Shown: one piece after another, positions 1-41,734 of the stretch | How the letters are laid out: each line of letters opens with the position of its first letter | Numbering within the stretch: the stretch's first letter is position 1 | Virus record (IMG/VR): IMGVR_UViG_3300009537_000055 | Location: 1-41,734 of that record | Length of the DNA stretch: 41,734 nucleotides | Strand: one strand, 5' to 3' | Source: a virus | Notes under the pieces: model-generated | The model's database searches: none | What the model was told of the DNA's origin: nothing | The model's input: the letters and a program-made list of their open reading frames with translations, nothing else | Translations under genes and position numbers: made by a program

Positions 1-1
1 G

Positions 2-3000
2 GCAATAACAGTAACAACAACAGGAACAGTTATCACAGGGGGTGCAAGAGTAGTAGTAAGAACTTCTAGTGGTATACCTTATGTTGTAGTAAATGATGGG
101 GGAGATATTGACGTATATAAAGGAAATGGGACTACTCCCACTTCTTTTTCAAGTAATGGTACAGGCCCAAGTAACGCTAGATATGGTCACGCTTCGGCTG
201 CCATAGACTCTTCAGATATAATTCACATAGCTTATTACGACTCGAATGGTAAAAACTCAGCATTAAGATATGTAACTTATGTAACTTCAAGTGATTCTTT
301 TTCAGGTGATGTGTCAGCCCAAAATATAGGTGGAGATACTCCAACTGCTCCAGGAACAGCTATAGCAATAGATTCAAATGACATACCTCATATTGCATGG
401 ATTGATTCTGATTCAAATATGGGTGGTAACTATGACACTGTTTACTATACAAATAGAGTTGGTGGAAGTTGGAATACAGCAGTAGAAATAGAGGGTGTAA
501 CAGCGTTAAAAGTCTGTAAAGGTATAGATATAGCAATAGATGCAGATAATTTACCTGTAATTGCTTATTTTAACGATTCAGATAATGTTATTGGAACTGC
601 CCAGGGTGGTGCTAACAATGCTACTTCTTTTACTCTGTTTGACATTTCTACTAGTTCAACTAACTTTGTTTCAATTGCAGTTGATTCCAATGGAAATCAT
701 AACGTTGTTTATGAGGGTGGAATCGGAGATGCTGATCAATATATAAGAAAACATAACTATGGAGATGATTGGGACACTGAAGCTGGTGGGAATGGTTGGC
801 AAACTGAAGAAACAGTTACTACAACTATAAACCAAACAGGACATCCAAAAGGCTTAACAATAGATGGCACTGACAGATATTTCTTCATGGAAGATACTGT
901 TAACAGTGATACAGCTTATTGGAAAAGTTCTAATTATGGAACCTGGGGAACGGTACAAACATTAGATACAGGCACTTACCAAGACGTTAAATCTAAATGG
1001 GCATTCTGGGTAGATAATGATAGTGGGGGGAGTCTTTGGTCGACGACTTATTATTTTAACGATTCAACTCCATTGGATAACGATGGGGCATGGACAGATG
1101 ATGCTTTAGCCTTTAATGGAAGCACTGCCAATTATGCAGCTTCTTCAACTTCTGGCACAGAAACAACTAACGAACTACATGGGAGCGGGACAAACGCTCC
1201 AGCAAGCGGTGAAACAGTTGTTGGAGTACTAGTTAGTGCATATACGGCCTCTGATAATATTAATGGAAATGTAGTAGTTGAGGTTTGGACATCTGGTAAG
1301 GGTGAAAAGCTTGGCACTATAAATTGTGATTCTGGTGGTGACGTAACTAGCCCTGTTTGGACAAACCTGACATTGACAACTCCAAGCGGTGGATGGACAT
1401 GGAGTGTTCTTCAAAATCTAGAGGCCATAATTTATTTATCAAGTGCAACCGCCGCAAGAGTGTATAAGGTTCAATTTGAGGCAAGGACATCTTCAACAGA
1501 ACTAGACTACGCTTTCTCAGATGGTACAGACATATACTTTGGAACACTTGATATAATTACCACTTCTTTTTCTCCATCATTAAGTCCATCCATATCTCCA
1601 TCTATCTCCCCTTCAATATCTCCTTCTATAAGCCCTTCTGCTGCGCCTGGATCTTTTTCACCATCAATTTCTCCATCTCTTTCACCTAGTATTAGCCCAT
1701 CAATATCTCCTTCTATTTCACCAAGCATAAGTCCATCTATTAGTCCTTCTATTTCTCCAAGTATTTCACCTAGTATTTCTCCCTCTATTAGTCCATCTTT
1801 GTCTCCGTCTCTATCGCCTTCTATTTCTCCTTCTGTTTCACCATCAGTTTCTTTGAGTCCTTCTTTAAGTCCGTCATTAAGTCCTAGTATTTCTCCTTCT
1901 ATTAGTCCGTCTTTATCCCCTTCTATTAGTCCGTCCCTTTCACCATCCTTGAGTCCTTCTTTATCCCCATCAGTAAGTCCTAGTGTTAGTTTAAGCCCTT
2001 CCCTTAGCCCGTCAATTAGTCCGAGTATTTCACCATCTATATCACCATCGCTATCTCCTTCACTTTCTCCATCAATTAGCCCAAGTGTGTCACCGTCAGT
2101 TTCGTTAAGTCCGTCTCTGTCCCCATCCATCAGTCCTTCTATTTCTCCGTCAATATCGCCGTCACTAAGTCCTTCTCTGAGTCCATCTCTGAGTCCATCT
2201 ATTTCACCTAGTATTTCACCTTCAGTAAGCCCTAGTGTGTCTTTGAGTCCATCTTTAAGCCCATCTCTATCTCCTTCGTTAAGCCCTTCTATTAGTCCAA
2301 GTGTCAGTCCTAGTGTCAGCCTTTCTCCATCTTTAAGCCCATCTTTGTCACCCAGTTTGAGCCCTTCTATCTCGCCTTCTCTATCTCCTTCCCTTTCGCC
2401 CTCTCTGTCTCCGTCCTTGAGCCCATCTATAAGTCCAAGTGTGTCACCATCAGTGTCACTAAGTCCAAGCATTTCACCATCTCTTAGTCCTTCTATTTCC
2501 CCATCATTGTCTCCTAGTCTAAGTCCTTCTTTATCACCAAGCTTGTCGCCAAGTTTATCACCGTCTATTAGTCCTTCGGTGTCACCATCGGTTTCACTAT
2601 CCCCCTCCCTAAGCCCATCTTTGTCACCGTCACTATCCCCCTCGTTATCGCCCAGTCTTTCACCTTCGATCTCTCCTTCAGTAAGTCCTAGTGTCAGCTT
2701 GTCTCCATCCTTGAGTCCAAGTATTAGTCCTTCCTTGTCGCCATCTCTTTCACCAAGTATTTCACCGAGTATTAGTCCATCTCTGTCACCTAGCTTGAGT
2801 CCTTCTATTTCTCCCTCTGTATCACCAAGTGTGTCACTTTCACCATCTCTTAGTCCTTCCCTTAGCCCCTCTCTCAGTCCATCGTTAAGTCCTAGTGTGT
2901 CGCCATCTGTTTCTTTATCACCTTCTTTAAGCCCATCACTATCACCATCTCTGTCACCAAGCATTTCACCATCTGTATCACCTAGTGTTTCTCTATCACC

Positions 3001-6000
3001 ATCATTATCCCCATCACTTAGTCCATCAATAAGTCCAAGCATTAGTCCATCTCTAAGTCCAAGTATCAGTCCTTCTATTAGCCCATCACTTTCACCGTCA
3101 TTATCACCAAGCTTGTCACCATCTATTAGTCCAAGTGTTTCTCCTTCAGTGTCACTATCACCTTCACTGAGTCCGTCTATATCACCATCTCTAAGTCCAT
3201 CAATATCGCCATCTGTTAGCCCTAGTGTTTCATTGTCACCATCTCTTTCTCCGTCCTTGTCACCTTCACTTTCACCTAGTATCAGCCCTTCAGTATCACC
3301 ATCCGTCTCTTTGTCACCCTCTATTAGCCCATCGCTTTCACCTTCGTTATCGCCTAGCTTGAGTCCATCTTTAAGTCCATCACTATCACCGTCTATTAGT
3401 CCATCACTATCACCGTCTTTGTCTCCATCTGTCTCACCAAGTGTGAGTTTGAGTCCGTCTATATCACCCAGTCTTTCTCCTTCACTTAGCCCATCTATAT
3501 CACCGTCCGTGTCACCTTCGGTTTCTTTAAGCCCATCAATTAGCCCATCCTTGAGTCCATCAATATCACCATCTGTGTCACCTAGTGAAGGTGTTTCTTT
3601 TAGTCCGTCTCTATCACCATCTATTAGCCCTTCTCTTTCTCCTAGTCTTTCGCCATCCCTATCCCCCTCTGTGTCGCCGAGTGTATCTTTGTCACCATCT
3701 ATCAGTCCAAGTTTAAGTCCATCATTGTCGCCTTCTATTTCACCAAGTGTTTCACCTTCTGTATCACTTAGTCCATCTTTATCACCGTCCCTGTCACCTT
3801 CTATTTCTCCTTCTCTATCACCTAGCCTTAGTCCTTCCCTAAGCCCAAGCTTGTCTCCTTCCCTTAGTCCGTCTATTAGTCCTTCTGTTAGTCCAAGCGT
3901 ATCTTTAAGTCCCAGTTTGTCTCCTTCATTGTCCCCGTCGCTTTCCCCTAGCATAAGTCCATCAGTATCACCAAGTGTTTCTTTAAGCCCATCGTTGTCA
4001 CCTTCTTTGTCACCATCTTTGTCACCCAGTTTAAGTCCCTCTCTATCTCCTTCACTTAGTCCGTCACTAAGCCCGAGCATTAGTCCTAGCATATCGCCAT
4101 CTGTGTCACCATCAGTATCTTTGAGCCCGTCTCTGAGTCCATCATTAAGTCCCAGTTTGTCACCTTCTATTTCACCATCGGTATCGCCATCAGTCTCTTT
4201 GTCTCCATCATTAAGTCCAAGTCTCTCACCAAGTATTTCACCTAGCCTTAGTCCATCAATTTCACCTAGTTTGAGCCCTAGTCTTAGCCCTTCACTCTCT
4301 CCTTCCATCTCGCCGAGTGTTAGCCCAAGTGTAAGTCTAAGTCCATCGTTGTCTCCTTCTCTGAGTCCGTCTCTTAGCCCATCTATTTCGCCGAGTTTAA
4401 GCCCTTCTCTATCTCCCTCTTTGTCTCCATCACTTAGTCCATCTATTAGTCCGTCAGTCTCACCATCTGTCTCACTCAGTCCTTCCTTATCGCCATCTTT
4501 AAGCCCAAGTCTAAGCCCTTCTATTTCACCATCGGTATCTCCCTCTGTATCCTTGTCGCCATCACTGTCACCGAGTTTAAGTCCATCTTTGAGCCCAAGT
4601 ATCTCACCGTCAGTCTCACCAAGTGTAAGTCTTTCACCTTCCATTTCTCCGTCCCTATCTCCTTCCTTGAGTCCTTCGGTATCACCGAGTTTAAGTCCAT
4701 CTTTGAGTCCTTCTCTGAGCCCAAGTATTTCTCCGTCTATTAGCCCCTCAATATCACCGTCGCTATCTCCTTCCTTGTCACCAAGTTTGAGTCCTAGTAT
4801 CTCGCCATCTGTTAGCCCAAGTGTGTCCCTATCACCGTCACTGTCTCCATCCCTTTCGCCCAGCTTATCTCCTTCTATTTCTCCAAGTGTCAGCCCTAGC
4901 GTATCTCTTAGTCCTTCTCTAAGTCCTTCACTGTCGCCTAGTTTAAGTCCTTCTCTTTCACCCTCTGTGTCGCCAAGTGTTAGCCTCTCGCCCAGTCTTT
5001 CACCGTCACTGAGTCCTAGCTTGTCACCTTCAGTGAGTCCTAGTTTGTCGCCAAGCATAAGCCCATCACTGTCACCATCCATATCTCCTTCATCTGACCC
5101 ATTAGTTATGGATATTTTAGTTGTTGGTGGTGGTGGAGGCGGTGGTAGCTGGGGTGGCGGTGGTGGTGCTGGAGGAATGAAAGATGAGACTTCCGTATCG
5201 GTTGCTGTTGATAGTTATTCGGTAACTGTTGGCACAGGTGGTGCTGGTGGATCTGGTGCTGGTAGTGGTAGTGATGGTGGAAGTTCTGCTGCCGGGGCAT
5301 TAGTTACTGTTTCAGGCGGCGGTGGTGGTGGTGGATCCAGTGCTGTTGGTCGTGATGGAGGTTCTGCTGGCGGTGGTGGCGGTAGTGCCTCGTCTCAAGT
5401 GGGTGGAACTGGAGTAGGAGGAGAAGGAAATGATGGCGGAGACAACTATCCTACGGCTGCATCTAGAACCGCTATGGGTGGAGGAGGAGGAAAAAGTGCG
5501 GTTGGACAAAATGGAAGTTCTACCAAGGGTGGTGATGGTGGTGATGGAACCTCAAGTAGTATTACCGGTAGTGCCGTTACCTATGCCGGTGGCGGTGGCG
5601 GTGGGGCTGATGGTAGAGAACCGATGACTGGTGGAGCTGGTGGTACTGGTGGTGGAACGGATGGCACAATTGGTGCTAATGCTAATAACGCCACAGATGG
5701 GCTTGGAGGAGGAGGAGGAGGGGGAGGATATACAACCGGTTATGGAACCGGTGGAGACGGAGGGAACGGAGTAGTTATATTTAGATATCTAACCGCCTCT
5801 TATGGAATTTGTACTGGTGGATCTAAAGAAACAGATGGAGATTATACCGTTCATACTTTCACAAGTAACGGAACTTTTGTCGCAGCAGCTCCAGGTTCCT
5901 TTTCCCCCAGCATTTCCCCAAGTTTAAGCCCCTCGGCGAGTCCGAGTGTATCGCCATCAGTATCGTTGTCCCCTAGTGTATCGCCATCTATTAGCCCTTC

Positions 6001-6478
6001 GTTGTCACCATCAACATCACCAAGTTTGTCACCTAGTGTTTCACCAAGTATTAGTCCATCAATTTCACCTAGTCTGTCACCTTCTTTGTCACCTAGTGTT
6101 TCACCAAGTTTGTCACCTAGTGTTTCACCAAGTGTCTCTCTTAGTCCCTCTTTATCACCTTCTTTGAGTCTAAGCGCTTCACCATCTGTTTCACCAAGTG
6201 CGAGTCCTTCTCTGTCTCCATCACTCTCGCCAAGCCTGTCGCCATCTGTGAGTCCTTCGTCATCTCTTAGTCCCTCCATTTCGCCTTCTGTTAGCCCTAG
6301 TGCGTCAATTTCACCATCAATCAGTCCATCTGCCTCACCCTCAGTTAGCCCATTACCTTGGACACCGAAACCAAAAATAAGCTCATCATGGACACCTAAA
6401 AGTAAAACAAGTAGTTCTTGGACACCAAAAAGCAAAGGTAGCAACATCTGGACACCTAAACCAAAAGAAAATGTATGA
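2..6478 (+). CDS. Giant Ser-Pro-rich phage fibre/adhesin (5' end missing)
   Basis: The frame is open from base 2, so the true start lies upstream; the GTG at 311 is internal. At least 2,158 residues are present. Order: (i) nt 2 to about 1560, a beta-propeller-like region with recurring motifs such as IDSNDIPHIAWIDSD and IDADNLPVIAYFNDSD, spaced as in blade repeats; (ii) nt 1571-5092, almost pure Ser-Pro-Ser-x where x is Leu, Ile or Val; (iii) nt about 5106-5790, a glycine-rich domain beginning MDILVVGGGG and ending GVVIFRYL, typical of phage tail-fibre glycine-rich domains; (iv) nt 5903-6352, a second Ser-Pro tract; (v) four ten-residue repeats beginning WTPK at the C-terminus. It lies just before the lysis cassette, which suits a late fibre gene. 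The role as an extended surface fibre or adhesin is inferred from composition and the Gly-rich domain; the host receptor is unknown. Confidence 0.75.
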   Translation, partial: AITVTTTGTVITGGARVVVRTSSGIPYVVVNDGGDIDVYKGNGTTPTSFSSNGTGPSNARYGHASAAIDSSDIIHIAYYDSNGKNSALRYVTYVTSSDSFSGDVSAQNIGGDTPTAPGTAIAIDSNDIPHIAWIDSDSNMGGNYDTVYYTNRVGGSWNTAVEIEGVTALKVCKGIDIAIDADNLPVIAYFNDSDNVIGTAQGGANNATSFTLFDISTSSTNFVSIAVDSNGNHNVVYEGGIGDADQYIRKHNYGDDWDTEAGGNGWQTEETVTTTINQTGHPKGLTIDGTDRYFFMEDTVNSDTAYWKSSNYGTWGTVQTLDTGTYQDVKSKWAFWVDNDSGGSLWSTTYYFNDSTPLDNDGAWTDDALAFNGSTANYAASSTSGTETTNELHGSGTNAPASGETVVGVLVSAYTASDNINGNVVVEVWTSGKGEKLGTINCDSGGDVTSPVWTNLTLTTPSGGWTWSVLQNLEAIIYLSSATAARVYKVQFEARTSSTELDYAFSDGTDIYFGTLDIITTSFSPSLSPSISPSISPSISPSISPSAAPGSFSPSISPSLSPSISPSISPSISPSISPSISPSISPSISPSISPSISPSLSPSLSPSISPSVSPSVSLSPSLSPSLSPSISPSISPSLSPSISPSLSPSLSPSLSPSVSPSVSLSPSLSPSISPSISPSISPSLSPSLSPSISPSVSPSVSLSPSLSPSISPSISPSISPSLSPSLSPSLSPSISPSISPSVSPSVSLSPSLSPSLSPSLSPSISPSVSPSVSLSPSLSPSLSPSLSPSISPSLSPSLSPSLSPSLSPSISPSVSPSVSLSPSISPSLSPSISPSLSPSLSPSLSPSLSPSLSPSISPSVSPSVSLSPSLSPSLSPSLSPSLSPSLSPSISPSVSPSVSLSPSLSPSISPSLSPSLSPSISPSISPSLSPSLSPSISPSVSPSVSLSPSLSPSLSPSLSPSLSPSVSPSVSLSPSLSPSLSPSLSPSISPSVSPSVSLSPSLSPSLSPSISPSISPSLSPSISPSISPSLSPSLSPSLSPSISPSVSPSVSLSPSLSPSISPSLSPSISPSVSPSVSLSPSLSPSLSPSLSPSISPSVSPSVSLSPSISPSLSPSLSPSLSPSLSPSLSPSISPSLSPSLSPSVSPSVSLSPSISPSLSPSLSPSISPSVSPSVSLSPSISPSLSPSISPSVSPSEGVSFSPSLSPSISPSLSPSLSPSLSPSVSPSVSLSPSISPSLSPSLSPSISPSVSPSVSLSPSLSPSLSPSISPSLSPSLSPSLSPSLSPSLSPSISPSVSPSVSLSPSLSPSLSPSLSPSISPSVSPSVSLSPSLSPSLSPSLSPSLSPSLSPSLSPSLSPSISPSISPSVSPSVSLSPSLSPSLSPSLSPSISPSVSPSVSLSPSLSPSLSPSISPSLSPSISPSLSPSLSPSLSPSISPSVSPSVSLSPSLSPSLSPSLSPSISPSLSPSLSPSLSPSLSPSISPSVSPSVSLSPSLSPSLSPSLSPSISPSVSPSVSLSPSLSPSLSPSLSPSISPSVSPSVSLSPSISPSLSPSLSPSVSPSLSPSLSPSLSPSISPSISPSISPSLSPSLSPSLSPSISPSVSPSVSLSPSLSPSLSPSLSPSISPSVSPSVSLSPSLSPSLSPSLSPSLSPSVSPSVSLSPSLSPSLSPSLSPSVSPSLSPSISPSLSPSISPSSDPLVMDILVVGGGGGGGSWGGGGGAGGMKDETSVSVAVDSYSVTVGTGGAGGSGAGSGSDGGSSAAGALVTVSGGGGGGGSSAVGRDGGSAGGGGGSASSQVGGTGVGGEGNDGGDNYPTAASRTAMGGGGGKSAVGQNGSSTKGGDGGDGTSSSITGSAVTYAGGGGGGADGREPMTGGAGGTGGGTDGTIGANANNATDGLGGGGGGGGYTTGYGTGGDGGNGVVIFRYLTASYGICTGGSKETDGDYTVHTFTSNGTFVAAAPGSFSPSISPSLSPSASPSVSPSVSLSPSVSPSISPSLSPSTSPSLSPSVSPSISPSISPSLSPSLSPSVSPSLSPSVSPSVSLSPSLSPSLSLSASPSVSPSASPSLSPSLSPSLSPSVSPSSSLSPSISPSVSPSASISPSISPSASPSVSPLPWTPKPKISSSWTPKSKTSSSWTPKSKGSNIWTPKPKENV
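1571..5092 (+). repeat. Main (Ser-Pro-Ser-x)n coding repeat tract
   Basis: About 1,174 codons read as tetrads SPSx. The variable residue is almost only Leu, Ile or Val. Val is nearly confined to the two tetrads that precede a two-residue SL insertion (pattern SVSPSVSLSPS), which I counted about 29 times by hand and which shifts the tetrad phase by two residues. The tract is interrupted near 1637-1660 (AAPGSF) and near 3590 (EGVSF). All six serine codons are intermixed, so the DNA repeat is far less regular than the protein repeat. Confidence 0.9.
5903..6352 (+). repeat. Second Ser-Pro coding repeat tract
   Basis: About 150 codons of SPSx repeats follow the glycine-rich domain. The variable position also takes Ala, Thr and Ser here, unlike the main tract. 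The tract starts with AAPGSFSPSISPSLSPS, the same string that restarts the main tract near 1637, which points to a duplication. Parts near 6040-6135 are also repeated at the DNA level. Confidence 0.85.
6358..6475 (+). repeat. Four C-terminal WTPK repeats
   Basis: A 30-nt unit is repeated four times, the last one cut short by the stop codon. Each encodes WTPK[P/S]K followed by a Ser/Asn-rich linker. Repeated tryptophan-bearing basic motifs at the extreme C-terminus could be an attachment or cell-wall-binding tail; this is inference. Confidence 0.8.
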
Positions 6479-6518
6479 TTTTATTATGGAAAAATTAGTT
6501 AACAAAAAAGAAACTTGT

Positions 6519-6524
6519 TATAAT
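6519..6524 (+). promoter_or_regulatory. Candidate -10 box for the lysis cassette
   Basis: TATAAT lies 9 nt before the ATG at 6534, and no Shine-Dalgarno sequence intervenes. A start about 7 nt after the box would leave a leader of only about 2 nt. A -35-like TTAACA at 6499-6504 has too short a spacer (14 nt), so the promoter call is moderate. Confidence 0.5.
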
Positions 6525-6533
6525 GATTGAGAC

Positions 6534-6746
6534 ATGTCTAAAGAAAAAAATAATAGAGATGATATAGAAGAATTGAAAGACATGTTGAAAGAAATTTATG
6601 TAAAAAATTATGAATTATCTGAATCACAAAAAAGGCTTGTCTCTAAAAATATGCAGTTAGAAAGAAATCAAGAAGAAATTAAAAATTTGATGATAAAAGA
6701 ATTGAAAAATATCAAAAACCAATTGAAATCTATAAGAAATATATGA
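6534..6746 (+). CDS. Small coiled-coil protein, first gene of the lysis cassette
   Basis: 70 residues, highly charged (Lys, Glu, Asn) and predicted by eye to be almost entirely helical with heptad-like spacing of Leu/Ile/Met. It has no signal peptide or membrane segment. Its stop overlaps the start of the next gene in an ATGA junction (6743-6746), so the two are translationally coupled. The next gene is XhlA-like, so this may be a cytoplasmic partner in lysis control, but no family is recognised. The start is supported by the TATAAT 9 nt upstream. Confidence 0.65.
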   Translation: MSKEKNNRDDIEELKDMLKEIYVKNYELSESQKRLVSKNMQLERNQEEIKNLMIKELKNIKNQLKSIRNI

Positions 6747-6958
6747 CAAATAAAAATCATGATAAATGGATGGGAGAAGTGACAACAACTCTTACGTATA
6801 TAAAGAAAGAAATCGACGAAATAAAAAAGATTACTGAAAGTAACCGAAATGATATAGAGGATTTGAGAATAAAGGTTGCTCAGATGATAGCTTATTCATC
6901 TGGTGCGGGAGCTGTTGCGGGACTTGTTGGATCCATAGTAATGGGAATTGTTCAATAA
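6743..6958 (+). CDS. XhlA-like coiled-coil/transmembrane lysis protein
   Basis: 71 residues. The first 48 or so form a charged coiled coil (IKKEIDEIKKITESNRNDI). Residues about 50-71 are a single hydrophobic, Gly/Ala-rich membrane segment reaching the C-terminus. This layout (cytosolic coiled coil plus one C-terminal membrane helix) matches XhlA-type hemolysin/holin accessory proteins and many small proteins next to phage endolysins. It overlaps the previous gene by ATGA and is followed 16 nt later by the endolysin. The role in membrane permeabilisation is inferred from topology and neighbours. Confidence 0.6.
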   Translation: MTNKNHDKWMGEVTTTLTYIKKEIDEIKKITESNRNDIEDLRIKVAQMIAYSSGAGAVAGLVGSIVMGIVQ

Positions 6959-6962
6959 ATGA

Positions 6963-6968
6963 TATAAT
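6963..6968 (+). promoter_or_regulatory. -10 box giving a predicted leaderless endolysin mRNA
   Basis: TATAAT with 5 nt to the ATG at 6974. There is no Shine-Dalgarno sequence and no clear -35. Transcription would begin at or next to the start codon. Confidence 0.5.
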
Positions 6969-6973
6969 AGATT

Positions 6974-7828
6974 ATGATAAAGGTATTTAATTCACCTTTC
7001 AATATTACACAAAAATTCGGCATAAACCCACAAATCTATAAAAAGTGGGGATTGAATGGTCATGAAGGTTTAGACCTTGTGCCAACAACTTCAGATTGGA
7101 CTGTATTTTCTCTCCCCTATAAAGGAAAAGTGGTAAAAGATGTTGACATGAAAGAGAAAGGTGGCAACTATGGCAATCACACAACTATATGGTATCCAGA
7201 CATAGAAGAAGCCTGGATGTATATTCACTTATCAAGTAATAAGGTGTACGAAGGCCAAGAAATTGATCCTTCTACAAATATAGGGACAATGGGGGCTACG
7301 GGAAACACTACGGGGGCACACTTGCATCTTAATAGATTCAAAGTGGACGCTAGAGGTTATAGACTCAATAAAACTAATGGATTTTTGGGCGGCATTGATC
7401 CATTAACGTTTCTTCAAAAAGACATAGGTTTGCCCGTAGAAGAACAAGAAGATGAATATAAATTAAAAGGCATTAAAATACTTGATGAATATCGTAATGT
7501 AAGAAAGGCGGGACCAGAAGGAAATTGGGAAGGATATGCAAATGCAATTATCGGTAGCGACAGAGACATAATAGAATTAACAGCAAAAGTAGCTGAAAAT
7601 GATTTAAACCGAGAAGAACTCGAGAACTCATATAAAGAGGAACTTGATATAGCTAAAAAAGAGTTAAAAAACACCTATGACACGGATAAAAAGATTTTAG
7701 AATCAGTCTGGCAGAGGAAGGTAGAGAGTGCTAAGGTGGATGTCCTTAAAAAGTCTAGTTATTCGACATTGGTGAACGCATTTTTTAGTAAACTATTTAA
7801 AAAGGGAGGTGAAAACAAAAATGATTAA
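6974..7828 (+). CDS. M23-family peptidoglycan endopeptidase (endolysin)
   Basis: 284 residues. The N-terminal half is an M23/LytM-type zinc metallopeptidase: HEGLD gives His30 and Asp34, YIHLSS gives His85, and GAHLHLN gives His116 and His118 of the HxH motif. These are the expected zinc ligands and catalytic His, so the enzyme should cut peptide cross-bridges of the host wall. Residues about 190-265 are a Lys/Glu-rich coiled coil, perhaps for oligomerisation or wall contact. No signal peptide is visible, so release would depend on the holin-like proteins on either side. The last codons overlap the start of the downstream holin-like gene by 8 nt. Confidence 0.85.
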   Translation: MIKVFNSPFNITQKFGINPQIYKKWGLNGHEGLDLVPTTSDWTVFSLPYKGKVVKDVDMKEKGGNYGNHTTIWYPDIEEAWMYIHLSSNKVYEGQEIDPSTNIGTMGATGNTTGAHLHLNRFKVDARGYRLNKTNGFLGGIDPLTFLQKDIGLPVEEQEDEYKLKGIKILDEYRNVRKAGPEGNWEGYANAIIGSDRDIIELTAKVAENDLNREELENSYKEELDIAKKELKNTYDTDKKILESVWQRKVESAKVDVLKKSSYSTLVNAFFSKLFKKGGENKND

Positions 7829-8057
7829 CACACCTGTAGGTTTTGTCGGTGCTATCGCTGCTATTAATATTTTTATGCAGATCCTAAAAAGTATTGACAA
7901 AAAACAAAAACTTAACAGATTTTACCCACTCTTTGCAGAAATTGCCGGAGTTGGTGTAGGACTGGCAGTAGGACTTGACTGGTTTGAAAGCCTATTTGTT
8001 GGAGCCTCAGCCATGGGAATTTACCGTGGAGCTAAGGTTTCTTTAAAGAAGGAATAA
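7821..8057 (+). CDS. Holin-like small membrane protein
   Basis: 78 residues with two hydrophobic stretches (about residues 6-23 and 41-70), a basic loop (KSIDKKQKLNRF) between them and a Lys-rich C-terminus. Size, topology and position right after the M23 endolysin fit a holin. I chose the ATG at 7821 over the GTG at 7809 because GGGAGGTG at 7804-7811 lies at normal Shine-Dalgarno distance from it. The start overlaps the endolysin stop by 8 nt. The 3' end overlaps the convergent gene on the other strand by 26 nt. Confidence 0.65.
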   Translation: MINTPVGFVGAIAAINIFMQILKSIDKKQKLNRFYPLFAEIAGVGVGLAVGLDWFESLFVGASAMGIYRGAKVSLKKE

Positions 8058-8382
8058 CCCTTCTGTCACAATCCCACAATCTATTTCCAGGGAGATTTTT
8101 TAGTTTTCTCCATCCATGGAATTCTACTGTATTCCCGGCTTGAAGCCACACTTTATAAGAGTCAAGAGCTTGAGCCTTTTTTATCCTGGCAGCAAGATTT
8201 GAACCAGATGTTGTTTGTACTCCAAGTACTCCTTTTTTATTAGGATGGATAGCACAAACATCAATCCAGCCAAACAAGTCTTGTCTAACTTTTATATAAG
8301 AATTAAATTTCTCTGCGATTGCCACCGTGTATCCCTCTTTGCGCAATAAAGCTAATGTTCGTTGTGTGGGTTTACTTGCCAT
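8032..8382 (-). CDS. PD-(D/E)XK-like small phage nuclease
   Basis: 116 residues. The core DLFGWIDVCAIHPNK followed by GVLGVQTTSGSN resembles a degenerate PD-(D/E)XK site (Asp41, then Gln56-x-Thr58) seen in small phage VRR-NUC/resolvase-like proteins; the downstream WLQAGNTVEFHGWRKL also fits these. It may act in recombination or DNA repair, but the canonical Lys is not obvious, so activity is unsure. It is the last gene of the minus-strand early operon, with its own TATAAT 5 nt before the ATG, and runs convergently 26 nt into the holin-like gene. Confidence 0.55.
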   Translation of the reverse strand: MASKPTQRTLALLRKEGYTVAIAEKFNSYIKVRQDLFGWIDVCAIHPNKKGVLGVQTTSGSNLAARIKKAQALDSYKVWLQAGNTVEFHGWRKLKNLPGNRLWDCDRRVIPSLKKP

Positions 8383-8387
8383 GCTAT

Positions 8388-8393
8388 ATTATA
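8388..8393 (-). promoter_or_regulatory. -10 box giving a predicted leaderless mRNA for the small nuclease
   Basis: On the minus strand TATAAT is followed by 5 nt and then the ATG at 8382. No Shine-Dalgarno sequence is present. It sits inside a wider inverted repeat: GATGGGAGTA at 8397-8406 against TACTCCCATC at 8480-8489. Confidence 0.5.
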
Positions 8394-8474
8394 TCTGATG
8401 GGAGTAGTAACCAATAATTGAAAAGTGGGTAATGCCCCTAAAAAGGTGCAATATCAATACATAAAACCAAGGAT

Positions 8475-9677
8475 TTACTTACTCCCATCGCTATTTTTTA
8501 GTAAAAAACTGTAAAGTATGCGATTGTGCCAACTCCCCTTCTCACTCTCAAGCTCCCACATGTTTCTTTTTACAAGCTTGATAGTTTCAATCTTTCCCAA
8601 CTGCTTCACTGTCCCCGTCATATCTATAACTTTGCAGTGGTCCTTACCTGGGAAGGGTCTTACACCGCGCCCTAACATTTGATAATATAGCCCTATACTT
8701 CTGGTTGGACGCAGGAGCACAATACAACCTAAAGACGGGTGATCAAAGCCTATTGTCAATACACCCACGTTAAAGACGACCTGAATGACACCTTCCCGAA
8801 ATTCTTTTATGATTCTGGTCCTCTCTTTTTTAGTGGTTTTCGCAGTAACCACAGCAGAATTAGTCACTAAATCACAAAGGTTTGACGCTTGTTTGACAGA
8901 TGAGCAAAAAACTAACACAGATTTTGCCAACTCCATACCAAAATATACTGCTTCCAAAATGTTGTCTTTTTTCTCCTCAATTTTTTCTTCATATTTTTCT
9001 AAGTCAAAATCTGATTTGGAGATGTTTGTGGGTATGTCCCCATGATTAATTATTGATTTGTCGATGTATTTCAACGGGACCAAATGACCTTCTTTTATTA
9101 AATCCTCATTGTTGATGTTGAACATTATCCTATGCCAAAACCTTCCTTTGGTGCGATTAATAAGTTTTGTGGTTGTATGAGTCAAAATTTCACCTGTTTC
9201 TGTCCGGGTGTATCTTTGGTCCAATCTGTATGGAGTTGCAGTGAAACCAAAAATCTTAGGCTCACCGATTTCTTTAAAGAAGCGTGTATACATTCCGTTG
9301 AGGTTCTTAGGATTTACCAGGTGACACTCGTCAATAATAACTATTTTGAAATGTTTAAATAGTTCCGGTTTTTTATAGATTGACTGAATCGTCGCAAAAG
9401 TGTAAAAGCCCAAGTCTTTCCGATCCATGGAAGCTGAGTAAATACCAATCTGGACAGGCTCTATAAAGTGGGATAATTTCTCGTAATTTTGCTCTAAAAT
9501 CTCTTTCGTTGGTTGAAGAATCAAGACATGTTTGTTCATCTGTCTTGCCAAGTCTGCAATAACAATGCTTTTTCCAGCCCCCGTGGGTAAAACACAAAGA
9601 TCAGCGCCTTGTAATTTCTGACTCCACAGGAGCTTGGATACTGCCTGTTGTTGATATGGTCTTAAAGTATATTTCAT
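8475..9677 (-). CDS. Superfamily 2 DNA helicase (RadD/type III restriction helicase-like)
   Basis: 400 residues with a full SF2 motif set: LRPYQQQAV at the N-terminus (Q-motif-like), Walker A PTGAGKS at 31-37, DECH box at 116-119, motif III GFTATP at 144-149, VLVFCSS at about 254-260, and motif VI QMLGRGVRP at 333-341. It is an ATP-dependent nucleic-acid translocase of the compact RadD/SSL2-like type, probably acting in phage recombination, replication restart or repair together with the PD-(D/E)XK nuclease in the same operon. It starts 7 nt after the preceding gene stops. Length is normal for a minimal two-domain helicase; no nuclease domain is fused. Confidence 0.85.
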   Translation of the reverse strand: MKYTLRPYQQQAVSKLLWSQKLQGADLCVLPTGAGKSIVIADLARQMNKHVLILQPTKEILEQNYEKLSHFIEPVQIGIYSASMDRKDLGFYTFATIQSIYKKPELFKHFKIVIIDECHLVNPKNLNGMYTRFFKEIGEPKIFGFTATPYRLDQRYTRTETGEILTHTTTKLINRTKGRFWHRIMFNINNEDLIKEGHLVPLKYIDKSIINHGDIPTNISKSDFDLEKYEEKIEEKKDNILEAVYFGMELAKSVLVFCSSVKQASNLCDLVTNSAVVTAKTTKKERTRIIKEFREGVIQVVFNVGVLTIGFDHPSLGCIVLLRPTRSIGLYYQMLGRGVRPFPGKDHCKVIDMTGTVKQLGKIETIKLVKRNMWELESEKGSWHNRILYSFLLKNSDGSK

Positions 9678-9684
9678 TTTGTGA

Positions 9685-9885
9685 TCAACTCTCTTTATTG
9701 TCCACCCTTCCTATCAAGTTAAGGTAATTAATCGCTTTCTTACATAGTCTTTGTAGTTCCCCTTTGTGGATACCGTTCTCGGGAGGTATGAAACTTATTA
9801 TCTCAATGACAGTTTCCACTAACTCCTCTTTAAGCAGTTTGTCTCCTATTTCTTCTGCTCTTTCGTGTATTTCTTTGTTCATCAT
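9685..9885 (-). CDS. Small acidic hypothetical protein
   Basis: 66 residues, helical and charged, with HERAEEIGDKLLKEEL near the N-terminus and a Lys/Cys-bearing helix (ELQRLCKKAINYL) near the end. No family is recognised. It lies between a small membrane protein gene and the helicase gene, 7-10 nt from each, consistent with cotranscription. Two consecutive ATGs exist at 9885 and 9882, and no strong Shine-Dalgarno site separates them. Confidence 0.5.
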   Translation of the reverse strand: MMNKEIHERAEEIGDKLLKEELVETVIEIISFIPPENGIHKGELQRLCKKAINYLNLIGRVDNKES

Positions 9886-9895
9886 ACAACGCCAC

Positions 9896-10051
9896 TTATG
9901 CTACTAAACCCATGCTAATCGATATAAAAGACACTATTAATATGGTAAGTGCCATAGATATTACAAGTGCGACACTGAAATGTTTTAATACGATCAAGAA
10001 CCTTCTAATTAATACTTTACGTTGTCTTGCTTTAATTGTTTTATTTTTCAT
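9896..10051 (-). CDS. 51-residue single-pass membrane protein
   Basis: A short frame between its neighbours encodes MKNKTIKARQRKV, a strongly basic start, then a hydrophobic stretch rich in Val/Ile/Leu/Ser from about residue 18 to the end (IVLKHFSVALVISM, then LTILIVSFISISMGL). The topology would be N-in with a C-terminal membrane helix. Its ATG overlaps the end of the upstream gene by 11 nt and its stop is 10 nt before the next start, so it fills the gap in the operon exactly. Function is unknown. Confidence 0.55.
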   Translation of the reverse strand: MKNKTIKARQRKVLIRRFLIVLKHFSVALVISMALTILIVSFISISMGLVA

Positions 10052-10292
10052 TTATTGTTTTAATTGCTTGGTCTATTCCCATATTAAAAGCGTGTTTTTG
10101 ACCGTCAAACCTGTCATCTTCTTTCATCTTCTCCAACTTCTCCACTAGCTCCTCCCTTTGTCTTGTTAGTTCATCTGCAAAGACTTCACTCATAAAATGA
10201 ACATGGCTTTCTCTTAGACCAGGACCCATAAATGGGAATCTCTTTTCAAGGGCTTCATCAAACCTTTTCTCTTGTGCTTTAGTTAGTTTCAT
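10041..10292 (-). CDS. Hypothetical helical early protein
   Basis: 83 residues, charged and helical (KAQEKRFDEALEKRFPF, then RQREELVEKLEKMKEDD). The stretch GPGLRESHVHFMSEVFADEL is distinctive but I cannot assign it. The next gene (99 aa) also pairs a helix-rich body with an Arg-Glu coiled segment (SQREAEVREE), so the two may be related in type. No strong Shine-Dalgarno site is visible. Part of the minus-strand early operon. Confidence 0.55.
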   Translation of the reverse strand: MKLTKAQEKRFDEALEKRFPFMGPGLRESHVHFMSEVFADELTRQREELVEKLEKMKEDDRFDGQKHAFNMGIDQAIKTINEK

Positions 10293-10319
10293 ATAAATGC
10301 TAGTGTTATTCCTATGGTT

Positions 10320-10619
10320 TTATTCATCTTGGTTTTTTAGTTGGGATAGTTCTTCAAAAATTTGTTCTTCTACATCTGGTGTAAAACTTTTTTGTAATAC
10401 TTTCTTCAAGTCTCTCAAAGTCTCCTCCCTCACCTCTGCTTCACGTTGGGAGAGGGCTTTAGTGTGCCAGTCCCAAACTTCATCAACAAATCTTTCAGCA
10501 GCCATTCCTTCGTAACCAGAGTGCCGATATGCTGTATCAATAATTGGTTTAGCTATTTTATGGTTAAACTCCTCCCTGCTCTTTTGTTTATTTTTCATAC
10601 TCATGTCTTTGCTAGCCAT
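10320..10619 (-). CDS. Hypothetical helical early protein
   Basis: 99 residues, with IIDTAYRHSGYEGMAAERF in the middle and a charged coiled stretch (SQREAEVREETLRDLKK) after it. No catalytic motif is apparent. GGGAG lies 7 nt before the chosen ATG; a second ATG five codons in is possible. Cotranscribed with the minus-strand early genes. Function unknown. Confidence 0.55.
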   Translation of the reverse strand: MASKDMSMKNKQKSREEFNHKIAKPIIDTAYRHSGYEGMAAERFVDEVWDWHTKALSQREAEVREETLRDLKKVLQKSFTPDVEEQIFEELSQLKNQDE

Positions 10620-10649
10620 ATCCTAACTCCCATTAGGAGCTAGGGATGA

Positions 10650-10964
10650 TTACCAATTCATCTGTGTAAAGTTTTCTATTGCGTGCAATGGTATGTGTAA
10701 ATCGTTAGGTAAATCTTGTTTATCTTCTGCACTACTTGCATCTAAGTCACCTGTGTCATACACAACCCCAGCATCTTCTAGTATTACATAAAAGTCGTTC
10801 ACAGACTTTACTGTACCGTGATAGATATATCTTACACACCAAAACGTAAAAGTTTTACCTATTAAGTCTTTCAGCTCTTTTATTGGCTCTATCACCTTAT
10901 CCCCACTTTTCAGCTGTGACTCAATTGATTTGTATGTTTCTTCTGATACTTTTATTGTTTTCAT
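10650..10964 (-). CDS. Hypothetical early protein downstream of the hexamer repeat
   Basis: 104 residues beginning [18 protein letters not shown], an N-terminal strand-helix resembling the start of ribbon-helix-helix or antitoxin-like proteins, followed by a beta-rich part ([23 protein letters not shown]). I chose the ATG at 10964 because AAGGGGGTGAT lies at ideal distance before it. The open frame continues 50 codons further upstream only because the hexanucleotide repeat has no stops there. Function unknown. Confidence 0.55.
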
Positions 10965-10981
10965 ATATATCACCCCCTTTA

Positions 10982-11182
10982 TTACCTTGACCATGACCAT
11001 GACCTTGACCTTGACCATGACCATGACCATGACCTTGACCATGACCTTGACCTTGACCTTGACCATGACCATGACCTTGACCATGACCTTGACCTTGACC
11101 TTGACCCTGACCATGACCTTGACCTTGACCTTGACCCTGGGTCACTCCAATATTTTTGTAGTATTGTTTGTTTATTTTTCAT
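10982..11182 (-). CDS. Arg/Trp-Ser dipeptide-repeat protein encoded by a hexamer repeat
   Basis: 66 residues: a normal-looking N-terminus ([16 protein letters not shown]) followed by about 50 residues in which every second residue is Ser and the others are Arg, Trp or rarely Gly. All repeat serines are TCA, and Arg/Trp/Gly differ by one base (AGG/TGG/GGG). The start forms an ATGA overlap with the upstream stop, and its stop lies 17 nt before the next start, just ahead of that gene's Shine-Dalgarno site; both favour this frame over the two other stop-free frames. Function is unknown; a basic, aromatic RS-like peptide could bind nucleic acid or membrane. Confidence 0.45.
10984..11139. repeat. 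26-copy hexanucleotide tandem repeat
   Basis: Exactly 26 contiguous hexamers of the form ACCNTG on the plus strand: 14 ACCTTG, 10 ACCATG and 2 ACCCTG. All variation is at the fourth base. The array is stop-free in several frames on both strands. Such an array can change copy number by slippage without breaking any frame, because the unit is 6 nt. Confidence 0.95.
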
Positions 11183-11382
11183 TTTATCTTTGGATTAATC
11201 CAGTCAAAATATTGTCCTAGACTAAATTCTTTTGGTAACACCTTGATCTTCTTGAAAGACTTTAAGCCTTTATCTTGTTTCCAAACCTCTGTTATAGCTA
11301 CATAAACATTGCCGTCTTCGTCTCTTGAAATAGTTTTTATTGGCAACCTTTTTGTATCTTTTGTTAGTTTATTCATTTTCAT
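11179..11382 (-). CDS. Small basic hypothetical protein
   Basis: 67 residues, Lys-rich, beta-strand-like (GNVYVAITEVWKQD) with a C-terminal FDWINPKIK. No family recognised. The ATG at 11382 overlaps the end of the 38-residue upstream gene; an ATG two codons later (11376) is an alternative. Its TGA overlaps the next start in ATGA, so translation is coupled to the Arg/Trp-Ser repeat protein. Confidence 0.55.
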   Translation of the reverse strand: MKMNKLTKDTKRLPIKTISRDEDGNVYVAITEVWKQDKGLKSFKKIKVLPKEFSLGQYFDWINPKIK

Positions 11383-11485
11383 TCCACAACCACTGCCAAA
11401 AAATTACTAATAAAGATATTCCTACTAATCCAATAATTGTTATCATTAAAAATGGTAGTTTTATTATTTCTTTAATTGTTCTCAT
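11369..11485 (-). CDS. 38-residue single-pass membrane protein
   Basis: MRTIKEIIKLPF followed by a hydrophobic helix (MITIIGLVGISLLVIFW) and a short acidic tail (NENE). The basic start and acidic end predict N-in, C-out topology. The ATG overlaps the stop of the DUF2829-like gene (ATGA at 11482-11485) and the 3' end overlaps the next gene by 14 nt, filling an otherwise empty gap. Function unknown; small phage membrane proteins of this kind can act in superinfection exclusion or lysis timing, but nothing here shows that. Confidence 0.5.
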   Translation of the reverse strand: MRTIKEIIKLPFLMITIIGLVGISLLVIFWQWLWNENE

Positions 11486-11778
11486 ATTTCAAAATAATCT
11501 TTTCCAACTATGTCCCCTTCGCTAATAATCCAAGAATGAATTTGACCATCTGGATCGGTTAATGCAACACTTGCATCCTCTTTATTTAAAAATGCGAACC
11601 ATTTTTTGTCTTTCCATTCTTCTTTTGTAACCTTTTTACCCTTCACAATTGCTTGCATTGCTTCCCCAAAATCCATTTTCTTGTTTGGCTTTGGTTTAGG
11701 CTTTGGCAAAAAATCAGGGCTTTTCGATGGGTTAATTTTTTTTATATCCATTTTTTTCATCTCTTTAAAGTTTCTCAT
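11482..11778 (-). CDS. DUF2829/Tad2-like putative anti-Thoeris protein
   Basis: 98 residues. After a Lys/Pro linker (residues about 18-34, PKPKPKP) comes MDFGEAMQAIVKGKKVTKEE, then WKDKKWFAFL and, near the end, HSWIISEGDIVGKDYF. This order (FGEAlxAlkxGkkVxRxxW, then W.xSxxDxxaxDy/W) is the pattern I know from DUF2829, the family of the phage protein Tad2, which sequesters the cyclic-ADP-ribose signals of Thoeris immunity. The Lys/Pro N-terminal extension is unusual for the family. Its place among small early genes suits an anti-defence function. The family call is fairly good; the anti-Thoeris role is inferred. Confidence 0.6.
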   Translation of the reverse strand: MRNFKEMKKMDIKKINPSKSPDFLPKPKPKPNKKMDFGEAMQAIVKGKKVTKEEWKDKKWFAFLNKEDASVALTDPDGQIHSWIISEGDIVGKDYFEI

Positions 11779-12529
11779 GTCTAAATTCCTTTATTAATTC
11801 CATACTCTCACTAAGTTTCAGAGCTGCCACAAATGCCATGAACATTTTTGAATACCATTCACCGTCTTTTATAACCGCAACCTCTAGCGCTCCATCCTCT
11901 TTACCAACTTTGACAATCACTTGCCCTGCATATTTTTCTTTTGGGTATTCTTCTTCCCTTGCGAATCTATAAGCTGCCGTTTGTATTAACATTTCTGGAT
12001 AAATACCGCTAGATGTTTTCAGATCTCCTATGTACATTTTACCGTCAATCTCACAAATAAAGTCTAACGTCCCAGTATAGTTATATTTCTTGCTATACAC
12101 CTGCTGTTCACTTAAAAGAAACTTAACGTCATGAGCCTTTTGCCAATCTAAAAATCTCTGGACTGCTTTTTTTAAATTCTTATTTACTGGAACTGCCGGT
12201 TTTTTGCCATTTACATAATCCTCTACCCAGTTGTGTACAAATGTTCCCAAATTCCCAGCATCTACTTTCTTTTTCCAGTGTGCGCCTTTGGCACTTTCAA
12301 AAATTGTTATCAACTGTACCTCATCGTAAGACTTCCCCGGATCTATCTGATTTTTGAAATACTCCGCTGCCATTCTCGCTGCCCAACCTACAAGCGCTGG
12401 TTTGTTTATTATGTTTAGCGCTTGAGTAACACTTATTACTTTCTTGTCATTCACTGTGTATTTGTGACCATAGGCCTGGAACATAAGTTCTATCTCCCCG
12501 TTATATAGTGTTGTTTTAATTTTTGTCAT
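11765..12529 (-). CDS. RecB/Cas4-like PD-(D/E)XK exonuclease
   Basis: 254 residues. Motifs: GTFVH at 95-99 (His99), GTLDF with Asp156, IGDLKTS with Asp169 and Lys171, then IQTAAY with Gln183 and Tyr187. This is the RecB-family nuclease arrangement (motif II Asp, motif III D-x-K, QxxxY), so two-metal DNA cleavage is expected. No four-cysteine iron-sulfur cluster as in Cas4 is present. It probably supplies single-strand ends for phage recombination, near the DUF669-like protein and the SF2 helicase. It overlaps both neighbours by 14 nt. Confidence 0.8.
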   Translation of the reverse strand: MTKIKTTLYNGEIELMFQAYGHKYTVNDKKVISVTQALNIINKPALVGWAARMAAEYFKNQIDPGKSYDEVQLITIFESAKGAHWKKKVDAGNLGTFVHNWVEDYVNGKKPAVPVNKNLKKAVQRFLDWQKAHDVKFLLSEQQVYSKKYNYTGTLDFICEIDGKMYIGDLKTSSGIYPEMLIQTAAYRFAREEEYPKEKYAGQVIVKVGKEDGALEVAVIKDGEWYSKMFMAFVAALKLSESMELIKEFRHEKL

Positions 12530-12815
12530 ATTTAATTACCTCAAACCTGTCAACTGCATCTTTACTTGTAAACCATTTCCCCTTCTTGGTTTTGAAAACC
12601 GGATATAAACGAATCGCTTGCGCTGGATGAAAAAAGAAATCTCCCAAATTGATCTTCATCTCTCCAGGAACGGGTTTTTCTGCAAACCCCACTAATTCAA
12701 ACGGACTACCCTTCCAGTGTTTTTGTTCTCCCACTTTCCCATCTTCATGAATTAAGTAAGGGTGTGGTTTTACTCCTTCAGGTGTATTTCTAGGTTGTAT
12801 TATTATTTTTTTCAT
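12516..12815 (-). CDS. Hypothetical early protein
   Basis: 99 residues, beta-rich and basic (FELVGFAEKPVPGEMKI, then FKTKKGKWFTSKDAVDRF). No family is recognised. A GGGGGGAG Shine-Dalgarno-like element lies about 13 nt before the ATG but is part of a strong hairpin at 12829-12854, so translation may be controlled by RNA structure. Its end overlaps the RecB-like nuclease start by 14 nt, which suggests coupling. Confidence 0.55.
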   Translation of the reverse strand: MKKIIIQPRNTPEGVKPHPYLIHEDGKVGEQKHWKGSPFELVGFAEKPVPGEMKINLGDFFFHPAQAIRLYPVFKTKKGKWFTSKDAVDRFEVIKYDKN

Positions 12816-12828
12816 ATTTTTCTGTTAT

Positions 12829-12854
12829 CTCCCCCCGAAGAAAATCGGGAGGAG
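12829..12854 (-). promoter_or_regulatory. Hairpin that contains the Shine-Dalgarno of the next gene
   Basis: A 10-bp stem with one G-U pair (12829-12838 with 12845-12854) closes a 6-nt loop. On the minus-strand RNA the 3' arm includes GGGGGGAG, the only Shine-Dalgarno-like element before the ATG at 12815. No T-run follows, so it looks more like a translational or processing element than a classic terminator. Confidence 0.55.
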
Positions 12855-12866
12855 GTCAACAAAAAA

Positions 12867-13541
12867 CTATTTTGCTGCTTTAGCTTTTGCCTTTGCTGCT
12901 TTGAGTTTTGCTTCTACAAGCTTAACCTCCAAATCTTCCGCAGATTCTTTCAATTTCCCTTGAGTCGGGGCTCCCGCCTCTTTCTCAAGATCATTAATAA
13001 AAGTATCTGCCTCAGCATCCGGCGCTGTTGCCGGGACTGTTGACGTGGTTTTTTCCACTGTCTCGGATTTTTTTTCCTCAATTGGTAGCGCTTCTAGCTC
13101 TTTAGTAACCTTATTAAAAGAAATAATGTTATTAAAGATGATCGTCGGATCTTTTTTGCTAGGATTTTGCTCAACCATTACATCTAGTTGTTTACCGATT
13201 ATTGACTCTGGGTCAAAAGCTTCCGCCTCTGCCTTTGTCAAGTCGCGTCCTTCAACTGCTGCCGCAAGTTTGCCTAAATGGCTTCTGCTATTTAAGGCAA
13301 GTCGACATCTTTTCCAAACATATCGACCTCTTGTTGTAGCTTTTTCCTCTCCTTCTACCTCCGGCATGGGGTTGTCGTCTAATATCTGAAATTGATAATT
13401 TAAGACTTCTTCCTCCTCCGTACTTTGGTATTTTAATTGAGTAGCCAAATTAACGTCCACAATTTGCACAGTGTATTTATCTGCTGGCAAAGCTGCAAAG
13501 CCTTCATTGGTTTTTATTTCTACTTTTTTTCCTTCTAGCAT
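12867..13541 (-). CDS. DUF669-like phage protein, possible ssDNA-binding/recombination factor
   Basis: 224 residues. The N-terminal half (AALPADKYTVQIVDV, NYQFQIL, then a GRYVWKRCRL strand and HLGKLAAAV) has the order of DUF669-type phage proteins, which lie next to recombination and single-strand-binding genes. The C-terminal third is low-complexity: Glu/Thr/Ala-rich, ending in repeated Ala-Lys (LKAAKAKAKAAK). AAAGGGGGTGA precedes the ATG at an acceptable distance. Its place beside the RecB-like nuclease supports a recombination or replication role; direct DNA binding is inferred. Confidence 0.55.
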   Translation of the reverse strand: MLEGKKVEIKTNEGFAALPADKYTVQIVDVNLATQLKYQSTEEEEVLNYQFQILDDNPMPEVEGEEKATTRGRYVWKRCRLALNSRSHLGKLAAAVEGRDLTKAEAEAFDPESIIGKQLDVMVEQNPSKKDPTIIFNNIISFNKVTKELEALPIEEKKSETVEKTTSTVPATAPDAEADTFINDLEKEAGAPTQGKLKESAEDLEVKLVEAKLKAAKAKAKAAK

Positions 13542-13547
13542 AGTTTT

Positions 13548-13775
13548 CTATTCACCCCCTTTCAATTCACAATTCCCCACTACTATTTCTCCTTTTACAA
13601 ATAGGTCAGATTTTGCATTCACAAATGGATCAACAACCGCAGGATTAACAAAGTAGTAAGTTCTGATTGTCTCCGGCTTTCTGGCCTCTATTTCGTTGTA
13701 CTCATAAAGCCTGCCCAAATGCCATATCATATATAGCACTGTAAATATTATTAGTCCTTTTATTAGTTTATTCAT
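13548..13775 (-). CDS. Membrane-anchored hypothetical protein
   Basis: 75 residues. Residues 5-22 (IKGLIIFTVLYMIWHLG) form one membrane segment or uncleaved signal anchor; the rest is soluble and beta-like (ETIRTYYFVNPAVVDPF). Predicted topology is N-in with the C-terminal domain outside. Its ATG directly abuts the long hairpin at 13776-13834. No family recognised. Confidence 0.55.
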   Translation of the reverse strand: MNKLIKGLIIFTVLYMIWHLGRLYEYNEIEARKPETIRTYYFVNPAVVDPFVNAKSDLFVKGEIVVGNCELKGGE

Positions 13776-13834
13776 ATTAAGTTCTAATTATTGCTACCGT
13801 CCTGCCCAAACAGTAGCAATAATAAGGACTTAAT
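13776..13834 (-). terminator. 22-bp near-perfect inverted repeat between two early genes
   Basis: Arms 13776-13797 and 13813-13834 match at 20 of 22 positions (ATTAAGT and ATTATTGCTAC paired with their complements), with a 15-nt loop. One arm overlaps the stop of the regulator gene; the other touches the ATG of the membrane protein. No U-run follows, so it may attenuate transcription, protect mRNA ends or bind a dimeric protein. Terminator is the nearest type but is uncertain. Confidence 0.5.
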
Positions 13835-14015
13835 TTATTTCGTTCTGCCTTTCAATCCAAATATCTAAATCTTCTTTTCTAATTCTTGGCGTTCTTTCTG
13901 ATAGATATATTACTGGCAAAGGATTTTTTTCACTTTTGATAAATTTATACACTTTTGCTCTAGATACTCCCAAGGCTGTGGCAACCTCGTTTATGGTCAA
14001 TAATTCGTTTGTCAT
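13830..14015 (-). CDS. Small MerR/excisionase-type helix-turn-helix regulator
   Basis: 61 residues. LLTINEVATALGVSRAKVYKFIK is a helix-turn-helix of the MerR-like/excisionase (HTH_17) class, followed by a wing and RIRKEDLDIWIERQ, the usual end of such proteins. I chose the ATG at 14015 because it is preceded by TTGACA-N17-TATATT with 6 nt to the ATG; the longer frame upstream would run through the promoter. Divergent from the primase gene and first in the early minus operon, it is well placed to bind the inverted repeat at 14019-14099. No integrase is seen, so a Cro-like role is more likely than excision. Confidence 0.75.
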   Translation of the reverse strand: MTNELLTINEVATALGVSRAKVYKFIKSEKNPLPVIYLSERTPRIRKEDLDIWIERQNEIN

Positions 14016-14018
14016 AGT

Positions 14019-14031
14019 TTTAATATAGAGA
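14019..14031. promoter_or_regulatory. Left arm of the operator-like inverted repeat
   Basis: The 13-bp TTTAATATAGAGA is the exact reverse complement of 14087-14099. It covers the -10 box of the minus-strand promoter, so a protein bound here would block that promoter. Confidence 0.65.
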
Positions 14032-14050
14032 ATCTTAAAACTAATGTCAA
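14022..14050 (-). promoter_or_regulatory. Consensus promoter for the minus-strand early operon
   Basis: On the minus strand TTGACA (14050-14045), 17 nt, TATATT (14027-14022). The ATG of the regulator is at 14015, 6 nt after the -10, so the transcript is predicted to be leaderless. Confidence 0.8.
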
Positions 14051-14067
14051 GCACCAAAACACACCCC

Positions 14068-14096
14068 TTGACACCAGGATACAAAGTCTCTATATT
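14068..14096 (+). promoter_or_regulatory. Consensus promoter for the primase-helicase genes
   Basis: TTGACA (14068-14073), 17 nt, TATATT (14091-14096). The ATG is at 14105, 8 nt after the -10, so the leader is about 0-2 nt. It mirrors the minus-strand promoter in box sequence and spacing. Confidence 0.8.
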
Positions 14097-14103
14097 AAAG
14101 AGA
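14087..14103. promoter_or_regulatory. Right operator: imperfect 17-bp palindrome
   Basis: TCTCTATATTAAAGAGA is palindromic except at its centre and one pair of positions. Its first 13 bases form the right arm of the inverted repeat with 14019-14031. It overlaps the -10 of the primase promoter, as expected for a repressor site. Confidence 0.6.
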
Positions 14104-14104
14104 C

Positions 14105-14434
14105 ATGATAAACCCATTTAAAAAAGCTAAGTTAAAGATAAACACAAAGACATTTAAGAAAAAAGAGCCTAGACAGGATAAACCGGACATAATAAAGACT
14201 TTTAGCTATCTTTATCCAGATAGCCCCCTGAAGCGCTCCAGTCGCGCTCTAATGAGCCTTTGCCCCCTACATGGGGAGAGTAACCCAAGTTTTGCAATGT
14301 ATGAGGAAACCAACTCCTACTATTGTTTTTCTTGTCGAGAAACGGGAGACTCATACACCCTTATTATGGAAGTTGAGGACTTGGAGTTTAAGGAGGCTCT
14401 ACAATTTGCAGAAGAAAATAATTTATATGATTAA
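14105..14434 (+). CDS. CHC2-type zinc-binding domain of DNA primase (separate gene)
   Basis: 109 residues. CPLH (Cys53, His56) and CFSC (Cys74, Cys77) form the DnaG-type CHC2 zinc finger, with NPSF and GDSYTLIME in the expected places. This domain normally recognises template DNA in primases and is fused to the TOPRIM catalytic core. Here it is a separate protein, and the TOPRIM-helicase follows in another frame with an 8-nt overlap. The N-terminal 30 residues are very basic (KKAKLKINTKTFKKKEP). The near-leaderless start is set by the promoter 8 nt upstream. Confidence 0.8.
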   Translation: MINPFKKAKLKINTKTFKKKEPRQDKPDIIKTFSYLYPDSPLKRSSRALMSLCPLHGESNPSFAMYEETNSYYCFSCRETGDSYTLIMEVEDLEFKEALQFAEENNLYD

Positions 14435-16073
14435 AGAATACCTAAAAGAACACTCATTACAAGAAGAACACGTCAAAAAACTAGGCTGGATATTAGCAGA
14501 CGATACTATCACTATTCCAATATATGACGATAAAGGAAAGCTCCTATACTCACGATACCGCCATTTAACAGGCAAAAACAAATTCACAACTGACACAGGG
14601 GCACACCCGGCGCTATATTGCTCACATAAAATCAAAAATGAGGACATAATAGTCTTTGCAGAAGGTGAGCCAGACGTCGCTAGACTGTGGCAGGAGGGTA
14701 TACCAGCAGTCACGGGCACATCTGGGGTAAAAACATTCTCAGCCAAACTTGCAGAGCCTCTCAAAGGTAAAAAGGTGTTTATTTGTTTAGATAACGACGA
14801 AGCCGGCAAATCCTCTATAGAAACATACTACAACACGCTAACAGAAGCAGGAGCAAAGCCCCAAATAGTAGTGTTACCAAAAGAATATAAAGATGTGTCC
14901 GACTTCTTCACCGCCGGACATACTAAAGAAGAATTTAACAAGCTCAACACTCTCACACTGGACGAGTGGTATACCCAAAATGAGCCAGAAGAATACAAAT
15001 TTGAGGCTATCACAGACATACTAAAACAACAAATCCCTCCCGAGGAGTGGTTGGTTAATAGAATATTACCTGCTGAAGGCTTTGCGTTCATAGTGGGAGC
15101 TGAGGCAACAGGTAAAAGCTTTTATACCTTAACACTAGCTCAAGCCGTGGCTACTGGTACTGCTTGGTTAAAAGATACTGCGATTGACGACGACAAGAAA
15201 CCCCTATTTCATGTACCGAATAAACAAAACGTCCTTATTATAGACAAGGAAAATACCAAAAGAAGGGTACAATCTCGCGCCCGATGGATGGATATAAACT
15301 CAGACAATATCTTTTACCTAAAATACCCCCACTATTTTGAGTTGTCAGATCCCAATGAAGAAGACGGAATATCCAAAATTGCAAAATCTGCCTCTCGCAA
15401 AGTAAAAGAAAACAACATCAAGTTTATAATTATTGATTCATTTACCGATGTGATGGTGGGGAATGAGAACACCGCCGGGGACGTGCAGGCGTTTTTTGAC
15501 GCTATGCGTAGATTATTCCCCGAAACTAGCATATTGGTACTTCACCACGCCAACAAGCCAGCACAAGGAGTGATGAGGACATCCGCGCAACGCGCCCGCG
15601 GGTCTACTAACATAATGGCGCAGGTATATTCTTCATTCCATGTTGAGTCCCTCCCCAAGTCTCGCAGTGAATTTACACTTGAGCAAACAAAAGCAGGAGA
15701 CGCCGAGAAGTTTCCCAAGTTTTACGTCGAATTGGACGTAGCGCCAATTGAGGGATCGGATAAAACTAAAGTCATCGGTATTAAATATAAAGGGATAGTA
15801 CCCGATGAGGAGATGAAGACAGAGAAGGCCATCACTGCTATTGAAAATGCTTTCAAAGCAACTAGCACACTGAGTCGCAAGGATTTGTTGGATGCACTAC
15901 AGGCAGATGGAATTAGTCAACGCACTGCGTTAAGAGCTATTAAACAATTGGTAGCAGATAAGATGATGGACTCAGTAACGGATGGCAATAATAAAAGAAA
16001 AAGAAATTATGTGTGGAAGGTTGGAAGGAGTGATAGTTATTATGCTGATGAAGCAGATATATATGAAAATTAA
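14427..16073 (+). CDS. TOPRIM primase fused to RepA/DnaB-like replicative helicase
   Basis: 548 residues. TOPRIM: FAEGEPD (Glu79, Glu81) and CLDNDEAG (Asp122, Asp124). Helicase: Walker A GAEATGKS at 224-231, a Walker-B-like strand FIIIDSFTD, and LVLHHANKP as a sensor strand. This is the RecA-like fold of RepA/gp4-type hexameric helicases. The C-terminus (LSRKDLLDALQADGISQRTA) looks like a winged helix. It should prime and unwind DNA at the phage fork with the separate CHC2 protein. I chose the ATG at 14427, which overlaps the upstream stop by 8 nt; the frame is open earlier but only over the zinc-finger gene. Confidence 0.85.
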   Translation: MIKEYLKEHSLQEEHVKKLGWILADDTITIPIYDDKGKLLYSRYRHLTGKNKFTTDTGAHPALYCSHKIKNEDIIVFAEGEPDVARLWQEGIPAVTGTSGVKTFSAKLAEPLKGKKVFICLDNDEAGKSSIETYYNTLTEAGAKPQIVVLPKEYKDVSDFFTAGHTKEEFNKLNTLTLDEWYTQNEPEEYKFEAITDILKQQIPPEEWLVNRILPAEGFAFIVGAEATGKSFYTLTLAQAVATGTAWLKDTAIDDDKKPLFHVPNKQNVLIIDKENTKRRVQSRARWMDINSDNIFYLKYPHYFELSDPNEEDGISKIAKSASRKVKENNIKFIIIDSFTDVMVGNENTAGDVQAFFDAMRRLFPETSILVLHHANKPAQGVMRTSAQRARGSTNIMAQVYSSFHVESLPKSRSEFTLEQTKAGDAEKFPKFYVELDVAPIEGSDKTKVIGIKYKGIVPDEEMKTEKAITAIENAFKATSTLSRKDLLDALQADGISQRTALRAIKQLVADKMMDSVTDGNNKRKRNYVWKVGRSDSYYADEADIYEN

Positions 16074-16382
16074 TCTATTAAAGAAAAAAAGTGATAATAC
16101 TATGAGCTTATTAAAAGGGAGGGAAAAAATAAGAATTTTGGAGTTGACTGACAACCTGTGCCAAATATGTGCATGTGCTACATGCACTATATATGTTGGC
16201 ACACGTTTTGTCAAGTATTGGGGGGTGTTGGCACAGGTTTGGCACGAGTTGTTGTTTTCGAGGCTAGATTTGTGTGCCAAGGGTTGGCACGGGTTTGGCA
16301 CAGGTTGTGTTTTAGCCTCAAAAAGCATAAAATTGAGCAATTTGTTTGTTATGGGGCAAGATTTGATTGCTTAGATTGGTAT
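16074..16382. other. Noncoding region with iteron-like repeats (candidate origin)
   Basis: No convincing gene is present. The region holds seven copies of TTGGCAC or its complement between 16158 and 16301, an 8-bp inverted repeat around 16169-16187, and a 7-bp inverted repeat (GAGGCTA at 16260-16266, TAGCCTC at 16313-16319). It directly follows the primase-helicase gene, a common place for a phage origin or a regulatory hub. Short open frames here are Cys/Trp-rich products of the repeats and are not believed. Confidence 0.55.
16155..16304. repeat. Iteron-like TTGGCAC array
   Basis: Plus-strand copies begin at 16196, 16228, 16239, 16284 and 16295; minus-strand copies (GTGCCAA) lie at 16158-16164 and 16274-16280. 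Two pairs are spaced exactly 11 bp, one helical turn. Most copies extend to TTGGCACAGG, TTGGCACGGG or TTGGCACGAG. Confidence 0.8.
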
Positions 16383-16411
16383 TTGACAAACATAACCGCT
16401 TATGTTATAAT
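16383..16411 (+). promoter_or_regulatory. Perfect-consensus promoter with palindromic spacer
   Basis: TTGACA (16383-16388), 17 nt, TATAAT (16406-16411), with a TG extension one base before the -10. The spacer contains AACATAA-CCGC-TTATGTT (16389-16406), a 7-bp inverted repeat that looks like an operator between the boxes. It drives the gene at 16447 and probably the morphogenesis genes after it. Confidence 0.8.
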
Positions 16412-16446
16412 ACATTTATAAGTTAAAAAGAAAGGAGGTGAATATA

Positions 16447-16725
16447 ATGAAAATGACACAAATTAAGGTGCGAAATATGCAGAGTCCTAACGGGAATGAT
16501 GTACCAAATCAATTCATAATTGAAGATGAAAAAGGCAATTATACCTTTCAGTCTTATGATTCGGTAATTGCAATTAAGAATAGTGGAGAAATAACACTTG
16601 ATGAATCCACATGGGACTATTCAGTCACTACAGGCAAATACCGCAATCAATTCTTGAATGAAACCAAGAAGGAAACACAAGCAAAGATTGATAGTGGAGA
16701 ATATAAATTAGCTAATTTAAATTAG
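16447..16725 (+). CDS. Small phage protein, DUF8033-like
   Basis: 92 residues. QSPNGNDVPNQFII, FQSYDSVIA and TTGKYRNQFLNETKKE recall a widespread small phage protein family that I associate with DUF8033; its function is unknown. AAAGGAGGTG, a full Shine-Dalgarno sequence, sits 7 nt before the ATG at 16447, so I prefer it to the in-frame GTG at 16438. It is the first gene after a consensus promoter and should be strongly expressed. An 18-bp palindrome (16710-16727) overlaps its stop codon. Confidence 0.65.
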   Translation: MKMTQIKVRNMQSPNGNDVPNQFIIEDEKGNYTFQSYDSVIAIKNSGEITLDESTWDYSVTTGKYRNQFLNETKKETQAKIDSGEYKLANLN

Positions 16726-16742
16726 CTCTTTTGACTGCTCCG
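16710..16742 (+). terminator. Palindrome at gene end, possible weak terminator
   Basis: A perfect 18-bp palindrome (16710-16727; stem AGCTAAT, loop TTAA) overlaps the stop codon and is followed by CTTTT. It runs into a second possible stem: 16734-16742 pairs with 16755-16763 (9 bp, one G-U, 12-nt loop). The T-run is short, so termination would be partial. Confidence 0.4.
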
Positions 16743-16773
16743 TACCGAAATGGCCGGAGTAGTACAAAGGAAA

Positions 16774-16926
16774 ATGATAAATAAAAATGCGCAAAAATTG
16801 GGCAAATTGGGGGGTCTTGCCACCAAAAAGAAGCATGGGAAAAAGCATTATCAAATGTTAGCCGAGAATATGAATAAGAAAATAAAAGAAAAAAAGAAAA
16901 ATGAAAAGAATAAAAGAAATATTTGA
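16774..16926 (+). CDS. 50-residue basic GGLA-type small protein
   Basis: MINKNAQKLGKLGGLATKKK is followed by a very Lys-rich tail. The LGKLGGLA start resembles tiny phage proteins of the type GRLGGLARAKK, which are common and uncharacterised. AAAGG lies 4 nt before the ATG. The 3' end overlaps the next gene by 26 nt. The high charge suggests nucleic-acid contact, but that is only inference. Confidence 0.55.
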   Translation: MINKNAQKLGKLGGLATKKKHGKKHYQMLAENMNKKIKEKKKNEKNKRNI

Positions 16927-17275
16927 CAGAATCAGACAAGGACATTTGTTGTGGGCGAAGCATGATGATTATTTTAAAATGAGACTTGAGCAAGCATTTA
17001 AGCCATTCTTTGTTGAGCTTGAAGGGTTGGGAATAGATCGACATTTTAGCCAAGCACTTCTGTTCTTTGGGCGTGAGTTTGTTGACAGTTTAGGGGCTAC
17101 TGATTCTTTGTCAAGGGATGTTGGTTTAGTTTATGGTGTCAAGGTAAAAGAGATGAGTCGACAAAACATAGAGGAGGCAAAATTGGCCGAAAAGGTGGGC
17201 GCTTTGGTTTACAAATCTGTCCCAATGGACGGCGACAAAGTGTCAATTAAGGTCTTGACATACAAGAAAAAATAG
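16901..17275 (+). CDS. Hypothetical phage protein before the connector gene
   Basis: 124 residues, helical, starting MKRIKEIFDRIRQGHLLW, with a middle segment FSQALLFFGREFVDSLG and a Lys-rich end. No family is recognised. It overlaps the upstream 50-residue gene by 26 nt and precedes the head-tail connector gene, so it may be a minor structural or assembly protein. Confidence 0.6.
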   Translation: MKRIKEIFDRIRQGHLLWAKHDDYFKMRLEQAFKPFFVELEGLGIDRHFSQALLFFGREFVDSLGATDSLSRDVGLVYGVKVKEMSRQNIEEAKLAEKVGALVYKSVPMDGDKVSIKVLTYKKK

Positions 17276-17302
17276 CAATAGACTTACCATCCCATTGAAG
17301 TG

Positions 17303-17311
17303 TGCTATACT
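17303..17311 (+). promoter_or_regulatory. Extended -10 for the connector-portal genes
   Basis: TGCTATACT lies 6 nt before the ATG at 17318. There is no Shine-Dalgarno site, so a leaderless mRNA is predicted. Confidence 0.5.
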
Positions 17312-17317
17312 TTTATC

Positions 17318-18031
17318 ATGCAGTTTAACCCAACAGATAAAAGCGTTTCATTGGTTGGCGACATCGACTTCCTCCTCTTTAGTGACAGTTCAACGCTAAA
17401 CACCGATTATTCTTTAACCGACAGAACGCGCAACATCAACATCGCATGGGATGAGACAGTGGCAGAGTTGTACAAGGCAGATCCAAATCACCAATGGGAC
17501 GACACAACTAACACAGATTTCCCCATCGCCACAACAACGCTCACATCAGGACTCGATCACTATACAATGCTTGATTCTTCTTTAGTCGTTCATCGTGTAA
17601 GGGTCAAAGACACAAACGGTGCATGGGTAACTCTTGTACCCAAGTTGAGAAGGGAGATCACTGACACAGAGTTGAACTCAACAGGCGTCCCGAACAAATA
17701 TTACAAGCTTGCCGAGGCTATTTTTCCTATCCCTGTCCCCAATTACGGTGCTTCTGCGGGCATTGAGTTGACATTTCAAAGGGGTGGCAATCATTTTACT
17801 ATTGCCGACACAACGGCTGCCCCTGGTTTCAATTCACAGTTTCATCAGATACTATCTATCAAGGCGGCCAAGAGGTACGCTATGGCAAACGGGATGAGTG
17901 AAAAAACAAATATGTTGACAGAGATGGAAACAAATGTTAGCACTAAAATGATTGAACATTATCAATTGCGCTCACCTGACGAGAAGCCGAGATTCAGACT
18001 AGCAACAGACACGAGAGGATACGGACTATAA
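17318..18031 (+). CDS. Head-tail connector/adaptor protein
   Basis: 237 residues: MQFNPTDKSVSLVGDIDFLL, DRTRNINIAWDETVAELYK, FPIPVPNYGA and ELTFQRGGNHF. This combination recurs in metagenomic podovirus-like phages in the gene just before the portal, where it is taken to be a head-tail adaptor or neck protein. The ATG at 17318 is preferred over the GTG at 17300 because an extended -10 occupies the bases between them. It ends 2 nt before the portal ATG. The structural role rests on position and recalled similarity. Confidence 0.6.
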   Translation: MQFNPTDKSVSLVGDIDFLLFSDSSTLNTDYSLTDRTRNINIAWDETVAELYKADPNHQWDDTTNTDFPIATTTLTSGLDHYTMLDSSLVVHRVRVKDTNGAWVTLVPKLRREITDTELNSTGVPNKYYKLAEAIFPIPVPNYGASAGIELTFQRGGNHFTIADTTAAPGFNSQFHQILSIKAAKRYAMANGMSEKTNMLTEMETNVSTKMIEHYQLRSPDEKPRFRLATDTRGYGL

Positions 18032-18033
18032 AT

Positions 18034-19815
18034 ATGGCTAAAGATTTATTATCACCACTACACGCAAGAATGGAGACAGAGATCAGCAACTATATGACTC
18101 TCAAAGTTGAGGTAAGTCGCGGTGTTCACTTTAGTCAGTACCAAACTATCAATAGGATCTACAAGTTTAAGAATAGAGATTTAACAGGTACTAAGATCAA
18201 TCCAGATCTATCCTATGACTATTACTTTGACATCATATCCCCCCGTACTGACAGCGAAGTGAAAAACCTTAGATTCGACTCTAAGCATGTGTTGGTGTTC
18301 TCACAGAATCCACGTGAAGACTTCCCCGCTGTGTTCATTTCAAACGCGATGATGAAGTCTTGGATGGCTGAAAATGGTGAAGATTTAAAGTTAAAGTCTG
18401 TAGTCGAGGAATATTCGGGTAATGGCAATGTTGGATTCAAGAAGATTGACGGTGGCTATGAGATAGTGGACCCACTTAACACCTATGTTACTAACATAAG
18501 GGCAGAGACAGTTGATGATACTGACTTAATTGAGCGACACGGTGACATGACAGCATCACAAATTAAGTCAATGGATGCGTGGGATCAAAAGGTGGCAGAT
18601 GAAGTGATTAGGGAGCTAGGTGACAAGACGTTCACAGTTGACAAGCTGGCTACTCCAACTCAAGCAACAGTCAAAAAGTATGAGATACATGAGTACACAG
18701 GTGAAGTCAATGAAAAGGAATACAATCAAGTCAAAGGTTTAAAGGGTGGAGACAAAAACAAGTTCTTCCTAGCCAAGGTGATCGTCGCAGGGCTTACACA
18801 AGGTGGTAAAGGCAAGAAATTCACATTATTCGCCGAGAAGTTGAAGGGCAAATTGTCTGATCACTACATATATGCACACAGAGGGCGATATGAGGGCCGA
18901 TTCTGGAGGGTAGGCATGACAGAACTACTCTTTGACCATCAAATCAGATCAAACGAGATCGGAAACCAACTTGCACGAGGGCTTGAGTGGTCATCTAAGG
19001 TGGTCTTTAGGAGTAAAGACTCAAGAGTACTGCAAAACATTAGGGCAGATTTGGATAATGGGGACGTTGTGATAACAGATGATCTAGCACAGGTAGAGAC
19101 TAGGATGACTGGTGCTACAGAATTGATTAATGATTGGAATCGTGTACAGGTAGACGCCGACAAGTTGTCTAACTCGTTCGAAGTGGTGAGGGGTGAGTCC
19201 CCACCATCAGGTACACCGTTCAGATTGGGAGCTTTGATAGACGCCAACGCGGGCAAGCTGTTTACTTTACTGCGTCAAAAGATAACACTCCCGTACAAAA
19301 GGGTGTTTCGAGAGTGGGTGCTGTCAGAGTTGGTCAAAGATCTTAAAGGAGAAGACGTTTTCCGCTTCGTAGGTGAGACTGATATACTCGATGAGTTGCG
19401 AGACATAGCCGTAAACAGCTGGTACATGGAAAATCTCGTACACATTGGGCCACATACGCAAGGGATTGCAGAAGCTATAAAGGCCGAAAAGATGGATGAA
19501 TTGAGGCAGTTTGATCCAGTTATAGAGAATATGGATGAGATATGGAAGGGTGTATTGCCAAGATTATTTATAACAATTACGGGTGAGAATTCGGACGCAG
19601 CCGACAATATACAAGACATGGTGCAACTGCTTAATGTTGAGACAGACCCAGGTAGGATTGCTTTCTTATTAGACTCTATCTACAAGATCCGTGGAATACC
19701 TATCCCCCCACCGCCCGAAGAAGCTCCAGCCGAGACTCAATTGGGCAACAGAGGTGAGGAGGCTTCAACCGAAACACCTGAAAAGAGAGAGGTTAAACAA
19801 CCAGTAATACAATAA
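18034..19815 (+). CDS. Portal protein
   Basis: 593 residues, matching podovirus portals in length. It starts with a helical clip-like region and has a long middle with IYAHRGRYEGRFWRVG and FDHQIRSNEIGNQLARG. The C-terminal part (GKLFTLLRQKITLPYKRVF, GVLPRLFITITGENSD, LDSIYKIRGI) is the stem/crown style of portals and ends in a Pro/Glu tail. It would form the dodecameric ring at the capsid vertex through which DNA is packaged by the terminase encoded downstream. Closely spaced neighbours (2 nt upstream, 1 nt downstream) place it in the structural operon. Confidence 0.7.
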   Translation: MAKDLLSPLHARMETEISNYMTLKVEVSRGVHFSQYQTINRIYKFKNRDLTGTKINPDLSYDYYFDIISPRTDSEVKNLRFDSKHVLVFSQNPREDFPAVFISNAMMKSWMAENGEDLKLKSVVEEYSGNGNVGFKKIDGGYEIVDPLNTYVTNIRAETVDDTDLIERHGDMTASQIKSMDAWDQKVADEVIRELGDKTFTVDKLATPTQATVKKYEIHEYTGEVNEKEYNQVKGLKGGDKNKFFLAKVIVAGLTQGGKGKKFTLFAEKLKGKLSDHYIYAHRGRYEGRFWRVGMTELLFDHQIRSNEIGNQLARGLEWSSKVVFRSKDSRVLQNIRADLDNGDVVITDDLAQVETRMTGATELINDWNRVQVDADKLSNSFEVVRGESPPSGTPFRLGALIDANAGKLFTLLRQKITLPYKRVFREWVLSELVKDLKGEDVFRFVGETDILDELRDIAVNSWYMENLVHIGPHTQGIAEAIKAEKMDELRQFDPVIENMDEIWKGVLPRLFITITGENSDAADNIQDMVQLLNVETDPGRIAFLLDSIYKIRGIPIPPPPEEAPAETQLGNRGEEASTETPEKREVKQPVIQ

Positions 19816-19816
19816 T

Positions 19817-21250
19817 ATGGCAGATATAGACTTCCAAATTGAATTCGAGGGGTTCAATGAGGGGCAAGCCCCATTAGCCCATCTCGACACTAAAACGTAC
19901 ATAGGCAACAAGGGCCAGGCCAGCTCGATGAGGGCAGACATCATATCAAACCCTGGCTTTGTGACTCAAAGCCCTGCATTGGCTGATTTGACTAATGGGA
20001 CACAGGCAGGAGTGGTAGACCAGTTGATTAGGCATATATTGGACAAACCAACAGCAGCAGATATCACTTACGCTATTGGTACTACAAAACTATTTAAACT
20101 AAGTTCCACTGCTGTAAGTAGTGGAGGTTCGCCGAGTTGGCCTCAAGCAATAACCAACGCTGTATCGGGTGAGAGTGTCATACGGTTAAAAGCCAATTTA
20201 TACGGTTTCTTTAATAGGGCAAGTGATGGCGAGATACTAAAAATGCCACTGTCAACTGAGGTTATTGATCACACTTGGGGAAGTGTGACAGATCAAGTTC
20301 TTGAAGATGCGCCTCACCCAGTGGCAGCCAAGGAGGATGTCATGGTGTTTGGCAATGGACGATACGCCGGAGTTTATGTAGAGGGGTCGGCAGCGCTGGA
20401 TGTTCAAAAGCTGGACTTTGGCGAAGGTAGCGAGGTGGCGGATGTTGTGTTTCACTCAAACACTTGGTGGATAGCGGTCAACTATGGAGAGGGCAAAAGG
20501 GGGCAGGTCTATCTATATGATGGATCGGCAATATCAAACATACTATCTGATGAGGCAGGAGTGGGAGATCAGAAGATAGGCTTTTTATATGTTTTAAATG
20601 GGATTGTATACATTGCTTACAACGACACTAGCTCCAATGGATTCACTCTTGGCTGGTTGCAGGGTAGACAAATTAAGCCTTTGAGGTATTTCAGTGGGAG
20701 TTTGCCAGATCATAGGCAAAAGGCTTTGTATAAAAATACGATATTGTTTAATTCAAGTACCGAGATCATGAGCATGGGGGCAGTCGTTGAGCAACTACCC
20801 CTTCAAGTTTCTACGTTGGCAGATGGGGGACATGCAACCATAGGTGGTATTTCCGCGCCTTTTGGAGTTCCAATGATCGCCTCAACTGATGGTGGCAGTA
20901 ATCATAGGTTAGCTAAGTTTAGTGGATTTTCGACTGATTCTAATTGGAAAAGTGTGTTTGTAGATGTGACCAGTGGTAGGATGCTCGGCAAGATCCATAC
21001 TTTAATCGTTAGCACAAAAGCGCTGGTTGGAGATGCTAGGTGTGATATCACTCTGGAAGGCGATCAAGGTGCGGTGACGTCTAGTGCCTTAGAGGTTTCA
21101 ACTGCCGACAAAACACGACATGTTTTCAAAAGTATTGATTTGAAAGCAGTCCCGGATATTCGTTTAATTTTGGATTATGCCAACGGAGATACAACAAATG
21201 CTTGCCCGATTCGTAAGGTAGTTGCTTTGGGCAACTTTACAGAGAGATAG
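19817..21250 (+). CDS. Beta-propeller tail nozzle/tubular-like protein
   Basis: 477 residues, beta-rich throughout, with blade-like segments (WWIAVNYGEGKRGQVYLYDG, VYIAYNDTSSNGFTLGW, KALYKNTILFNSS). A large single propeller-like protein right after the portal fits the nozzle/tail-tubular proteins of short-tailed phages (T7 gp12-like). No enzymatic motif is seen. It starts 1 nt after the portal stop and stops 2 nt before the fibre gene. Family assignment is by fold impression and context. Confidence 0.55.
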   Translation: MADIDFQIEFEGFNEGQAPLAHLDTKTYIGNKGQASSMRADIISNPGFVTQSPALADLTNGTQAGVVDQLIRHILDKPTAADITYAIGTTKLFKLSSTAVSSGGSPSWPQAITNAVSGESVIRLKANLYGFFNRASDGEILKMPLSTEVIDHTWGSVTDQVLEDAPHPVAAKEDVMVFGNGRYAGVYVEGSAALDVQKLDFGEGSEVADVVFHSNTWWIAVNYGEGKRGQVYLYDGSAISNILSDEAGVGDQKIGFLYVLNGIVYIAYNDTSSNGFTLGWLQGRQIKPLRYFSGSLPDHRQKALYKNTILFNSSTEIMSMGAVVEQLPLQVSTLADGGHATIGGISAPFGVPMIASTDGGSNHRLAKFSGFSTDSNWKSVFVDVTSGRMLGKIHTLIVSTKALVGDARCDITLEGDQGAVTSSALEVSTADKTRHVFKSIDLKAVPDIRLILDYANGDTTNACPIRKVVALGNFTER

Positions 21251-21252
21251 AT

Positions 21253-22404
21253 ATGCCGAAAATACAAAACTTATCACCGAAATTTAAAATACCTAATGCC
21301 GAAAAAGAGCTTGAGTTAATGATAAATCAACAAGTAATGGGTAATAGACAAGGGGGGCTTTCTTTGTATTCTACAAAATTTAAACGTGGATATGGTAATG
21401 CTGTGTTTGGCAGTGATGAAAATGGTATTTGGTTGGGTAATGCTGAGTTTGCGGGTGCTCCGTTCCGTGTTGACATGGATGGAAACTTCACATCAACAAC
21501 AGCAACAATAACTGGGGCAGGTCAAAATTTTGTTTCGACAGTTGGATGGACGGCTACAGACATAGACACTGCTACTTGGACTGCTGGAACGATTAAAACA
21601 TCCGATGGGACCAGTTATTCAATCGCAGGTGGAAACACTGGCAATATCACTGTTAAGACTTATGTTTATTTAGACCCTGCAACATCTACAACGGTTTTAC
21701 AAACGTCTACAACGGCGACTGATGCCGCGGGAGATGGAATTATTTTAATAGCAGTTGTGCAAAAAGGTGCAACAGGGGCAAAATGTATTATTGATGTTGT
21801 TGGTTCGGCTGGCACAACTATTGACGGGGATCGAATTGTTACAGGGAAAATACAATCGGCAGATGGTAATACTTTTTTTGACTTAGACGGGGACCAAATA
21901 CAGATTCAGGATGGTAGTAGTACAACGATAATAGACTCTACTGGTTTGGTTAGTTCTGCAAATTTTACTTCTTCATCTGCTGTCAGTACAAGTTTAGATC
22001 AAAAAATAACGGCGGCTTCTCCTGCGGTGTGGACAGATTTAACAGGTCTTACATCTTTGAGTTTCAATCCCTCGAGAACAGTAAACATTTTACTTATGGT
22101 GCAAGCAACTGTTTTTTTTGACAGTAACGATGGAACATCTGATTTTACTTATGATGGTAGAATTGGACTAGAAATAGGTGGATCAATTGCTACTTTCCAA
22201 GCAATTAGGAGAGGTGTCAGAAGAAGTAGTGGTGTTGATACATCAGATATACATGGTGATACTTTGCATCTACACGTATTCTCAACTATTACTGCTGGAA
22301 GCAAAACTTTTAAAATGCAAGCCAATTGTCTTAAAGTAAGTGGTGCAGATGGATTTATGCAAGTCGGTTCTGGTTCATACGGATACATAGTTTTAGGTAC
22401 ATGA
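21253..22404 (+). CDS. Tail fibre/receptor-binding protein
   Basis: 383 residues. GIWLGNAEFAGAPFRVDMDG with FTSTTATITG is a common phage fibre segment joining the virion-bound part to the receptor-binding part. VTGKIQSADGNTFFDLDGD is another fibre signature. The C-terminal 130 residues are beta-rich and may be the receptor-binding tip. The N-terminal region (QGGLSLYSTKFKRGYGNAVF) probably attaches to the tail. It is much shorter and lacks the Ser-Pro repeats of the giant fibre gene at the window start, so the phage has at least two fibre types. Confidence 0.65.
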   Translation: MPKIQNLSPKFKIPNAEKELELMINQQVMGNRQGGLSLYSTKFKRGYGNAVFGSDENGIWLGNAEFAGAPFRVDMDGNFTSTTATITGAGQNFVSTVGWTATDIDTATWTAGTIKTSDGTSYSIAGGNTGNITVKTYVYLDPATSTTVLQTSTTATDAAGDGIILIAVVQKGATGAKCIIDVVGSAGTTIDGDRIVTGKIQSADGNTFFDLDGDQIQIQDGSSTTIIDSTGLVSSANFTSSSAVSTSLDQKITAASPAVWTDLTGLTSLSFNPSRTVNILLMVQATVFFDSNDGTSDFTYDGRIGLEIGGSIATFQAIRRGVRRSSGVDTSDIHGDTLHLHVFSTITAGSKTFKMQANCLKVSGADGFMQVGSGSYGYIVLGT

Positions 22405-22412
22405 TAATTTTA

Positions 22413-22421
22413 TGCTAGAAT
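22413..22421 (+). promoter_or_regulatory. Extended -10 before the internal virion protein genes
   Basis: TGCTAGAAT lies 6 nt before the ATG at 22428, with no Shine-Dalgarno site. A leaderless transcript is predicted. Confidence 0.5.
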
Positions 22422-22427
22422 AATTAA

Positions 22428-23795
22428 ATGAAAGACCCAACAGGAAAAGCAGCACCAGCAGGAGGATTTAAAGTTGGTGGTTGGTATTCAGGATATCAAT
22501 ACAACGGTAGCGGGTTTCCTCAAGCGGCAGGTGTTGAGGCAATTGGTGCAAAATCAGGTCAAGAAGCCCCAACATTCTCTGAAGCAGATAGAACTTTTGT
22601 TCAACAAGAAAGACTGAGGGCAGATCAGGTTCAATCTCCTACACCAATTTCTTTGCCAAGCACTACTGCTTCTCGTGAATTTGTTACAGGGGTAACTGCT
22701 GAAGCCGAAGCAGCTAAAACGGCTTTACAAAATACTTTGACAAGACAACAAGCAGAAGTTGAAGCAAAGATAACTGGTTTAAAAGAGAAAGAACAAGAAA
22801 CACTGGGTGAAGTTAAAACTCTTACAAGCCCTTTCAGAGAAGACTTAGAAAATGCCGAGAGAGACAGACTTTTTATAAATAAGAATTTCGGAGAGAATCA
22901 AGTTTTGATTGACGAACTTGACACATTGTTGACCGAGGGCAATGAGCTTATTAGGCAACAACAAGAGGTTACTGGACTTGCTGCTGTGAGAAATCCCCGA
23001 ATACAAAAGACTATGGATGATGTTGCTGCTCGAACTGGAGTTATCCAAGCTGTTATCAATGCACGAAACGGTCAAATTGCGGTAGCCGAAAACATGATTG
23101 ATAGAAGCATAAATGCAATAGCTGCCGATAGAAACGACCAGATTTCTTATTACGAAACTATTTTGAATTTGAATAGACAAGATATTCTTAAACTTGATAA
23201 GCAGTCTGAAAAATTGGCCGAGGAGCAATTGGCAATTAAGAAGAATGATTTGGCTAGAGCAAATGCAACTGCTGATTATATTAAGCAATTACTCATTGAC
23301 CCCGCAACGGCTGGATTAATGGGCGAGGGTGGTGTGACGCTTACCGACTCGGTTCAGGAGATAAATCAAAAGTTGACTCGAGCAACGTATGCAAGAGAGG
23401 TTAGGGATATGTCTAATAATGTAATAGCCGAGGGATGGCAGGCAGTTATTAGTCCTAAAGGTGTTCCGGCTGATGAGTTGAGAATTTTGACGGACTCTAA
23501 GGGGAAAAAGCATTATTATAGAGACAAGGATGAGCCGGGTGGAGGAGGAGGTGGAGGTACTGGAGCTGAAAGAGAAGTCATAAGAAAAATAGAGGCATTT
23601 GGTGAAATGAAAGAGATTTTGGATAGCTTGGGCGGAGATGATCTATTTGTTTCCCCTAACGAGTGGAAACAAGCAAAAGGAGCTTGGGTAAGACAAGGAT
23701 TTGATGGAGATGATTTTGACTCAGCGTTTAAAGACACGTACGTTGGAAGTCCATCAAAAAGAGGTTTTAAGTTGTCTGAATTTGGAGTAAAATGA
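22428..23795 (+). CDS. Coiled-coil internal virion protein
   Basis: 455 residues. The N-terminus is flexible and Gly/Pro-rich. Residues about 80-295 are a long coiled coil (AKTALQNTLTRQQAEVEAK, LDKQSEKLAEEQLAIKKND). A poly-Gly linker (about residues 367-373) leads to a small acidic C-terminal domain. Size, coiled coil and position between the fibre gene and two very large helical proteins suit the internal core/ejection proteins of podoviruses. No enzymatic motif is seen. The role is inferred from context. Confidence 0.5.
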   Translation: MKDPTGKAAPAGGFKVGGWYSGYQYNGSGFPQAAGVEAIGAKSGQEAPTFSEADRTFVQQERLRADQVQSPTPISLPSTTASREFVTGVTAEAEAAKTALQNTLTRQQAEVEAKITGLKEKEQETLGEVKTLTSPFREDLENAERDRLFINKNFGENQVLIDELDTLLTEGNELIRQQQEVTGLAAVRNPRIQKTMDDVAARTGVIQAVINARNGQIAVAENMIDRSINAIAADRNDQISYYETILNLNRQDILKLDKQSEKLAEEQLAIKKNDLARANATADYIKQLLIDPATAGLMGEGGVTLTDSVQEINQKLTRATYAREVRDMSNNVIAEGWQAVISPKGVPADELRILTDSKGKKHYYRDKDEPGGGGGGGTGAEREVIRKIEAFGEMKEILDSLGGDDLFVSPNEWKQAKGAWVRQGFDGDDFDSAFKDTYVGSPSKRGFKLSEFGVK

Positions 23796-23796
23796 T

Positions 23797-26700
23797 ATGG
23801 CAAAATTCAACATATTTACAGAATATAATGACGATAAAAAGTTAATAGACACCTCATCAACGACTAGCGGAAGTACTGGCAAGTTTTCAATTTTCACTGA
23901 TTTTAATAAGCCAGACTTTATTAAAAAGTCTACTCAAGCACAACAAGCTCCGACCCCGACACAGCAGATAGAACAAAAAAAATTAACATTTGGAGAAAAA
24001 GTAAAAGGATTTTTTAGTAAAGCTAAAACTTTTATTGGTGAAAACATATTTTCAAAAAAGGAGGAAGAAGTAAAAGAACCACCAAAAGGTAGATTGTTAG
24101 AGTTTTTGTCTGGGGTTGCCAGTGGTGGAGTGTTGCCTCCAGGCTTAGAAAGAGATGATGTTTTTGTTAAAGATATCCTTGTTGGCACTTCTAGTCTGGC
24201 TGCTTCAGGGATAGACGTGACGACCGGTTTATTCGAAACTTTTGAAAATAAGAAGTTCCCTAACCTTCCAGAAGATCAAAAAACTAGTACACGTACCAGG
24301 AAGGTTTCTAAAAAAATAAAGAAATGGTCTGCTGAAATGTCTCCTGAAAATCCTGATTTTGCAGATCAAATAATGCAGGGTGTTGGGTCAATGGGTGCAT
24401 TTATTGCTGCTAGTTATGCTACGGGCGGTGGTGCAATTATCCCTGTGGTATTGGAGTCGTTGAGTGAAGGGGGCACAGTATATGAAGAAAACAGAGATGC
24501 TGGGGTAAGTATAGAGGAGTCGGGTGCAAATGCCACTAAAACTCTTGGTCTTAATTTAATATTGAATACTGTTTTAAACGTGTTTGACATTAATTCTAAA
24601 GATATAGGTGCAATAGCTAAAGTAATAAAAGGAACGGGGACTGAGGGAATACAGGAGGGAGCGCAACAGATTATATCTAATGTTTTTACAAAGCGCCCTT
24701 TGATGGAAGGTGTATTGGAGTCTCTAGGTGTTGGTGCAGTTTTGGGTGGTGGTACAACAATAATCATTTCTTCTGGCGATTCAGGGAAAGATAAACAGTT
24801 CACCAAAAGAGAAGGTGAAACTGAGTTTAAGACTTCAAATATTGTAATTAAAGAATCTAAAGTAATTGGTGAGTTTGATGTTGCAGTGGCAAAAGGAGAT
24901 GTGACTATAAACAGAAAAAGAGAAGTAATAAAAATTGAGAAACGTCCAAAAGAAGTCACAAGTGCTATAGCAACAATCAGGCCCGACGGGACAGCAGGAA
25001 TGGTAGTTGAGATTGATCCAAAGGCTCAGTCTAAAGGAATTGGTGCAGATATTGTCAATCAATTAGAAGTCAAGCTTATTAAAAAAGATGTGAGCAAAGC
25101 ACTAATCACTGCACGGGAAAAATCAATTGGTTTTTGGGAAAAGCAAGGATATAAAGCCGTAGAAGGGGAAAAAGTAAAAGATGGATTCTTAAAAATGCAG
25201 AAGACTTTGACTGGGGCTCCGGCTGTGCAACCTAAAAAACCAACTGATTTAAAAATAAAGCCGAAAAAGTCCACACAAGGTAAGTTGTACGACGCAAAAC
25301 AAATACGAAATCAAGTGGATAAAGTTCTCAGATTGGGCGGAGATGAGCTAAAAGATATTTCTATAGTTGGCTCTACAGCTAAAGGTAAAGTAAAACCAAA
25401 TGATTTGGACATAATAATATCCACAAAAAAGGGTGTTACGCAAGCAGTTCCATCAACAGAGCTTCGTAGTAGGCAACAGCTTGAGAAGGTTTTTAGAGAC
25501 GAACTTCAACCCTTCTTTCCTGATAAAAAACTTCATATAAACATTGGAGAGGTTGATCCAAAGAGGGGGGCAAGTATTTCATTGGACGAATTTAGAAAAC
25601 AAGCTCTGATAAGGGAGAGGGGTAAATATCCACAGGGAAGTAAAAAATGGCAAGGCTTTACAGATGAAATAAACAAGCTCAACGCCGCACAACAGCCAAT
25701 AGGCGACGCTACTAAAAAAGCAAAAGCCCCAGTTAAGGTTAAAGAAGTAAGGGTTGTTAAAGAGGAAAGTGTAAAAAACGTAAAAAACATAAAAGATGTA
25801 AAAAATACTCTAAAGGCAGTTAGGAAAAACTTTGAGGACTTAACCTTAGAAGTTGAGGGACAGTCGATTGTAGCACAAGAGCAAAGGGAAGGATTGAATA
25901 TTAAAGATATAAATTTATTGAAAAGAATAGTGGCTCGAAGCAAAAAGTTCCGAGAAGGTGATATTGAGACAATTAGGGCAAGCAATACTGGAGCGCTACT
26001 AAATAGGGTTATAGAAAACATACAGGAGAAAAACCCTGAAATGTCTGAATCTGAAGCATTTAATTTTGCGCTCGATTTACCTACGAAGGCAACTGCTCAA
26101 CAAAGGACAACGGCAGAAACTAGGGAATTAGCCAAAAAAGAAAAGACTTTGAGAAAATTATTGGATGATTTGAAGGCGAAACAAAAAGAATTAGACATTA
26201 AACAGGACGATGTATTGTTTAAACAGTGGCAATCTGTACTGGATGCTCAGGAGAAATTGATCAAACTTATAGAAGTTCCCCAAAGACAGCTTCCAGTAGG
26301 AGAAGGAAAGGAAAAGGTGTCGAGACTTCAGGCAAGATTGAAAGGAGCCTTGGAGAACACGTCACGAGAAGATATTGAAGAACTTGGACTAACAACTTTT
26401 AGGCAAATGAATCAAATAGATCAAATAAAAAAAGCTACTGAGTTTGTCATAAACAACACAGAAGAAGCGATGAAAGTTGTGAGAGGTGAGATTGATCCGC
26501 CAAAAGGAATTCTCCAAAATTCAGTATTTGCAGCCCTTGTTGAATTGGGTAAGGTGGATACAGATGTTGCTACTAAAGTGGCTACTTTGACTGCTACTAG
26601 ATTTGGTCAGGAAATAAATATACTTAAAAAAATACTGGCAGATAATCCAGTAGTGATGATGCAGGATATTGTGGAAGCAAGAATTGAAGCGTATGAGAAA

Positions 26701-26817
26701 AAAAGTGGTAAAAAGATTTCTACTAGGATTAAGTCTGAAAATAAAAGTATTGACAAAAAAATTAGACCTACTACAACAGAACAGTGGAATTCGTTTATTG
26801 AGGAAATTCGATGTTAA
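23797..26817 (+). CDS. Ejected polyvalent-type virion protein with GNAT and nucleotidyltransferase domains
   Basis: 1,006 residues. Residues 1-100 are disordered with two copies of KFxIFT[E/D][Y/F]. Residues about 190-325 hold amphipathic and hydrophobic segments that could form a membrane channel. Residues about 385-470 resemble a GNAT acetyltransferase: SKGIGADIVNQLE as the acetyl-CoA loop and SIGFWEKQGYKAV as the last strand. Residues about 497-600 resemble a minimal nucleotidyltransferase: IVGSTAKGKVKPNDLDIII, with Gly-Ser at 525-526 and a DxD at 536-538. The rest is charged coiled coil. Such mosaics of effector domains match phage polyvalent proteins delivered with the DNA; the next gene has an LPD38-like region, which supports this. 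Domain calls are by motif only. Confidence 0.6.
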   Translation: MAKFNIFTEYNDDKKLIDTSSTTSGSTGKFSIFTDFNKPDFIKKSTQAQQAPTPTQQIEQKKLTFGEKVKGFFSKAKTFIGENIFSKKEEEVKEPPKGRLLEFLSGVASGGVLPPGLERDDVFVKDILVGTSSLAASGIDVTTGLFETFENKKFPNLPEDQKTSTRTRKVSKKIKKWSAEMSPENPDFADQIMQGVGSMGAFIAASYATGGGAIIPVVLESLSEGGTVYEENRDAGVSIEESGANATKTLGLNLILNTVLNVFDINSKDIGAIAKVIKGTGTEGIQEGAQQIISNVFTKRPLMEGVLESLGVGAVLGGGTTIIISSGDSGKDKQFTKREGETEFKTSNIVIKESKVIGEFDVAVAKGDVTINRKREVIKIEKRPKEVTSAIATIRPDGTAGMVVEIDPKAQSKGIGADIVNQLEVKLIKKDVSKALITAREKSIGFWEKQGYKAVEGEKVKDGFLKMQKTLTGAPAVQPKKPTDLKIKPKKSTQGKLYDAKQIRNQVDKVLRLGGDELKDISIVGSTAKGKVKPNDLDIIISTKKGVTQAVPSTELRSRQQLEKVFRDELQPFFPDKKLHINIGEVDPKRGASISLDEFRKQALIRERGKYPQGSKKWQGFTDEINKLNAAQQPIGDATKKAKAPVKVKEVRVVKEESVKNVKNIKDVKNTLKAVRKNFEDLTLEVEGQSIVAQEQREGLNIKDINLLKRIVARSKKFREGDIETIRASNTGALLNRVIENIQEKNPEMSESEAFNFALDLPTKATAQQRTTAETRELAKKEKTLRKLLDDLKAKQKELDIKQDDVLFKQWQSVLDAQEKLIKLIEVPQRQLPVGEGKEKVSRLQARLKGALENTSREDIEELGLTTFRQMNQIDQIKKATEFVINNTEEAMKVVRGEIDPPKGILQNSVFAALVELGKVDTDVATKVATLTATRFGQEINILKKILADNPVVMMQDIVEARIEAYEKKSGKKISTRIKSENKSIDKKIRPTTTEQWNSFIEEIRC

Positions 26818-26820
26818 TAT
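26812..26820 (+). promoter_or_regulatory. Extended -10 before the LPD38-like gene
   Basis: TGTTAATAT lies 5 nt before the ATG at 26826; no Shine-Dalgarno site is present. It overlaps the stop codon of the preceding gene. Confidence 0.45.
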
Positions 26821-26825
26821 AAACT

Positions 26826-28736
26826 ATGGCATTTTGCTTAACCAAGGACCAAGAGAATAAATTAAGAGATGCGTTTGTGTCTAAAAAACTAAATCCATTT
26901 AAACTTGGAAAGATGTCGAGTGAGCAACGTAGAGCCAAACTTGAACAATTTATCGATCCTGAAAATGCTGCTAACGTAAATTCTTTGTTTGAAAGCAAGC
27001 TCTTATTGAAAAATCAAATTACGGGATTTAAAACATGGGCTAGAAACCTTGTTGGTGTAAAACCAAAAGTAAAAAGAGATTTGTTGACAAAAATTAATAG
27101 GTTGAGTGAGATCGGTGTGCTTGATCCAAAAGAATTGCAGAGTTTTAAAGAAGATTTAGTTAGAACTAGATTGGGCATTAATTTGACTTTTGAAGAGGCT
27201 AAAACAGTAAATGATTTATCAAAAATTGTTGATGATTTTAAAGAGAAAACAGACCCTACAAAATCGGATATACAACTTGGAAGAGCAAAAATTGATTTAA
27301 TTGATTATGTGAATTCGCTGAAACCCACGAAACGAAACCTAGCGATTAATATTGCTGGGCTCCCTCGTTCAATTATGGCTTCTCTTGATTTATCCGCCCC
27401 CCTTAATCAAGGGTGGGGAATGATTAGTAGAAAAAGATTTTATACATCGTTGGGTAGCATGCTTAAAACCGTTAAAAGTGAAAATAATTTTAAAAATTTA
27501 CAGGCTTGGATTATCACCCATCCAGATTATGATACGGCCAAAAGAGCTGGCTTGAGGATCACGGAAATTGGTGACAATCTAAATAATAGAGAAGAGGAGT
27601 TTATGAGTAATTTAGTTGATAGGGTTCCTGGGATTTCAGCGTCACAAAGAGCTTATGTAGGATTTTTAAACAAATTAAGGATGGATTCGTTTAGTGATTT
27701 GTTAAGAAAAGCTGAAGTTAAAGGTGAAAATACTGAACCTGGTTCACCTGCTGCAAAAGATTTGGCAAATGTCGTTAATAGTTTTACTGGCGGTGCTGGT
27801 GTTGGTAAAGTTGAGGGAGCTGTACCTTTGTTAAACGCTTTATTCTTTTCACCTAGAAAAATAAAATCAACTATTAATATGATAAATCCAGCAACTTATG
27901 TTAATCCTAAAACAAGTAAAACGGCCAGAATTGACGCAACCAGAAATTTGATTGGCAGTTTGGTAATGTCCGCTTCGATAATTGCTTTATATTCACTTCT
28001 AACAGGTGAAGAGCCTGAAAAAGACCCTACAAGCTCTAATTTTGGAAAGATAAGATCAGGGGATACTAGAATGGACGTGACAGGTGGTAATGCAACTTAT
28101 GCAAATTTTTTATCAAGACTTATTTTTGGAAGAATAAAAACTAATTCAGGAATTTCAAGAAAACTTGGCACGGGTTATGGAGAAACTTCAGCTTTTGATC
28201 TTATTGCTCAATTTATAAGATATAAACTATCTCCTAATTCTTCATTTTTAGTTGACGCTGTTTCTGGCGAAAATGCCATTGGAGAAGAAAAGACAATTTC
28301 ACAGTCGGTGATTGATAGATTTAAACCGCTATTTTTAGATTCAGTTGTTGAACTTCTTGATAGTGATACAGAAGGTAAGTTTGCATTTGTTTTGGGTGGA
28401 TTGTTTGGTGCAGGTTTAAATACTTATTCTGCTGATGCTGATTGGACACAGAAAAACACAAAAGAAATGGTTAATTTTAGAGATCAAGTTGGGGAAAAGG
28501 AATTTAGGGAAGCTAATGAAGAATACAACAAAGAATATGACAAGTGGTTTGAAGAAACAAGAGAAAAACAAGATTATCAAAACTTGACTGATGAAGGAAA
28601 AAAGAAATTAATTACATCATCCAGGGAAAATTTCAAGAAAAAAATACTTGATGAGTATGGTTTTGATCGAACCGAAGAGCCTGATACAGCTGAAGAATTA
28701 GACGAAAAAGAGAGAATTGAACTACTTAAACCTTAA
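26826..28736 (+). CDS. LPD38-like polyvalent/ejected virion protein
   Basis: 636 residues. Residues about 335-440 (LLNALFFSPRKIKSTINMI, a hydrophobic helix SLVMSASIIALYSLLTG, then NFGKIRSGDTRMDVTGGNATY) have the order I know from the LPD38 domain of phage polyvalent proteins. The C-terminal 100 residues are a charged coiled coil (YNKEYDKWFEETREKQDY). Together with the preceding 1,006-residue protein it probably forms the internal core that is injected into the host. It starts 8 nt after the preceding stop. No catalytic residues are evident. Confidence 0.6.
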   Translation: MAFCLTKDQENKLRDAFVSKKLNPFKLGKMSSEQRRAKLEQFIDPENAANVNSLFESKLLLKNQITGFKTWARNLVGVKPKVKRDLLTKINRLSEIGVLDPKELQSFKEDLVRTRLGINLTFEEAKTVNDLSKIVDDFKEKTDPTKSDIQLGRAKIDLIDYVNSLKPTKRNLAINIAGLPRSIMASLDLSAPLNQGWGMISRKRFYTSLGSMLKTVKSENNFKNLQAWIITHPDYDTAKRAGLRITEIGDNLNNREEEFMSNLVDRVPGISASQRAYVGFLNKLRMDSFSDLLRKAEVKGENTEPGSPAAKDLANVVNSFTGGAGVGKVEGAVPLLNALFFSPRKIKSTINMINPATYVNPKTSKTARIDATRNLIGSLVMSASIIALYSLLTGEEPEKDPTSSNFGKIRSGDTRMDVTGGNATYANFLSRLIFGRIKTNSGISRKLGTGYGETSAFDLIAQFIRYKLSPNSSFLVDAVSGENAIGEEKTISQSVIDRFKPLFLDSVVELLDSDTEGKFAFVLGGLFGAGLNTYSADADWTQKNTKEMVNFRDQVGEKEFREANEEYNKEYDKWFEETREKQDYQNLTDEGKKKLITSSRENFKKKILDEYGFDRTEEPDTAEELDEKERIELLKP

Positions 28737-28738
28737 TA

Positions 28739-28747
28739 TGTTACAAT
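28739..28747 (+). promoter_or_regulatory. Extended -10 before the terminase genes
   Basis: TGTTACAAT lies 5 nt before the ATG at 28753. A loose -35 (TTGAAC at 28717-28722) has a 19-nt spacer. No Shine-Dalgarno site; leaderless mRNA predicted. Confidence 0.5.
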
Positions 28748-28752
28748 AAATT

Positions 28753-29259
28753 ATGTCAGGAAAACCAGGTAAGCCAGCACCAAAAGGTAATACTTATAAT
28801 CTCAAGTATAAAGAAGAATACGTTGGGAAGGTTGACGAATACCTTAAAAAAAATAGAGACAGGAATGTAAAAGTCCTTAAAATGAGAAATAATGAAAAGG
28901 GCTATGTAACGTATGACACTAAGTTGAAAGTTAAATTGCCCACCATTTATGGTTTTGCGCTATATTTGGGTGTTGCTGAGAAAACTGTTCGAAATTGGGG
29001 TAAGGCATATAAGGAGTTCCAAGGTGCTTTAAATAAAATTAAAAATGAGCAAAAACAGAGATTGGTTAATAGTGGATTATCTGGAGATTATAATTCATCA
29101 ATTGCCAAACTTATTCTTTCTTCTGAATATGGAATGAAAGAAAGGACCGATAAAACAAGTGGTGATGAGCCAATAAATAATTTTAATGATGAACAAATCG
29201 ACAGGATCGCAGACCGTATCGCCAGAAGAAAAGGCGATGATGGTGGTACATCAAGCTAA
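28753..29259 (+). CDS. Terminase small subunit
   Basis: 168 residues. LPTIYGFALYLGVAEKTVRNW is the helix-turn-helix found in small terminase/DNA-packaging proteins. It is followed by FQGALNKIKNEQKQRLVNSG and SIAKLILSSEYGMKERTD, a strongly recurring end segment of gp3-type small terminases. It should bind the packaging site and recruit the large subunit encoded immediately after it (23-nt overlap with the chosen start). The Lys-rich N-terminus may add DNA contacts. Confidence 0.8.
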   Translation: MSGKPGKPAPKGNTYNLKYKEEYVGKVDEYLKKNRDRNVKVLKMRNNEKGYVTYDTKLKVKLPTIYGFALYLGVAEKTVRNWGKAYKEFQGALNKIKNEQKQRLVNSGLSGDYNSSIAKLILSSEYGMKERTDKTSGDEPINNFNDEQIDRIADRIARRKGDDGGTSS

Positions 29260-30679
29260 AAAAAATTTAATTGATTTCTCTATAGCTACTGATTCAGGAT
29301 ATCAAGATACTTGGTTTCATGAAACAATGGCTATTATTTTTCAATCTGTACTTCAAAAGGTTGAAAATGGTGAAGATGCAAGAGTTATCCTCACTGTTCC
29401 CCCTCGACATGGAAAATCAGAACTAGCTACTAAAAAATTCCCTGCATGGATGCTTGGGAAACATCCTGAGTGGCCTATTATGGTTGCTTCTTATTCTGGT
29501 GATTTGGCTGTTGATTTTGGACATGGCACTAGAGAAATTATGCAGTCCCCTTCTTATCAGGAAATTTTTAAAACCAGGTTGAGAGTGGATACTCAAGCAA
29601 AAGGAAAATGGATGACAGAAGAGAGTGGGGGATATATGGCTGCCGGTGCTGGTGGTGCAATTACTGGTAAAGGTTTCAAAATAGGAATTGTTGATGATAT
29701 TTTTAAAAATAGAGAAGAAGCTGAGTCCGAGACTATTCGTGAGTCCAGGTGGGATTGGTATAGATCAACATTTTACACTCGACAAGAAGGAAATACCGCT
29801 ATCATCGTTATTGGTACTCGTTGGCATACTGATGATCTTATTGGACGTTTAATTGAAAAACAAAAAGAAGATGAGGAGAATCAAGAAGAAGAATACGATA
29901 AATGGACACTAATTGAGTTTCCATCAATTGCCATTAAAGATGAGGATTATAGACAAAAAGGGGATGCTTTGTGGCCAGCTAAGTTTCCTGTTGAAAAGTT
30001 AAGAAAAACTGAAAATACTCTTGGTCCCTATGAATTTGCAGCTCTGTATCAATGTAATCCTATTACCTCAGCAAATCAAGAATTCCATGAAAAGTGGTTT
30101 AAGCCGAGATCATGGGCAGAAGTGGAAGCATTAAGTACAAGAAAATTTGCAACAATTGATCCTGGTGGAAAAGGTATTGAAAATGATACTACTGGAATAG
30201 TTAGAAACTATATAGATAGACAAGGTAAATGGAATATTAAAGCAATGGGAGTACATTTTGACTCGAAAGAATTATTAAATTATATTTTTAAATTACACGA
30301 TGAGGGTTTTGAGAAAATCGGGATAGAAAATACTGTTTATTTAAAAGCGGTTGAACCTTTTTATAAAGAGGCTTGTATAAAAATGAAGAAGTTTCCAAAT
30401 ATTGTGCCAATACCGCAACCGACAACACAGAAAGAAGTAAGGATTAGGGGTTTAATTCCAAGATATTCAAGTGGTAGTATTTTCCACATTGATAATGATT
30501 GTAGAGATTTAGAAAAAGAGTTGTTGGTTTTTCCCAAGGGTGCGCATGATGATGTTGCTGATGCTTTAGCAATGCAAAATGAAATTTCTGAAATTCAAAT
30601 TGATGAACACCAGCAAATAATTATAAGGGCACAGCGGGATGAAAGAGCTAAGCAGGTGGCTAAAAGTCATGGATTTTAA
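29237..30679 (+). CDS. Terminase large subunit
   Basis: 480 residues from the chosen start. VPPRHGKSELAT is the terminase Walker A variant, IGIVDDIFKN the Walker B, and WHTDDLIGRL and YEFAALYQCNP lie in the usual places. In the nuclease half, ATIDPGGKG, IGIENTVYL and AHDDVADALA supply the acidic metal ligands of the RNase-H-like domain. It packages DNA through the portal and cuts concatemers. The frame is open from an ATG at 29186, but that would overlap the small subunit by 74 nt; AAGG before the ATGATG at 29237/29240 supports the later start. Confidence 0.85.
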   Translation: MMVVHQAKKNLIDFSIATDSGYQDTWFHETMAIIFQSVLQKVENGEDARVILTVPPRHGKSELATKKFPAWMLGKHPEWPIMVASYSGDLAVDFGHGTREIMQSPSYQEIFKTRLRVDTQAKGKWMTEESGGYMAAGAGGAITGKGFKIGIVDDIFKNREEAESETIRESRWDWYRSTFYTRQEGNTAIIVIGTRWHTDDLIGRLIEKQKEDEENQEEEYDKWTLIEFPSIAIKDEDYRQKGDALWPAKFPVEKLRKTENTLGPYEFAALYQCNPITSANQEFHEKWFKPRSWAEVEALSTRKFATIDPGGKGIENDTTGIVRNYIDRQGKWNIKAMGVHFDSKELLNYIFKLHDEGFEKIGIENTVYLKAVEPFYKEACIKMKKFPNIVPIPQPTTQKEVRIRGLIPRYSSGSIFHIDNDCRDLEKELLVFPKGAHDDVADALAMQNEISEIQIDEHQQIIIRAQRDERAKQVAKSHGF

Positions 30680-30685
30680 AGCATA

Positions 30686-30694
30686 TGTTACAAT
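30686..30694 (+). promoter_or_regulatory. Extended -10 before the 87-residue gene
   Basis: TGTTACAAT, the same 9-mer as before the small terminase, lies 9 nt before the ATG at 30704. Confidence 0.4.
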
Positions 30695-30703
30695 AATTAG
30701 ATC

Positions 30704-30967
30704 ATGAATGAAAAATTAATTAAAAGGCTTAAAGATGATCCATATTTTGTGGAGTTTCAAAAGATTATTGTTTCTAAAATAGACGAATTGAATTTTGTTG
30801 GTGATTTGAAGAAAATGTCTAATTTAAAAGCTGGTGAAACTGTAAGGGCACGTGCAATGGCTTCTGATATTTTACAGGATATATTACAACCGTTTTTTGA
30901 TTTTAGTGAGAAACGTGAGCCTACTGTAAAGGAAGTTCAAGCAGCAAAAGACAAAGTGGGGTTATAA
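30704..30967 (+). CDS. Hypothetical helical protein after terminase
   Basis: 87 residues, helical: MNEKLIKRLKDDPYFVEF, then GETVRARAMASDILQDILQP. No family recognised, although short helical proteins with a single long helix pair are common between terminase and scaffold genes. Its stop codon overlaps the TATAAT of the following small gene. Confidence 0.55.
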   Translation: MNEKLIKRLKDDPYFVEFQKIIVSKIDELNFVGDLKKMSNLKAGETVRARAMASDILQDILQPFFDFSEKREPTVKEVQAAKDKVGL

Positions 30968-30968
30968 T
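30963..30968 (+). promoter_or_regulatory. -10 box for a 47-residue gene
   Basis: TATAAT with 5 nt to the ATG at 30974. No Shine-Dalgarno site and no clear -35. Confidence 0.45.
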
Positions 30969-30973
30969 ATTTT

Positions 30974-31117
30974 ATGAGTAATGAACACACTAAGTTACAA
31001 ATAAAAACTTGGCTGGAAAATGCAGTTAAAAAAGCACAAAATCCTGATCCCAGAGAGAAACTTAAAAGGTTGAGAAAAGAGAAAATTAAAAAAGTTGCAA
31101 AGAATTATGGACTTTGA
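30974..31117 (+). CDS. 47-residue basic protein
   Basis: MSNEHTKLQIKTWLENAVKK, then NPDPREKLKRLRKEKIKK and a short end. Very basic and helical. It fills the gap between the 87-residue gene and the next gene, and the TATAAT-N5-ATG arrangement seen at other genes of this window marks its start. No family; possibly a nucleic-acid-binding or assembly peptide. Confidence 0.5.
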   Translation: MSNEHTKLQIKTWLENAVKKAQNPDPREKLKRLRKEKIKKVAKNYGL

Positions 31118-31122
31118 GAAAC

Positions 31123-31152
31123 TTGACAAATCAATTTTTATTTCACTATAAT
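31123..31152 (+). promoter_or_regulatory. Strong promoter giving a leaderless mRNA
   Basis: TTGACA (31123-31128), 18 nt, TATAAT (31147-31152), then 6 nt to the ATG at 31159. This is the clearest case of a complete promoter directly abutting a start codon on the plus strand of the structural region. Confidence 0.75.
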
Positions 31153-31158
31153 GGAACC

Positions 31159-31476
31159 ATGAGCTACAAAGATCTGCAAGCAGAGGCAAAGGAATTGGGA
31201 ATAAAGTATATAGGTGTTTCTAAAAGTAACTTAATAAATTCGATTGACGAGGCAAAGAAAAAATCTTCAAAAAAAGAAAAAATAAATAAAAAGGTAAATA
31301 TTGCTGTAGTTCGTGACCTACATAAACAAGAAATCCGAAGGTATACTGATGATACTCATGGTGAGCGCTTTGCTGAATTAGCAAATGAATTTGCAAAAGA
31401 GCGTGATTATACTGTAGAATTAACAGAAGCTAAAAAAAGTGTTGTTTGCCCTAATTGTGGGCACGTACTTAATTAG
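31159..31476 (+). CDS. SAP/Rho-N-like protein with C-terminal zinc ribbon half
   Basis: 105 residues. MSYKDLQAEAKELGIKYIGV followed by SKSNLINSID is the helix-turn-helix of SAP/Rho-N-type nucleic-acid-binding modules. The C-terminus has CPNCGH, one Cys pair of a zinc ribbon, and only two Cys exist, so zinc would be shared in a dimer or absent. The start at 31159 is set by the promoter 6 nt upstream; the frame is open to a TTG at 31114, but that would run through the promoter. It may bind DNA in the capsid or regulate packaging; function unknown. Confidence 0.6.
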   Translation: MSYKDLQAEAKELGIKYIGVSKSNLINSIDEAKKKSSKKEKINKKVNIAVVRDLHKQEIRRYTDDTHGERFAELANEFAKERDYTVELTEAKKSVVCPNCGHVLN

Positions 31477-31480
31477 AAAT

Positions 31481-31508
31481 ATTGCAGTGATGCAATGACC
31501 CTACGGGT
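31481..31508 (+). other. Two adjacent short hairpins before the scaffold gene
   Basis: ATTGC (31481-31485) pairs with GCAAT (31492-31496), and ACCC (31498-31501) pairs with GGGT (31505-31508). An A-run and a weak -10 (TATAGA at 31515-31520, 6 nt before the ATG) follow. Possibly an mRNA processing or control element. Confidence 0.35.
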
Positions 31509-31526
31509 AAAAAATATAGAAGTCCT

Positions 31527-32219
31527 ATGGACGACGATCAAGACAAAAATACAAACAGTGGTGAAAGTGGAAGTGAAATCTCCGAGGAGGAGAAAAAATC
31601 TGAAACTGAAGCATTGGCAGAAGTTAAAGAGGAAGAATTGAAAAGCAAAATTGCTGACGATTTTGGCATTAATGCTGAAGACGAACCAGAGCTTTTTGAA
31701 AAACTACTCAAAAAAGAACAAGCCAGTCGCGAAAAACTTTCTAAAGCTATTCAGCAAAAGATAAGTTGGAGGGACAAAGCTAGTAAATCTAAGATTTCTG
31801 CAAAACCAACGGATAATCCGGAGGAGGGTGAACCCCAACCAAACGAAGGGGAAAGGCCATTAACACAGAAAGAGTTTGACAAACTATTCAATGAACGTGA
31901 GGCAAAGCGAGATCTTGAAAGTCTCGGATTGCCAGAAGAAATCGAGACTGAAGTCAAAGATCTTGCTAAGGTTAAGGGTATTTCCGTAAGAGAGGCAGCG
32001 AAGTTGCCTTATATTGTTAATGCAATAGAGGAAGCTGAAAAGGCGAAGCGGATAAGTTCTGCGACACCTAAGCGCAAAGGTAGGGGAAGTCATGTTAGTG
32101 TAGACGTAGACCCTTCAAAGCCACTCGATCCATCCGATTTTGCTCTTGATACTAAAGAAGGACGAAAAGCTTGGAAAGAGGCAAAGGCTGCGAAACGGGA
32201 ACACGAAGCACAACAGTAG
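31527..32219 (+). CDS. Capsid scaffolding protein
   Basis: 230 residues. Very acidic N-terminus (MDDDQDKNTNSGESGSE), a coiled-coil middle (LFEKLLKKEQASREKLSKAI), and a basic C-terminal helix (KAWKEAKAAKREHEAQQ). This acid-to-base layout immediately upstream of the capsid gene is the standard scaffold pattern, where the basic C-terminal helix docks onto the capsid shell. A protease domain is absent. No good Shine-Dalgarno site is visible. Confidence 0.7.
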   Translation: MDDDQDKNTNSGESGSEISEEEKKSETEALAEVKEEELKSKIADDFGINAEDEPELFEKLLKKEQASREKLSKAIQQKISWRDKASKSKISAKPTDNPEEGEPQPNEGERPLTQKEFDKLFNEREAKRDLESLGLPEEIETEVKDLAKVKGISVREAAKLPYIVNAIEEAEKAKRISSATPKRKGRGSHVSVDVDPSKPLDPSDFALDTKEGRKAWKEAKAAKREHEAQQ

Positions 32220-32297
32220 AGCCCCCATATCTTCTCTCTTATTTTCCAATAGAATTTAACTATTTGATTAAATTAACGTGAAGGGGGGTGAATATAT
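32220..32297 (+). promoter_or_regulatory. Leader of the major capsid gene
   Basis: A pyrimidine-rich stretch is followed by a 7-bp hairpin (32253-32259 with 32268-32274, 8-nt loop) and a strong Shine-Dalgarno sequence (AAGGGGGGTG, 32281-32290) 7 nt before the ATG. This is one of the strongest ribosome sites in the window, as expected for the most abundant protein. Confidence 0.6.
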
Positions 32298-33458
32298 ATG
32301 GATAATGCAAGACAAGAATTTTGGGGTGATTTGCAAGTAGACCTATTCGTTAAGAATAGTGCTGTTTACTTGGCAAATACATCTCTTGAAGACTTAATCC
32401 GCCAGGACGGAAGGAAAGCTCATAAGCCAATTTTGTCACATCCTCAGGTAGGAACTTATACGCCTCACAGCGATATCAGTTTTGAAACGAAGACGTCGAC
32501 AAAACAAACTCTTGAAGTTGATACTTTCGAGTATGCTGCGGAGGACATTGACGTGACTGAAGAAAAACAGACTCCTTATAATTTACTCGCACATTCTCTG
32601 CAATCAATTCGAAATGGATTGAATAACAGAGTTGAGCAAGAGTATTTGGGGAATATTACCAGTTCTGACCACAATATTAATGGTGGTACAGCTACAGAAG
32701 TTACTTCTGCAAATATCTTAGATATTTTAGAAGAAGCTGAAGGTAAACTCGGTGCGTTTGACGCCCCTTACGAAACTTCAATGCGTGCTGCGGTTCTAGG
32801 ACCACGCACAGTTGCGAAGCTAAGAAGGTCGAAGTCTGATAGAGAAACCCGACTTGGTGATTCAACTCTCAGAAATGGAGTTGTTGGACCATGGCAAGGA
32901 TGGACTGTTGTACAAAACAACAATCTTCCTTTCTCCGCTACACTTACAATAGCTACTAAACCTACAGATGGCGATACCGTCGTTGTTTCAGGTGTGACTT
33001 TCACATTTAAAACAGCTTTGGCTGCCGTTGCAGGTCAAGTTCTTATTGGCGCATCTGCTGCTACAGCACGTGCTAATTTGAAGAGTGCTATGGAAGGTGG
33101 AGGTACTGTTGACACAGATTATGTTGCACTAAGTTTGAGGGATCAATTCCTTCTTTACAGAAAGCGCAATATAGCTATCACTTCAGACGAAGCAATGGCT
33201 TTGACTGGATTTGGTGATATTTCTGTTAGCGAAACATTGACCGCTGCTGCGGACGTGTGGAGTGCACAGAAACAGGAATCAGCATTTATGATTAGGGGTG
33301 CCATCGATATGGTCTTACAGTTTATGGATCTTAAAGTCGCAGACAAAGAAAAAGGTTTCGCCACCTTACCTAAAGGTATAATTGGTGTAGGAACTAACAT
33401 GTTTGATGACGGAAAAGTCCTTTCTGTTAATTTGACCCAAGACGCTTCTAATTTCTGA
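32298..33458 (+). CDS. Major capsid protein, HK97-like with inserted domain
   Basis: 386 residues. The N-terminal part (FWGDLQVDLFVKNSAVYLAN, GTYTPHSDISFETKTSTKQ), the spine-like helix (LLAHSLQSIRNGLNNRVEQEYL) and the C-terminal strand region (ESAFMIRGAIDMVLQFMDLK) fit an HK97-fold capsid protein. Residues about 213-322 look like an inserted beta-rich domain (ATLTIATKPTDGDTVVVSG, VTFTFKTALAAVAGQVLIG), of a type also seen in phage decoration proteins; it may project from the capsid surface. The gene follows the scaffold and has a strong Shine-Dalgarno site. Confidence 0.75.
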   Translation: MDNARQEFWGDLQVDLFVKNSAVYLANTSLEDLIRQDGRKAHKPILSHPQVGTYTPHSDISFETKTSTKQTLEVDTFEYAAEDIDVTEEKQTPYNLLAHSLQSIRNGLNNRVEQEYLGNITSSDHNINGGTATEVTSANILDILEEAEGKLGAFDAPYETSMRAAVLGPRTVAKLRRSKSDRETRLGDSTLRNGVVGPWQGWTVVQNNNLPFSATLTIATKPTDGDTVVVSGVTFTFKTALAAVAGQVLIGASAATARANLKSAMEGGGTVDTDYVALSLRDQFLLYRKRNIAITSDEAMALTGFGDISVSETLTAAADVWSAQKQESAFMIRGAIDMVLQFMDLKVADKEKGFATLPKGIIGVGTNMFDDGKVLSVNLTQDASNF

Positions 33459-33619
33459 TTAGAATAATGGGACTTACTGGATAGTCTCTAACTCAATCCA
33501 GTCGCCTGAGAAGGGGCGAGTGTAATCGTCCCTTCAACTGGCGAAAGCCAAAATGTTATGAAAAAAAAAGAGAAGGGGGGTGAGAAATACGACGACTATT
33601 AACTAAAGTCGTATATATT
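33459..33619 (+). ncRNA. Structured RNA after the capsid gene: three consecutive hairpins
   Basis: Hairpin 1: ACTGGAT 33476-33482 with ATCCAGT 33496-33502. Hairpin 2: 33510-33519 with 33526-33535, 10 bp with one G-U pair and a 6-nt loop. Hairpin 3: TGGC-GAAA-GCCA at 33539-33550, a GNRA tetraloop. Then follow a Shine-Dalgarno-like GGGGGGTGAG (33575-33584), a smaller hairpin (33592-33597 with 33607-33612) and the next ATG. No known riboswitch or ribozyme was recognised. It may be an mRNA-stability element, an attenuator or a separate RNA. Confidence 0.5.
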
Positions 33620-34273
33620 ATGTTAAAAAATTTAGAAGTAAAAGAATTTTTAAGTAGACTCGCAGATGGTATTTATGCCCTGCGTAGTTTTCTCATGCCA
33701 GCTTTTCCTACAATAAATCCACGAACTGCAACTGTGACAGCAAAAACTGCTGACTACACAATTACAGACGAAGATCTGGAAACACCTACCATTTTTACAA
33801 ATGAAGGTGATAGTGGAACTCTAGTACTTTCTTTGCCTGCGGTTCTAGAATCTAAGGCTAAAGTCCTTAGGGTCCATTTACTAGCTGCACAAATTGTTCA
33901 GCTTAATCCATCAGGTCAAGAAAAGGTCAACTACAATGGTGACGCCGTTGTGGGTGAACATCTTGCAATAGCAGGAACTATTGGGAATTATGTTGAGTTA
34001 TTTTGTGACGGTGTTCAGTGGATTGTTACACAAGCCAACGGAGTGGTTACGAAAGCAGCAGACGCATCTGTTTCGCCTAGTGTAAGCCCTAGTGTAAGCC
34101 CTAGCGCAAGTGCCAGTCCTAGTGTAAGCCCTAGCGTTTCGCCTAGCGTTTCACCTAGCGTTTCGCCTAGTGTAAGCCCTAGCGTTTCACCTAGCGTTTC
34201 ACCTAGCGTTTCGCCTAGTGTAAGCCCTAGCTTGAGTCCTAGCATAAGTCCTAGTGTAAGCCCTTCGGCTTAA
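33620..34273 (+). CDS. Capsid decoration-like protein with Ser-Pro tail
   Basis: 217 residues. Residues 1-28 are an amphipathic helix. Residues about 33-145 are a beta-rich domain (ATVTAKTADYTITDEDLETP, then NYVELFCDGVQWIVTQ), a pattern typical of small phage surface or decoration modules. Residues 151-217 are SPSx repeats dominated by Val, ending PSPSA-like. It shares this repeat with the giant fibre gene at the window start. A Shine-Dalgarno sequence lies 36 nt upstream, with a hairpin between it and the ATG. It is likely displayed on the capsid because it follows the capsid gene. Confidence 0.6.
   Translation: MLKNLEVKEFLSRLADGIYALRSFLMPAFPTINPRTATVTAKTADYTITDEDLETPTIFTNEGDSGTLVLSLPAVLESKAKVLRVHLLAAQIVQLNPSGQEKVNYNGDAVVGEHLAIAGTIGNYVELFCDGVQWIVTQANGVVTKAADASVSPSVSPSVSPSASASPSVSPSVSPSVSPSVSPSVSPSVSPSVSPSVSPSVSPSLSPSISPSVSPSA
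34072..34270 (+). repeat. Ser-Pro-Ser-Val coding repeat conserved at DNA level
   Basis: Units CCTAGYGT followed by AAGC or TTTCR recur in near-identical form across the tract. Unlike the large tract at the window start, the repeats here are nearly identical in DNA, which indicates recent expansion. Confidence 0.85.
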
Positions 34274-34280
34274 TAGGATT

Positions 34281-34328
34281 TTTAGCTTGATACCTTGCCC
34301 TGTTTCAGGGCAAGGATATGGAGCTAAA
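34281..34328 (+). terminator. Long two-part hairpin between decoration genes
   Basis: Inner stem: CCTTGCCCTG (34293-34302) with CAGGGCAAGG (34306-34315), a perfect 10-bp stem with a TTT loop. Outer stem: TTTAGCT (34281-34287) with AGCTAAA (34322-34328). No T-run follows; it may act as a partial terminator or mRNA stabiliser. Confidence 0.6.
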
Positions 34329-34352
34329 CAAAATTAGAGGAGGTGTTAAATT

Positions 34353-34697
34353 ATGAAAGGTATACGAAGAAGAGATATAGGTACATCGGGAGCTGCCGCT
34401 GCACAAACAGTATCAACCCCATCCGGGGATCCTAAAAGGATTCTACAGGTGTTAATAGCTTATTCAGCGTCTCCTACTTATAGTGGATCTGATCTCACTA
34501 TAAAGATTAATTCCGGCGCGGGAGCAGCTTATGACACTGTTGTGCAAACAGGTACAAATAATGGGCAATATCAAGCCTATGTTCCTGTTGAGCCATTATA
34601 TTTATTAGATGATGATGTTTTAGATGTTACCGTTCCATCGGGAGGTGGAGCAATAACTTCTAGCATTTCTATTTATTCAGAGTCAACAGGATACTAA
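34353..34697 (+). CDS. Small beta-rich virion/decoration protein
   Basis: 114 residues beginning MKGIRRRDIGTSGAAAAQTV, then beta-strand-rich (RILQVLIAYSASPTYSG, YQAYVPVEPLYLLDDDVL). This resembles small jelly-roll-like decoration or fibre-head proteins encoded after capsid genes. GAGGAGGTG (34337-34345) at 7 nt gives very strong initiation, consistent with a high-copy virion protein. No family is certain. Confidence 0.55.
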   Translation: MKGIRRRDIGTSGAAAAQTVSTPSGDPKRILQVLIAYSASPTYSGSDLTIKINSGAGAAYDTVVQTGTNNGQYQAYVPVEPLYLLDDDVLDVTVPSGGGAITSSISIYSESTGY

Positions 34698-34745
34698 ATT
34701 TTGAGGGTAGATTAACATGATCTTTGAGGCTGATTAAACAAACTC

Positions 34746-34775
34746 TTGTAATGCCGTAAATTGGTGTGATATAAT
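34746..34775 (+). promoter_or_regulatory. Promoter of the glycosyltransferase/methyltransferase cassette
   Basis: TTGTAA (34746-34751), 18 nt, TATAAT (34770-34775) with a TG extension, then 6 nt to the ATG at 34782. No Shine-Dalgarno site; leaderless mRNA predicted. The genes that follow are tightly packed, so one transcript probably covers them. Confidence 0.65.
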
Positions 34776-34781
34776 TTTCTT

Positions 34782-35585
34782 ATGAAAGTAAGTGTAGTCA
34801 TCCCAGCATATAGAGATCCCTGGGTACACCCTACGATTGACTCACTTTTAGAAAACTCCGAACTTGGCGATCAAATGGAAATAATTGTTGTTTTGGATGG
34901 TTATTGGCCAGAAACTCCAATTAGACAAGATGATCGAGTAGTGGTAGTCCATTTAGGTAAAAATCGTGGTATGCGTGAGGCTATCAATGCTGGTATAAAA
35001 GTTGCTAGAGGTGAGTTTATACTGCGTGCAGATCAACACTGTGCATTTGCCAAGGGCTATGACAGGATACTTTCGGAGGATTGCCAGCCAAATTGGATTA
35101 TGACGGCTACACGATATTTCTTAGACCCTGTTAAGTGGGAAGTTATGAAAGATTTAGAGCCTGTAATTACTGAAAAGTTGGTAATTCAAGGTGAAAGAAA
35201 GTTCTCTGGTGTTAAATGGCGTAGTCGAGACAAAAAGTATGAGGATCAAGATTTAATAGAATCAATGGCAATGCAGGGTAGTTGTTGGCTCATGCCTAAA
35301 GCTTGGTGGGAAAAGGTCATAGTGAAACTTCAGACTGAAGGATACGGCCAAATGTATCAAGACAGCCATGAGATGATTTTTAAGACGTGGAAAGCAGGAG
35401 GTAAGCTGATGGTAAGTAAAAAGACTTGGTTTGCACACAAACATCGTAGTTTTACTGCCGGGAGACACGAGGGGACTAAGCAGAATCCGTCAAATAGGGG
35501 TGTTAATTTTGATGCTGGTAGATATGCCCTCAAAATTTGGAGGGATTACTATGAAAAAGAAATAAAACCAGCATGGAAGATTTAA
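34782..35585 (+). CDS. DxH-type GT-A glycosyltransferase 1
   Basis: 267 residues. MKVSVVIPAYRDP is the nucleotide-sugar-binding start of GT2-like enzymes and VVLDGYWPE follows. The metal site reads ADQHC (Asp84-x-His86-Cys87) instead of DxD, as in polypeptide GalNAc-transferases (GT27). The later MAMQGSCWL, the Trp/Glu-bearing helix and the basic AHKHR end match the acceptor side of its two paralogues here. It should transfer a sugar from a nucleotide donor; the acceptor is unknown. It overlaps the next gene by 13 nt. Confidence 0.75.
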   Translation: MKVSVVIPAYRDPWVHPTIDSLLENSELGDQMEIIVVLDGYWPETPIRQDDRVVVVHLGKNRGMREAINAGIKVARGEFILRADQHCAFAKGYDRILSEDCQPNWIMTATRYFLDPVKWEVMKDLEPVITEKLVIQGERKFSGVKWRSRDKKYEDQDLIESMAMQGSCWLMPKAWWEKVIVKLQTEGYGQMYQDSHEMIFKTWKAGGKLMVSKKTWFAHKHRSFTAGRHEGTKQNPSNRGVNFDAGRYALKIWRDYYEKEIKPAWKI

Positions 35586-36379
35586 GCATAATAATACCAT
35601 CTTATAATGAACTTTACCTCAACAAGACTGTGAGAGATATTCTTGATAAGGCTACGGGAAAAATAAAAATCTTTGTAAATATAGATGGAATTATGCCAAA
35701 AATATTAGTCAAAGATAGTCGTGTTACTTATCATCATAGTAAAAAACCCATTGGGATGAGAGATGGAATTAATCTTGGTATTGAAAAAACCGAATCCAAA
35801 TGGATCATGAAAGTGGATGCACATTGTTTATTTGCAAAAGGATTTGATGAAGTACTTAAAAGAGATTGTAAAAAGAATTGGCTTATGGTTCCTAGACGGT
35901 ATTCGCTAAATGCTGTTGGATGGAAAAGGGGGAAAGGGAGATATAAAGACTATCATTATATACACAGTCCTATTTGGAGTAAGCGTGGATGGAGGATGAC
36001 ACCGCAGGTTTGGTATAAGCAGAATGAAAAAGAAATTGATGACACAATGAGTATCCAGGGGAGTTGTTGGTTTGCAGACAGAGAATTTTATAAAAAGACC
36101 GTAGGGAAACTAGACACAAATAGATATGGAAGTTTTGCTGGAGATCAGTTGGAAATAGGGATGAAATATTGGACGAAAGGTGGAAGGATTAAAGTAAATA
36201 AAAAGACTTGGTATGCACATCTTTTTAAAAACACTAACTATTATGATAGTAGCGATGCTATAAGAAAATATAAAGTTAATCGTGAGGTGTTTAGAGGATA
36301 CGAAACATCTGTGATTGATTGGAAAGAAGATATAATAAAATTAGTAGATAAATTTAAACCTGTACCAACTTGGAATTAA
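35573..36379 (+). CDS. DxH-type GT-A glycosyltransferase 2
   Basis: 268 residues, paralogous to its upstream neighbour: LSIIIPSYNE start, KVDAHCLFAKGFD (Asp82-x-His84-Cys85) metal site, MSIQGSCWFADREF, GDQLEIGMKYWTKGG and WYAHLF. The order SIQGS, then E....W..GG, then H is like the C-terminal half of GT27 enzymes. A Trp/Lys-rich insert (about residues 115-155) may hold the acceptor. Overlaps gene 1 by 13 nt; ends 1 nt before the methyltransferase. Confidence 0.75.
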   Translation: MEDLSIIIPSYNELYLNKTVRDILDKATGKIKIFVNIDGIMPKILVKDSRVTYHHSKKPIGMRDGINLGIEKTESKWIMKVDAHCLFAKGFDEVLKRDCKKNWLMVPRRYSLNAVGWKRGKGRYKDYHYIHSPIWSKRGWRMTPQVWYKQNEKEIDDTMSIQGSCWFADREFYKKTVGKLDTNRYGSFAGDQLEIGMKYWTKGGRIKVNKKTWYAHLFKNTNYYDSSDAIRKYKVNREVFRGYETSVIDWKEDIIKLVDKFKPVPTWN

Positions 36380-36380
36380 T

Positions 36381-37010
36381 ATGGAAACACCACTTTGTAA
36401 AATAGCATATAAATACGGAACCGATAAGTGTCCGAAGATTAAGCACAATTATACGCCCTATTATTACGACCTTCTTAAAGACAAGAAAATTAAAAAGGTA
36501 TTAGAAATGGGTATTGGTAACTATCCCGACATGAAACACGTTGACAAGGCGTATGACAAAAAACTTAAAAGAGTTTATATAAAAGGTGCAAGTCTCAAAA
36601 TGTGGAGAGATTTCTTCCCAGAAGCACAAATCTATGGGGCTGATGTGTTACCTGAAACAATGTTTGAGGACGAAAGAATAAAGACTTTTGTATGTGATGA
36701 GAGGGATGAAAAAAGCATTAAAGAATTAATTAAAGAAACGGGATCAGATATAGATTTGTTTGTTGATGATGGTTCACATAAAAAAGAACACCAAATACAT
36801 TTAGCCAAGACTATTCTCCCATTACTTAAAGAGGGTGTCATTTATATTATTGAAGATGTAGGATGGACTGACCATATTGTTAAAGAGTTGGATGAATATA
36901 TCTGCAAAGTCCCTAATTTGGTGAAAGTTACAGAACATACCAGCAAAGATAGACTAATTGTTGTCAAGAAAAGACCTAAAGATGATAATTTGATTGTTAT
37001 AAACAAATGA
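36381..37010 (+). CDS. Sugar O-methyltransferase-like protein
   Basis: 209 residues. KYGTDKC, VLEMGIG (40-46, the SAM-binding loop), GASLKMW, IYGADVLPE and LFVDDGSHKKEHQI follow the order seen in class I methyltransferases that act on sugars of macrolides and glycans (MycE/TylF type). VDDGSH is the metal-binding catalytic stretch of that group. Lying directly between glycosyltransferase genes, it probably methylates the glycan they build. It overlaps the next gene by 4 nt (ATGA). Confidence 0.7.
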   Translation: METPLCKIAYKYGTDKCPKIKHNYTPYYYDLLKDKKIKKVLEMGIGNYPDMKHVDKAYDKKLKRVYIKGASLKMWRDFFPEAQIYGADVLPETMFEDERIKTFVCDERDEKSIKELIKETGSDIDLFVDDGSHKKEHQIHLAKTILPLLKEGVIYIIEDVGWTDHIVKELDEYICKVPNLVKVTEHTSKDRLIVVKKRPKDDNLIVINK

Positions 37011-37930
37011 AAAAATTTAGCGAATATCAACATGTATCAGGTGAACCAATGACTGATCGGGATAAAAAAGAAGCCAACAGTAAATTTTGGGGTAAGGGTA
37101 AATGGGACAACTTCATACTTCCTCTTTTGCCCAAGAGATGTGAAGACATGACTTTTGTCGACATGGGATGTAATGCAGGTCTATTTTTAGGGTTTGCTAA
37201 GAAAAAAGGATTTCAAGACGTAAGAGGTGTTGATTCAAACGAAGAAGCTATTAAAAAAGCTTCAATTAATGAAGAAGGGATCAAAACTTGGTGTGGAGAT
37301 ATGATAGATGTAGACCTTCCACTTGCCGATTATGTAGTTTTTGTAAACTCCCATTATTACCTAAATGTGGGCGACTTTATTCTTTTACTGGACAAACTAA
37401 GGAATCGAACGAGATATTGTTTAATTGTTTCTGGGGACAAAAGAACATATCCACACCTGGCCTCATCAAGGGCAGATGACATAAGAAATTATTTTAAGGA
37501 CTGGAAAGAGGTTGACGGAGTTGACCAAATTGATCCAACTGGCGACCCTTCACCTAGAAAACTTTGGACATTAGCTTTTAAAAGTCCTTCACTAAAAAGA
37601 GTTTCGATGATGGGACTAGATTGTGGAAACAATGTGCAAAGTGGTTTTTATAAAGAATTAGATGATGGTGTTCTATACGACAAAACAAAATATTATAAAA
37701 TACTTAAAGGATACAGATTAAAGAAAAATCCAGAATCATTGTCTATATGGACTAAAGATGAATTAGTCAAATTCGCAAAAGATAAAGTGGCATTATATGA
37801 AAGTATAAAAAATGATGGACTAATGCAACCAATTGTTGTAAATAAAATTGGTAAAATACTGGATGGAAACCATAGATACATGATGTTGAAACATTTGGGA
37901 CACAAGACAATTTTAGTAAGAGAAATATGA
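37007..37930 (+). CDS. Class I methyltransferase fused to a ParB/sulfiredoxin-like domain
   Basis: 307 residues. Residues about 45-190: a SAM methyltransferase with VDMGCNAGLF (51-60), GVDSNEEAI and a C-terminal VVFVNSHYYLN strand. Residues about 255-307: KNDGLMQPIVVNKIGKILDG then NHRYMMLKHLGHKTI, the pattern of the ParB N-terminal/sulfiredoxin-like fold, including the Gly-Asn-His-Arg motif (287-290). That fold hydrolyses CTP in ParB and has other nucleotide roles. The two domains are linked by about 60 residues. The fusion is unusual; the substrate is unknown. Confidence 0.65.
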   Translation: MKKFSEYQHVSGEPMTDRDKKEANSKFWGKGKWDNFILPLLPKRCEDMTFVDMGCNAGLFLGFAKKKGFQDVRGVDSNEEAIKKASINEEGIKTWCGDMIDVDLPLADYVVFVNSHYYLNVGDFILLLDKLRNRTRYCLIVSGDKRTYPHLASSRADDIRNYFKDWKEVDGVDQIDPTGDPSPRKLWTLAFKSPSLKRVSMMGLDCGNNVQSGFYKELDDGVLYDKTKYYKILKGYRLKKNPESLSIWTKDELVKFAKDKVALYESIKNDGLMQPIVVNKIGKILDGNHRYMMLKHLGHKTILVREI

Positions 37931-38565
37931 AAGGTGCAATAATATACATTAGTTCAAACAGAGAAGATCCAAAATTTGAGGAGAAAATTATTGCTGACAT
38001 GATGTCTAAAAAGGGTGACTTAGATGTTTGTGCCGTCACACAACATCCAATGCCATTTGATAAACATATTCGGGTAGGAGATGTTGGAACATCTGGTTTT
38101 AATTTTTGTAGACAATTGCAGATGGCAGTTGAGATGACCAAAGCTGATTATGTAATTTCTTGTGAGGCTGATTGTTTATACTCTCCAGATTACTTTACTT
38201 TTGTGCCTCCAGAGCTAGACAGGGTTTATAGAAATACCAATAATTACATTATGCCTTATAAAAAAGAATATTGGCACGCTAAAAGCAGTCAAACAGCTTT
38301 TCAAATTGCGGGTAGAGAATTTTTGCTTAATCGGTTAAATTATTTACTTAAAGGACAACCACAATGGAATACTGACATGAAAAATTTTCCTAAAGAAATC
38401 AAAAAACCATTTTTAGAAGGATGGGATACTTTTAAAACTAAATATCCTTGTTTTACAATTAAGACTGGTGATGCAATGAGGAATCATTCAGCATCAGGTA
38501 GAGAAAAATTTTATGAACTCCCCTATTGGGGAACAGCTAAGGAGGTGAGGGCAAAATGGCTATGA
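37927..38565 (+). CDS. Glycosyltransferase-like protein with ExD motif
   Basis: 212 residues. MKGAIIYISSNRED, then DYVISCEADCLYSPDYF with Glu80-x-Asp82 in the place of a DxD, then RNHSASGREKF near the end. It is paralogous to the protein at 39226-39948, which has FFTEHDVLYHPSHF at the equivalent site. A GT-A-like fold is likely; the family is not identified. It overlaps both neighbours (4 and 10 nt) and contains the Shine-Dalgarno site of the next gene. Confidence 0.55.
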   Translation: MKGAIIYISSNREDPKFEEKIIADMMSKKGDLDVCAVTQHPMPFDKHIRVGDVGTSGFNFCRQLQMAVEMTKADYVISCEADCLYSPDYFTFVPPELDRVYRNTNNYIMPYKKEYWHAKSSQTAFQIAGREFLLNRLNYLLKGQPQWNTDMKNFPKEIKKPFLEGWDTFKTKYPCFTIKTGDAMRNHSASGREKFYELPYWGTAKEVRAKWL

Positions 38566-39239
38566 CTAATATTAGAATGGGATTAAGACGTATGAGATTG
38601 CCAGTAGATGATGACGGCAAGGTAGAAATACCTAATTGTCAAAGGCGAGAATTGCCTAGATTTTTTAAAGAAATAGGTTTTAAAAAGGGGGTAGAGATTG
38701 GAACTTATTTAGGAGATTTTGCTAGATGGTTTGGGAAAGAGGGTTTGGAATTACATACAGTAGATCCTTATCTGGCCTATGATGATTATCACGAGGGGCG
38801 TAAGGATTTTCAGAAACGACAGGAAGAAATATACAAGACAGCTCAAAGAAAATTGGAGCCGTTTCCAAATGTAAAGATTGTTAGAAAAACCTCAATGGAG
38901 GCTTTGGCAGATTTTGAAGATAACAGTCTTGACTTTGTTTATATAGATGGACACCACGGATTTAAGTACGTGGCCGAAGATATATATTGCTGGTCAAAGA
39001 AAGTTCGTGAGGGCGGTATAATTTCTGGTCACGATTACGCTAATTATATTAAACCTGGTAGTCCATATACTTTACAAGTAAAGTTTGCGGTTGACGCTTA
39101 TGTTAAAGCTTTCAGGATTAAACCTTGGTATGTTTTAGGAAGACAAGAAAGGTTGCCAGGAGAGATAAGAGAAACATTTAGAAGTTGGATGTGGTATAAA
39201 ACCACACCTAAACCGCACAAACCAAATGCAGAAGTCTAA
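38556..39239 (+). CDS. Class I SAM methyltransferase
   Basis: 227 residues. VEIGTYLGDFA (46-56) is the SAM loop, HTVDPYLAYDD the second strand, FVYIDGHHGFKYVAEDIYCW the catalytic strand with an IDG-H-H motif, and GGIISGHDY the motif typical of Methyltransf_24-type enzymes that act on sugars or small molecules. It has a strong Shine-Dalgarno (GGAGGTGAGG, 38541-38550) inside the previous gene, unlike most cassette genes. It overlaps the next gene by 14 nt. Confidence 0.75.
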   Translation: MAMTNIRMGLRRMRLPVDDDGKVEIPNCQRRELPRFFKEIGFKKGVEIGTYLGDFARWFGKEGLELHTVDPYLAYDDYHEGRKDFQKRQEEIYKTAQRKLEPFPNVKIVRKTSMEALADFEDNSLDFVYIDGHHGFKYVAEDIYCWSKKVREGGIISGHDYANYIKPGSPYTLQVKFAVDAYVKAFRIKPWYVLGRQERLPGEIRETFRSWMWYKTTPKPHKPNAEV

Positions 39240-39948
39240 GGGTTGTATTTACTATACTGATAACAGGCCAAATCCGAAATTTTTGGATATATTTCAAAAA
39301 AATCTTCGGAATAGTTTTGATGGAGAAATAGTCTGTGTCTCTCTTAAACCAACAGATTTTGGTGATAAAAGAATTGTGATGGATGGTTTGGTGCGTAGTT
39401 ATCCAACAATGATAACCCAAATTTTAACTGCACTAGAAGCCTCCACGGCAGATGTGGTTTTCTTTACAGAACACGATGTTTTGTATCATCCCTCACATTT
39501 TGAAATAAATCCTACAAGGGATGACATTTATTATTATAATATTAATAATTGGCGATGGATGTATGGGATGCCAACAGCAATTACTTACGACGAACTCTCC
39601 TCTTTATCAGGAATGTGTTGCAATAGGGAGTTGGCAATTAAGCATTATAAATACCGTATAAAAATGATAGAGGAAATAGGTCTGGACAAATTTAGAAGTA
39701 GAGAACCACGCTGGGCTAGAAGATTTGGATATGAACCTGGTACAAAACCAAAACGTAGAGGAGGAATTACTAATGAAGGCCATGAAAAATGGAAGTCTGA
39801 ATTTCCAAATGTAGATGTGAGACATAATCAGACTTTTAGCAAACCCAAAGTGACATTAAAAGAGTTTAAGCATTTACCTAAAACCTGGAATGAAATACCA
39901 TATACAGATATACCAGGATGGAATTTGAAAGAAGTTTTTAAATTATGA
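39226..39948 (+). CDS. Glycosyltransferase-like protein with EHD motif
   Basis: 240 residues. GCIYYTDNRPNPKFL, then ADVVFFTEHDVLYHPSHFEI (Glu82-x-Asp84), YYYNINNWRWMYG and LSGMCCNRELAIKHY, then VDVRHNQTFSK. It is paralogous to 37927-38565. The segment of Tyr/Trp-rich residues after the ExD resembles acceptor loops. It overlaps neighbours by 14 and 4 nt. The substrate is unknown; a role in building the same glycan is inferred from context. Confidence 0.55.
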   Translation: MQKSKGCIYYTDNRPNPKFLDIFQKNLRNSFDGEIVCVSLKPTDFGDKRIVMDGLVRSYPTMITQILTALEASTADVVFFTEHDVLYHPSHFEINPTRDDIYYYNINNWRWMYGMPTAITYDELSSLSGMCCNRELAIKHYKYRIKMIEEIGLDKFRSREPRWARRFGYEPGTKPKRRGGITNEGHEKWKSEFPNVDVRHNQTFSKPKVTLKEFKHLPKTWNEIPYTDIPGWNLKEVFKL

Positions 39949-40145
39949 TAATAGCACCGCCACACACACAGGAAGTACAATTCGACAATGGAACCAAGTT
40001 GACATTGAGGAATGTAGAAAAGATAGAACAGGGCAATTGGACACACATTGTCGCTAATGGGGGCAAGGAATATATTACCAACACCAGCAGGATCCTGTTT
40101 GTAAAAGTATATCCAAAAGGAAAAACAGATTACGAAAAAAAATGA
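39945..40145 (+). CDS. Small hypothetical protein between glycosyltransferase genes
   Basis: 66 residues, beta-rich (EVQFDNGTKLTLRNVEKIE, then WTHIVANGGKEYIT) with a basic end. ATGA-type overlaps with both neighbours make it translationally coupled. No family recognised. It could be an accessory or chaperone for the enzymes, but nothing in the sequence shows it. Confidence 0.6.
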   Translation: MIIAPPHTQEVQFDNGTKLTLRNVEKIEQGNWTHIVANGGKEYITNTSRILFVKVYPKGKTDYEKK

Positions 40146-41107
40146 AAGACCTAAGCATATTAATACCAGCCAGGAACGAAATGTTTTTAAAGAATACTAT
40201 TGAAGACATCCTCAAAAATATTGAAATGGACACAGAAGTGATCGCTGTCCTGGATGGTGAATGGTCTAACCCCCCATTAGAACAACACGAAAGAGTCAAT
40301 ATTATTTATGTTAATAAAGCAATAGGGCAACGTGCAGCAACTAACTTGGCTTGTAAATTAAGCGAAGCTGAATATGTGATGAAGCTCGACGCACATTGTT
40401 CTTTTGATAAAGGATTTGATCGAAAGATGATCGACATGTTTAAAGAGGTTGGTGACGATGTAACAATGCTTCCTGTTATGCGAAATTTGTGGGCTTTTGA
40501 TTGGAAGTGTCATTCGTGTGGTTGGAAAACATATCAAGCCAATGGACAAGAAGGAATGAGGTGTGGAGATTGTAATTCAAAGCGTATGAAAAGAAAAATG
40601 ATATGGCGAGGTAAAACTAATCCCCAAAGTACATCTTATTGTTTTAACGCAACCCCTCAATTTAAATACTTTGAAGATTATAAACATCGCCCTAAGTATG
40701 TTGAGGATAAGAAAAATAAAAAAGTCACTGAGACGATGAGCATTCAAGGTTCATGTTTTATGTTGACAAGAAAAAAATACTGGGAATTAAATATTTGTGA
40801 TGAGACTTTTGGTAGTTGGGGGAATCAGGGAATTGAGGTTGCTTGTAAAACATGGTTGACGGGGGGCAGGGTGTTAGTGAACCATAATACATGGTATGCA
40901 CATTTGTTTAGGACAAATCACAATTTAAAATTCCCCTGGCCTGTTTCTGGTAGAGAGCAATTGAAAACTAAAGAAAAAGTGAGAAAAGCAATCTACAGTG
41001 GTAAACTTCCGCATCAAAAATATCCTGTTTCTTGGTTAGTTAAAAAGTTCTGGCCTGTGCCTGATTGGACACAAGAAGATTTAGATAAATTGGAAACTTC
41101 TCTCTAA
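40142..41107 (+). CDS. DxH-type GT-A glycosyltransferase 3 with zinc-ribbon insertion
   Basis: 321 residues. LSILIPARNE start, VLDGEW, KLDAHCSFDKGFD (Asp83-x-His85-Cys86), MSIQGSCFMLTRKKYWEL (200-216), WGNQGIEVACKTWLTGG (226-242) and WYAHLFRTNHNLKFPWP. The last three blocks resemble the C-terminal catalytic half of polypeptide GalNAc-transferases. A zinc ribbon is inserted at residues 123-144 (Cys123, Cys126, Cys141, Cys144), absent from the two paralogues. The insert is between the metal site and the acceptor half and may bind the acceptor or a partner. The gene overlaps its upstream neighbour by ATGA. Confidence 0.75.
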   Translation: MKDLSILIPARNEMFLKNTIEDILKNIEMDTEVIAVLDGEWSNPPLEQHERVNIIYVNKAIGQRAATNLACKLSEAEYVMKLDAHCSFDKGFDRKMIDMFKEVGDDVTMLPVMRNLWAFDWKCHSCGWKTYQANGQEGMRCGDCNSKRMKRKMIWRGKTNPQSTSYCFNATPQFKYFEDYKHRPKYVEDKKNKKVTETMSIQGSCFMLTRKKYWELNICDETFGSWGNQGIEVACKTWLTGGRVLVNHNTWYAHLFRTNHNLKFPWPVSGREQLKTKEKVRKAIYSGKLPHQKYPVSWLVKKFWPVPDWTQEDLDKLETSL

Positions 41108-41113
41108 TTATTC

Positions 41114-41119
41114 TAGAAT
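41114..41119 (+). promoter_or_regulatory. Promoter -10 before the last methyltransferase gene
   Basis: TAGAAT lies 6 nt before the ATG at 41126; TTGGAA (41090-41095) with an 18-nt spacer is a fair -35. No Shine-Dalgarno site. Confidence 0.5.
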
Positions 41120-41125
41120 GAAACA

Positions 41126-41734
41126 ATGGGGGTACTACAACCAAGTGAATACGACATATCATATTTTGATGGAAGCAAGACAACCTACAAACATAATGCA
41201 GGTTATTCTAAATATGAGAGATGGTATAGAAAAGATGGTGCAGACTCATTAGGTGAATTCTGGAAAGATTACGCGAAAAGATGGGTGGATCATCTTGTGT
41301 TATCAGGCAAAAAAGTACTTGAGATAGGATCAGCTAAAGGATTTTTAGTTGAGGACATGAGAGAAATGGGAGTGGATGCTTGGGGACTAGATGTTTCCCA
41401 GTATGCTTATGATCAAGCCTCAGAGGTGGTTAAGTCTTACCTAACAGTGGGAGATGCTAGAGATGTAGTATCTACTTACAAGAACAAAGAATGGGATGTG
41501 ATATTTTCAGCAAGATTTGTTGAATGTATACCAGAAGCAGATATACCTCAGTTGGTAGCAGATATGAACGCAAAAAGTAAACTTCAAGTTCATGTGTTGG
41601 ACGACTTCACTGGTGTAAAATCAGGTGCGGGTCAATTCTACATTCAGCACACACTTCAAGAATGGTTAGACAATTATAACTGGGCAAAAGGTACTAAATT
41701 AGTGCCCCAAGAGAATATAAATACAATTCTAACT
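41126..41734 (+). CDS. Class I SAM methyltransferase (3' end missing)
   Basis: The frame is open to the end of the window (203 codons). VLEIGSAKGFLVEDM is the SAM-binding loop, GLDVSQYAYDQA the second motif, and YLTVGDARDVV and WDVIFSARFVECIP the next strands. This layout is a standard small-molecule or sugar methyltransferase. FDGSKTTYKHNAGYSKYERW at the N-terminus is distinctive of glycan-cluster methyltransferases. It is the fourth methyltransferase of the cassette, so the cluster continues beyond the window. Confidence 0.75.
   Translation, partial: MGVLQPSEYDISYFDGSKTTYKHNAGYSKYERWYRKDGADSLGEFWKDYAKRWVDHLVLSGKKVLEIGSAKGFLVEDMREMGVDAWGLDVSQYAYDQASEVVKSYLTVGDARDVVSTYKNKEWDVIFSARFVECIPEADIPQLVADMNAKSKLQVHVLDDFTGVKSGAGQFYIQHTLQEWLDNYNWAKGTKLVPQENINTILT

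Follow-up and report, generated by a model that had tools for sequence, protein, structure and literature searches.

A candidate phage pathway for mucin-like O-glycosylation of Ser-Pro repeat virion proteins

To our knowledge, phage self-glycosylation has been demonstrated only in a few mycobacteriophages. Che8, Corndog, and Myrna are reported to modify their virion proteins by means of glycosyltransferases that they encode themselves (PMC12363180); those named include Che8 gp108-gp110 and Corndog gp38, and the acceptors there are capsid and tail tube proteins. In eukaryotic mucin-type O-glycosylation, GT27 enzymes have an N-terminal transmembrane anchor and commonly a C-terminal ricin-type lectin domain, and favour acceptor sites with an adjacent proline (PMC4245494). 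At Fap1/SRRP loci, a Ser-rich repeat protein adjoins a cytosolic glycosyltransferase cluster, in which an initiator is followed by sequential extenders, some of them two-domain enzymes (PMC5207161). Finally, the PBCV-1 protein A064R is a glycosyltransferase-glycosyltransferase-methyltransferase fusion that builds and methylates the capsid glycan (PMC9614988).

The window analysed here is the whole of a linear virus record of 41.7 kb (IMG/VR IMGVR_UViG_3300009537_000055). Its plus strand, on which all the genes described below lie, encodes in order the large terminase subunit (29186..30679; phrog_38, 2.1e-95), used as the lineage marker; the major capsid protein (32298..33458; phrog_267, 3.4e-19); a 217-aa protein with an SPSx tail; a 114-aa protein; and then a cassette (34782-41734) placed between the capsid and fibre genes. 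As a first-pass annotation had stated, the open reading frames of the cassette encode three DxHC glycosyltransferases, two ExD-type GT-A-fold transferases, and four methyltransferases, in the order GTA, GTB, M1, M2, ExD1, M3, ExD2, GTC, and M4. Because enzymes resembling mucin initiators adjoin mucin-like Ser-Pro virion proteins, this phage very probably sugar-coats its own particles. Virion glycosylation is known from mycobacteriophages, but pairing an enzyme of GT27-like type with a mucin-like acceptor of its own seems to be new: a literature search, mostly outside subscription journals, found no description of GT27-like phage enzymes or of SPS-linked glycosylation. Among named phages, the cassette DNA had no match, GTA gave two weak partial matches by tblastn, and GTC gave none. 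An SPS probe had no match either, a result that carries no weight given the low-complexity filter.

The DxHC enzymes are GTA (34782..35585); its paralogue GTB (35573..36379), 34% identical to GTA; and GTC (40142..41107), which contains a Cys4-type (zinc-ribbon-like) insertion. Pfam labels all three as Glycos_transf_2 only (PF00535; 8e-15, 3.7e-10, and 8.8e-13, respectively). Profile and fold comparisons bear out the relationship to GT27 that the first-pass annotation had proposed from sequence motifs. A single-sequence search of the PDB with GTA found GalNAc-T4 (1.2e-5, residues 3-219), and a GTA/GTB profile made from 58 homologues matched GalNAc-T1 (6.2e-13) over positions 4-252 of 264, whereas ordinary GT2 enzymes matched it in the N-terminal half only. 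GT27 is also the best family for the GTC profile (GalNAc-T1, 4.5e-8). With the AlphaFold2 model of GTA (pLDDT 95.6, pTM 0.92) as the query, the 50 leading Foldseek matches were all GT27 enzymes. On structural re-alignment, GalNAc-transferases occupied ranks 1-29 (Z 26.2-23.1), with GalNAc-T2 superimposing at Z 26.2 and 2.5 Å rmsd over 252 of 267 residues; they were followed by a Leptospira glycosyltransferase (Z 22.2 over 182 residues), WrtF (21.0), RmlT (20.5), and K4CP (20.2). For the GTA model, GT27 is the best full-length match, and GT2 is poorer.

The metal motif reads DQHC in GTA and DAHC in GTB and GTC, and QGS is common to all three. Other motif blocks that had been ascribed to the trio are more unevenly distributed. 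The block WG..G.E..W..GG is complete only in GTC, where WGNQGIEVACKTWLTGG is close to the Gal/GalNAc-transferase motif WGGEN.E...W..GG; GTA and GTB retain only E..W..GG, with their own spacing. Likewise, H..R is present in GTA and GTC, but GTB reads H..K. Residues D84, H86, Q165, S167, E197, G207, and H219 are invariant in an alignment of the 58 GTA/GTB homologues, and D84-x-H86 and H219 align with the DAHC and GHVFR segments of GalNAc-T1. The invariant residues among 28 aligned GTC homologues are D83, H85, W226, G227, H254, and R257.

The likeness to GT27 comprises the full-length GT-A fold, the DxHC metal motif, the later metal histidine, and E..W..GG, along with predicted acceptors rich in serine beside proline. 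Unlike GT27, the window enzymes belong to a bacterial and phage setting with predicted acceptors that are Ser-only, are only about 17-20% identical to that family, and lack both the N-terminal anchor and the ricin-type lectin domain. No transmembrane segment was found in any cassette enzyme by hydropathy in 19-residue windows (maxima of 0.46-0.93 for the glycosyltransferases, which are 267-321 aa long), and no ricin-type lectin domain was matched by Pfam in these glycosyltransferases. Nor do they contain a hydrophobic segment corresponding to the C-terminal membrane helices of GtrB-type enzymes; the match to phrog_841 (GtrB-type) is weak (E 0.006) and covers the GTA N-terminus only. Since anchor and lectin domain are missing, GTA, GTB, and GTC are named GT27-like rather than filed in GT27.

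Two virion proteins are the predicted acceptors. The large fibre (2..6478; its 5' end is cut by the window) contains about 311 SPS units, in SPSx tracts at about 1571-5095 and 5903-6274. The Ser/Pro-Ser tract previously drawn as continuous from 1571 to 6352 is thus split by a Gly-rich domain; the one at 34072-34270 stands, as the SPSx tail of the small post-capsid protein (33620..34273), and is absent from orthologues in relatives without the glycosyltransferases. Nearly every unit of the large fibre continues from SPS with Leu, Ile, or Val. Its twelve-base units are diverse in DNA (247 of 311 differ), and serine codons in the SPS tracts come from both families (TCN, 440; AGY, 240), which indicates that the repeat is being kept as protein. 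(Neither chance nor, in view of this codon diversity, plain DNA slippage accounts for the tracts.) Of roughly 680 serines, 276 have proline at both −1 and +3, and 311 have proline at +1, an arrangement that fits the GT27 preference for neighbouring proline (PMC4245494). Characterised GT27 enzymes favour threonine, however, and the SPS tracts are almost pure serine.

Is the association between cassette and repeat particular to this genome? Surveys of viral contigs indicate that it recurs: the two co-occur, lie adjacent on the same strand, depend on repeat number, and covary within one lineage. Relatives of GTA are present in 56 IMG/VR contigs, and the order GTA-ExD1-M3-ExD2-GTC recurs in many of these, flanked by an SPS protein just before GTA, a long SPS fibre right after GTC, or both. 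A Ser-rich gene follows GTC within 4 kb in 32 of the 44 contigs that extend at least 600 bp past it; 14 further contigs end directly after GTC, as expected of repeats. A strict SPS tract is present at 35 of 56 GTA-relative loci and at none of 80 random loci. The reverse survey chose contigs solely by the SPS DNA pattern, with controls chosen by a random 14-mer. A DxH enzyme was found in 30/77 SPS-chosen viral contigs versus 0/50 random ones (Fisher 2e-8, ignoring kinship), and near the SPS locus in 32/120 cases versus 0/120 random loci. It is on the same strand as the SPS gene at all 31 loci measured, and mostly adjacent to it. Records with at least ten SPSx units had a DxH enzyme in 30 of 50 cases; those with fewer units, in none of 27. 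About 20 of the 50 long-tract contigs (some of them fragments) are without a DxH enzyme, and therefore SPS tracts can exist without it. Four of nine long-tract records of this kind that were checked have other GT2-type matches, one of them below the Pfam cut-off.

Unlike these contig surveys, comparison within the phage's own lineage controls for kinship. Searches that started from the terminase and the capsid protein encoded in the window identified 42 lineage contigs: six have both cassette and SPS, 36 have neither, and none has one alone. Among those with at least 3 kb of sequence after the capsid gene, four have both and 16 have neither. The small post-capsid protein bears the SPS tail in all six cassette-carrying relatives; its orthologue in five cassette-less relatives, 68-70% identical, ends ...GVVTKEA with no tail. 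A wider SPS pattern was present in 0/20 cassette-less lineage records and in 6/6 controls. This covariation of tail and cassette may reflect a single gain or loss event.

The remainder of the cassette would act on the growing glycan. ExD1 (37927..38565) has no confident Pfam match and was aligned with ExD2 (39226..39948; AlphaFold2 model pLDDT 93.9); the two form one family, with E82 and D84 (ExD2 numbering) invariant. GT-A enzymes are the best matches to the ExD2 model but are tied (top Z 12.6), and a PDB sequence search with the ExD proteins found no match; placement in a known glycosyltransferase family was dropped for these reasons. The methyltransferases are M1 (36381..37010), methyltransferase-like of the Methyltransf_24 type (PF13578 1.2e-4, below the curated cut-off; phrog_21658 2.2e-10); M2 (37007..37930), methyltransferase-like with a C-terminal ParB-N-like domain (PF13489 7.7e-6 and PF02195 6.5e-5, both just under curated cut-offs; phrog_723 5.9e-8); M3 (38556..39239), a Methyltransf_24 enzyme (PF13578 6.6e-16); and M4 (41126..41734), which runs off the window end (PF13649 2.1e-6 and PF08241 2.6e-5, above cut-off). 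Other SPS phages encode GTC and ExD as a single polypeptide, L100 (543 aa) and L147 (529 aa) being examples; in L146 (871 aa) and L140 (929 aa), a Methyltransf_24 domain comes after the two. These fusions imply that GTC, ExD, and methyltransferase likely share stepwise action on one acceptor.

This suggests a model for phage-encoded, cytosolic, stepwise protein O-glycosylation, with the phage's own Ser-Pro (SPSx)n virion tracts as targets; we consider it probable. Points against it include the long SPS tracts that occur without a DxH enzyme, the possibility that one event underlies the covariation, the threonine preference of GT27 enzymes, and ExD proteins that fit no known family. Both candidate acceptors, the tailed post-capsid protein as well as the fibre, would receive the glycan on their SPSx tracts. 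In the infected cell, one or more of the DxH enzymes GTA, GTB, and GTC would move sugar from a nucleotide-sugar to SPSx serines, a step predicted from the GT27-like fold, the active-site residues, and the linkage. The ExD transferases may then lengthen the glycan, consistent with the GTC-ExD fusion, and the Methyltransf_24-type enzymes may cap or O-methylate it, consistent with the triple fusion. Modified proteins assembled into particles would yield mucin-like coats on fibres and head tails. The first-pass idea of a phage that sugar-coats its own fibres is in this way upheld as a prediction by fold, profiles, and co-occurrence.

Each described system shares part of this arrangement. Che8, like the window, combines soluble phage glycosyltransferases with glycan-modifying enzymes, and Che8 gp108, in the phage's glycosyltransferase cluster, is itself a GT2-Methyltransf_24 fusion. 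However, Che8 gp110 is GT25-like and gp108 and gp109 are GT2-like, and all three fall outside the DxH and ExD families; searched against gp108-gp110, the GTA/GTB, GTC, and ExD profiles reached at most 14 bits to gp108 (generic GT2) and gave nothing to gp110. Nor do the mycobacteriophage accounts consulted describe an SPS mucin-like acceptor. The Fap1/SRRP loci share a Ser-rich repeat acceptor adjacent to a glycosyltransferase cluster, as also in the window's phages, but differ in their initiator, the GT4 enzyme Gtf1/Gtf2, and in their acceptor, a secreted cell-wall adhesin rather than a virion protein. No GtfA/GtfB-type initiator was found among the cassette glycosyltransferases, for which PF00535 is the sole Pfam match. 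Chlorovirus PBCV-1 A064R/A061L, compared by domain logic alone, resembles the GTC-ExD-methyltransferase arrangement; there, the product is an N-glycan and the virus infects a eukaryotic alga.

The cassette could instead remodel a host surface glycan, for superinfection block or episymbiont attachment, with the SPS fibres mere neighbours. The same genes are found in Patescibacteria chromosomes: on the large chromosomal contigs L062 and L067 the cassette lies among cellular and nucleotide-sugar genes rather than phage genes, and sequence inspection placed WecB-, RmlD-, and NodU-like genes beside chromosomal cassettes. Viral and cellular copies also are interleaved in the tree, with at least 13 label changes. 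Such surroundings would suit a role in surface polysaccharide and count against the virion pathway. We nonetheless regard host-surface remodelling as unlikely: the cassette enzymes have no membrane helices, no flippase or initiating phosphosugar transferase is present among the cassette ORFs, and the cassette, which has capsid genes on one side and fibre genes on the other, is present or absent together with a virion protein's SPS tail.

Somewhat less likely still is glycosylation of other virion proteins, such as the capsid (as in Che8), with SPS tracts as unmodified spacers that travel along. The capsid and tail-tube glycosylation cited above supplies the precedent (PMC12363180), and tracts lacking the enzyme would fit. 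But the capsid protein is 64-86% identical in relatives with and without the glycosyltransferases alike while the tail tracks the cassette, and the presence of the DxH enzyme depends on repeat number. Hypermodification of phage DNA bases is very improbable: DNA-glycosylating phage glycosyltransferases are known (cited in PMC12619734), but here polypeptide transferases are the best fold match, the linkage is to fibre genes, and no thymidylate-synthase/dCMP-hydroxymethylase (PF00303) was found in 36 other glycosyltransferase-positive records, fragments among them. (A Tet_JBP search was empty, as was its control.)

Glycosylation of the phage's own SPSx tracts is accordingly the reading we carry forward. 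Enzyme fold, purpose-built acceptor, and linkage point to a different version of phage glycosylation, widespread among uncultured phages and akin to animal mucin glycosylation. More broadly, we put at about even odds the proposal that mucin-type O-glycosylation exists outside eukaryotes, in Patescibacteria phages whose GT27-like transferases, ExD extenders, and methyl caps coevolved with Ser-Pro virion domains, as a module exchanged with host chromosomes. Such a pathway offers a concrete function for the SPS-repeat proteins of metagenomic phages, and is relevant both to attachment or concealment by phages whose hosts are tiny episymbionts and to the origin of GT27 enzymes. Small soluble bacterial-type polypeptide transferases also are possible glycoengineering tools.

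The closest matches in prokaryote genomes are nearly all from Patescibacteria, with single metagenome-assembled genomes of Micrarchaeota, Nanoarchaeota, and Planctomycetota. From these glycosyltransferase relatives, the window's host likely is a member of the Patescibacteria; the module probably has been exchanged between phages and that group, and is carried by its phages. Proof of host by prophage was sought and set aside: the window's terminase was not found in 380 genomes of one Patescibacteria phylum, and the L062 and L067 cassettes are not in prophage surroundings, so the host assignment derives solely from the glycosyltransferases. The cassette itself is rare in that phylum, occurring in five of the 380 genomes.

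The glycosyltransferase GTC (window 40142-41107), one of three enzymes with a DxHC motif in the phage cassette, carries a zinc-ribbon-like C..C...C..C insertion at about residues 123-144. Three cysteines of this insertion are invariant among 28 GTC homologues, and a profile search matched ribosomal protein eL37 over the same segment. The insertion distinguishes GTC from the GT27 polypeptide GalNAc-transferases, which lack it.

In the M2 protein (window 37007-37930), a methyltransferase-like domain is combined with a ParB-N-like one. Two other phages with Ser-Pro (SPS) repeat tracts encode proteins in which GTC, an ExD (GT-A-fold) transferase, and a methyltransferase are fused (L140 7124-9910; L146 781-3393). 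By eye, a segment resembling the ParB-N-like domain lies between the ExD and methyltransferase portions of each; Pfam reported no ParB-N-like domain in either fusion.

Other GT2-type genes are present in phages that have long SPS tracts and no DxH enzyme: L110 (G012), L143 (G044), L172 (G071), and L115 (G017), the last with a match below the cut-off. For acceptors of this type, these genes are perhaps a second solution, reached by convergence.

In Patescibacteria, chromosomal cassettes are preceded by Y1-transposase-like genes (L067 8107-9129; L088 1022-2128), both of which fall below Pfam's cut-off and also contain a bacterial SH3 domain. Such a gene is a possible mover of the chromosomal cassette. 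A region of a third contig (L062 7506-8204) appears similar to these genes, by eye only. Within the L062 cassette, directly after the GTA homologue, lies an asparagine-synthase/glutamine-amidotransferase gene (10784-12004), whose product may amidate a sugar or peptide.

Terminase matches were found in three Patescibacteria MAGs (G136 C31 6084-7547; G145 C49 8922-10448; G165 C43 12785-14323). Because each contains at least one in-frame stop (TGA or TAA), these matches may represent decayed prophages or assembly errors.

Two further features lie on the minus strand of the window. GGTCAA/GGTCAT hexamers repeat in tandem over 153 bp (10984-11136), with a small gene immediately downstream; this array could be untranslated or, if translated, could encode a QGQGHG or MVKV repeat. 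An open frame of 1191 residues runs opposite the SPS tract (1507-5082) and is very probably a by-product of the repeats rather than a gene.
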